38,229 nt of DNA from Gemmatimonadota bacterium (GTDB lineage: Bacteria; Latescibacterota; UBA2968; UBA8231): NCBI GenBank assembly GCA_018673255.1, contig JABHDC010000089.1, forward strand, positions 1 to 38,229, written 5' to 3'. The notes under the pieces are model-generated. The model was not told the origin of the DNA. It saw nothing but the letters and a program-made list of their open reading frames with translations, and made no database searches. Shown here one piece after another: positions 1-38,229 of the stretch. The position numbers and the translations under genes are program-made. Numbering within the stretch: position 1 is the stretch's first letter; each line of letters starts with the position of its first letter.

Positions 1-252
1 CTCGAAATCCTCGACATGGTTGCCGAGGGCGACAAGATCGTGCTGGAGTGGCGCGGCACTGGCACCAGCCAGATGGCCGGCAGCGAAGGCAAGACGGTCA
101 ACATCACCGGGCTCACCACCTACGTCATGAAAGACGGGAAGATCGTCGAGCGCCGGAGCTACAAGGACAGCCTCGACCTCATGACCCAACTCGGCTTCAC
201 TCTCACTCCTCCGGACGACGGCCAGAGCGAGGCCGGCGAAGTGGGAGAATGA
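1..252 (+). CDS. SnoaL-like (NTF2-fold) protein, C-terminal part
   Basis: This is the C-terminal 83 residues of a protein whose start lies outside the window; the frame is open from base 1. The alternating strands, including the stretches KIVLEWRGTGT and VNITGLTTYVMKDGKIVERRSY, match the last strands of the SnoaL-like/ester-cyclase branch of the NTF2 fold. In that family a cone-shaped barrel binds a small hydrophobic or polyketide-like ligand. Many members are of unknown function, so no substrate can be named. The last 15 residues are acidic and probably disordered. It converges with the minus-strand glycosidase that ends at 366. The 113 bases between them hold nothing recognisable. Confidence 0.65.
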   Translation, partial: LEILDMVAEGDKIVLEWRGTGTSQMAGSEGKTVNITGLTTYVMKDGKIVERRSYKDSLDLMTQLGFTLTPPDDGQSEAGEVGE

Positions 253-365
253 CCGACATCGGTGCGAGCTGAGGCGTGGGTGTCGGGGTCCAGTGCATGG
301 CAGGGGACATCGCCCTCTGGTGTGTCGTTCCCGTTGGCTCATCACACACAAGCAATGCACAAGGT

Positions 366-2765
366 CTACGAGCGGATCTCGACCCGCGTCCCTTCCGGTC
401 GATTCGGCAAGCGCAGGAGCGCCGTCCGCGATGCCCCATCCCATGCCCACTCCACCGTTCCCTCGGATACCGTGACATCCGCAGGTTCCACCGGCATCCG
501 CACGCGTACGGAGCAGGTCGTCTCCGCCATGCCCTCGATCACGAAACTCAGTGAACTCCCGTGGGCTTCCTCCTCCCGCACCTTCCCAGCTGAGGCGATC
601 ACCCAGGGATGCTCCGGACAGCGGCTCAGATCGTAGAGCAGCCAACGGGAATCGGGCACGATCGTCGGGCTTTCGCATACGCCCAACTCCGCATCGTACA
701 GGTTCACGAAGGTGCCCTCCAGATCCACGGATTCCTCCTGACTCGACTCATCCATGCCCGCCGCCACCACGTACGGCCCCCGCCTGAGCACCAGCGCATT
801 GCCCTCGGCCAGAGATAGCTGCCGCTGCCGATGCGCCTCACGCAGCTGCACCATCACTCGGTCTGCACCCTCTCCATGATGGGCCAGTTGTGCCGGTGAG
901 GCGGAATCCACGATGACCACACCTTTCCCACAGGTAAACACGCCGTCCGCCGGAGATCGGCCCAGGTCGAGCAGCTCCGTCAGATGCTCCTGGGGACGGG
1001 CGAAGTCCATGCCTTCCTGGTTCCACCACTCCCGCACCGCATCGTACGCATCCCCGGTGCCGAAGAGAATCAGCGCGCCCCCCTGGTGCACCCACTCGGC
1101 CAGTCGCTCGTGGATCCCGGCCTTTGGTGGTTTCTGGCCCTCGTAGGTCAACAACAACACTTGCAGATCATCGAGATACCCGGGATCTTGGGCGCGCTCC
1201 AGCTGCACCATGGTCAGGGCGGTGCCGAATTTGATCAGCGGCATGGCCAGCCCGTAGAGTGACGACATGTCCGCATCGCTGGGTTCAGGCTCTCCCCGCT
1301 GGAACATGAGGGAGTCGGCAATCGCGACCCCTACGCCGGATTGGCCATGGAGCCATTGAGTGTCTCCCGGCCAGTGCATGTCCGCCAGGGCGTTGAACAC
1401 CACCTGCAGCTCCGTGGCGTAGCTCTCCGGAATCGCCGAGCGCTGATCGGTCGGGTTGTGGTAGAAGCGGGCGACGGCGTCCCGCAGCCGCTGCGCATCT
1501 TCCTGGTCTTCCCAGTCTGCCAGCAGCTTGTAGAACCCGTGCAACACGCTCCACAGATCGCCAAAGCGGACCTCCTCAGATGTGTCGCCCAGGTCGGCGA
1601 ACCCGAGGGTTTCCTTGCGGCTCTCTGCGCCTCGCTCGCGGTAGAATTCGAGCAACTGCCCAAAGGCGCGTTGGGTCGTCGCCAGCTGCTCCTCACTCGC
1701 TTCCTTCGCCAACCGCTCCAGGTATGCCTCCAGTAGCGGCTGTAGTGGCTCCCGCACCAGACTCACCGTTGGGTACGTCCCCTTGAAGACACGGCTCGGC
1801 CAGGGCGTGATCTCGAAGCGCTCGCTCTCTTCTACCAGCAACGAGCCGGTGACGGTGCATTCCCAGTTGACCCGGTAGTCCTCCCAGCAATAGTTCGGGT
1901 TGTCCTCAATCGGGTCGGCCAGTTGCCAGAGTCTCTTGTCGGTCCCTCGCACCAGGGCGGCACAGGCGGCGTATTCGCAGTAGCCCGCTTCCAGCGTCCG
2001 TTGCCTGGTCACGCCCCTGTACACCGTCGGGGTGCGCGACGTGCCGGTCCACACCTGCCCGATCAACCCATCGCACCCTTCCAGCGCCAGCATCTCGCTT
2101 TCTGGACTGACGATCCGCCAGTGCGCGTAGTTGACCAGACTGTGGGTCGGCACGTAGCAGCGGAAGTCCGTGTTTCCCTTTTCGGCGGCATACTTCTTCA
2201 ACTCGCTGCACAGGAAATCCAGCGTGCGTGTGTACAGGTGCTGCATCAGCCTGGAAGCCCGATAGCGCGCGTCCGGCGATGAGGCCGGATTCTGCCACGC
2301 CTCCCCGTAGAATGCCTGCCATTCCCGCTTGAATCCCTCCCCGTATCCAGCCCGCACCCAGAACTCCGGCTCCTCCAGGTGAATGGCGATGGCCCCCGCA
2401 TCGACGACTCGCCGGAGCTTCTCACCCAGGTACCGCGCGTAGTCCCGGCTGGGCATCATGTAGAAACAGTCGTGTCCCTGGGCCACCCCGTGCTCGAGCT
2501 TGAATCCCCCTGCTGCCGCCTGGGCATCGTCGTAGTGCTGCTGCCCATCCCATTCGCCTCGCACGTAATCCTGGTAGCCGCCCCAGGCCACACCGGTCAT
2601 CACGTGCGGCCGATAGCCCGCATTGCGCCAATCCTCCAACCGTCCTTCGAAGGATTCGTTCAACCCGTAGACCATGGCTACGTCGGCTCTGCTCTCCAAC
2701 TTGCAGTCGAGGGGGCCTGCCTCCTGAAAGGAGGTGCGCTCCTCTTCCGGCTTCCGCACTCTCAT
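366..2765 (-). CDS. GH42-like putative glycoside hydrolase, 799 aa
   Basis: This is a large cytoplasmic-looking protein without a signal peptide. Residues about 30-330 resemble a TIM barrel of the beta-galactosidase/GH-A type: IHLEEPEFW (about residue 130) sits where a barrel strand would carry an acid residue. Residues about 510-640 look like the class-I-glutaminase-like domain that follows the barrel in GH42 enzymes (LLLTYEGQKPP, WVHQGGALILFGTGD). A beta-rich C-terminal region follows. The family assignment rests on architecture rather than on clear catalytic motifs, so the substrate is unknown. A purine-rich stretch (GAGAAGAG) lies just before the ATG. It is the last gene of a minus-strand series, 228 bases after the aldolase gene, and could belong to the same transcript or have its own promoter. 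Confidence 0.55.
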   Translation of the reverse strand: MRVRKPEEERTSFQEAGPLDCKLESRADVAMVYGLNESFEGRLEDWRNAGYRPHVMTGVAWGGYQDYVRGEWDGQQHYDDAQAAAGGFKLEHGVAQGHDCFYMMPSRDYARYLGEKLRRVVDAGAIAIHLEEPEFWVRAGYGEGFKREWQAFYGEAWQNPASSPDARYRASRLMQHLYTRTLDFLCSELKKYAAEKGNTDFRCYVPTHSLVNYAHWRIVSPESEMLALEGCDGLIGQVWTGTSRTPTVYRGVTRQRTLEAGYCEYAACAALVRGTDKRLWQLADPIEDNPNYCWEDYRVNWECTVTGSLLVEESERFEITPWPSRVFKGTYPTVSLVREPLQPLLEAYLERLAKEASEEQLATTQRAFGQLLEFYRERGAESRKETLGFADLGDTSEEVRFGDLWSVLHGFYKLLADWEDQEDAQRLRDAVARFYHNPTDQRSAIPESYATELQVVFNALADMHWPGDTQWLHGQSGVGVAIADSLMFQRGEPEPSDADMSSLYGLAMPLIKFGTALTMVQLERAQDPGYLDDLQVLLLTYEGQKPPKAGIHERLAEWVHQGGALILFGTGDAYDAVREWWNQEGMDFARPQEHLTELLDLGRSPADGVFTCGKGVVIVDSASPAQLAHHGEGADRVMVQLREAHRQRQLSLAEGNALVLRRGPYVVAAGMDESSQEESVDLEGTFVNLYDAELGVCESPTIVPDSRWLLYDLSRCPEHPWVIASAGKVREEEAHGSSLSFVIEGMAETTCSVRVRMPVEPADVTVSEGTVEWAWDGASRTALLRLPNRPEGTRVEIRS

Positions 2766-2993
2766 CTCTTCTCAGCCTTTCGCAGGTCAGTCATTCCGGG
2801 TGGAGGAACAGGTGCGTGGATGCCCCGGAATCTCCCACAGAAAAAGGATTCCCGGCAAGTGGATCTTTGACACCATGTGTAGTCGAAGGGGCTGTCGAAG
2901 TGACGGGGTCCGGGCGTCGGGAGGATCGAACGCCCCGGGTGCCACGCTCCTGCTGCCCGACTCCCGTCGGAGACTGCGACTAACAGACCGTGA

Positions 2994-3779
2994 TCAGGTT
3001 TCGAACACCCGGTGCCGTCGGATCTGCTCGATACCAGCCGTCAGCGAGCGTCGGTAGAGATCCAGGTCGAGGCCACAGGCGACGGCACGGAAACCACGGT
3101 CGAGCAGTTTCTCGCAATCTTCAGCTGTAGCACCCAGTTGCCCGGCGGCCTTGCCTTCCTGCTCACACGCCTCAAGGACCGTGTCGACGGCGGCCTGGAA
3201 GTCAGGATGGTCGAACTGAGCGGGGATGCCCATCAGATTCGACAGGTCGAAGTGGCCGATCCACAGCACGTCTATACCCTCGACGGCGGCGATCTCTCGT
3301 GCATTGGCGACCCCCTCAGGACTTTCGATCTGTGCAATGACGAGGCCGTGTTCATTGGCGCGGGTCATCGTTTCAGCCACGTCGCCCGGGGCGTAATCAT
3401 CATGGGCGATGGAGAAGCCGGCGCCGCGCTTACCCACGGGCGGGTATTTGCAGGCGTCGACGATGGCCTGAGCCTGCGCTGCATCGTGCACCATCGGTAC
3501 TTTCAATCCCATCGCACCGGCATCCATCACGCGCGCGGCGAAGTGATACTCCGTCGCGGGGATGCGGACAACCGGTACAATGTCGATCCCCGCATTGGCA
3601 GCCAGAAGGCCACGGATGGTCTCGATCGACCAGGCTGTGTGCTCCATGTCATAGATGATGAACTCCGCGCCCGAGGTGGCCGCCAGGCGGGGCAGGCCTG
3701 AACTGGAGAATTCCATGGCCATCGTGCCCACGGCGATACCACCACCGGCCAGGGCCGCCTTTACCGGATTGTCTCTCAT
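2994..3779 (-). CDS. HpcH/HpaI-family aldolase
   Basis: This is a class II, divalent-metal-dependent 2-oxo-acid aldolase of about 261 residues, the usual family size. It splits 2-keto-3-deoxy sugar acids or similar 4-hydroxy-2-oxo acids into pyruvate and an aldehyde. Family landmarks are visible: DMEHTAW with the catalytic histidine, VPVVRIP with the substrate arginine, IAQIESPEGV with the metal-binding glutamate, and IGHFDLSNLMG with the metal-binding aspartate. The ATG at 3779 is chosen because GAGGAG precedes it and because it overlaps the dehydrogenase stop as ATGA; a longer reading to 3812 lacks this support. The overlap implies translational coupling with the 2-hydroxyacid dehydrogenase, suggesting they act on consecutive hydroxy/oxo-acid intermediates. 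The exact substrate cannot be read from the sequence. Confidence 0.88.
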   Translation of the reverse strand: MRDNPVKAALAGGGIAVGTMAMEFSSSGLPRLAATSGAEFIIYDMEHTAWSIETIRGLLAANAGIDIVPVVRIPATEYHFAARVMDAGAMGLKVPMVHDAAQAQAIVDACKYPPVGKRGAGFSIAHDDYAPGDVAETMTRANEHGLVIAQIESPEGVANAREIAAVEGIDVLWIGHFDLSNLMGIPAQFDHPDFQAAVDTVLEACEQEGKAAGQLGATAEDCEKLLDRGFRAVACGLDLDLYRRSLTAGIEQIRRHRVFET

Positions 3780-4828
3780 CGACTCGACTCCTCTGTCCTG
3801 CGTAGGGCGCACCGGGCGAGCTTCTCCTTGAAGAGGGTGCTGCCCAGGACCTCCTGATTGACGACGTGATCAGGCGCGCGGCCCTTTGATGCGGCAAGGA
3901 TTCCCGCGAAGGCACTCTCGCCCATCATGCGGAAACTCTCATCCGTCCATGCCAGGGCGTGGGGTGCAAGGATGACATTGTCGAGGTCGAGGAGGGGATC
4001 TTCCAGATTGATCGGTTCCTGCTCGAATACGTCCAGTGCCGCACCGGCGATGAGGCCATTCTGAAGGGCATGTGTCAGGGCCGCCTGATCGATGATCGGT
4101 CCACGCGCGATGTTGATGAGGTGAGCAGATGGTTTCATGCGAGCCAGTTGGTCGGCCCCGATGAGGTGGTGCGTGTCGGGCGTCAGGGCGCAGCAGATGA
4201 TGATGAAGTCGGCCTGCTCGAGCAGATCCGGCAGGCCGAGTCGCGTGGCGCCGGCAGCGGTCACGGCCTCCGGGTCGGCGTACGGGTCGCAGACCACCGT
4301 CAGCATCTGCCATGGGGCCGCGAGGGTGAGAATTTCGGTGCCGATGTTGCCCATGCCGATCAGACCCAGGGTGCGACCCCGCAGGCCGATTCCCATGTGG
4401 TCCGGTTTCTCACCCCAGCGCCCCTCCCTCGTCATCCGGTCCTTGAGGGGAAGTCGGTGGGCAAGAGCCAGCAGGAATGTCAGCGCCGCACTGGCCACCG
4501 GACGGCGCACGCCGTCGGGGGTGATGGTGAGGGCCACGCCAGCCTTCGTGCAGGCCTCGACATCGACAGCGTCGTATCCCACGCCGATCCGTGCGACCAC
4601 GGCCAGGTGTTCGGCACCTTCCAGAGAGGCAGCCGTCACTGACGGGCCCAGGACGACGACCGCGTCGGCATGGGCCAGCTGGCCAGCGGCGATCTCTCCA
4701 CCCGCCTCGGTGAGGTAGCCGTATTCCACGCCAGGGACATTGAGAGCGCTCACGTCGATATCCCGGAAGACGGGATCTGTCGTGCCCGGTCTGAAGAAAT
4801 CTGCAGTAAACTCGACGCGATAGGTCAT
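3776..4828 (-). CDS. D-isomer-specific 2-hydroxyacid dehydrogenase
   Basis: This is a 350-residue NAD(P)-dependent dehydrogenase of the SerA/GyaR superfamily, which interconverts D-2-hydroxy acids and 2-oxo acids in the cytoplasm. The Rossmann motif is LGLIGMGNIGTEI (about residues 155-167). The catalytic triad is visible as the arginine of INIARGPIID, the glutamate of DVFEQEP and the histidine of LAPHALAW. The N-terminal half has the expected flavodoxin-like substrate-domain pattern (VVARIGVGYDAVDVEA). There is no ACT domain, so it is not a full-length regulated SerA. It lies 44 bases after the glycerophosphodiesterase and overlaps the aldolase by four bases. Glyoxylate/hydroxypyruvate reductase or a sugar-acid dehydrogenase are the likeliest roles. 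Confidence 0.9.
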   Translation of the reverse strand: MTYRVEFTADFFRPGTTDPVFRDIDVSALNVPGVEYGYLTEAGGEIAAGQLAHADAVVVLGPSVTAASLEGAEHLAVVARIGVGYDAVDVEACTKAGVALTITPDGVRRPVASAALTFLLALAHRLPLKDRMTREGRWGEKPDHMGIGLRGRTLGLIGMGNIGTEILTLAAPWQMLTVVCDPYADPEAVTAAGATRLGLPDLLEQADFIIICCALTPDTHHLIGADQLARMKPSAHLINIARGPIIDQAALTHALQNGLIAGAALDVFEQEPINLEDPLLDLDNVILAPHALAWTDESFRMMGESAFAGILAASKGRAPDHVVNQEVLGSTLFKEKLARCALRRTEESSR

Positions 4829-4872
4829 TCAGTTGCCTTGGTCGGGTAGGGGCGCAAGTGAGTGAAGCCGGA

Positions 4873-5604
4873 TCACGCCGGCGGCTCGTACTCGCTGATC
4901 ATTCTGGCGATCCAGTCCGGTCGGCCGCAGGAGATCTCGTCGACGCCCATGTTGGCCATGCGCGTGAAGATCTCTCGCGATTCCTCGAAGGTCATGTTGT
5001 CTGCAAAGCCGCATCGCACATACAGACCCGCTGCCTTGGCTGCGTCGATGACGGCAGGTTCGGCGGCACGCGGCCAGACCACCAGCAATGTCGCACCGAA
5101 TTCATCCACGACCTTCGCTGGATCGATCGGCTTGGGCTCGAGATGGAAGAAACCGATGTGTGTTGCCGGATTCTCTTCCCGCGCTATGCGCAGGTTGTCC
5201 TCGTCGAAGGAGATGAGTGTGCACTCGTCGAGCATGCCGGCCGCTGCGACCTCGGCTACAACCTGCGGGGCGATTCCTGTATCCTTCAACTCCAGCAGGA
5301 GCCGGCAACGCCCCCGAGCGCATTCGAGTGTCTCTCTCAATGTGGGCACCGTCGTCGTGTCTCCGACAACCAGTTCCTGCACCTGGGTCAATGTCATCGC
5401 CGCCAATTCGCCGGTTCCATCTGTGGTGCGGTCGACGGTCGCATCATGCATCATCACCAGGTGCCCGTCACCGGTTCGGCGGATGTCGCACTCGATGCGA
5501 TAGGTGCCAAAGTCGATGGCTTTCTCGAAGGCGGCGATCGTGTTCTCTGGTGCATGGCACATGGCCCCGCGGTGGGCGCCGATGCGGATGGTCTGGTCTG
5601 CCAT
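4873..5604 (-). CDS. Glycerophosphodiester phosphodiesterase family protein
   Basis: This 243-residue protein matches the GDPD TIM-barrel family, which hydrolyses glycerophosphodiesters to glycerol-3-phosphate and an alcohol. The signature is clear: AHRGAMCHAPENT with the first catalytic histidine (about residue 10) and glutamate, IECDIRRTGDGHLVMMHD with the metal-binding glutamate/aspartate and second histidine, then DRTTDGTG. LLLELKDTG supplies the next acidic strand. No signal peptide is present, so it should act in the cytoplasm, like UgpQ. Only six bases separate it from the upstream propeller gene, so they are very probably co-transcribed. Whether it works on phospholipid head groups or on a sugar-phosphate diester from the neighbouring pathway is open. 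Confidence 0.9.
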   Translation of the reverse strand: MADQTIRIGAHRGAMCHAPENTIAAFEKAIDFGTYRIECDIRRTGDGHLVMMHDATVDRTTDGTGELAAMTLTQVQELVVGDTTTVPTLRETLECARGRCRLLLELKDTGIAPQVVAEVAAAGMLDECTLISFDEDNLRIAREENPATHIGFFHLEPKPIDPAKVVDEFGATLLVVWPRAAEPAVIDAAKAAGLYVRCGFADNMTFEESREIFTRMANMGVDEISCGRPDWIARMISEYEPPA

Positions 5605-5610
5605 AGTCTG

Positions 5611-7335
5611 TCACCCCTCTCCTGCTACATTGACTTCAACCTGTGAGACCATGATGCCACCATCTGCAGTGAGGCCCATCGGTCGGATCCTCAGATAACA
5701 GACACCATCGCCGATCACTCGCTGTGGAAACTCCACGCGCTGGTCGCCCAGCGTGGCCACGGCCACACGTTCGTCGCAATCCCAGGACAGGTCGATCTCG
5801 TGCCAGACGCCAGGCTCCGCCACCAATGTGCCCTCGCCCTGCACGGGCGGCTCGGTATCATCAGCGGACCCGGGTGGGGATAGAGCCTGCGCCGCCGGAA
5901 CGATACGCAGGGCAAAGGTTGCGCGTATGGCGTCTTCAGGGTCAAAGGGCACGGAGAAATGATCTGTCAGCAGCAGCCGACCCCCGGCGCTGCCGGCGGC
6001 GAGCCGCAATCGAAGGCGAGCTCGTCCCTGTCGGCCGAGTGGGTGGTTCCAGACGGCACAGGCTGGCCAGTCCGAGTGGGTGCGTTGAACCTGCAACGCA
6101 GCCTCCTCGCCGCCATCGGGATCTGCCACGACGGCTACACCGGCACAACCAAAGGCAGACCACTCCTCGGGCAATCGAGATCCATCGACGGGCACCACCT
6201 GGGCGGCCGGACCTTCGGGCAGCTGGAAACTCGCACTCTTCGAGCATTCGTACAGCCAATCCGGGTCGAGGGCGACCAGCAGCACACGGCCCTCGCCCTG
6301 TCCGGTGGTGATGAGAACGCGATCGTCGGGCAGCACCACCGGGAAGGGGTAGGCCGTCCCATGGTCGCCGCCATTTGGGGGTGGCTCGTAGCGTTTCGGA
6401 TCGCGGGCCACTTCGCGATGGCCGGTCCAGGTGCGTCCGTCGTCGCCGGAGATGGCTGCGTGCAACACGTGACGGCCACCGTGTGCATAGGGGTAGCGGA
6501 GGCACTTGTTCCAGAGCAGGACCAGGCGGCCATCTGACAATCGCACCAGTCCCGCGGGTGAATCAGAGGACAGGAGATTCGAGGGGCGGGCAGGGGTCCA
6601 CGTGGCCCCGTCGGTGGAGGTGGATTCGTAGAAGCGGCCCAGCTGGGTGCGGATCAGCATCCACAGGACACCGTCGGCGCGTTCGATGATGACCGGTTCC
6701 ACGGCGCCATAGGTACCGATGCTCGGGGTCTGAACTTTCAGCTCGACGTCTGGGTCGTGCCAGTTCTCACCATCATCGCAATACAGGGCCATCGTCGTGC
6801 TCGAGCCGGCAAACCAGAAGGCGTCCAGGCCATCGCCCCGGGCTTTCCAGTTGCGCGATGTGAGCCGCGCAAAGGGCAGCACGAGTCGACCATTGCTCAT
6901 CTGGATCGCCGAATTGATCGAGCCGGTGTAGCCTTCCCAGATCGGCACGGGCTCGCGCCAGCGTGTGCCGCCGCCGTCCGTGCGAGTGTGCCACACGTCG
7001 AGGTGGCGTTCCATGAGTGGCTTGGGTTTGCGGGGCTGACCGGGCAGGCCGAAAACCCCGGTGCCGGCATCGCACATGAGCAGGACATGGATCTCGCCAT
7101 CTGCTGCGGCGATTGGCTGACACCCACCCCAACTGCCCAGTTCGGGATCCAGCCTCAGCAGAGATGTCGCTGCAGACCAGGTGGCACCCTGGTCGTGGGA
7201 CGTACGTCCACGCATGTCCCAGCCTGTACCCTGTTCATCGGGCGTGACATCGAGTCCCAGCAGAGACTCGTCGGGGCGGACGATGATCCGCATGCGCTCG
7301 TCGAGATGGGTCAGGATGTGAGGTGGCGTGGGCAT
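5611..7335 (-). CDS. Sialidase-like (BNR/Asp-box) beta-propeller protein
   Basis: This 574-residue protein has at least three Asp-box repeats of the form S-x-D-x-G-x-T-W: SHDQGATW (about residue 45), STDGATW (about 240) and SGDDGRTW (about 300). They mark a six-bladed sialidase-type propeller. Residues about 400-570 form a separate beta-rich domain, perhaps a lectin-like jelly roll. The RIP-type arginine motif of true sialidases is not obvious, so hydrolysis of sialic acid cannot be claimed; other exo-glycosidases and lyases share this fold. No signal peptide is evident. The ATG at 7335 has GGAG upstream. It heads the minus-strand operon that continues with the phosphodiesterase, dehydrogenase and aldolase, so sugar or sugar-acid release is a reasonable inference. 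Confidence 0.75.
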   Translation of the reverse strand: MPTPPHILTHLDERMRIIVRPDESLLGLDVTPDEQGTGWDMRGRTSHDQGATWSAATSLLRLDPELGSWGGCQPIAAADGEIHVLLMCDAGTGVFGLPGQPRKPKPLMERHLDVWHTRTDGGGTRWREPVPIWEGYTGSINSAIQMSNGRLVLPFARLTSRNWKARGDGLDAFWFAGSSTTMALYCDDGENWHDPDVELKVQTPSIGTYGAVEPVIIERADGVLWMLIRTQLGRFYESTSTDGATWTPARPSNLLSSDSPAGLVRLSDGRLVLLWNKCLRYPYAHGGRHVLHAAISGDDGRTWTGHREVARDPKRYEPPPNGGDHGTAYPFPVVLPDDRVLITTGQGEGRVLLVALDPDWLYECSKSASFQLPEGPAAQVVPVDGSRLPEEWSAFGCAGVAVVADPDGGEEAALQVQRTHSDWPACAVWNHPLGRQGRARLRLRLAAGSAGGRLLLTDHFSVPFDPEDAIRATFALRIVPAAQALSPPGSADDTEPPVQGEGTLVAEPGVWHEIDLSWDCDERVAVATLGDQRVEFPQRVIGDGVCYLRIRPMGLTADGGIMVSQVEVNVAGEG

Positions 7336-7573
7336 GATGTGGGCTCCATTCCCGCGGGTGGCTTATGAGCAGCCAGAGCAATCCGGCAGTTCGAGACCGC
7401 CATGTTGGCGTTTCTGAGTTGTGCACGCAAGCGGCCGGGTGCGGGAGAGGCGGTTCTCCTTGAGGGACTGCGACTTCGTCGAGAGAGCTCCGGCTCTTAT
7501 CTTCCTTGCCGATTTGCTTTGCCGGGGGCCCTTCGCCCGTCGCTCCACGCCAGCAATACCAAGGATTGTTTAC
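7336..7573. promoter_or_regulatory. Divergent intergenic region
   Basis: These 238 bases separate the minus-strand propeller operon from the plus-strand MocA-type gene and must hold promoters for both. I see no convincing -35/-10 pair. The visible signals are GGAG about eight bases before the propeller ATG and AAGGA eight bases before the ATG at 7574. An upstream extension of the MocA reading frame to 7421 exists but would erase this Shine-Dalgarno and adds an Arg-rich stretch foreign to the family. Confidence 0.4.
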
Positions 7574-8584
7574 ATGCCTGATGCACTGAAGCTCGCCTTC
7601 GTCGGTTGCGGCGCCATCGCCCGTTACCATCTTGACGGGATCAAGGAGCACGCGCCGCGAATCAACGTGACGGCCGCTGTCGATCTGGATGCCCAAAAGG
7701 CGAAGGAATACGCCGACGAGACCGGTGGTACCGCCTACACCAGTCTCGAAGAAGCTCTGGAGAACGGCGATTTCGATGCGGTCGATCTCATGTTACCTCA
7801 CGATCTGCACGAGCAGGCGGCGATCCAGTGCTTCGAAGCTGGTAAACACGTGTTGCTCGAGAAGCCCATGGCCCTTGAACTGGATGCCTGCGAACGGATT
7901 CTTGCCGCCGCCAAAGCAGCGGGTACCGTCTTCATGGTGGCCGAGAATGCGCAATACTGGCCCGAGATCGTGAAAGCCGCGGAAGTGATCGAGTCGGGTG
8001 CGATCGGCGAGATCATCACCGCCCGTGCTGCCTTCACCTACGAATTCGATCCGGTCTGGTTCGACGAAGAGACCCCGTGGCGCTATCAGAAGAGTCGCAC
8101 CGGTGGCGGTATCACCATCGACGGTGGCTCCCACTGGATTCGGCCACTGCGGATGTGGATGGGGGAAATCGACGAAGTCGTCGGTATCATCGGCCATCCG
8201 CTGAAGCAGATGGAGGGCGAGTCTCTGACACGGGCCCTGCTCCGATTTGAATCGGGCAAGACCGCCGTCTTTGATGCGATGATGATCGAGACGGTCTTCG
8301 CGCCGGATCCGTGGTGGCGGATCACGGGCACGAAGGGTGAGTTGACCATCGACACCGGTTTCGAGGGGGCGCTGCGCCTCTTCGATGCGGATCACCGCGA
8401 CGGCAAACTCCTGATGGAGCCGAAGGGGTATCCCCAGTCCTTCGGTCCGGAGTTGGCCGACTTCGCCGCCGCCGTGTTGGATGGCAAGGCTCTGACCGCA
8501 GGGCCGGAACAATCCCTCGGCGAGTTGCGCACGGCCATGGCGATCTATCGGTCAGCCGCGTCAAACAACTGGGAGAAGGTATAG
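7574..8584 (+). CDS. Gfo/Idh/MocA-family oxidoreductase
   Basis: This 336-residue NAD(P)-dependent sugar or inositol dehydrogenase-like enzyme has an N-terminal Rossmann domain opening with KLAFVGCGAIARYHLDGI. The family EKP motif is present in VLLEKPMALELDAC (about residue 97), the lysine being the usual catalytic residue. The C-terminal alpha/beta domain carries TGGGITIDGGSHWI, matching the GGG-x-x-x-D-x-G-x-H motif. Start 7574 is chosen for its AAGGA Shine-Dalgarno and because the Rossmann fold begins straight away. The final TAG straddles the junction with a MITE-like element: TA is its presumed target site and G its first base, so the native C-terminus may have been altered. The substrate is unknown. 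Confidence 0.9.
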   Translation: MPDALKLAFVGCGAIARYHLDGIKEHAPRINVTAAVDLDAQKAKEYADETGGTAYTSLEEALENGDFDAVDLMLPHDLHEQAAIQCFEAGKHVLLEKPMALELDACERILAAAKAAGTVFMVAENAQYWPEIVKAAEVIESGAIGEIITARAAFTYEFDPVWFDEETPWRYQKSRTGGGITIDGGSHWIRPLRMWMGEIDEVVGIIGHPLKQMEGESLTRALLRFESGKTAVFDAMMIETVFAPDPWWRITGTKGELTIDTGFEGALRLFDADHRDGKLLMEPKGYPQSFGPELADFAAAVLDGKALTAGPEQSLGELRTAMAIYRSAASNNWEKV

Positions 8585-8747
8585 GAGCGTGTCCCAGTAT
8601 CCCATTTGGGCTGCGTCCGCGTCATTGCCGCCGCTGCCTGCGTTCCGCTTCTCTCTCTGAATTACCCAATTCAGATCGCTCGCGCGCCTTGTCATCGACG
8701 ACAATGACACGCCCTCGCCTGTCAAAGCGAATACTCGGACACGCTCC
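8584..8747. mobile_element. MITE-like element with 20/21-bp terminal inverted repeats
   Basis: The left end GGAGCGTGTCCCAGTAT (from 8584) is repeated in inverted form at the right end, ATACTCGGACACGCTCC (to 8747). Counting the adjacent TA and one more base the match is about 20 of 21. Both ends abut TA, as expected for an IS630/Tc1-mariner-type target duplication. The 164-bp interior encodes no transposase. It contains nested inverted repeats: CTGAATT/AATTCAG at 8657-8674, and GTCATTG paired with CAATGAC near 8702-8708. The transcript could therefore fold into one long hairpin. I saw no second copy in the window. A transcription terminator or structured RNA is the alternative reading. Confidence 0.6.
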
Positions 8748-8811
8748 TATTCCTGACCGTCGCCTGGCAGTGAGCAGAACCGGACGCTCGCTCTGCTCCG
8801 GGTGTACCATG

Positions 8812-9996
8812 TTAGCCGTCAGCGGCGGGAGCGGCACCCCACGGCGCCATCGAATCGACGCTCACGTGGAAGGACCGGTCGTCGACGGTATAGGCGACGT
8901 CCAGTTCGGGTGTCTCTATGCGCCGATGTCCCTCGATCCGTGATTCCAGCAGCAGATCCAGCACGCCGCTGACCAGCAAGGTCCGTTCGATCGGATACGG
9001 CGCGCGACCGGTGGCATACATCTGGTTGGCCTGAAGGATGAGGCTGTCGAAGCTCCGACTGTCGGGGCGATTCCGCCACATCATCGTCGCCAGAGGTTCC
9101 TCCTGCCCCTCCACATCCACGGCCACGCTGAAGTCACCTGCGCCATTCGGCAGTCGGAAGATCGCCGTCTCGACCCCGTCGCGGTACCACACACGGAACA
9201 GGGCGGCCTTGTCGTCGTCCCGCGGATCGGCAGCCGGGGCCTGGCTGCAGGCGAGGGCCGCATCAAAGAGCTTCCTGGCCCAGGGGGTGCTGTCGAGGAA
9301 GTTCCAGATCGCATCTCCCTCGAGGCACTGGACCGCTTCGACGCCGGTCTCACCACCTTCGCGCCGCTCGATCAAACACTGCACCGCCTCCAGCATATGG
9401 AAGCCATAGGAGTCGATGGGGCCAGGGCCGATGACGACACCGTGCTGTGCCCGGGCGCCATGGGGGAACTCGATTTCCGGGTAGCGATAGTTCACCGGCA
9501 GTGACGAGCCTGCCATGAAGGGGAAGTTGAGCTCCTTCGACAGTTCGACCATGCGTTTCGCACTCGTCCATCGATAGGAGAGGTGCTTGTCGTTGAAGAC
9601 CGGCACCGAGCGACCCGTGCGTCGGAAGGTGTCGACAATCTGCAGAAACAACTCGAAGCGCGGATAGAGCTTCTGCCACTTGTCGTTGAATTCGTAGTCG
9701 CCGTGTTCGGCGACGAGCATGACACCATCGACGGCCAGTTCATCGGTGCCCAGGGTCAGAGCCTCATGGATCGTGCGGAACCAGGGCACGCCCGTCTGCT
9801 CACTCCACTCCCGGCTGATGTCATCGGTTGGTGTCTGATGGGTGTAGAGAGAGACGATCTCAGCATCCGGCCGGGGATCGTTGCCATCCTCGTTGTAGCC
9901 GAAGAGATACTTGCCGACGATGGTGCGGGCGTGGGATGCCTTCTCCTTCCAGATGACTGTGGAGATGGAAGCGATCTTCGGGGCGGATGAGGACAT
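8812..9996 (-). CDS. Uncharacterised Gfo/Idh-like protein
   Basis: This 394-residue protein opens with a Rossmann-like strand (KIASISTVIWKEKASHARTI) but lacks the glycine-rich GxGxxG loop and the EKP motif of true Gfo/Idh/MocA enzymes. Conserved-looking landmarks are VMLVAEHGDYE, VPVFNDKHLSYRW (about residue 150) and MAGSSLPVNYR. I recall this pattern from Planctomycetes-type proteins annotated only as hypothetical. It may be a degenerate or cofactor-independent relative of the oxidoreductases. Neighbours are the PhyH dioxygenase upstream on the same strand (117-base gap) and the MITE-like element 63 bases beyond its stop. No signal peptide or membrane segment is visible. No reaction is assigned. 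Confidence 0.6.
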   Translation of the reverse strand: MSSSAPKIASISTVIWKEKASHARTIVGKYLFGYNEDGNDPRPDAEIVSLYTHQTPTDDISREWSEQTGVPWFRTIHEALTLGTDELAVDGVMLVAEHGDYEFNDKWQKLYPRFELFLQIVDTFRRTGRSVPVFNDKHLSYRWTSAKRMVELSKELNFPFMAGSSLPVNYRYPEIEFPHGARAQHGVVIGPGPIDSYGFHMLEAVQCLIERREGGETGVEAVQCLEGDAIWNFLDSTPWARKLFDAALACSQAPAADPRDDDKAALFRVWYRDGVETAIFRLPNGAGDFSVAVDVEGQEEPLATMMWRNRPDSRSFDSLILQANQMYATGRAPYPIERTLLVSGVLDLLLESRIEGHRRIETPELDVAYTVDDRSFHVSVDSMAPWGAAPAADG

Positions 9997-10113
9997 GGAG
10001 AGGTCTCCCAGGTGGTGGTGGAAAGCTTCAAGAATCAGGTCGTTGCCGGCCGGGTGTGATCATCGCTCACTCAATCGGGTCAGTCTCCCTATTCGCCTAC
10101 GAATACCTGCGGC

Positions 10114-10929
10114 CTAACCGTAGAACCTCTGCACGAGGTCGGCCGCCTTGCCCCCAACGGTGACGGGATCCAGGGCATCCTGTCCGAAGAGAACGGGGAA
10201 TCTCTGGCCCGTATCAAGGGTCTTCGTCGATGCTTTCATGTATGTGGCGCTGAAGGCCCGCCGCGGCTTTGAAGTAGGGTTCGGCCCGGACCGGTGCAGG
10301 AGCAGATTGTGCAGCAGGATCGCTTCGCCTGCTTCAGCTCCAAGCTCGATGACCCTCTCTGGTGGCGCGTATTGCTCGACCTCCTCCTCGGCGAGGAAGT
10401 GCTGCTCATTGATGACCCCGTGCAGGTGACTGCCGGGCACAATCTGCATGCCGCCATTGTCCGCGTCGGCTGTGTCGAGGGCAGTCCAGATGGCCATAAT
10501 CGGATTGTCGTCGATGCCCCAGCCGTCTCCCACATCCTGGTGCCAGGGCAGTGTCTGATCCCAATGGGCCGGCTTGTTCATGAACATGGAGCGGAAGACG
10601 GACACGTCCGTTCCGATAAGGCGCCGGGCGATCTGCTCGAAGAGTGCGCTCTGCATGTAGGCAAGAAAGACAGGATCCTGCTCGAGGTCATCGATGCGAC
10701 GATAGGACAGGGTTGCGACTTCATGACCCATCGTACGGCGTAGCGCGTTCGTCATCTGATCGTGCAGCTGCATCCGCAAGTGCTCGTAACGCACCCGGCC
10801 CATCATGATGTCGTCGATCCGCTGCTGCAGCGTGGCCAGGCGCTCAGCGTCGAGTACGCGTCCGAGCCGCAGATATCCCTGGCTCATGAAGAGCTCATGC
10901 TGTTCGTCGTCGTAGTCGATGGGAGGCAT
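10114..10929 (-). CDS. Phytanoyl-CoA dioxygenase (PhyH) family protein
   Basis: This is a 271-residue non-heme Fe(II)/2-oxoglutarate-dependent oxygenase. The iron-binding HxD is visible in LPWHQDVGDGW (about residue 140). The distal histidine and 2-oxoglutarate-binding arginine lie in LLHNLLLHRSGPNPTSKPRRAF (about residues 205-226, given here only as a landmark). IVPGSHLHG between them is typical of PhyH proteins. Family members hydroxylate diverse small molecules, so the substrate is unknown. The ATG at 10929 (MPPIDYDDEQ) is chosen because the PhyH fold starts there. The reading frame continues open to 11547, but that extension is antisense to the divergent propeller gene and has no family features. 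The start lacks a strong Shine-Dalgarno. Confidence 0.85.
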   Translation of the reverse strand: MPPIDYDDEQHELFMSQGYLRLGRVLDAERLATLQQRIDDIMMGRVRYEHLRMQLHDQMTNALRRTMGHEVATLSYRRIDDLEQDPVFLAYMQSALFEQIARRLIGTDVSVFRSMFMNKPAHWDQTLPWHQDVGDGWGIDDNPIMAIWTALDTADADNGGMQIVPGSHLHGVINEQHFLAEEEVEQYAPPERVIELGAEAGEAILLHNLLLHRSGPNPTSKPRRAFSATYMKASTKTLDTGQRFPVLFGQDALDPVTVGGKAADLVQRFYG

Positions 10930-11037
10930 GATTCTCGGCTGAGCCGGTTCGGGTGACAAGACTTCTCCGAAGCTTAAGACAATTCGAGGTTGCCGCCGAC
11001 TGTGGCCCTCAGGCGTTGGTGGCCCTATCATCTCGCC

Positions 11038-12495
11038 ATGCAAATCATATGCGAAGGCAGTTCGAGAATTTCCGGCACGTCGGACGGGATCCGTCTCGTC
11101 CAGAATCAGCCTCATTTTCACGACGAACCCGTGCTCGTTGGCGACAGTTTCGTCGATGCCTACGGCTGCTCGATCTATGGATCGGTCCTGCAGGAAGACG
11201 GCGGGTTCCGGATGTGGTATCAGGCGTGGCCTCAGGACTACGACAACACGGACTCCCTGTTGGTCGGTTGCGTCGAGAGTGATGACGGGATCCACTGGCG
11301 GCGGCCGGAGTATGGGCTGATTGAACGGGGTGGCAATCGCGACAACCATCTGACCTCTCTGCCATTCCATGCGCCCTCTGTCTTTGTCGATCCCGATGCA
11401 GAACCGGATCGACGATACCGTGCCTTCGGCTACCTGCATCCCGAACGGGCAGTGGGCTTTGACGTGGCTGCTGGTGCCAAGGGCTTCTACACGGCCCACT
11501 CCGCTGATGGTCTGAAATGGACCATTGACCCAGGTCCGGTCTGGCACAGTGCCGACGTCATCACCGCTGCCTGGGATCCATGGTGCTCAGAAGGTGGCGC
11601 GGCGCGCATCGCGTTGAAGAAGAATGGCCCCGCTGTGGGCCAACACCGACGGCGATTCTTCACCAGTGAATGGTCACGTGGTCAGGCCACGGCACCGGTG
11701 TCAGCCTTCGTCCCGGATGAGGCAGATGACCTGGCTGCCCGTGCGCACGGCTGTGTCAGCGCCGACTACTACGGCCTCAGCTGGATCCCAACACCGGGGC
11801 CAACCGTGGCTGTCGTCTGGACCTTCCGTCACATCTATCCTCTGGGACGATCACCGGATCGACTCTGGAACTACGGCAACTTTGGACAGGTCGATCTGGA
11901 ACTTCGCTATCAGACCGAGCGTGGGGGTCGCTGGCTCGCCCTGCCCGGGCGGCCCGACTGGGTCACGGCCGCAGATGGCCCCGAGTGGGCACGTGGAGGT
12001 CTCTATGCTGCATCCCACGCGATCGATGTGGGAGACGAGACCTGGTTGTATGTGACGGGTACACGGGAACAACACGGCTGGTCCGGTGCAGGTATCGATA
12101 CGGGTGAGGCGAGAAAGCAACGCGTTGCTGCAGGTGGCTTCGCTCACATCGGTCGAGTGACGTGGCCCCGAAACCGGTTGCTCGGTTACCGGGCGACGCT
12201 GCGTGAGCAGGTGGACCTGTTGTCTGGGCCCGTATCAGCTGAGGAGCCTGCAGGACTTCGGATAAACGTCACCTGTGGCGACGGAGGCCATGCGCGCGCC
12301 GCGCTCTTCGATTCAGAATATCAGCCAATCGAGGGCTTCGGCTTCGAAGAATGCGATGGGCTCAGTGGTGACCATCAGGAGGGTCCGGTCACCTGGAAGG
12401 GTTCAGCGGATCTGCCGGCGGCAGCGGGTGACCTGATCGCGCGTGTTGAGATCGAGGATGCCAGCCTCTGGGCCTTCAGTTTCGGCAGCGGCTGA
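11038..12495 (+). CDS. Glycosidase-like (GH32/43-type) beta-propeller protein
   Basis: This 485-residue protein consists of propeller-like repeats. DGGFRMWYQAW (about residue 55) and the blade motifs SDDGIHWRRPEYG and SADGLKWTIDPG fit a five-bladed GH32/GH43/GH68-type fold. Residues about 385-485 form an extra beta-sandwich (LRINVTCGDGGHARAALFD) common in family-32-like hypothetical proteins of Planctomycetes. The catalytic acids cannot be assigned with certainty, so hydrolase activity is inferred from fold only. No signal peptide is present. The ATG at 11038 is used rather than the upstream in-frame codon at 10990, because the domain begins just after it. It is divergent from PhyH (108-base gap) and converges on the LuxR-type gene with a five-base gap. 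Confidence 0.65.
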   Translation: MQIICEGSSRISGTSDGIRLVQNQPHFHDEPVLVGDSFVDAYGCSIYGSVLQEDGGFRMWYQAWPQDYDNTDSLLVGCVESDDGIHWRRPEYGLIERGGNRDNHLTSLPFHAPSVFVDPDAEPDRRYRAFGYLHPERAVGFDVAAGAKGFYTAHSADGLKWTIDPGPVWHSADVITAAWDPWCSEGGAARIALKKNGPAVGQHRRRFFTSEWSRGQATAPVSAFVPDEADDLAARAHGCVSADYYGLSWIPTPGPTVAVVWTFRHIYPLGRSPDRLWNYGNFGQVDLELRYQTERGGRWLALPGRPDWVTAADGPEWARGGLYAASHAIDVGDETWLYVTGTREQHGWSGAGIDTGEARKQRVAAGGFAHIGRVTWPRNRLLGYRATLREQVDLLSGPVSAEEPAGLRINVTCGDGGHARAALFDSEYQPIEGFGFEECDGLSGDHQEGPVTWKGSADLPAAAGDLIARVEIEDASLWAFSFGSG

Positions 12496-12500
12496 TCGAA

Positions 12501-13070
12501 CTACTCGCTTGCTTCGGTCGTAGCCGAATCCGCGGGCAACAACAGATCCTCAAGGAAGAAGGCCGAGAGTTCGGCCCTGCCACCGAGACCGGATTTGCGG
12601 TAAACCGAAACGGCGTGCTGTCGCACCGTTCTTTCGCTGCGCTCGGTAAGGGCTGCAGTCTGTTTGTGAGAGTAGCCTTTCAGGAGGAACAAGGCCGTTT
12701 CGCGCTCTGTCGGCGTCAGCTGCCATGCGCGCATCTGCATGTCGATCGCCTCGCCAAGCCCCGCCAGATAGGTCTCGGCCCGGCGACGCCAGGCGTCCCG
12801 CTCTTCTCGATGATCATCTAGAGAACGCTCCAGGACAGCCAGATAACGGTATGTCAGCAGCCACCCACGGCCCAGCCAGACCGTAGTCCCCAGGCAAAGA
12901 GTCAGGAAGAGGCCTTCGACAATCATGTGCAGACTGTACCACGTTTCGGGCCCATCCAGGATGAGATCGATCGCGCCGGTGACGGTGATGGCTGCCAGCA
13001 GAAGCATCAGGTAGACCTGAAATGCACCACCGGGTGGGTCTGGAACCCGTCTACTGTCACTATCCGGCAT
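12501..13070 (-). CDS. Membrane-anchored LuxR-type transcriptional regulator
   Basis: This 189-residue protein has two predicted membrane segments (about residues 18-38 and 46-68), a charged, probably coiled-coil linker (LERSLDDHREERDAWRRRAE) and a C-terminal LuxR/GerE helix-turn-helix (about 115-175). The HTH reads LTPTERETALFLLKGYSHKQ followed by ERTVRQHAVSVYRKSGLGGRAEL. There is no receiver or autoinducer domain, so it is probably a one-component regulator sensing a membrane or periplasmic signal. ATG 13070 is chosen because the frame upstream to 13460 is antisense to the DUF2231 gene and has no domain. It is transcribed away from the electron-transfer operon and shares its 147-base promoter region. 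Control of that operon is an inference from position only. Confidence 0.8.
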   Translation of the reverse strand: MPDSDSRRVPDPPGGAFQVYLMLLLAAITVTGAIDLILDGPETWYSLHMIVEGLFLTLCLGTTVWLGRGWLLTYRYLAVLERSLDDHREERDAWRRRAETYLAGLGEAIDMQMRAWQLTPTERETALFLLKGYSHKQTAALTERSERTVRQHAVSVYRKSGLGGRAELSAFFLEDLLLPADSATTEASE

Positions 13071-13123
13071 ATGCCACAGTTTCAGAGAGGAACGGAGAAT
13101 TGCCGCCGGAATATAGCCATCCG

Positions 13124-13135
13124 CGTCAGATGACG
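13124..13135. promoter_or_regulatory. Dyad in the divergent LuxR/operon promoter region
   Basis: CGTCAGATGACG is a perfect 5-bp inverted repeat around GA, flanked by ATCCG on the left and (overlapping) CGGAT on the right, so symmetry extends over about 20 bases. A second short dyad, GGGCC-gggaag-GGCCC, lies nearby at about 13147-13162. Both sit between the divergent regulator (start 13070) and the first operon gene (start 13218), where a LuxR-type dimer would be expected to bind. No clear promoter hexamers were found. Confidence 0.4.
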
Positions 13136-13217
13136 GATACCGGTTGGGCCGGGAAGGGCCCAGATTTCCTGGACGCACAGGTGTGTGAGTGCCCGTCCGC
13201 CACAAAGGAGACACGAC

Positions 13218-13733
13218 ATGGATCTTCCCCTGCACCCGATGGTCGTCCATCTGCCCATCGCCCTGGCAGCGATGCTTCCTCCGGTATTGATTGCCATTCT
13301 CTGGCGCAGACGAGAACGGCCGGGCCCAGAGCGTGAGTGGAGAATCGCGGTTCTGTTGTCGGTGGTTCTCGCGATCAGTGCCTCCATTGCCGTCAACACA
13401 GGTGAGGAAGACGAGGAGATCGTGGAGCATACTGTCTCTGAGTCGGCGTTGGAAATACATGAAGACCGGGCGGATGCCTTCCTCTACCTGGCCTGGCTGG
13501 TGGCCGGTGTCGCCGCCGTGGGGCTAGTTCAGGGATCGACGGGCCGCATCGCGCGCTTTGCGACCGCCGGCTGTAGTATTGTGCTCCTGGTGGCTGCCGT
13601 CCGAGTTGGGCATGCCGGCGCGGAACTCGTCTACCGCCATGGTGCTGCACAGGCTCATCTGGTCGATGGAGCCGCGCGGCTCCGACCACATGCAGGCGAG
13701 GTCAATCATCACGATGACGACGACGATGACTGA
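13218..13733 (+). CDS. DUF2231-type membrane protein with acidic tail
   Basis: This 171-residue inner-membrane protein has four predicted helices at about residues 10-29, 42-58, 88-105 and 113-132. It opens with LHPMVVHLPIALAAM, the histidine-containing signature of DUF2231. Members of that family often sit beside cytochromes or redox enzymes and may bind heme, but their role is unproven. The C-terminus ends HHDDDDDD, a likely soluble metal-binding tail. AAGGAG seven bases upstream fixes the ATG at 13218 over the longer frame from 13185. It is the first gene of the plus-strand electron-transfer cluster, separated from the next gene by 128 bases, so an internal promoter there is possible. Confidence 0.75.
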   Translation: MDLPLHPMVVHLPIALAAMLPPVLIAILWRRRERPGPEREWRIAVLLSVVLAISASIAVNTGEEDEEIVEHTVSESALEIHEDRADAFLYLAWLVAGVAAVGLVQGSTGRIARFATAGCSIVLLVAAVRVGHAGAELVYRHGAAQAHLVDGAARLRPHAGEVNHHDDDDDD

Positions 13734-13861
13734 GTCCCGTCGAGAGGAGCCCATTCAAGGACCCGTGACGGATCTGATCGAGTCGGATGGAGCGACATTG
13801 TCGGCGAGTTGTCTGAAGGTTGTATCGTGTCTGCTCATGACCTGACACACGGAGGCGCACC

Positions 13862-14776
13862 CTGAGGAACATCGAACCATCACCCAGTACCGGTGGCCAC
13901 GGGGTCGACAAGGCACGCCGGAGCACCACGCCGTGGTTGTCTCTCGCCCTGGTGGTGGGCGTTGCAGCAGGCCTGTGGTGGTACGGTGCGGACTACTATC
14001 TGACGCCCCTGGCGTCCCGTCCCGACCATCCGCAGCACGAGGTCCTCAGTTCCACTGGCAGCCTGGGGCATCCCCTCGGATGGGCGGGGATTGCCATGCT
14101 CCTGTTGCTGCTGGCCTACTCGATTCGCAAGCGGGTCAGCTGGCTGGAGCCTCTGGGCGCCCTGGGACATTGGCTGTCTGCCCATGTCTTTCTTGGTCTC
14201 ATGGGGCCGTTGCTGATCACCTTCCACTGCGGTTTCAAGGTGGGGGGCATCGTGTCGATCTCATACTGGAGCATGATGATCACCATGCTCTCCGGTATCT
14301 TCGGCCGTTACATCTACGTGCAGATTCCGTCCAGTGTCATCGGTGGCCGGCAGTCGTTGGCGACACTGACCGAAGAGTCGAACCAGCTGACGCAGGGGCT
14401 GCGTCAACTCCTTGGTCCGCGGGCCGACGACATTCTGGCTGATGAAGTCAGCTGGCGTCGAGATGTGGGCGGCTGGCAGGCGATCTCCATCCTGCTGCTG
14501 GACGACCTGCGGCGACCGCTGCTGCGCTGGCGATTGCGGCGGCGCCTACGCTCCGATTCGAGTCAGGTCGGCACACTGGGGCGTGCCGAGATTCGTCGTA
14601 TCCTGGCACTGATGGAACAGCGACACCTGTTACGACGTCGAACCTCTGCTGCAGAGGCGATGGAGCGCATCTTCCACTACTGGCACGTCCTGCATCGGCC
14701 TTTCGTCTACATCATGTTCCTCATTGCCGCTATTCACGTTGGCGTCGCATGGTGGCTGGGGTACACGGGTTGGTAG
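13862..14776 (+). CDS. Cytochrome-b-like membrane protein, apparent CTG start
   Basis: This roughly 304-residue protein has five predicted membrane helices. Histidines face the membrane in LSAHVFLGLMGPLLITFHCGF and in YWHVLHRPFVYIMFLIAAIH, a spacing suited to bis-histidine heme b as in ferric-reductase or di-heme cytochrome b proteins. A cytoplasmic domain of about 110 residues lies between helices four and five. GGAGG at 13851-13855 is followed after six bases by CTG, and this frame gives a sensible hydrophilic N-terminus. The only common start in the open frame is a TTG at 13937, which would begin at the edge of the first helix and has no Shine-Dalgarno. It ends two bases before the oxidoreductase start. 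Likely job: passing electrons from that enzyme or quinol across the inner membrane. Confidence 0.72.
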   Translation: MRNIEPSPSTGGHGVDKARRSTTPWLSLALVVGVAAGLWWYGADYYLTPLASRPDHPQHEVLSSTGSLGHPLGWAGIAMLLLLLAYSIRKRVSWLEPLGALGHWLSAHVFLGLMGPLLITFHCGFKVGGIVSISYWSMMITMLSGIFGRYIYVQIPSSVIGGRQSLATLTEESNQLTQGLRQLLGPRADDILADEVSWRRDVGGWQAISILLLDDLRRPLLRWRLRRRLRSDSSQVGTLGRAEIRRILALMEQRHLLRRRTSAAEAMERIFHYWHVLHRPFVYIMFLIAAIHVGVAWWLGYTGW

Positions 14777-14778
14777 CG

Positions 14779-16098
14779 ATGGACACCCTGATCATTCTCG
14801 CCATCTTCGCCGGCCTCTTCCTGCTGTTCGTGCTTCCCTATGTCCTGCGAGCCCGGCGGCAGGAGCGGCACAATGCCGAACGTCTCAAGGCTTCAGAGGC
14901 GGCAGGGTTGAACGAACCACCGAGTCTTCATCCCCTCGTTGATCCGTCTATCTGTCTGGGCAGCGGGGCATGTGTGGCTGCCTGTCCCGAGGGTGACATC
15001 CTGGGGCTGATCAACAACCGTCCCGCCTTGCTGTCCGCCTCGCGGTGCGTGGGGCATGGGCAATGCGCCGCCGCCTGCCCGGTGCAGGCGATCACGCTGG
15101 TCTTCGGCACCGAGCGTCGCGGTGTAGACATCCCACACGTGCAGGGAGACTTCGAGACCAATGTGCCTGGCCTGTTCATTGCCGGCGAACTGGGGGGCAT
15201 GGGATTGATCCGCAACGCTCTGCGGCAGGGAGCGCAAGCCGTACAAGGAATCGTTGCGACAAGTCGAGTGCTGGCCCCGGTTCCCGAGGACGCACTCGAC
15301 GTGCTGGTCGTCGGCGCCGGCCCGGCGGGGCTCTCAGCAGGTCTGGAGGCCAAGAGACATGAATTGCGCCATGTCGTGATCGAGCAGGAACAGCCGGGTG
15401 GGGCGGTGCGTCACTACCCGCGACAGAAGCTGGTCATGACCGAGCCCATGCAGATCCCGTTGTACGGACCCGTCGATCTGCGACAGGCGAGCAAGGAGGA
15501 TCTGCTGGCACTGTGGGACAAGGTCATCGAGAAGACCGGGTTACGAGTCAGTTGCGGCGAGCGACTCGTCTCGCTGGAGCGCGATGCTGATGACTTGTGG
15601 CAGGCGACGACGACGACGGCTACCTACCGTACACGTGCTGTCGTGCTGGCCATCGGTCGGCGGGGCACGCCGCGGCGACTGGGTATCCCCGGAGAGGATC
15701 TCGACAAGGTGGCCTACCGCCTGCTGGAGCCCGAGCAATTCGTCGATAGAGATATCACCGTCGTTGGCGGCGGTAACAGTGCGGCGGAGGTGGCCGGGGC
15801 CCTGGCCATGCAGGAACTGGGTAACCGCGTCCACCTGCTCCATCGCGGGGCCGCCCTGGGAAGTGCGAATGAGGCCAATCGCCAGCTACTGGATACGCGT
15901 GCCGAGGAAGGTCGCCTGACAATCCTGCTCGAATCTCAGATCACACACATCCATGCCGATCGGATCGACATCGATGTGGCGGGTCAGGCTCGGGAACTGC
16001 CGAACGACTATGTCTTCGTCTGTGTCGGTGGACAGTTGCCTGTGGCATTCCTCAAAGACTGCGGGATTCATATTGAGCGGAAGTTCGGTGAGGCTTGA
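14779..16098 (+). CDS. Membrane-anchored FAD/NAD(P) oxidoreductase with ferredoxin-like domain
   Basis: This 439-residue protein has an N-terminal membrane anchor (about residues 3-22), a ferredoxin-like domain (55-105) and a thioredoxin-reductase-like domain with two dinucleotide motifs: GAGPAG (179-184, FAD) and GGGNSA (330-335, NAD(P)H). GTERRGVDIPH and FIAGELGGMGLI are conserved linkers of this family. Each ferredoxin motif has three cysteines (C59, C65, C69 and C90, C96, C100). The usual second cysteine is Ser62 in one and His93 in the other. I recall such substitutions as typical of this protein family, so the clusters may still form with non-cysteine ligands. It would feed NAD(P)H electrons to the adjacent cytochrome-b-like protein. 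The start at 14779 avoids overlapping the previous gene. Confidence 0.85.
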   Translation: MDTLIILAIFAGLFLLFVLPYVLRARRQERHNAERLKASEAAGLNEPPSLHPLVDPSICLGSGACVAACPEGDILGLINNRPALLSASRCVGHGQCAAACPVQAITLVFGTERRGVDIPHVQGDFETNVPGLFIAGELGGMGLIRNALRQGAQAVQGIVATSRVLAPVPEDALDVLVVGAGPAGLSAGLEAKRHELRHVVIEQEQPGGAVRHYPRQKLVMTEPMQIPLYGPVDLRQASKEDLLALWDKVIEKTGLRVSCGERLVSLERDADDLWQATTTTATYRTRAVVLAIGRRGTPRRLGIPGEDLDKVAYRLLEPEQFVDRDITVVGGGNSAAEVAGALAMQELGNRVHLLHRGAALGSANEANRQLLDTRAEEGRLTILLESQITHIHADRIDIDVAGQARELPNDYVFVCVGGQLPVAFLKDCGIHIERKFGEA

Positions 16099-16114
16099 AC
16101 GTGCCACGAGCGGG

Positions 16115-17683
16115 ATGGTGACGATGTCACGAGTGGGCCGGCTGGTCGCGCGGTATCTGGCCGTGTGGCATCTGGCGTGCGCTGTCGCGACGGGGGCGCA
16201 ACTGCTGTCACCGGGTGATCTCGCCAGACCCCACGCGGACCTGGAAGGTCTGACGAACTGCACCAAGTGCCACGCGGCCGGTAAACAGGTGCCCCAGGAG
16301 CGTTGCCTGGCGTGTCATGAAGGGCTGGCTACGCGTCTGAAGGAAGGCGCCGGTTACCACGCACAGGTCCTCGGTGACTGCGTCGACTGCCACAGCGACC
16401 ATCGGGGTCTCGACTACGAGATGATCCGCTGGGACTCTCTGAGCTTCGATCATGATTCGACCGGCTACCGTTTGGAGAACAAACATGCCGAACTGGCGTG
16501 CGCGAAATGCCACACGAAGCCCAGGACCTATCTCGGACTGAAGTCAGACTGCCTGTCCTGTCACACGGATGAACACCGTGCCCAGTTCAGCGAAGATTGT
16601 CTCACGTGTCACAGTATGGAGAGCTGGAAGCCGGCCACCGGTTTCGCCCACGACAAGGCCCGCTACGCTCTCGAAGGGCGTCACGCGCAGGTCGCGTGTG
16701 AAAGCTGCCACGTCGGCGAAGCTGACGACACGGATGCCACGTTCAAACGCTACCGACCTGTGGCATTTGCGGCCTGTGTCGACTGTCACAGCGACGAACA
16801 CGATGGGCAGTTTGATCCGCCAACATGCACGGCCTGCCATGACCTGAATGGTTTCAAGCCCACGCGATTCGACCACGACGACAGCCGCTTCGCACTTGTG
16901 GGAAAGCACCGGACTGTGACCTGCAGTGCCTGCCATCAACCCCTGGTCGAGGCTGATGGCGACACGAGTGTCACCTATCGCCCCCTGCCCTTCTCCCGTT
17001 GTGCCGACTGCCACGCCGATGTGCACGAAGGGCAGTTCAAGGAAGACTGCGTCGCCTGCCACAGCGAAACCGGCTGGCAGAAGTCACCCATCGACCACGA
17101 GGAGACACGCTACCCACTGCGTGGCAAACACAGGTTGGTGGCCTGCGACAACTGTCACGGCCCCAGCCCCGGTGCAGCGGCGGGCGCTGTCGCCCTGTTT
17201 CGCGGGCTTCCCTTCGCCAAGTGTGGAGATTGTCATACCGATACCCACGCCGGGCAGTTTGCGCAGGACTGTGCCGACTGCCATCGCGTGACGGGTTGGC
17301 CCATCGAGAGTTTCGATCACGGGAGAACACGGTATGTCCTGAGTGGGAAACACGTTACCGTCACCTGTGAGAGTTGCCATCGCCTGGAACAGGTGTCTCA
17401 GGCGGCGCCCATTCGCCGCTGGCGTGATTTCCCCTTCGCCGCATGCAATGACTGTCATCCTGATGGGCACGCCGCCCAGTTCAGTTCCGACTGTGTTGTC
17501 TGTCACAGCCTGGAGGGGTTCAGACCCTCGATCTTTGGACATGAGCAGGCACAGTTCGGTCTCGATGGCGCACACGTACGGGTGCCCTGTGTCGAGTGTC
17601 ACAAGGCTTTCCAGGCGGTCGATGGCGTAGAACACATCCGTTACCGCCCCCTGTCTGGCGACTGTGCTTCCTGCCATGGCTAA
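16115..17683 (+). CDS. Periplasmic 20-heme cytochrome c
   Basis: I count 20 CxxCH heme-attachment motifs in about 522 residues. They are arranged in recurring modules of roughly 80 residues: a FDHD-x-T-x-Y-x-L-x-GKH segment, a VxCxxCH, a CxDCHxDxHxGQF pair and a DCxxCHxxxGW segment. This is a cytochrome c3/c7-like chain able to make a long heme wire. The N-terminus (MSRVGRLVARYLAVWHLACAV) is a Sec signal peptide with no lipobox, so the mature protein should be periplasmic. Start 16115 is uncertain by three codons (ATG also at 16124). It begins 17 bases after the oxidoreductase and overlaps the next frame at its end. It probably bridges the inner-membrane module to the outer membrane. Confidence 0.9.
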   Translation: MVTMSRVGRLVARYLAVWHLACAVATGAQLLSPGDLARPHADLEGLTNCTKCHAAGKQVPQERCLACHEGLATRLKEGAGYHAQVLGDCVDCHSDHRGLDYEMIRWDSLSFDHDSTGYRLENKHAELACAKCHTKPRTYLGLKSDCLSCHTDEHRAQFSEDCLTCHSMESWKPATGFAHDKARYALEGRHAQVACESCHVGEADDTDATFKRYRPVAFAACVDCHSDEHDGQFDPPTCTACHDLNGFKPTRFDHDDSRFALVGKHRTVTCSACHQPLVEADGDTSVTYRPLPFSRCADCHADVHEGQFKEDCVACHSETGWQKSPIDHEETRYPLRGKHRLVACDNCHGPSPGAAAGAVALFRGLPFAKCGDCHTDTHAGQFAQDCADCHRVTGWPIESFDHGRTRYVLSGKHVTVTCESCHRLEQVSQAAPIRRWRDFPFAACNDCHPDGHAAQFSSDCVVCHSLEGFRPSIFGHEQAQFGLDGAHVRVPCVECHKAFQAVDGVEHIRYRPLSGDCASCHG

Positions 17684-17690
17684 GGCGCAC

Positions 17691-18449
17691 ATGACGCGGA
17701 TCCTGACCTTTCTGCTGGCCCTGATTCTCCAACTGGCATGGGTGACGGCTGTCCTGGCGGCACCACCCCGGTCGCCTCACGGTGAACTGGAACAGGCCTG
17801 CACGCAGTGTCACACGACCAGCAGCTGGCAGGAGATCCATTTCGATCACGAGAGGACATCATTTTCGCTCGAAGGGCAACACGCGAAGGCGACCTGTATC
17901 GCCTGCCACCGTCTCGATGATTTCAGCAGTGCTGGCAACGATTGTCTCACCTGTCACACGGATGGTCATGAAGGAGCGCTGGAATCGGATTGTGCGGTCT
18001 GCCATGATCCTGCCGACTGGACAGCGGCTGGCTTCGATCACGAGATGACGACCTTCCCGCTGTGGGGTGCCCATGGCGCCACAGCGTGTGTCCAATGCCA
18101 TGCCAACGAAGTGACCTGGCAATTCAACGTCGCGCCGGAGACGTGCTACGATTGCCATCGAGCCGAATTCGGGCAGGCCTCGGTGACGGTCCATCTCACG
18201 GCCGGTCCCGACTGCGAATCGTGTCATACGCTGGATCGCTGGCAGGGAGGGCACGATCCCATGTGGTTCGAGGTTCGCGGTGGCAAACACGAGGCCGACT
18301 GCAGTCGTTGCCACAAACGGGCACCTGACTATCTGTCCTACACCTGCGCTGACTGCCACAAGTTCGAGCTGGATGTCGAGGAACACGTCGGTCTGGATGC
18401 CGACGATGCACGGTGTCTCGACTGTCATGCTGGCGGCTTCGATGACTGA
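17691..18449 (+). CDS. Periplasmic 10-heme cytochrome c
   Basis: This 252-residue protein has a signal peptide (MTRILTFLLALILQLAWVTA, cleavage near VLAAPP) and ten CxxCH motifs in about 220 mature residues, a density comparable to MtrA-type decaheme cytochromes. Histidines in FDHERTSF and GQHAKATC give likely distal ligands. The ATG at 17691 has AAGG five bases upstream; in-frame ATGs at 17664 and 17676 overlap the previous gene. It directly precedes the outer-membrane barrel gene, whose ATG overlaps its stop. By analogy with porin-cytochrome conduits, a decaheme protein next to a barrel is the candidate for the subunit inserted into the barrel. That analogy is inference; no close sequence match to MtrA is claimed. 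Confidence 0.88.
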   Translation: MTRILTFLLALILQLAWVTAVLAAPPRSPHGELEQACTQCHTTSSWQEIHFDHERTSFSLEGQHAKATCIACHRLDDFSSAGNDCLTCHTDGHEGALESDCAVCHDPADWTAAGFDHEMTTFPLWGAHGATACVQCHANEVTWQFNVAPETCYDCHRAEFGQASVTVHLTAGPDCESCHTLDRWQGGHDPMWFEVRGGKHEADCSRCHKRAPDYLSYTCADCHKFELDVEEHVGLDADDARCLDCHAGGFDD

Positions 18450-19683
18450 TCGGCTCATGCGACGATGGCTGATTCTGCTGCTGATCGCGGCGGTGCCGCA
18501 GGGGGTCTGTGCCGCTGTGGATGGCCGCGTCTCCTTTGGCTGGCGCTGGCTCAGTGATGCCAGCAGTCTCGGCACAGATTCACAGACGGCGACCACACGA
18601 CTGAGACTGCACAGCCAGGAGTGGGGAAGGCAGCGCCTGCGATTGCAGCTCGAAGTCGACGACTACAGGGCATTGGATACGCGGCATGCCCGGGACGAGT
18701 CCGGTGCACTCTACACGGCCTACGACGATCGCCTTCGCCTGCGTCGTGTCGGTCTGGATGTGGATGTGGCCGGTGGGCGACTGCAGTTGGGGCGTCATCG
18801 GCCGCAGATGCGCGTCATCGGTGCGGGAGATACGGATGGAGCCAGCTGGTCGGGGTCACGTGGCAATCTGCGCGCTGCCGTGGCTGGCGGCCGGCGTGTG
18901 GCTTTCTGGAGATCTGACACGGGCCCCGGGAGTGGTCCCGCTCAATGGGGTGGTGAACTCGCCTGGACGGCAGCGCCCTCTGCTCAGCTGGCTATGGGCA
19001 GCTGGCACGATGAAGCCATCGACGGGACCAGTCGCTGGCGACTCGGTGCCAATGGTCGCTTCCAGATGCCGGGAGAGATCGAGCTGACCGCGCATGCTGA
19101 GACCGAGCCTGGTGAGAAGCGATTCCTGTGGCGCATCCACAGCGGCTGGCGGGGGGGAGGCTGGCGTCTTCGGGCCGACATCGGCGGTCAACGACTGTCG
19201 TTGTTTCCCGTCGCCGATCGCGCCGATTCCTTGCACTACGGTGGCCGCACCAGGAGCCTGGGTCTGATGGCCGCTCGTCGATGGGGCAGGAATGTCGACG
19301 TGAGCCTGCGCCTGCGCTCACGTTACGGCGAACGCAGACAACGCTCAGAAATGGTCACTGTGCGCTGGTCCAGACTATGGCGAGGCACGGCCCTGCGATT
19401 CCAGTTGGCCGACAGTTGGAGTCGCTGGCGTCAGATGGAGCGTGCGGACCTGGTGTTGAGCAATCGCCTGGGCAGACGCTGGCACGTGAGTGCCGGCGTC
19501 AACGCCACGGCCTTCCAATGGCGTAACTCCCGTGAGCCCGAGTGGGGAACGCGTTTCCGGCCCCACCTGGGTCTACGGGGTCGATTCGGCAGTTGGGAGG
19601 CGCGACTGCGAGTGTCAGAGCAGGTCGATGAATTCACTCATCTGCGCACGCAGGTCTATGCGGGGATCAGCAGCCAGCTTTGA
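18442..19683 (+). CDS. Outer-membrane beta-barrel of a porin-cytochrome conduit
   Basis: This 413-residue protein has a signal peptide (RRWLILLLIAAVPQGVCAA) followed by a run of alternating amphipathic strands rich in Trp, Arg and Gly (RLRLHSQEWGRQRLRLQLEVDD; DVSLRLRSRYGERR), diagnostic of a beta barrel. There is no CxxCH. It ends SSQL rather than the usual terminal aromatic residue. MtrB/PioB barrels are typically 650-850 residues, so at about 390 mature residues this is a clearly shorter barrel. Its place between the 10-heme cytochrome (8-base overlap) and the 18-heme lipoprotein (4-base overlap) is what points to a conduit sheath. On sequence alone it could be any porin. Confidence 0.72.
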   Translation: MTDRLMRRWLILLLIAAVPQGVCAAVDGRVSFGWRWLSDASSLGTDSQTATTRLRLHSQEWGRQRLRLQLEVDDYRALDTRHARDESGALYTAYDDRLRLRRVGLDVDVAGGRLQLGRHRPQMRVIGAGDTDGASWSGSRGNLRAAVAGGRRVAFWRSDTGPGSGPAQWGGELAWTAAPSAQLAMGSWHDEAIDGTSRWRLGANGRFQMPGEIELTAHAETEPGEKRFLWRIHSGWRGGGWRLRADIGGQRLSLFPVADRADSLHYGGRTRSLGLMAARRWGRNVDVSLRLRSRYGERRQRSEMVTVRWSRLWRGTALRFQLADSWSRWRQMERADLVLSNRLGRRWHVSAGVNATAFQWRNSREPEWGTRFRPHLGLRGRFGSWEARLRVSEQVDEFTHLRTQVYAGISSQL

Positions 19684-21107
19684 GAACGATCAGGCACATC
19701 CGAGTCCTCCTGGGGGCCGCGCTTCTGGTGGCGGGTATCGTGACCGGCTGTCAGGATACTTCACCGAATCCGGCCACGTGGACGGTGGGTGAACTGCACG
19801 TGGATGTGGGACTGGCGGGGGGGCATCAATCTCTGGATTGCGCCGGATGTCACGGCGAAGGATCGCTCAAACCCGCGCTCGCAGCGTGTGAAGACTGCCA
19901 TCTCGAATCGTACGAGCAGGTGACCGATCCGAATCATGTTGAGCGCGGGTTTCCCACGCAATGCGCAGAGTGTCACACCTCTATGGCCTGGCGTCCGGCA
20001 CGCTTCGACCATGAGGCCTTCGGATTTGTCCTGCTCGGAGCCCACGCAGATCTGGTGTGTGCCGCCTGTCATCCCGCCGGGCAGGCATATTCGGGCCTGC
20101 CCACCGACTGCTTCGGCTGTCATGAGGCAGACTTCGATGACGCTGCTGACCCCGATCATGAGGCGCTGCAGCTGTCGCATGAATGCACCGACTGTCACGA
20201 CACAGGTGCCTGGTCACCGGCGACCTTCGACCACGACCTGACGGACTTCGTTCTCACGGGTGCCCACGTCGAAACCGTATGCAGTGCCTGTCACACCCCG
20301 GAGGTGCTGGCCGAGGCCCCCACCGACTGCTACGCCTGTCATGAGGCGGACTTCGATGACGCCGAGCCCGATCACGGGGCGCTGGAGCTGTCTCATGAGT
20401 GCACGGACTGTCACGACACGCGGGATTGGTTACCGGCGACCTTCGACCACGACCTGACGGACTTCGCCCTCACCGGTGCCCACGTCGAAACCGAATGCAG
20501 TGCCTGCCACACGCCGGAAGTCCTGGCCGAAGCCCCCACGGATTGCTTCGGCTGCCATGAAGCGGACTTCGATGACGCTGCTGATCCCGACCATGTGGCG
20601 CTGCAGCTGTCGCATGAATGCACCGACTGTCACGACACGCGGGACTGGTCACCGGCCACCTTCAACCACGACCTGACGACATTCGCCCTTCGCGGGGCGC
20701 ACGTCGAGGTGACATGCGTCACCTGCCACGCTGAAGGTTTCTCGGGAACAGCCACGGACTGTATCGCCTGCCATGCGGAGGATGAACCGCGTGATCACTT
20801 TGGCCCGGACTGCTCAGCCTGTCACACCGATGCTGCCTGGGAGCCATCGACCTTCGACCATGAACCAAGCTTCCCTCTGCAGCGGGGAAACCACCGGGAC
20901 TATCGAAACGATTGCGCCGCCTGTCATACCGATCTTGCTGACTACGAGGTCTTCACCTGCACCAACTGTCATGATGGTGAACACGAGCGCCGAGAGACCG
21001 ACGACGATCACGATGACGTAAGCGACTACCGCTACGACTCCATCGCCTGTTACGATTGCCATCCTCGTGGAGATGAAGATGACGCAGAGGATGGCGACGA
21101 TGATTGA
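19680..21107 (+). CDS. 18-heme cytochrome c lipoprotein
   Basis: This 475-residue protein has 18 CxxCH motifs and a lipoprotein signal peptide: basic MRTIRHIR, hydrophobic core, then the lipobox IVTGC with Cys at about residue 24. It is therefore lipid-anchored, and as last gene of the conduit operon it is the likely surface electron-exit protein. Residues about 142-360 are three near-copies of a roughly 72-residue, three-heme module. The C-terminal 40 residues are very acidic (DDDHDD, DEDDAEDGDDD) around the last heme site, perhaps binding cations or mineral surfaces. The start is TTG within TTGA, overlapping the barrel stop, with no Shine-Dalgarno; coupling is likely. Surface exposure is inferred; a periplasm-facing orientation is not excluded. 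Confidence 0.88.
   Translation: MRTIRHIRVLLGAALLVAGIVTGCQDTSPNPATWTVGELHVDVGLAGGHQSLDCAGCHGEGSLKPALAACEDCHLESYEQVTDPNHVERGFPTQCAECHTSMAWRPARFDHEAFGFVLLGAHADLVCAACHPAGQAYSGLPTDCFGCHEADFDDAADPDHEALQLSHECTDCHDTGAWSPATFDHDLTDFVLTGAHVETVCSACHTPEVLAEAPTDCYACHEADFDDAEPDHGALELSHECTDCHDTRDWLPATFDHDLTDFALTGAHVETECSACHTPEVLAEAPTDCFGCHEADFDDAADPDHVALQLSHECTDCHDTRDWSPATFNHDLTTFALRGAHVEVTCVTCHAEGFSGTATDCIACHAEDEPRDHFGPDCSACHTDAAWEPSTFDHEPSFPLQRGNHRDYRNDCAACHTDLADYEVFTCTNCHDGEHERRETDDDHDDVSDYRYDSIACYDCHPRGDEDDAEDGDDD
20103..20753 (+). repeat. Three tandem units (219, 216 and about 216 bp) inside the 18-heme gene
   Basis: Units begin at 20103, 20322 and 20538, each coding for TDC-x-x-CHEADFDDA through an SHECTDCHDT segment to a GAHVE-x-x-C-x-x-CH segment. 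Units one and three are almost identical at DNA level across the stretch coding FDDAADPDH to CHD. Units one and two agree closely from FDHDLTDF to LAEAPTDC. Unit three diverges in its last third. Such similarity implies recent duplication, or homogenisation by recombination. Confidence 0.85.
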
Positions 21108-21260
21108 CCGCGTGGGGACGGGCGGATCGTCGACAACCTGAATTCCGTCAGTCTCCGCGTGACAGTTGCATCGCCCGAGCCCACACGGCCACCTATGTGA
21201 GCTCTTGACCGCCGCCGCGTTTTTCGGCCTGCTATCAGGTAGACCCGGGAGGCGAAGGCT

Positions 21261-22094
21261 ATGATCGAAATACCCGAAGCGATCTCGCTGGCGACACAAC
21301 TTCAGGACACCGTGAAGGGACGACGGGTGGCTCGCGTCGTCGCCAACCATTCACCGCACAAGTGGGCCTGGTTCCACGGTGACCCGCAGACCTACGACAC
21401 GAGACTCTCCGGCCGAAAGGTGGGCAAGGTCTCGTCACATGGCGGGTTCGTTGAACTGGATCTGGGCCCCCATCTGCTCGTCTACGGCGAGGGGGTCTCG
21501 ATACGATTCCACGAGGACGACTCCACCTTGCCGAAGAAGCATCAGCTTCTGGTGAGTTTCGACGATGGCACCAGCCTCTCTTCCACCGTTTCGATGTATG
21601 GTGGTCTGTGGTGCTGGGAGGCGAAGAAGGTCGACAGTCCCTACTACCATCAGTCGCTGGAGAAACCCTCGCCCCTCAGTGATGCTTTCGATGAGGCCTA
21701 CTTCGCCGGCATGGCCGCCGAAGAGGATGTGCAGGGGAAGAGTGTCAAAGCTCTGCTGGCCACCAAGCAGCGGGTACCCGGACTGGGCAATGGGGTATTG
21801 CAGGATATCCTGTATGCCGCCGCGCTCCATCCCCGACGGCTTGTCGCGACGCTCAAGGCAGCAGAGCGCAAGAAGCTTCATCGGGCGACTCGACGCGTCC
21901 TGGCTGACATGAGCAAGCGAGGAGGCCGCAACACGGAGAAGGACCTCTTCGGCAGACCAGGTGGTTACGCGACGAAGCTCTCACGATTCACGGTGGGCGA
22001 ACCCTGCGGCAAGTGTGGTACAGCCATCCAGAAGCAGAATTATCTCGGCGGTAGTGTCTACATCTGCGAGACCTGTCAGCCTCTGGCTAGCTAG
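21261..22094 (+). CDS. Fpg/Nei-family DNA glycosylase-like protein lacking Pro1
   Basis: This 277-residue protein has the three-part Fpg/Nei layout. The N-terminal beta-sandwich opens MIEIPEAISLATQL. The helical H2TH region carries QRVPGLGNGVLQDILYAAALHPRR. A C-terminal zinc finger is formed by CGKCGT and CETCQ. Canonical enzymes start MPELPE, with the proline as Schiff-base nucleophile. Here residue 2 is Ile, the usual Lys57 region reads SHGGFVEL without lysine, and the zinc-finger arginine (GRSTFYC in Fpg) reads GGSVYIC. DNA binding is likely; glycosylase chemistry, if any, must differ. I recall similar MIEIPE proteins annotated as endonuclease VIII in other phyla. The ATG at 21261 has GGGAGG upstream. 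No operon partner. Confidence 0.85.
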   Translation: MIEIPEAISLATQLQDTVKGRRVARVVANHSPHKWAWFHGDPQTYDTRLSGRKVGKVSSHGGFVELDLGPHLLVYGEGVSIRFHEDDSTLPKKHQLLVSFDDGTSLSSTVSMYGGLWCWEAKKVDSPYYHQSLEKPSPLSDAFDEAYFAGMAAEEDVQGKSVKALLATKQRVPGLGNGVLQDILYAAALHPRRLVATLKAAERKKLHRATRRVLADMSKRGGRNTEKDLFGRPGGYATKLSRFTVGEPCGKCGTAIQKQNYLGGSVYICETCQPLAS

Positions 22095-22151
22095 TGCCCC
22101 TTAAGGAATCGCCCTTGCATGCCGTCCGCGAGGGCAGCCGGTCGGCAGCGT

Positions 22152-23528
22152 CTACGCGTCGCGCATGAGCGCATCGATCATCGATAGCGTTTCCTCTACC
22201 AGCTCTGCACCCGCTTCGGGCCCAGCAGCTGAGACGGCCGGCATGGCACCGTAGCCACCAGCTGCAACAGCACGCGGTGAAGGCAGATAGAAACCCCGTC
22301 CCGCCAGTTGCACGAGCATGGTCTGCGCGGCGCAGCTGCGTGCCTTGATCTGCAGGCCGTAGTCGAGGAACAATTCGAAAGGATTGGTGGCCATGACGAA
22401 GTCGCCAATCCGGATGCCGTGGACCTCGACCGGCACCAATTCGGCCTCTCGTATTCCATCGAAGATCTCGACGACGGCCTTCTGCCGTTTGGGCCACCAG
22501 GTTTCGGTGTCGCCCTGGGCCACGGCCTCTTCATAGAGGGACTCGGCCTGGTCTCTCTCAGCCTGCGATATCGACCGGGGAGCCAGTTTGAGGTGGCGAG
22601 TGTGGTGGGTGAGTGAGCAGGGCCGGTCGGCATCCGGTGGCGTGCAGGCCAGGGCTCGTTCCACCGCCTCGCCCACGCGGCGACCGATTTCCTCACGCTC
22701 ACTGACACCGCGCCGCTGGCGCATCTCCTCTTCCTGTTCACCATACAGCAGGAAATGGGGAGACTGATCGCCAGCATTGCCACACAATCCGAGAACACTC
22801 AGCTCGTTGCCCGAATCGGCATGCTGGCCGCCCAATCGCTTCCTCAGTTCGACGCGTACCTCGTGCCAGTAATCGGCGGAGAATTGCGTCAGATGTTCGG
22901 TCACCTGCGATGGACAGGGGATCACGATGGCCACACCGGCAAGGGTGCCATCCGGATTCCACGCAAACATGAGATCGATACTGTGATCCTCGTAGCCACC
23001 GATGTGGGCGAAATCATCGCGCCGGGTCTTGCCATACATCTGCCCATTCCCGTCCGCATAGACGGCATACCGATTGTGGCCGACGACGGCGTGCTCGAAG
23101 GCACGAGCCACGATGCGGGGTGTGCGGGCCTCCCATGCTGCCTCGATCGCTTCGGTGATCTGATCTGTGAGCCACGCCTCGCTCTCCATGGGGGTCATCA
23201 CATCGCCACCGGGATACTCGTAGGAACCGTCCTCGTGGACGAGGGATGTGTGCGTGTGTGTGGCTGTGAGGATGACGGCGGCGCCATCGATGGGCAGAGA
23301 GGATGCATCGATCCGCCCACGGACATGCTCGATCAGACCCTGCGACGGGGTGGTGATGTCACAGGAGACCAGCACCGTCGCTTCAGAGTTGTCCTCATTT
23401 GTCATGGCCCAGGCGGTCACCGTGATCGGATCCAGCGCCTCGTGGCCGATACGACGACCCTTCTGGCCCTGAATCATCGCCGGGCGAGAAGGGGTGATGT
23501 CGCGCGTGGCGAATCCAAGTTGTAGCAT
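22152..23528 (-). CDS. Neutral/alkaline ceramidase-like hydrolase
   Basis: This 458-residue protein resembles the N-terminal domain of neutral/alkaline non-lysosomal ceramidases. It has the opening GFATRDITPSRP, the metal-site-like ATHTHTSLVHEDGSYE (about residue 90), PCPSQVTEHLTQFSADYWHE (about 195) and GLCGNAGDQSP (about 250). True ceramidases bind zinc through such histidines, but they are secreted and longer. This one has no signal peptide, so the substrate is more likely a small amide or ester than membrane ceramide. ATG 23528 shares one base with the aminotransferase stop (TGATG), which fixes the start and indicates co-translation; a longer frame to 23732 is a shadow. The pair may modify an amino sugar or amide. 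Confidence 0.72.
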   Translation of the reverse strand: MLQLGFATRDITPSRPAMIQGQKGRRIGHEALDPITVTAWAMTNEDNSEATVLVSCDITTPSQGLIEHVRGRIDASSLPIDGAAVILTATHTHTSLVHEDGSYEYPGGDVMTPMESEAWLTDQITEAIEAAWEARTPRIVARAFEHAVVGHNRYAVYADGNGQMYGKTRRDDFAHIGGYEDHSIDLMFAWNPDGTLAGVAIVIPCPSQVTEHLTQFSADYWHEVRVELRKRLGGQHADSGNELSVLGLCGNAGDQSPHFLLYGEQEEEMRQRRGVSEREEIGRRVGEAVERALACTPPDADRPCSLTHHTRHLKLAPRSISQAERDQAESLYEEAVAQGDTETWWPKRQKAVVEIFDGIREAELVPVEVHGIRIGDFVMATNPFELFLDYGLQIKARSCAAQTMLVQLAGRGFYLPSPRAVAAGGYGAMPAVSAAGPEAGAELVEETLSMIDALMRDA

Positions 23529-24811
23529 CAGGCGACCTCCGCCTTGATCGGTACGTCGTCGAGTTGAGTGAATACCTTCCGAATCGCCGCGGCCAGGGCA
23601 TCGATCTGCGCGGGACCATTGGGAGGGCGGTGATTGTTCACATTCCACATGCAGCTGTCGATGCAGTCTTGTGAAACAGGGAACTGGGCCAGGTCGTAGC
23701 TGATATCGTCCCGGGTGTGTTCGGCGCTCCACGGATAACCGCCGCCGTAGGCATTCTTGGCCTGGAAGACCGAGTGGGCCGGCAACAGCCAGTTGGCTCG
23801 GCTCATGCGAACGCCCTCGGCCCCCAGTGCGTCCACAATGCTGTTCGTCATCGTGCTGCTCGCCACGCCGCGCGCGCGGGCCACCGCGGGATCGGCACGC
23901 AGCACGTAGGCGTAGCCATTGGTGGGTCGATCAGCGGTACGGAAGGCCGGCACCAGATGCGGTGTATCTGACAGCTGGGCATTGAGCCGATTCCAGTTCT
24001 CGATCGCATCGGCATTGGTCGCATCGAATCGACGCAACTGGCTCAAGGCAAATGCGGCGGGCAGATCGGAGGTGCGATACATCCACCCCAGACCGTAGTC
24101 GTGGAATTCCCGGCCCGCTTCAGGTGGACGCATGTCGCTGAAGGCGCTGACCGCCTTGCCACGCGTGAACAGGGTCTCATCGTTGGTGACGAAGAGTCCC
24201 CCCTCACCGCCGGTGAGATTCTTGTTCTGATTCAGGCTGAAGGCGGCCACATCGCCCAGCGTGCCCGTTCTGCGGCCCTTGTATGTGGCCCCCACAGCCT
24301 GACAGGCATCCTCGATGACGCGCAGGCCATGGCGTGAGGCGATGTCGAGGATCGGGTCCATGTCGCAGGAAACGCCCCAATAGTGGACGACGAGGATGGC
24401 CCGCGTGCGCTCCGTGATGGCCGCCTCGATCGCGGCCGGGTCGATATGCATCGAATCCCAATCGACATCGACGAAAATGGGGATCGCATTGTGATGCAGG
24501 ATCGACGACGCGCTGCTCGTCCAGGACAGGGCCGGTGTGATGACCTCATCTCCGGGGCTGATGCCGCAGGCAGCGATGCACATGTGCAGGGCTGCGGTGC
24601 CGCTGTTGGTCGCGAAGCAGTGGTCGTTGCCATTCCAGGCGGCGAATTCCGTCTGCAGCGCAGAGGCGTGGGGGCCAAAGGCATGCTGATCCTGTCGAAG
24701 TGACGCCAGCACGAGTGTCTCGTCTTCAGCCGTCACCTCAGGCCAGATACGGAATTCAAGTCCCTCAGCCACGGCGGCCGGGCCGCCATGGATTGCCAGT
24801 TTGTCAGCCAT
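23528..24811 (-). CDS. DegT/DnrJ/EryC1/StrS-family aminotransferase
   Basis: This 427-residue PLP-dependent protein of aspartate-aminotransferase fold type I matches the sugar-aminotransferase family. The PLP-contacting stretches are FATNSGTAALHMCI (about residues 66-79), DEVITPALSWTSSA and VIEDACQAVGA, whose aspartate pairs with the pyridine nitrogen. The catalytic lysine is in FSLNQNKNLTGGEGG (about residue 195). Family members transaminate keto-sugars for cell-surface polysaccharides or antibiotics, and some act on other ketones. AGGAGAG nine bases before the ATG supports the start. It is followed immediately by the ceramidase-like gene. No glycosyltransferase or nucleotide-sugar gene is nearby, so a role outside polysaccharide synthesis is plausible. 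Confidence 0.92.
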   Translation of the reverse strand: MADKLAIHGGPAAVAEGLEFRIWPEVTAEDETLVLASLRQDQHAFGPHASALQTEFAAWNGNDHCFATNSGTAALHMCIAACGISPGDEVITPALSWTSSASSILHHNAIPIFVDVDWDSMHIDPAAIEAAITERTRAILVVHYWGVSCDMDPILDIASRHGLRVIEDACQAVGATYKGRRTGTLGDVAAFSLNQNKNLTGGEGGLFVTNDETLFTRGKAVSAFSDMRPPEAGREFHDYGLGWMYRTSDLPAAFALSQLRRFDATNADAIENWNRLNAQLSDTPHLVPAFRTADRPTNGYAYVLRADPAVARARGVASSTMTNSIVDALGAEGVRMSRANWLLPAHSVFQAKNAYGGGYPWSAEHTRDDISYDLAQFPVSQDCIDSCMWNVNNHRPPNGPAQIDALAAAIRKVFTQLDDVPIKAEVA

Positions 24812-24869
24812 TTCTCAGATCTCTCCTGATGTGTAACGGGTAACATACACAACTTGCCCGGTGAGACAT

Positions 24870-24978
24870 GTGATTCACGGAGGGTCGGTAAATGGGACTC
24901 GTATGTCCCCTATGACAGGCTCTACAAATCCTACATATACAGACTATCAGAGAGAAAGATCCTTTTATAGTGAATCAC
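24870..24978. promoter_or_regulatory. Paired 9-bp dyads flanking a possible promoter
   Basis: GTGATTCAC at 24870-24878 and GTGAATCAC at 24970-24978 are reverse complements, each itself a quasi-palindrome (GTGA-N-TCAC), with starts exactly 100 bases apart. They resemble half-size CRP/FNR-type sites. Between them lies the candidate promoter ATGACA (24912-24917), 18-base spacer, TATACA (24936-24941). One dyad is upstream of it and one just downstream of the expected start near 24948, an arrangement suited to operator looping or repression. Confidence 0.4.
24912..24941 (+). promoter_or_regulatory. Candidate sigma-70-type promoter of the heme-domain gene
   Basis: ATGACA and TATACA with an 18-base spacer resemble a -35/-10 pair within the most AT-rich stretch of this region. 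The implied transcript starts near 24948 and has a leader of about 123 bases. A second possible -10, TATAGT at 24966-24971, has no matching -35. FCB-group bacteria can use non-standard consensus sequences, so this is tentative. Confidence 0.35.
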
Positions 24979-25024
24979 GTGCATGGCAGGATCTTTGCAG
25001 AGTAATGCAACATCTGCCCAGATG
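24955..25024 (+). promoter_or_regulatory. Structured 5' leader with three consecutive hairpins
   Basis: Three inverted repeats follow each other almost without gap: AAAGATCC/GGATCTTT (24955-24962 with 24989-24996, eight perfect pairs), TTGCA/TGCAA (24995-24999 with 25006-25010, sharing two bases with the first), and CATCTG-CC-CAGATG (25011-25024). The coding start is 47 bases further on, behind a GAGGG Shine-Dalgarno. Such a leader may stabilise a highly expressed mRNA or act as a regulatory element. No known riboswitch was recognised. Confidence 0.45.
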
Positions 25025-25070
25025 GGGTGGGAAGAACATGTCACAGCACTCGGGAGAGGGTGAGGGCACT

Positions 25071-26150
25071 ATGAACAAGAAGTCGACGGCGATCGGGGTT
25101 GCGATCACGATGCTGACGGCAGTCGCCATGTGGACGGCAGCCATTGCAGGACCAGCGGAGATCGTTGATCTCATGGCCAAGTCTGTGGGCGCGGGTCCCA
25201 ACGTTGACGGTATTGCGGATGGTATGTGGGACGGCGCTGAGAGCGTCACGGTGGCTGTCCTTGGCGGCGCCAATGCCGGCAGCCATGATGTAACCATCAA
25301 GTCCGTGTATACGGCCACCGATGTCTATTTCCTGGTCGAGTGGGATGATCCGACGCACAGTCTGCGTCGCTTCCCCTGGCAGAAGCAGGACGATGGTACG
25401 TGGCTGCACTTGAATGACGGCAGCGATCACGACGAGACCGAATTCTACGAAGACAAGTTTGCCTTCATCTGGCCCATCGGTACGATCGCTGGTTTTGCCG
25501 ACGCCGGTTGCATGGTCACCTGTCACGTCGGTGAGCCTAACAAGTCCTATGGCAACAAGTACAATGCCAATGCCGGTGAACTCGGTGACATCTGGCACTG
25601 GAAGTCCGTGCGTTCCGGTTCCATTGGCTACATCGACGATCAGTGGCTCGATGACACACGCTGGTCCGAAGACACGGGCAGCGCCGGTCGTCATTCCGAT
25701 GCGAAGACCGTCGGTGGTTACGTCAACAATGTGAACGAAGCTGGTGACGGTCCGGCCTTCATGGGCCCGCAGGGCGCCGATGGTCCTTACTGGATTCGTG
25801 ACGAAGAGAAAGTGGCCTTCGTCGACAACTTCGAAGCTGGCGACGAGATCCCCGGAATCATCGTGAAGCGTCCTGATGGCGATCGTGGTCAGATCGACGG
25901 CGTCGCTGAGTATGCCGGTGGCAAGTGGACGCTCGAGATCCGTCGCGCCCTGGTCACGGGCAGTGAGACGGATGTCAACTTTGCCGACCTCGGCGCGTCG
26001 TATCCCTTCGGCGTCGCAGTCTTCGACAACGCCCAGGTTCGCCACGCCTTCCAGACCAGTGTGACGCACCTGAGTTTCGAGCCGCGGGCGACGTTGGTCG
26101 CAGATCGTAGCTGGGGCGAGATCAAGGCCGAGATCGAGGATCTCCACTAG
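25071..26150 (+). CDS. Secreted ethylbenzene-dehydrogenase-type heme-domain protein
   Basis: This 359-residue protein has a Sec signal peptide (MNKKSTAIGVAITMLTAVAM, cleavage near AIA-GPA) and an ethylbenzene-dehydrogenase/DMSO-reductase-type heme-binding domain, a beta-sandwich that carries heme b in the gamma subunits of such enzymes. Supporting segments are VYTATDVYFLVEWDDPTHS, ELGDIWHWKSVR and KWTLEIRRAL. The only cysteines are in C147-MVT-C151-H152, a CxxxCH rather than CxxCH, which might still attach a c-type heme. No molybdoenzyme genes are nearby. Codon choice favours GGT, CGT and GTC more than the neighbours do, suggesting high expression. ATG 25071 is chosen for its signal peptide and Shine-Dalgarno; the frame is open from 24861. 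A periplasmic electron carrier is the best guess. Confidence 0.8.
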   Translation: MNKKSTAIGVAITMLTAVAMWTAAIAGPAEIVDLMAKSVGAGPNVDGIADGMWDGAESVTVAVLGGANAGSHDVTIKSVYTATDVYFLVEWDDPTHSLRRFPWQKQDDGTWLHLNDGSDHDETEFYEDKFAFIWPIGTIAGFADAGCMVTCHVGEPNKSYGNKYNANAGELGDIWHWKSVRSGSIGYIDDQWLDDTRWSEDTGSAGRHSDAKTVGGYVNNVNEAGDGPAFMGPQGADGPYWIRDEEKVAFVDNFEAGDEIPGIIVKRPDGDRGQIDGVAEYAGGKWTLEIRRALVTGSETDVNFADLGASYPFGVAVFDNAQVRHAFQTSVTHLSFEPRATLVADRSWGEIKAEIEDLH

Positions 26151-26194
26151 AACAAGAGCTTCCCCCGATACGCGGTGGGAGGGTTGAGTCGGGA

Positions 26195-26233
26195 GGGGCT
26201 GGGTGGCTGTATGCCATCCAGCCCCTTTATTTT
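26195..26233 (+). terminator. Rho-independent terminator
   Basis: GGGGCTGGGTGGC (26195-26207) pairs over 13 positions, one of them G-U, with GCCATCCAGCCCC (26213-26225) around the loop TGTAT. TTTATTTT follows. It lies 45 bases after the stop of the heme-domain gene, and its T-tract overlaps the stop codon of the convergent UroD-like gene. Confidence 0.92.
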
Positions 26234-27249
26234 GTCGCCTGCATCCCCTCATCGAGGGCGATGAGGTAGTTGGCTACAGGCAGGTAGTCGGTGAGCGAGT
26301 TGCCTGTGCCCAGGGCGTAATGTCCGTCGGCGAAACAGGACTCCACGACGCTGCGCGTGTAGTGCCTGATCTGATCTTCCGTCCCGCGACAGAGCAGATC
26401 CACATCCAGCCCGCCCAGTGGCGTCATACGGTTGCCATACTGGCGCTTGAAGTCTCCCACCGGCAGGATCACGTCCTCGAAGGAGTGCTTGGCGTCGACG
26501 CCGCAGGCGGCGATGTCGTCGTAGATCTCAGCCAGATTTCCGCAGGAATGCAGGATGAAGGGTTTCCCCTGCATGTGAGCGGCATCGGCCATATCGCGAT
26601 AGATCGGCAACACCCACTCCCGTAGCCGATCCGGCGGCAGGAAGGTCGCCGTCTTGAATCCCAGGTCATCGCCCTGTCGAAGGGCGCCGATGCCATCCAT
26701 CGTGGCCAGCTGGCGCACGGCACTGGTGTGAATCTGCCGGATCCTGTCGAACATGTCCGCAACCAGTTGGGGATCGTCGGCCAGGGCATAGGACAGGCCC
26801 ATGACACCCATCATCTGACTCACCCACTCATAGGGGCCGGCGCAGACACCGCCGACGATCTTCACACCATCCGGCAGCAATCCGGCGACGATCTCAAAGG
26901 GTTCGAAGTCGATCGGTGACGCCAGATCCGGCCACTCGTAGGCTTCAAATTCCGCCCGATTTCGGATAATGGCGTGGGCCTCACTCTCGTGAGACAGGCC
27001 GTCCCCACCACTGTCTCCCATTCTCAACTTTGGCGGGATCTCCATGGGGATGCAGTCGAATCCCAACCCCAGTCAGAAGTCGACGAAATGCCGCCACCGC
27101 TCGATGCCACGGGTATTGGTGTAATCGACCCCCAGGCGGGCACTGATGAATCCGGCACTGGCGATATGTTCGTAGAAGGGAAGGTGAGTCGGTGTGCCCT
27201 GGCGGGTCAGGACCTTCAGGAACTGGTCGAAGTCTGGTTGGCGAGACAT
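26227..27249 (-). pseudogene. UroD-like protein gene interrupted by an in-frame TGA
   Basis: One continuous frame encodes a uroporphyrinogen-decarboxylase-superfamily protein of about 340 codons, but codon TGA at 27075-27073 cuts it after about 58 residues (..RHFVDF-stop-LGLGFDCIP..). Both sides belong to the same protein: the N-terminal part has FYEHIASAGFISARLG, and the rest has KIVGGVCAGPYEW, ILHSCGNLAEIYDD and TPLGGLDVDLL, all family landmarks in register. ATG 27249 overlaps the stop of the serine hydrolase (TAATG), so it was built as a second operon gene. A TTG eight bases beyond the stop could restart translation, but without a proper Shine-Dalgarno and with the fold split. A sequencing error or recent nonsense mutation are the main readings. 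Members act in methyl transfer or decarboxylation. Confidence 0.75.
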
Positions 27250-28358
27250 TAGCAATCCTCTGGTCGAATCGCACTCAAGACCCGGCGGATGAAACCATCG
27301 TAGTGATCGCCGGACAACCAGCGAGATACGATGACCAGATCATGTTCAGGGTCGCTGAAGATCCTGTTCGACCCGGCGCCGGAATGATAGGAGCAACTGG
27401 CCGGCGCACTGGGCACGTTGCCCTGATCGGTATTCAGCGTCCAGTTCATGAAGCCGAAGTCCGACCCGAGACCGGTGGGCGTCGTGGCCATCCTGATCCA
27501 CTCATCGGACAGGATCTGCCGGTCCTGCCAGCGTCCCCGCCGCAGCGACAGATAACCGAAGCGGGCCTGATCGCGGGCGCTGATCCACATGCCGCCACCC
27601 CAGTGCCCGCCACCGCTGACCGAATGCAGCCGTTGCCCCTCCACATCGACCCAGGAATTCCCATAGCCGTGCCACTGCCATGTGTCGGTGGCACCGATCG
27701 GTCCCATCACGTGCTCACGCAATACGTCGGGCAGTGGCCGCTTCCACACTCGCAGCAGTGACAGGGCGAATCGATTGACGCGCACATCGTTGTATTCGAA
27801 GCGTGTACCCGGTTCGACGGGCTCCAGCAACCGATCGTCGGGATTGCCCGCCGCATAGTGCTTCTCCCAGAGCGTGCCTTCCCACTCACTCGTCTGCCGT
27901 AGCGAGTGGTCCCAGGTGATGTGCCGATTGTGATCGGAATCGTAGCCGCCATCTGCCACGTAGTCCGCGACGGGGTCGTTCAGATCGCGGATCAGACCCC
28001 GATCCCAGGCCAGACCGGCTACGGTGGACAGGAAACTCTTCGAGATACTGAAGGTCATGTCCACGCGCTCAGGTTCGCCCCATTCGCACACGATGTAGCC
28101 GTGTCGCAGAATGACACCCGACGCTTGGCCGCGATCCTGCATCGGTCCCAGAATCCTTGCGTCGTCGTGCGCTTTGCCGCCATTACTGGCGTCCCACTCG
28201 GCTCGCAGGTCGCGTCCGAACCCCTCGTGGGCCGGATCGCGAGCGAAGTCGACAGCCATTTCCAGCGTTGCACTGTCCATGCCGACATCGGCAGGTGCAC
28301 GTTGTTCCCAATCGTCACTGCTGTCGGGGTAATACAGGCGCTGAGTCTCTGATGGCAT
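27249..28358 (-). CDS. Serine hydrolase, beta-lactamase/penicillin-binding-protein-like
   Basis: This 369-residue protein matches the class C beta-lactamase/esterase family. The SxxK nucleophile motif is in MTFSISKSFLSTVAGLAWDRG (SISK, about residue 100). The YxN-type motif is in FEYNDVRVN (about 195). The third motif is HSG in YHSGAGSNRIF near the C-terminus. GGGMWISARDQARFGYL is also typical. No signal peptide is apparent from ATG 28358, so a cytoplasmic esterase or amidase is possible; true beta-lactamases are exported. The open frame to 28721 runs antisense into the next gene and was rejected. Its stop overlaps the start of the interrupted UroD-like gene. Confidence 0.85.
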   Translation of the reverse strand: MPSETQRLYYPDSSDDWEQRAPADVGMDSATLEMAVDFARDPAHEGFGRDLRAEWDASNGGKAHDDARILGPMQDRGQASGVILRHGYIVCEWGEPERVDMTFSISKSFLSTVAGLAWDRGLIRDLNDPVADYVADGGYDSDHNRHITWDHSLRQTSEWEGTLWEKHYAAGNPDDRLLEPVEPGTRFEYNDVRVNRFALSLLRVWKRPLPDVLREHVMGPIGATDTWQWHGYGNSWVDVEGQRLHSVSGGGHWGGGMWISARDQARFGYLSLRRGRWQDRQILSDEWIRMATTPTGLGSDFGFMNWTLNTDQGNVPSAPASCSYHSGAGSNRIFSDPEHDLVIVSRWLSGDHYDGFIRRVLSAIRPEDC

Positions 28359-28512
28359 CAGGATTCCCGTGTTCTTGTCAGTGGAGAGCACCGATGAATG
28401 GCCCGCGCGGGCACAAGCGGGTTGCCCGCCGCCGAAATGGGGTGTTACTTCGCCGAGGATGGTGGTGCCGCAGGGTGCCGCATCGCGTCGCCTCATCACA
28501 GGGGAACGAGTC

Positions 28513-29175
28513 ATGCGAAAGCACATCGCAGGTTGGATCGCCCTCTTCACGCTGGCTCTCAGCCTGCCGTCTCCCACGTCAGCCCAGATGTGGGGTGAAT
28601 CGTTGAATGAAGCACCTCTGACTCTGGTCCCCTCCGAGATGACCCTCGAAGAATACAGGGACATGAATCGGCGACTATCCGTCGGTCTGGCGCTACGGGT
28701 GATCCCCATCCCCGGGATCATGCATTACTACGCCGGCGAACCCGAGACGGGCAGGAAACTGTTGCGTCGGAGTCTGCTGGGTGTGGCGGCGATGATCGGG
28801 GGTGCGATCCTGAGCGATCCCGATGAAGGTGACTTTCCTAAGTCCGACTTTGATGTCATGATCCTCAATGAAGGCAACAAGAAGCGGGAGCGTCGTTACG
28901 AACAGATTCCCGTCGAGATCGAGGACGGCAACACCCAGTACAGACTGCGCGAACTGCATCGCAAGGGTGAACTCATGCCGGGTGGGCCGCTGATCCTGCT
29001 GGGCGCCGTGACGGTCGGCTACAGCCTCATCTATGACTTCTACAAGGGCATCCGCGTCATCGAAGAGAAGCGGGATCGGGTTCGCTACAAGTATGGTCGG
29101 CAGCTGGGTCTGCAGATGAGTATGGGATCCACCCGTCGTGCAGCACCAGGCATGGCGCTCACTTACAGCTTCTAG
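28513..29175 (+). CDS. Secreted/envelope protein of unknown function
   Basis: This 220-residue protein has a good Sec signal peptide (MRKHIAGWIALFTLALSLPS, cleavage near TSA-QMW). The mature part contains IPIPGIMHYYAGEPETGRK followed by a hydrophobic helix (SLLGVAAMIGGAIL). This resembles the PG-x-G-x-x-Y-x-G-E-x-x-x-G motif of small TM2/DUF5683-like envelope proteins. A second hydrophobic segment (PLILLGAVTVGYSLIYDF) follows a charged stretch. It ends TYSF with a terminal aromatic, as many outer-membrane proteins do, though it is too small and too helical for a clear barrel. It is divergent from the serine hydrolase and converges with the UroD-like gene. No specific function is assigned. The frame upstream of 28513 has no signal peptide and was not used. 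Confidence 0.65.
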   Translation: MRKHIAGWIALFTLALSLPSPTSAQMWGESLNEAPLTLVPSEMTLEEYRDMNRRLSVGLALRVIPIPGIMHYYAGEPETGRKLLRRSLLGVAAMIGGAILSDPDEGDFPKSDFDVMILNEGNKKRERRYEQIPVEIEDGNTQYRLRELHRKGELMPGGPLILLGAVTVGYSLIYDFYKGIRVIEEKRDRVRYKYGRQLGLQMSMGSTRRAAPGMALTYSF

Positions 29176-29207
29176 TGTCCCCGAGCCTTAGAATCTCGTA
29201 GCCGGAG

Positions 29208-30428
29208 CTATCGATAGCTGTAGTTTCGCGCGGTCTCGTAGAGGGCCAGGATATTCTCCACCGGCACATCGGCCTGAATATTGTGGATTGGATTGACGAC
29301 GTAGCCGCCTCCCGGAGCGTAGATATCGAGGCATTCCTGCGCTTCACGCCGCACCTCGTCCGCTGTCCCGAAGGGGAAGGTGCCCTGCGTGTTGATGCCG
29401 CCACCCCAGAACACGAGTCGGTCGCCGTAGGTCTTCTTCATCCATTCGCGGTCCATGCCGGCTGCCCCCCACTGCACCGGGTTGAGGCAGTCGACACCGG
29501 CATCTGCTATATAGGGAATGAGCGCCGGAATCGACCCACAACTGTGAATCCAGACTTTCACATTCTCGAATTCGTGCACGGCATCGCAGACGATCTTCCA
29601 GGCCGGGGCCATCACCTCGCCGAATAGTTCCGGGCGGAAGCACTCGCGGTCCTGGGTGCCGTAGTCGGCGCCACTGAGTACGACGACATCGATGTAGTCG
29701 CCCATCTCGGCAAGATACTGACGGGCCCGTTGTGCACTGGCCTCAGCCTGGGCGAGCATGAATTCCTGGCAGTGTGACTGATCCAGCGACATCTTCATGC
29801 CCCACTGATACAGGCCACCGTATCCACCGGACAGATTGAAGGGTGGCGTGACGACGAGGGCGCGATCGGTGGACTCGAAGAGTGCCTTCGCTTTGGCTAC
29901 CTCGCGTTCCATGTAGTCGGTCTCGATCGCACCCGGCAGGTCCCAGTCATCCGGTTCGATATGGGGGACCTCAAAGGTGTCGGTGAGATTCGCGACGCGG
30001 ACGGCGTCGAAGTAACGGCCGCCTTTCGGCATGCGTGCGACCGGTTCTTTCCAGTCGGGCCCATCACCTACCAGCAAAGAGCCATCCTCGGTGACTTCCG
30101 GCCGGAATCCAGAGGGCACCTGGAAGGTCTGACCATCCCAGAAGGTGTAGTCCTTCCAGCCATTGCGAGACAGGCCGTATTGCATCTGGTCTGCAGGGAC
30201 CATGACGAAATCGCAACCGAGTGCATCCAGGACCGGCTCCTCGACTTCGGCCAGCATCTGAAACAGATCGTATACGCGCGTCGATCCAGACTCGACGCCA
30301 AGGGCAGCCTTGAGAGCACCATAGGTCCAGGCAACGGTACCCGACATACGGGTGGCGCCCAGGTCAATGGCAGGGCGATCGGCTTCCTGGTGGTTGAGAA
30401 TCTTGCGTACACGTTCGCGCGAGGTCAT
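29208..30428 (-). CDS. Uroporphyrinogen decarboxylase-superfamily protein
   Basis: This 406-residue protein opens MTSRERVRKILNHQEADRPAIDLG, the classical start of UroD-like proteins (including methylcobamide:CoM methyltransferase relatives) that are not heme-synthesis HemE. WIHSCGSIPALIPYIADAGVDCLNPVQ (about residues 300-326) is the hallmark HSCG strand, where methyltransferases place zinc ligands. NPIHNIQADVPVENI closes the barrel. HemE is about 350 residues and has arginine/aspartate active-site motifs not seen here, so a role in methyl transfer or sugar-related metabolism is more likely. AAGGATG precedes the ATG. It follows the GHL10-type gene by 72 bases on the same strand. A second, disrupted member lies at 26227-27249. 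Confidence 0.85.
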   Translation of the reverse strand: MTSRERVRKILNHQEADRPAIDLGATRMSGTVAWTYGALKAALGVESGSTRVYDLFQMLAEVEEPVLDALGCDFVMVPADQMQYGLSRNGWKDYTFWDGQTFQVPSGFRPEVTEDGSLLVGDGPDWKEPVARMPKGGRYFDAVRVANLTDTFEVPHIEPDDWDLPGAIETDYMEREVAKAKALFESTDRALVVTPPFNLSGGYGGLYQWGMKMSLDQSHCQEFMLAQAEASAQRARQYLAEMGDYIDVVVLSGADYGTQDRECFRPELFGEVMAPAWKIVCDAVHEFENVKVWIHSCGSIPALIPYIADAGVDCLNPVQWGAAGMDREWMKKTYGDRLVFWGGGINTQGTFPFGTADEVRREAQECLDIYAPGGGYVVNPIHNIQADVPVENILALYETARNYSYR

Positions 30429-30500
30429 GCGTCATCCTTGTCTCAGAAGGGGTCCTGTCAGGATTAGCTTACCCCAATCGGGCCGGCTTCCGGTAGAGGG

Positions 30501-32084
30501 TCACCTGTCCAACAGGTATCCGACAGTCTGCAGTGTGCCGGTGTGGCCAACATCAATTTCCATCGCCTCGACCATGCACTCCGAGTCGACGGAGGGCGCC
30601 CGCGAGGTGATCTCAAGATGCAATTCGTTGTCGCCTCTCAGTGCGGGGCACTGTCCCAGATCGATCTCATAGGCGATGTGTGGCGGGACGTGCATTCCCG
30701 GATACCGTGTATCAGCGGCGACGTGAATGTTGGTCTTCCGGCGCTCGATGATGGCTGCATCCGGGATCGTGTCGCCATTGAGTTGTACTTCCAGTATGTC
30801 CTGATCGTGAAGATTGTAGACACGGAATCGCAGCCGACCGGAGATCGCTTTCCCGCAGCCATCTGCCACGCGGAAGGGGAAGAGGACGCCTTGGCCCGCG
30901 CCAAACTGCAAGGTTCGCCAGCTCTGCTCGGCGCCGCTGGGAGATCTGTCGGCACGCCAGATCGGCAGGAACGAGTATGAGGCCGGTTGCGACTGCCTCA
31001 CTTTCGGCGATTCGGCGGCCACATCGTGGACTCGCTTCACCCAGCCCGGGTTGTCGATGGTCTCGCAGCAGAAGTTGAAGGTGTAGACGCCATCGCCACC
31101 CCAACGGTCGAAATTGCGCAGGCAACCCCGGATCTGCTCGTCGGAGAAGAAGACCCGCCGATTGAAGTTCACCGGGTTCGGGGTATAGGCGTTGACGGCC
31201 CGATGATTGACCCACTCGGCGGCAAATGGATTCAGACAGGGATATACGCCGCAGTCTGTTCCCTCACACAGCGCTGCGAAGTCTTCGACGCGTGTACCGT
31301 AGTCGAGCCACATGAAGTCGGATGGCGCCACATAGTCGACCCAGCCCTCCTGGATCCACGTGGCCGGATCCAGTCCGAGTCCTGCACATTCCGCCAGACT
31401 GGGCGGTAGACGCACGCCCAGATGCCGCTGTGACTGATTCCCGGCGACGATCAGATCATGCACCTGGCATACGAAATCGTTCATCACATGGAGGCGATCC
31501 TGAGCCAGGTGGCTCGGGAAATACCGGCATGAGCGCATGAAATCGAGTTCAATTCCGCCGACGGCATGGGTCTCCAGGATCTCCCCGATGATGGCCAGTC
31601 GGTGTTCGCGCACCCCCGCGTGACTGTAGTCGAGGGCGACATCCGGTGAGCCATCCTCCAGCAGGATTCGCCATTCAGGGTGCTCACGGAGGATGGCGGG
31701 CGCCATGGACTGATAGAGATCACTGGCGTGATGCACATCGGACATGCGGATCGATGCCAGCACCCGCTTGCCCCGCAGGCGTACTTGGTCGGCAACGACG
31801 TGCAGGATATCCGTCCCGGCATCGCGCAGTTCGTCCAGGCACTGCTTGTTGTGCAGCTGTGACTGGGAAGGGGTCGGGGCAGCACCGGCCATATAGCGCT
31901 CACCGATGGCCGTCTCATGGTGTGTCTTGTCAGGAAAGGCTGTGCAGAAGGCGAGGACGTCCACGTGGCAGTCCTGCAAGAAGAAGTCGACCCAGGACCG
32001 GATCGATGTCTCCACGTGCCCTGGCGCGCAACTGTGCAGCATCTGGATGCCATCGTCGTTGCAGATGATCAGACGATCTCTCAT
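30501..32084 (-). CDS. GHL10-like putative glycoside hydrolase
   Basis: This 527-residue protein has a TIM-barrel-like region at about residues 1-340. Landmarks are LIICNDDG at the N-terminus, KRVLASIRMSDVHHAS (about 110), GGIELDFMRSCRYFPSH (about 175, with barrel-strand glutamate/aspartate) and GVYTFNFCC (about 320). This fits the hypothetical GHL10-type glycosyl hydrolases frequent in Planctomycetes and FCB genomes. Residues about 370-527 are a beta-sandwich (ISGRLRFRVYNLHDQDILEVQLNG), likely carbohydrate-binding. There is no signal peptide. It lies between a small secreted protein gene (91 bases upstream) and the UroD-like gene, all on the same strand. Substrate and catalytic residues are not established. 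Confidence 0.6.
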   Translation of the reverse strand: MRDRLIICNDDGIQMLHSCAPGHVETSIRSWVDFFLQDCHVDVLAFCTAFPDKTHHETAIGERYMAGAAPTPSQSQLHNKQCLDELRDAGTDILHVVADQVRLRGKRVLASIRMSDVHHASDLYQSMAPAILREHPEWRILLEDGSPDVALDYSHAGVREHRLAIIGEILETHAVGGIELDFMRSCRYFPSHLAQDRLHVMNDFVCQVHDLIVAGNQSQRHLGVRLPPSLAECAGLGLDPATWIQEGWVDYVAPSDFMWLDYGTRVEDFAALCEGTDCGVYPCLNPFAAEWVNHRAVNAYTPNPVNFNRRVFFSDEQIRGCLRNFDRWGGDGVYTFNFCCETIDNPGWVKRVHDVAAESPKVRQSQPASYSFLPIWRADRSPSGAEQSWRTLQFGAGQGVLFPFRVADGCGKAISGRLRFRVYNLHDQDILEVQLNGDTIPDAAIIERRKTNIHVAADTRYPGMHVPPHIAYEIDLGQCPALRGDNELHLEITSRAPSVDSECMVEAMEIDVGHTGTLQTVGYLLDR

Positions 32085-32175
32085 GCGTCATCCAGGTCAG
32101 TTGTGTGTGTGAACGGGGTAGCAGGTCGTGCTGCGGATCGACAGGAGCAGCCTATCGATCAACTCGACAGCGAGC

Positions 32176-32715
32176 TTACTGCGCTTCGAGGCCCTTCTTC
32201 AGCATTCCGAGGCTCATCGGCTCGATCGCCGTGCCGTCAGGCCCGAGGAACTGAATCTCGTAGATCACGGTCGTGCCCCCCACGGAGAGGCCCACATTGT
32301 CGACGGCGATTTCGGGTTGGGCCTCAAATTCCCACCAGATGTTCTCGTCCAGTGGGGCCAGACCCTCCTTCGTGTAAGCTACCTCTTCGACTTCGATCCG
32401 GGTTCCCGCATCGCTGAAGCTGCCACCCAGATACGCATAGAAGGCGTAACGCTCCATGAGGCCCAGGTAGATGCGGACCCTGGCGATCTTCACCGGCTCT
32501 TCCCATGCGGCCACGAACAGGCCGGCACCACCCCAGGCCACAGCGCCGGCGGCGGCATCGTCTTCGAGGGTGATGCCATCGGTGAGGGCCGCAACGTTGC
32601 CATCGTATGGATTCAGAGTCGTTGCCCGTGTCACAGCGTCAACCGTGAGATCCGTCTGGGCCGTGGCGCTCGTGGCCAGACACAGCAAGACGAGGCCTGT
32701 CAGGAAGATCTTCAC
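32176..32715 (-). CDS. Small secreted beta-sandwich protein
   Basis: This 179-residue protein starts at GTG 32715 (GGAG eight bases upstream), giving the signal peptide MKIFLTGLVLLCLATSATAQ. The mature part has a discoidin/F5-8-like pattern: ALTDGITLEDDAAAGAVAWGG, then strands KIARVRIYLGLMERYAFYAYLGG and VIYEIQFLG. Such domains bind carbohydrate or serve as adhesive modules. No catalytic motif is visible. The frame extends to 32775, but that extension would hide the signal peptide and overlap the permease gene by 46 bases. From GTG 32715 only 14 bases separate it from the permease stop, so co-transcription is likely. Confidence 0.65.
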   Translation of the reverse strand: MKIFLTGLVLLCLATSATAQTDLTVDAVTRATTLNPYDGNVAALTDGITLEDDAAAGAVAWGGAGLFVAAWEEPVKIARVRIYLGLMERYAFYAYLGGSFSDAGTRIEVEEVAYTKEGLAPLDENIWWEFEAQPEIAVDNVGLSVGGTTVIYEIQFLGPDGTAIEPMSLGMLKKGLEAQ

Positions 32716-32729
32716 AGATATTGCTCCAG

Positions 32730-33839
32730 CTATCGGGTCCAGTGCCAGGTCTGCGGAGGCCGCGTGTCCTGCCAATATCTGGACAGGTCGTCACTGGTCT
32801 CCACCTGGCCGGCATAGACCATGTGGGGGATATATTCGGGGGCGATCGCACCATACGCCGCGCCAAGGAGCGTACCGCCGATCAGGGTGACGCCGAGATA
32901 CAGCGCGATGACACGCCCTCTCATCACGGCGAACAGGTTGAACAGTGTGCTGACCTTTGTTGCCGGCCCGGTGAGGAAGAAGGCCAGCGCTGCACCGGGG
33001 CCCATGTTCAGGGACATCAGCACGGCGACCGTAGCCACGGCCCCGCCGCCGCACACGTAGAAGGGGATTCCCAGCAGGCCGCCGATGACGGCCGATTCCA
33101 TCTGTCGGCCACCCATGAGCACGGCGACCGTGTCGGCAGGCACAAAGACCTGCAGGGCGGCGGCGACCATGAGGGAGAGCATAAAATACTTGAATACGAA
33201 CCGGCTCATGTGCCAGAACTCGTGCCAGAGTTCGGCGCTCACCCGTTGCCAGTGCGGTGGCTCGTTCTCAGCATGGTCGTGATGATGGTGGTGGTGATGG
33301 CGACCCCGATGTCTGTCTGCTTCAGCGGGATTGCGCACATCGGCGGTGAAGTCGACCCATCCCCGGCTGCTCAGAATCTGCGTGAGCCAGGCGGCGAGGA
33401 TGGCCAGGGCAAAGGCGGAGATCGCACGCGCAATGGCCATGGGGGCACCCATGACGCCCCAGGTGATGATGAACAGCGATGGATTCATCAGGGGGGCGGC
33501 CACGAGGAAGGCCATCAACGGCACAACGGGGAACCCCGAGGCCAGCAGTGACCCGACGACGGGAATCGAGGCGAAGGTGCAGGCAGGAGATGCCATGCCC
33601 GCCATCGCAGCCAGAGCGGCCGCCCACAATCCGCGTCCCTCGAGGGCTTTGCCCACACGGTCGTCGTTGACCATCCGGGCGATGAACACACCGACCGCCG
33701 GTCCGAGGAGCATGAAATACCAGAGATTCGAAAACAGGGTCCAGAAGACGGTCACGATCGAATAGGTATACGATCCGGCAAACCAGTGCTGGAGAGTCTG
33801 CTCAATCCAGGCGTCGTAATTAGCCAGCAACTCACCCAT
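32730..33839 (-). CDS. UPF0718/ArsP-type permease with histidine-rich loop
   Basis: This 369-residue polytopic membrane protein has about eight helices in two halves. The first half has GMASPACTFASIPVVGSLLASG. The second has PFYVCGGGAVATVAVLMSLNMGPGAALAFFLTGPATK. The TGPATK ending and paired cysteine-containing loops match the predicted permease family (PF03773), whose characterised members export metals or organoarsenicals. The cytoplasmic or periplasmic loop between the halves has HRGRHHHHHHHDHAENE, seven histidines in a row, a clear metal-binding stretch. Export of a soft or transition metal is therefore likely, but which one is unknown. No ArsR or MerR regulator is adjacent. It lies 64 bases downstream of the DUF362 gene on the same strand. 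Confidence 0.8.
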   Translation of the reverse strand: MGELLANYDAWIEQTLQHWFAGSYTYSIVTVFWTLFSNLWYFMLLGPAVGVFIARMVNDDRVGKALEGRGLWAAALAAMAGMASPACTFASIPVVGSLLASGFPVVPLMAFLVAAPLMNPSLFIITWGVMGAPMAIARAISAFALAILAAWLTQILSSRGWVDFTADVRNPAEADRHRGRHHHHHHHDHAENEPPHWQRVSAELWHEFWHMSRFVFKYFMLSLMVAAALQVFVPADTVAVLMGGRQMESAVIGGLLGIPFYVCGGGAVATVAVLMSLNMGPGAALAFFLTGPATKVSTLFNLFAVMRGRVIALYLGVTLIGGTLLGAAYGAIAPEYIPHMVYAGQVETSDDLSRYWQDTRPPQTWHWTR

Positions 33840-33903
33840 GGTTGGAGTTAGAGTCAGAGCCGGCGGCGTCCTGCGTCACAGGAGCGCCGCCGATCCTGAG
33901 TCT

Positions 33904-35967
33904 CTACTTGAGCAGTCCGACCTTCTGCAGGTGCACGCTGCCACCGGCGACCAGACGGATCATATACACGCCACTGGCGACACTCTGACCACTTGCATTG
34001 CGGCCATCCCAGTGGGCCTCGTGATGACCGGCGACACCCATTTCATCCACGAGCACCTGCACGCGCTGTCCGGCAGTGTTCCAGATGCTCATCCGCACGG
34101 GACCATCTGCAGGCAGTGAATAAGGCAGGGTGACAGTGGCATTGAAGGGGTTCGGATATCCTTCCCCGAGGGCGGTGGCATTCGGGGTCGCGCTGGCGTC
34201 GGCATCCTCAGCGATCGCTGTCGCCACGACCGGTGCCAGTGCTGGCCGGATCTCCGGCAGCATGCGGACGCCATCGGTCAGACTCAGGCCGATACCACCA
34301 CCGCGGATGTTGCCGACCGTCTTCACCAGGACGGTGTTCGTGCCCTGCTCGAGAGGAACGTAGCCGGCCCGCGACGAATAGCCGCTGCCAGAATAGGTCT
34401 CAAGGACCAGCTCACCATTGACCCATACACGAGCGGCCCCATCAGAGCCAAATTTGAGCTTCGCCTGCTGCGGCTCATCACTTTCGACATAGGTGAAGGC
34501 GTAGAGGGTCTTGTCGTCGAGAGATCCCAGCTCCAGATGCGACATGTCGGTGTAGGGCTCAGGATACCCGGGGCGGTGAGCGTAGGTCCACCACGCTGTA
34601 TCCCCATTCTCCAGACCCGCCACAGGGCGAACCTCGGTCTCGCCACCGAGATGATCGACTTCCATATCGTCTTCGTCGAAGGGGCCGATCATGAGGAATT
34701 CCTGGAAGCCGGATGGCTTGAAATTCGGATTGCCAGGGAAGCGGTGCATCAATTGTGCCGGGTTGCCATCCATGACATCGTAGTCGTTCTCCTCGAAGGA
34801 ACCGAGGCCCACATCACGTGCAAGCAGGATCTGCTGCAGGTCGCGTGGGTTGAAGCCCATGATCCGTGCAGCGACCGCCTCAGCAGCCACCACATTCTGG
34901 CCGGCGATCACGATGTTGTGGTTGATGTCACTCGTGCCGCCATACCAGCCATCACTCGACCAGAATCCGGCGGCCACATTGTAGTCGGGTGGCCGGATGC
35001 GGACCATGTCCATATAACCGGCCATGATGGCCACATTGTCGATGACCGATCCCTTGCCGGGGCCGGAATTGAAGCCGCGCATACCCACGGTGCCCACGTA
35101 ATTCTTCAGGAAGACCGTGATGCCCGGCGCCGTCGTCTTCAATGTCGCCTGATCGATGAGTTTATCTACAGCCAGCAGTGACTGCGGGACCCACCACTGA
35201 CCTCGGGGAGCACCGAAACCGGGCTTGAAGTCTTCGTAACCCCACTGGCGCTTCTGGCCGCCCAGCAACTGCAAGCCGCCCCCGGGAACGTCGGTCAACA
35301 CGGGGTCATCGTCGTTCAAGTCGACGATGTCGACAGTGCTCACGCTCTGTGTGGTGTTGAATTCCTCAACCATGCCACGGTAGGACAGTCCGTCGAACTC
35401 ATCCCACGTGATCATCCAGCCGTCAATGTCATAGCTGTCGTAATACTCCGACCCTGTCTGCGCGATCTCGCCGGAACCTTCCATGATCGAGATACGTTGC
35501 GGGCCGACGCGTTCGATGAGGTAGGAGATGATGGCCTTGGTCACACGCAGGTCACTGACACTGCCCCAGTGAGGGACACCATCGACCTTGCCATTCCAGA
35601 ATCCACCGATCTTACGATCCTTAATGATCAACGGGGCAGAGACCATGTTCACTTTGATGCCGACCCATTCGTCTGCGCTCACAATGTGACGCAGTGCACC
35701 AGGAGAACTGTCCCTGTCCAGAGCCAGGTAGACCAACTCCTTGACCTGGTCGTAGGACACGGCCGGATTGTCCAGAGCAATGGCCGGGGACAGATCCTCG
35801 GATGTGGCCAGGGCCACGAGGGGACGTCCTTCCTGACTGGCGCTCAACTCGGTGATCGAGAGATAGCTGCGCTGATTGTGGGTCATGGTGAGGTCGAAGC
35901 CGACCAGAATCAGCAGGGCAGCTCCAACCAGTACAGTCAGGGCTCGCTTACGGGATGATGGCATCAT
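33904..35967 (-). CDS. DUF362 protein with C-terminal FlgD/type IX sorting-like domain
   Basis: This 687-residue exported protein has an N-terminal signal or anchor helix (RALTVLVGAALLILVGFDL). Residues about 60-400 match DUF362: VGIKVNMVSAPLI, DLRVTKAIISYLIERVGPQRISIMEGSGE and NHNIVIAGQNVVAAEAVAARIMG. Residues about 480-580 look like a PA14/galactose-binding-like sandwich (FGSDGAARVWVNGELV). The last 85 residues start YPNPFNATVTLPYSLP and end SGVYMIRLVAGGSVHLQKVGLLK, the FlgD-Ig/type A sorting-like domain common in FCB-group secreted proteins. DUF362 often accompanies Fe-S proteins, but no ferredoxin motif is present here. AGGAG precedes two adjacent ATGs (35967, 35964). Secretion to the surface is inferred from the C-terminal domain. 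Confidence 0.8.
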   Translation of the reverse strand: MMPSSRKRALTVLVGAALLILVGFDLTMTHNQRSYLSITELSASQEGRPLVALATSEDLSPAIALDNPAVSYDQVKELVYLALDRDSSPGALRHIVSADEWVGIKVNMVSAPLIIKDRKIGGFWNGKVDGVPHWGSVSDLRVTKAIISYLIERVGPQRISIMEGSGEIAQTGSEYYDSYDIDGWMITWDEFDGLSYRGMVEEFNTTQSVSTVDIVDLNDDDPVLTDVPGGGLQLLGGQKRQWGYEDFKPGFGAPRGQWWVPQSLLAVDKLIDQATLKTTAPGITVFLKNYVGTVGMRGFNSGPGKGSVIDNVAIMAGYMDMVRIRPPDYNVAAGFWSSDGWYGGTSDINHNIVIAGQNVVAAEAVAARIMGFNPRDLQQILLARDVGLGSFEENDYDVMDGNPAQLMHRFPGNPNFKPSGFQEFLMIGPFDEDDMEVDHLGGETEVRPVAGLENGDTAWWTYAHRPGYPEPYTDMSHLELGSLDDKTLYAFTYVESDEPQQAKLKFGSDGAARVWVNGELVLETYSGSGYSSRAGYVPLEQGTNTVLVKTVGNIRGGGIGLSLTDGVRMLPEIRPALAPVVATAIAEDADASATPNATALGEGYPNPFNATVTLPYSLPADGPVRMSIWNTAGQRVQVLVDEMGVAGHHEAHWDGRNASGQSVASGVYMIRLVAGGSVHLQKVGLLK

Positions 35968-35988
35968 GATCTCCTATACAAATCGTGT

Positions 35989-36008
35989 CAGGTCGATTCA
36001 GCGACCTG
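35989..36008. promoter_or_regulatory. Inverted repeat upstream of the DUF362 gene
   Basis: CAGGTCG-ATTCAG-CGACCTG is a perfect 7-bp dyad with a 6-base spacer, starting 22 bases upstream of the minus-strand ATG at 35967. Placed between the presumed promoter and the Shine-Dalgarno, it could be an operator or a leader hairpin. Confidence 0.4.
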
Positions 36009-36030
36009 TCTTCCGTCTGTCTTACCATAC

Positions 36031-36067
36031 CAAAACGCCGGCCTTCTGTGCAAGAAAATGACCGGCG
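36031..36067 (-). terminator. Possible terminator after purF
   Basis: Read on the minus strand, CGCCGGTC pairs with GGCCGGCG (eight pairs including one G-U) around a 16-base loop and is followed by TTTTGG. It begins about 63 bases past the purF stop. A run of seven T (minus strand) also follows the stop directly, but only a weak GGCA/TGCC stem precedes it. Confidence 0.45.
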
Positions 36068-36129
36068 ACGTCATGTTGCACTATCGCTGTGTCGCCCTAA
36101 GTAGCTGTAAAAAAAGAAATTAGGCAGAA

Positions 36130-37761
36130 CTACTTGCCTGCAGTTCCACCGACACGGTCATAGGACCGTCCACCCCTCATATTGGTCAGATTGAGGTCCC
36201 GCGCCTTCTCTTCGGCATAGATTCGGGCTCCCGTCGATGTCGGGTAGTCGGCGGTGACGCAGGCCGTACAGAGGCTGCCGTGGGGCAGTCCGATCGAGGG
36301 GGCCACATCCTCTACGGGCAGGTAGCGGAGAGAATCGGCGCCCAGACGGTCTGCCATCTCCTGGCTGGCCTGGGCCAGATCGGCCGGTGTATACCCCTTC
36401 TCCAGGTAGTGCGGGGCGAACAGCTCACCCAGAGTCGACATGTCGATGCCGTAAAAGCAGGGCGCCACGACCGGTGGCGAGCCGATGCGGACGTGAACCT
36501 CTCGTGCATGGCCTTCGTCGCGCGTCCGGTGGATCAGATCCCGCAGGGTCGTGGATCGCACCAGCGAGTCCTCGACGAGGAAGACGCGTTTGTCGCGCGT
36601 GACACTGGGAAGCAGCGTGTATTTGCGCCGGACTTTCAGCGCCCGGTCGTTGCCCTCGATGAATGTTCGGCCCACGTAGCGATTGCGCACGATCCCTTCC
36701 AGGGACGGCACATTCAGAGCGAAAGCGAAGGCATCGCCAATCGGCTTGGCCGTGTCCGGCACGGCGACGACGACACAATCCTCATTCATCGTCAGACTCT
36801 CATCCCGTGCCAGATGTTCGCCGAGGCGCCAGCGGGCATCGTAGACGGTGCTGCCATCCAGGCTGGAACTGACATGGGCGAAGTAGACCCACTCGAAGAA
36901 GCAGTGGCGGTGTGTGCGTGCCGGCGAAAAGCGTTCCACATGGATCTGCCGCGTGGCGTAGTCGACGCGCACCATCTGGCCCGGTTCGACATCGACAATC
37001 TCGTCGATGCCCATGTTGTGAAGTGCAACACTCTCCGAGGCGACGGCGAACAGATCTCCCTTGCGGCCATAACACAGCGGGCGGAAGCCGAGTGGGTCAC
37101 GGGCGGCAACCAGATCACCGTCAGCATTCAGGAAGACGATATTGCAGGCGCCATCGAGGGTCTCGGTCAGTTCCCTGAAGGCGTCGACGAGGGGCGGCTT
37201 CACCTCGCCACGCATGGCATAAGCGACGTGATGGGTGAGGATCTCCGTATCCACACCGTGGACCATGTGGTAGCCACGCTCGGCGGTGAGATGGTCTCGC
37301 AATTCGGCGTAGTTGGCGAGATTTCCATTGAAACCGAGAGAAAACCACTTCCACGTGCGACTGTGGGGCCGTTCGAAGGGTTGGGCGTATTCGACCTGAT
37401 CCCGGCCGCTGGTGGCATAACGCACGTGACCGATAGCAGCCACGCCCGGATGCTCGCGCACGACGGCCTGGGCCTTGGCCTCGTGGGTCAGACGAAATAC
37501 TTCGCGTACGGAGCCCGTATCCTTGTGGGTGCGCAGGCGGTGCGCATGCGATGGGTCGAAGGCCGTCATGCCTGCGCCGAGCTGACCGCGATGCTGCAGG
37601 TCGAGCAGGGCCGGGGGGATCAGGGAGGAGACGGACACATCCTGGGACGCGTCGAGGTGGTATACACCGACAATTCCGCATTCGTCAGCGGCCTTGTCCG
37701 GCAGATTGTCTGCTGGATGGTCTGGCAGATCGGCGGCGAGTTGGCACGCGGGACGCGTCAG
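36130..37761 (-). CDS. purF: Amidophosphoribosyltransferase (PurF), apparent CTG start
   Basis: This enzyme makes 5-phosphoribosylamine from PRPP and glutamine, the first step of purine synthesis. From CTG 37761 it is 543 residues. A 27-residue propeptide precedes the catalytic cysteine of ECGIVGVYH (Cys28). The glutaminase domain carries LQHRGQ, GHVRYATSG and FNGNL. The PRPP site is VFLVEDSLVRSTTLRDL, where most relatives have DDS-x-VRGTT. Cysteines in HCFFEW, PCFYGID and LCTACVTADYP match the four [4Fe-4S] ligands of the Bacillus-type enzyme. No ATG, GTG or TTG lies between the upstream stop and Cys28. CTG 37761 has AAGGAGA at a correct distance. Starting later, at 37638, would delete the nucleophile. 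No other purine gene is in view. Confidence 0.9.
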   Translation of the reverse strand: MTRPACQLAADLPDHPADNLPDKAADECGIVGVYHLDASQDVSVSSLIPPALLDLQHRGQLGAGMTAFDPSHAHRLRTHKDTGSVREVFRLTHEAKAQAVVREHPGVAAIGHVRYATSGRDQVEYAQPFERPHSRTWKWFSLGFNGNLANYAELRDHLTAERGYHMVHGVDTEILTHHVAYAMRGEVKPPLVDAFRELTETLDGACNIVFLNADGDLVAARDPLGFRPLCYGRKGDLFAVASESVALHNMGIDEIVDVEPGQMVRVDYATRQIHVERFSPARTHRHCFFEWVYFAHVSSSLDGSTVYDARWRLGEHLARDESLTMNEDCVVVAVPDTAKPIGDAFAFALNVPSLEGIVRNRYVGRTFIEGNDRALKVRRKYTLLPSVTRDKRVFLVEDSLVRSTTLRDLIHRTRDEGHAREVHVRIGSPPVVAPCFYGIDMSTLGELFAPHYLEKGYTPADLAQASQEMADRLGADSLRYLPVEDVAPSIGLPHGSLCTACVTADYPTSTGARIYAEEKARDLNLTNMRGGRSYDRVGGTAGK

Positions 37762-37974
37762 GGTATCTCTCCTTCGGGCGCTGGTTCAGGGTCGGCGATC
37801 ACCGCCGACGCACAGCCAGAGTATCGGCTATCTGAGCCATTCGGCAAGACAGGGCGCCATCTGCTGGTCTTGACCTGAGGCGCTTCGTTGCAGAGCGTCC
37901 TTTCGAGGGCCGGTTGGCGATGCGGTTCACGGCGAGAGGGGAATCCGGCCCCGAAACCCTTCTGCAGGAAGTGA
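37762..37974. promoter_or_regulatory. Divergent purF/symporter intergenic region
   Basis: These 213 bases must carry the promoters of purF (minus) and the symporter gene (plus). Visible signals are the AAGGAGA Shine-Dalgarno of purF and AGGA at 37966-37969, five bases before the TTG at 37975. No PurR-like operator or clear promoter hexamers were recognised. Confidence 0.35.
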
Positions 37975-38229
37975 TTGGATGAGCGCTTGCATCTCGTAGA
38001 CTGGCTGATCGTCGCTGTACCTATGGTTCTTGTCTTCTACGTCGCAATGCAGGCGCAGAGGTTTGTAAAAAGCGTTTCTGATTTTCTTGCTGCCGGGCGT
38101 GTGGCAGGCCGCTATGTCGTGGCCGTCGCCAGTGGCGAAGCGGGTATGGGGCTGATCAGCGTCGTGGCCCTCTTCGAAGCCTACTACAACTCCGGCTTCG
38201 CCTACTCCTTCTGGAACCAGCTGTATGTC
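37975..38229 (+). CDS. Sodium:solute symporter family protein, N-terminal part
   Basis: The window ends after 85 codons of a membrane transporter. The N-terminus begins HLVDWLIVAVPMVLVFYVAM, a first helix, followed by QRFVKSVSDFLAAGRVAGRY. This is the SSS-family hallmark (K-S-x-x-D-F-x-x-x-G-R) that links helices one and two, then VAVASGEAGMGLISVVALFE begins the second helix. SSS transporters couple sodium entry to uptake of sugars, amino acids or organic acids; the substrate is not predictable from this part. TTG 37975 follows a stop codon directly and has AGGA five bases upstream. TTG 37987 is an alternative with weaker support. Divergent from purF. Confidence 0.82.
   Translation, partial: MDERLHLVDWLIVAVPMVLVFYVAMQAQRFVKSVSDFLAAGRVAGRYVVAVASGEAGMGLISVVALFEAYYNSGFAYSFWNQLYV

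Follow-up and report, generated by a model that had tools for sequence, protein, structure and literature searches.

A six-gene locus of a Latescibacterota-like bacterium as a candidate PCC3-type porin-cytochrome conduit with its own cytoplasmic redox partner

Within the window, meaning the whole 38,229-nucleotide stretch of DNA that was analysed, seven consecutive open reading frames (ORFs) lie on the plus strand:

13218..13733, + strand: DUF2231 membrane protein with a His/Asp-rich tail (Pfam PF09990, E 2.7e-8)
13937..14776, + strand: cytochrome-b-like inner-membrane protein (IMP) of the PCC3 IMP family (motifs; alignment with 20 relatives)
14779..16098 (alternative start 14749), + strand: membrane-anchored Fe-S/FAD/NAD(P) oxidoreductase, the flavoprotein (Pfam and profile matches)
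16124..17683, + strand: 20-heme cytochrome of the PCC3 periplasmic family (20 CxxCH)
17691..18449, + strand: 10-heme cytochrome, candidate in-barrel part (10 CxxCH)
18457..19683 (alternative start 18442), + strand: outer-membrane barrel with 22 predicted strands (AlphaFold2)
19680..21107, + strand: 18-heme cytochrome with a lipobox-like start, candidate surface end (18 CxxCH; VTGC)

All seven frames, described in the original prediction as one operon, were found to be real, but the unit that is supported comprises six genes, spans 13937-21107 on the plus strand and excludes the DUF2231 gene. With the given starts these six are tightly packed, successive genes being 2, 25, 7, 7 and -4 bp apart. 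The DUF2231 gene is set apart because 203 bp separate its stop from the first ATG, GTG or TTG of the IMP gene downstream and because its product has no BLAST match at E≤1e-3 among the ORFs of 80 related loci and none at E≤1e-2 in loci L084 and L085; it is probably not a core part of the conduit. L084 has the same 10-heme, barrel and 18-heme gene order as the window, and L085, a 6.7 kb contig, carries the IMP, flavoprotein and 20-heme genes without the barrel or the outer cytochromes. The expectation that homologues of the cytochromes would keep company with the barrel and the oxidoreductase thus held in part: relatives of the 20-heme protein mostly lie beside the membrane protein and the flavoprotein, and the L085 trio lacks the barrel.

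The IMP frame is open from 13841, its first ATG, GTG or TTG is at 13937 and its stop at 14776, which leaves the N-terminus uncertain. The protein has five hydrophobic peaks in its sequence profile and the motifs W79-x3-H83-x13-H97, S119GIFG123 and W249-x3-H253-x13-H267. The 2017 description of PCC3 (He et al., PMC5566968) presents a candidate four-gene conduit with a link to quinones, and its passages dealing with PCC3 report a conserved IMP of ~300 aa that crosses the membrane in five helices and carries SGxxG and two WX3HX13H motifs; the window protein agrees in all of these, with five predicted helices, SGxxG at 119 and WX3HX13H at 79 and 249. Two WX3HX13H motifs with GxxGR between them occur in 63 of the 64 IMP-like ORFs that reach 200 aa, the window's included. 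From its sequence, the window IMP is predicted to bind two b hemes, and the positive loops suggest that the first His of each pair lies on the cytoplasmic side. When 21 IMPs were searched against Pfam, weak matches were obtained to Ferric_reduct (7 proteins, best E 0.0011) and to DUF4405 (7 proteins, best E 1.7e-4), the window IMP itself matching neither.

The CxxCH counts of 20, 10 and 18 were borne out, the means being 0.26, 0.14 and 0.21 and the maxima 4, 2 and 3 in 1000 composition shuffles per protein; the 48 c hemes and the two predicted b hemes would bring the set to about fifty. The 20-heme protein, which would be periplasmic and comes close to the roughly 21 hemes of the PCC3 periplasmic cytochrome, matches at 33% over 513 residues a 21-heme protein of Amphritea atlantica DSM 18887 (L065). 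This strain, cited in PMC5566968 for a PCC3 whose cytochromes have 63 and 21 hemes, was among the loci found, and both its 63- and 21-heme ORFs were recovered. The 18-heme protein matches the Amphritea 63-heme protein at 23% over 579 residues, a weak similarity between two repetitive sequences, and its two relatives in L084 at 56% and 49%. In each of eight chosen FCB-type loci (8/8) the 10-heme protein aligns to the N-terminus of the second cytochrome. The outer cytochrome seems to be split in the window into the 10-heme protein and the 18-heme lipoprotein, their genes flanking that of a small barrel. The lipobox predicted for the latter was upheld on inspection by eye, a Cys following a hydrophobic stretch (VTGC) in a lipobox-like setting. 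Among the second cytochromes compared, the strict lipobox pattern had no match except one (L017), taken for chance, and in the two L084 relatives a Cys occupies the corresponding position, as judged by eye, without the strict pattern fitting them; lipidation may therefore be special to the window protein. None of the three window cytochromes reaches the TIGR03508 cut-off for MtrA/DmsE-type decahemes (20.6 bits for the 10-heme, 40.8 for the 20-heme and 20.3 for the 18-heme protein; cut-off 192.2).

The outer-membrane barrel proved convincing. An AlphaFold2 model built from 11 sequences has 22 strands, a mean pLDDT of 84.0 and a pTM of 0.73, an earlier model from 6 sequences having been poor (pLDDT 51.8), and together with structure comparison it places a barrel porin in the cluster, as in PCC3. 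The best VIA-align matches among those listed are TonB-dependent receptors, which have 22 strands and a plug inside; on this comparison its size would in principle allow it to hold the 10-heme protein, although the placement itself stays a candidate one. MtrB-type barrels are absent among the best 50 Foldseek and VIA-align matches listed, which excludes nothing, and no Pfam or NCBIfam family matched the barrel at E≤0.1 in libraries that may lack an MtrB model. Profile comparison with the Nitrospirae/Deltaproteobacteria-named, FCB-type and proteobacterial PCC3-type porins gave no convincing homology (hhalign probabilities ≤15.7%, best pairwise E 0.0017). Between themselves, the Nitrospirae/Deltaproteobacteria-named and FCB-type porins match with 99% probability (E 3.6e-19) and the FCB-type and proteobacterial porins weakly (29%, E 5.9e-4).

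The flavoprotein has Pfam matches to Pyr_redox_3 (E 5.4e-37) and Fer4_10 (E 2.7e-10), and its order is a membrane helix, two Fer4 motifs, a displaced C-terminal FAD element, and FAD and NAD(P) domains. Its profile matches the YpdA-family Bdr 7a7b over profile positions 172-435, and a segment of 60 residues aligns with positions 240-290 (of 309) of thioredoxin reductase 5nii (E 0.0015). From an invariant His, a His-ligated cluster is predicted in the flavoprotein. The claim that a cytoplasm-facing flavoprotein is encoded in the same gene string as the conduit-like set is supported, the use of NAD(P)H being a proposal. In the published PCC3 descriptions, as far as their PCC3 passages go, this protein is not named, and PCC4 is described with other redox partners. 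The cluster called '4Fe-4S ferredoxin' in Table 1 of PMC10734462 (41/87 genomes) was suspected, from what the table gives, to be the same protein; this was dropped because the 10 Gallionella-type and related flavoproteins checked lack CxxCH. Inspection of neighbouring genes by eye revealed Sel1-repeat-like proteins at several proteobacterial loci and genes resembling those for cytochrome c maturation in L012 and L049; the neighbours in the loci so inspected gave no hint of electron direction.

With presence defined as E≤1e-80 for the flavoprotein and E≤1e-25 for the IMP, the two were found to co-occur in three lineages. The flavoprotein is present in 60/61 IMP carriers among 150 genomes of the family of a Gallionella MAG (Fisher p 5e-37, a statistic that ignores shared ancestry), in 47/48 among 197 genomes of the class of an Ignavibacteriae MAG, and in 7/22 among 200 genomes of the order of a Caulobacterales MAG. 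In the last set it accompanies all seven IMPs at E≤1.3e-69 and none of the 15 at 4e-33 or weaker, a split between close and distant IMPs that was drawn after the gap was visible. Flavoprotein carriers without the IMP number 3/63, 2/49 and 1/8, respectively. As a control, MtoA-type decahemes above the TIGR03508 cut-off, present in 38 of the 150 Gallionella-family genomes, share 20 genomes with the IMP (p 0.09) and 19 with the flavoprotein (p 0.26). Thirteen of the 80 flavoprotein loci lack both the IMP and any multiheme cytochrome over the length covered, five of these being longer than 10 kb, and in a related phylum the flavoprotein reaches E≤1e-80 in only 3/64 genomes.

The locus had been taken to lie outside known systems in gene order and barrel size. 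This did not hold, since its IMP and 20-heme protein belong to PCC3 families (PMC5566968) and the flavoprotein is usual with the IMP in the three lineages tested. According to the same passages, the window shares with PCC3 the IMP family and motifs, the ~21-heme periplasmic family, a barrel, a large second cytochrome and clustering, and differs from the four-gene form by the added flavoprotein, the apparently split outer cytochrome, a barrel of 22 predicted strands compared with up to 42, and a Latescibacterota-like host in place of the Alpha-, Beta- and Gammaproteobacteria listed there. PCC3 has been called functionally unverified for extracellular electron transfer in the relevant text of PMC12442390, which reports the IMP gene of PCC3 copy 2 up-regulated with iron oxidation in strain CL21; in Sideroxydans ES-1 both PCC3 clusters are given as down-regulated on Fe(II) (PMC8788666). 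A redox partner beside the IMP has a precedent in PCC4, as its clusters pair a functionally similar IMP with another redox gene, an Fe-S gene (pfam13247) in subgroup II; PCC4 differs from the window in having three periplasmic cytochromes and no extracellular one, and no significant overall sequence homology was reported between PCC3 and PCC4 IMPs (PMC5566968). In the Ignavibacteria porin-cytochrome clusters of PMC7399161, large cytochromes adjoin the barrel in FCB bacteria, as in the window, and a likeness to PCC3 is seen in a Burkholderiales cluster, where 24- and 49-heme proteins precede an OmbB-like porin; these clusters were detected by MtrB, OmbB and Ext porin models, and the sections describing them mention neither flavoprotein nor IMP. 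PCC4 with its redox partner and those Ignavibacteria clusters are close precedents, and the flavoprotein-IMP pairing and the split outer cytochrome appear to be the two points that are new here.

A decaheme protein, a barrel and a surface lipoprotein cytochrome work together in MtrCAB and MtoAB, to which the window adds a 20-heme protein, an IMP and a flavoprotein, its 10-heme protein scoring far below the DmsE/MtrA cut-off. In NADPH oxidases and ferric reductases, a cytoplasmic FAD/NAD(P) module feeds two b hemes that are ligated by His pairs on two helices; in the window the parts are separate polypeptides, Fe-S clusters are added and the flavin module is of the thioredoxin-reductase type, and the sequence match to some IMPs is weak only. 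The likeness in motifs between the PCC3 IMP and these enzymes has been noted (PMC5566968, in its account of the IMP).

We consider it reasonably probable that the products of these genes form a porin-cytochrome conduit of the PCC3 type that has a cytoplasmic redox partner of its own. Electrons from cytoplasmic NAD(P)H would pass to the FAD and the two Fe-S clusters of the membrane-anchored flavoprotein, then to the two b hemes of the five-helix IMP, one near each face, and on to the 20-heme protein, which is probably long enough to cross the periplasm; from there they would reach the 10-heme protein inside the 22-strand barrel and the putatively surface-exposed 18-heme lipoprotein, along a path that is possibly reversible. 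By analogy with NADPH oxidase and ferric reductase, it is proposed that PCC3 trades electrons with cytoplasmic NAD(P)(H), while the IMP may still exchange electrons with quinones. More tentatively, and somewhat short of probable, PCC3 as a class may bypass quinones in several phyla, a NOX-like pair of Fe-S flavoprotein and two-heme-b IMP linking NAD(P)(H) to extracellular electron transfer, with the flavoprotein as an overlooked fifth subunit.

The arrangement of the paired genes bears on the strongest competing explanation, in which the IMP exchanges electrons with the quinone pool, as hypothesised in the PCC3 passages of PMC5566968, with the flavoprotein in an accessory role such as cytochrome maturation, repair or redox control. 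In the Gallionella family, 54/65 flavoprotein copies lie ≤5 kb from an IMP and all 54 are divergent, so that the two are not on one transcript there, and in the class of the Ignavibacteriae MAG more than 1 kb separates 16 of the 37 co-directional pairs that lie within 10 kb; both observations favour an accessory role. We nevertheless regard it as unlikely, given that the pairing is near-constant in three lineages, that in the class of the Ignavibacteriae MAG 38/49 copies are co-directional with the IMP gene first (37 of them ≤10 kb away), and that a membrane anchor with two Fe-S motifs fits membrane electron transfer.

Somewhat less probable still is an inward conduit, in which the same proteins would drive electrons from an external donor onto NAD(P)+: several relatives are named as iron oxidisers, Gallionella among them, and in the published PCC3 model, as outlined in PMC5566968, electrons of an outside donor flow to the quinone pool, but reducing NAD(P)+ with a typical external donor would be uphill and no energy-coupling subunit is recognised among the six genes. 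It has also to be considered that there is no trans-envelope conduit, the cytochromes serving a periplasmic reductase or an electron store and the barrel being an unrelated porin, as could be argued from its lack of provable homology to other PCC3-type porins and from the barrel-free related contig L085; that the barrel gene sits 7 bp after the 10-heme gene and overlaps the 18-heme gene by 4 bp, and that L084 repeats this gene order, makes such a reading quite improbable.

Taken together, these data, read as a PCC3-type conduit with a dedicated redox partner, bear on the link of PCC3 to metabolism, which is unproved, the published model stopping, as far as its description goes, at the quinone pool. 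A partner that tracks the IMP in three lineages offers a specific test, namely whether the periplasmic cytochrome is reduced in an NAD(P)H-dependent way, and can serve as a gene marker of complete PCC3 systems; in the window itself, from a Latescibacterota-like host, the outer half is rearranged, with a compact barrel and a cytochrome that appears to be split.

The gene string of the window is real, beyond chance, and is a variant of PCC3, one of the published candidate porin-cytochrome conduit types. All seven plus-strand reading frames of the original prediction were borne out:

13218-13733 (+), DUF2231 protein
13937-14776 (+), inner-membrane protein (IMP)
14779-16098 (+), flavoprotein (Fe-S/FAD/NAD(P) oxidoreductase)
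16124-17683 (+), 20-heme cytochrome
17691-18449 (+), 10-heme cytochrome
18457-19683 (+), barrel
19680-21107 (+), 18-heme cytochrome

The cytochromes contain 20, 10 and 18 CxxCH motifs (shuffle means 0.26, 0.14 and 0.21) at 25-26 residues per heme, and their 22, 11 and 23 histidines beyond these motifs are sufficient in number for bis-His ligation. The proposed seven-gene operon is supported for genes two to seven, which are close-packed (spacing 2, 25, 7, 7 and -4 bp), but the DUF2231 gene falls outside the core, because 203 bp separate its end from the next usual start codon and no match to it was found in the best 80 of at least 549 related loci, nor in two further ones, L084 and L085. Two neighbouring ORFs akin to the 18-heme protein, with 12 and 21 CxxCH, are likely a tandem duplication (L084:6455-9440). 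Around the core of the window lie:

12501-13460 (-), an ORF in divergent orientation that combines a hydrophobic stretch with a helix-turn-helix of LuxR type (GerE, E 8.9e-5; at 22.5 bits it narrowly misses the Pfam cut-off of 23.5), a possible regulator of the conduit genes
24861-26150 (+), ethylbenzene-dehydrogenase heme domain protein (PF09459, E 1.3e-42), 3.8 kb downstream of the 18-heme gene
26227-30428 (-), beta-lactamase-fold protein with a URO-D-family protein on either side (PF01208, E 2.6e-19 and 5.9e-18)

The IMP has no Pfam match. It carries W79-x3-H83-x13-H97, S119GIFG123 and W249-x3-H253-x13-H267, motifs given for the PCC3 and PCC4 inner-membrane proteins in the part of He et al. 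2017 (PMC5566968) consulted, where they are likened to the way ferric reductases and cytochrome b ligate heme. Judging from the positive loops, His83 and His253 would face the cytoplasm and His97 and His267 the periplasm. Where this gene starts is uncertain: the open frame reaches back to 13841, its first ATG, GTG or TTG comes at 13937, and among the matches listed the closest relative begins further upstream.

Related loci were collected by scanning genome contigs with a flavoprotein alignment, keeping the best 80 of at least 549 confirmed stretches, and are therefore selected by flavoprotein. Of these 80, 60 have both an IMP-like ORF and a cytochrome with four or more CxxCH (64 and 63 loci, counted singly) and 13 have neither; eight of the 13 measure less than 10 kb. 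Counting the window, 64 IMP-like ORFs reach 200 aa, and 63 of them have a pair of WX3HX13H motifs enclosing GxxGR, the sole exception being a 229 aa ORF (L075); the serine of SGxxG is not conserved in every IMP (e.g., L004, L005). Ahead of the first heme, most relatives of the 20-heme protein present a PG motif, for the most part as SPG or MPG; among the rows listed it is missing in L046 and L078, which are outer-cytochrome-like, and L069, whose start is cut off. One of the 80 loci (L065) belongs to Amphritea atlantica DSM 18887, and its ORFs with 63 and 21 hemes agree with the counts for this strain in the portion of PMC5566968 seen. Four loci with Nitrospirae, Desulfuromonadales or Deltaproteobacteria names (L004, L005, L019, L080) are condensed variants, each with an IMP, a single cytochrome of 35-57 hemes, a barrel of 415-443 aa and a flavoprotein. 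Cytochrome c maturation-like genes, recognized by eye, lie between IMP and flavoprotein in L012 and L049, and ORFs of similar size occur in L009 and L068.

The flavoprotein begins with a membrane helix, behind which lie positive charges; two Fer4 motifs and an FAD/NAD(P) region resembling YpdA and thioredoxin reductase complete it. Its flavin fold appears circularly permuted, since the segment that joins the Fer4 motifs to the FAD domain resembles the C-terminal portion of thioredoxin reductase (residues 240-290 of 309, E 0.0015). Among the best 80 of at least 549 relatives, ligand position two of the second Fe-S motif (15046-15081) is His without exception (80/80), which suggests a Cys3His cluster; at ligand position two of the first motif there are 45 Cys, 26 Ser (the residue of the window too), 5 Ala and 4 Thr.

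Presence of the two proteins (IMP, E<=1e-25; flavoprotein, E<=1e-80) was surveyed in three genome sets, whose group names are inferred. In the Gallionella MAG family (150 genomes) the IMP is found in 61, the flavoprotein in 63 and both in 60 (IMP alone, G156; flavoprotein alone, G081, partial, G094 and G178); in the Ignavibacteriae MAG class (197 genomes) the numbers are 48, 49 and 47 (G349; G338, partial, and G368). Fisher values, which ignore shared ancestry, are 5e-37 and 8e-42. As a control, MtoA-type decahemes exceed the cut-off in 38/150 genomes, 20 with the IMP (p 0.09) and 19 with the flavoprotein (p 0.26). In the Caulobacterales MAG order 22/200 genomes have an IMP; splitting these post hoc, once a gap in E values was seen, the flavoprotein accompanies 7/7 IMPs at E<=1.3e-69 and 0/15 at 4.3e-33 or weaker, the latter presumably being other IMP families, and it occurs without IMP in G497. 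Gene arrangement varies: 54 of 65 flavoprotein copies in the Gallionella family lie <=5 kb from an IMP, all 54 divergent; in the Ignavibacteriae class 38/49 point the same way as the IMP gene, which comes first (21 at up to 1 kb, 16 more at up to 10 kb, one beyond that), seven are divergent and four lie on contigs without an IMP. The distances of IMP, flavoprotein and 20-heme protein correlate (Mantel r 0.84-0.86, 0/999 permutations as high; 56 sets, window included), a correlation for which common organism history could by itself suffice.

In the parts consulted, with terms that varied by paper, the accounts of PCC3 mention neither a flavoprotein nor an NAD(P) partner (PMC5566968, PMC10734462, PMC12442390, PMC12016527, PMC13386937), nor does PMC8788666 name an NADPH partner, NADPH being the sole term there. 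The 2017 model connects the IMP to quinones, as far as the text seen of PMC5566968 goes, and the same text describes other redox genes adjoining the IMP in PCC4 and further IMP-cytochrome clusters; a redox partner as such therefore has precedent. From the sections seen, PMC7399161 reports porin-cytochrome clusters in Ignavibacteria as well as one in Burkholderiales, in which 24- and 49-heme proteins precede an OmbB-like porin; the latter cluster resembles PCC3.

In the likeliest scheme, electrons would pass between cytoplasmic NAD(P)(H) and the 18-heme surface protein by way of FAD, a pair of Fe-S clusters, two b hemes spanning the inner membrane in the IMP, the 20-heme protein as a periplasm-spanning wire and the 10-heme segment inside the barrel. 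Flow from NAD(P)H to the outside would be downhill, and inward flow would require energy. The built-in cytoplasmic partner originally suggested is likely right, and the flavoprotein-IMP pairing seems wider, extending to PCC3 of other lineages. Such a candidate cytoplasmic partner of PCC3 in further lineages, which calls for biochemistry, seems to be the most useful result.
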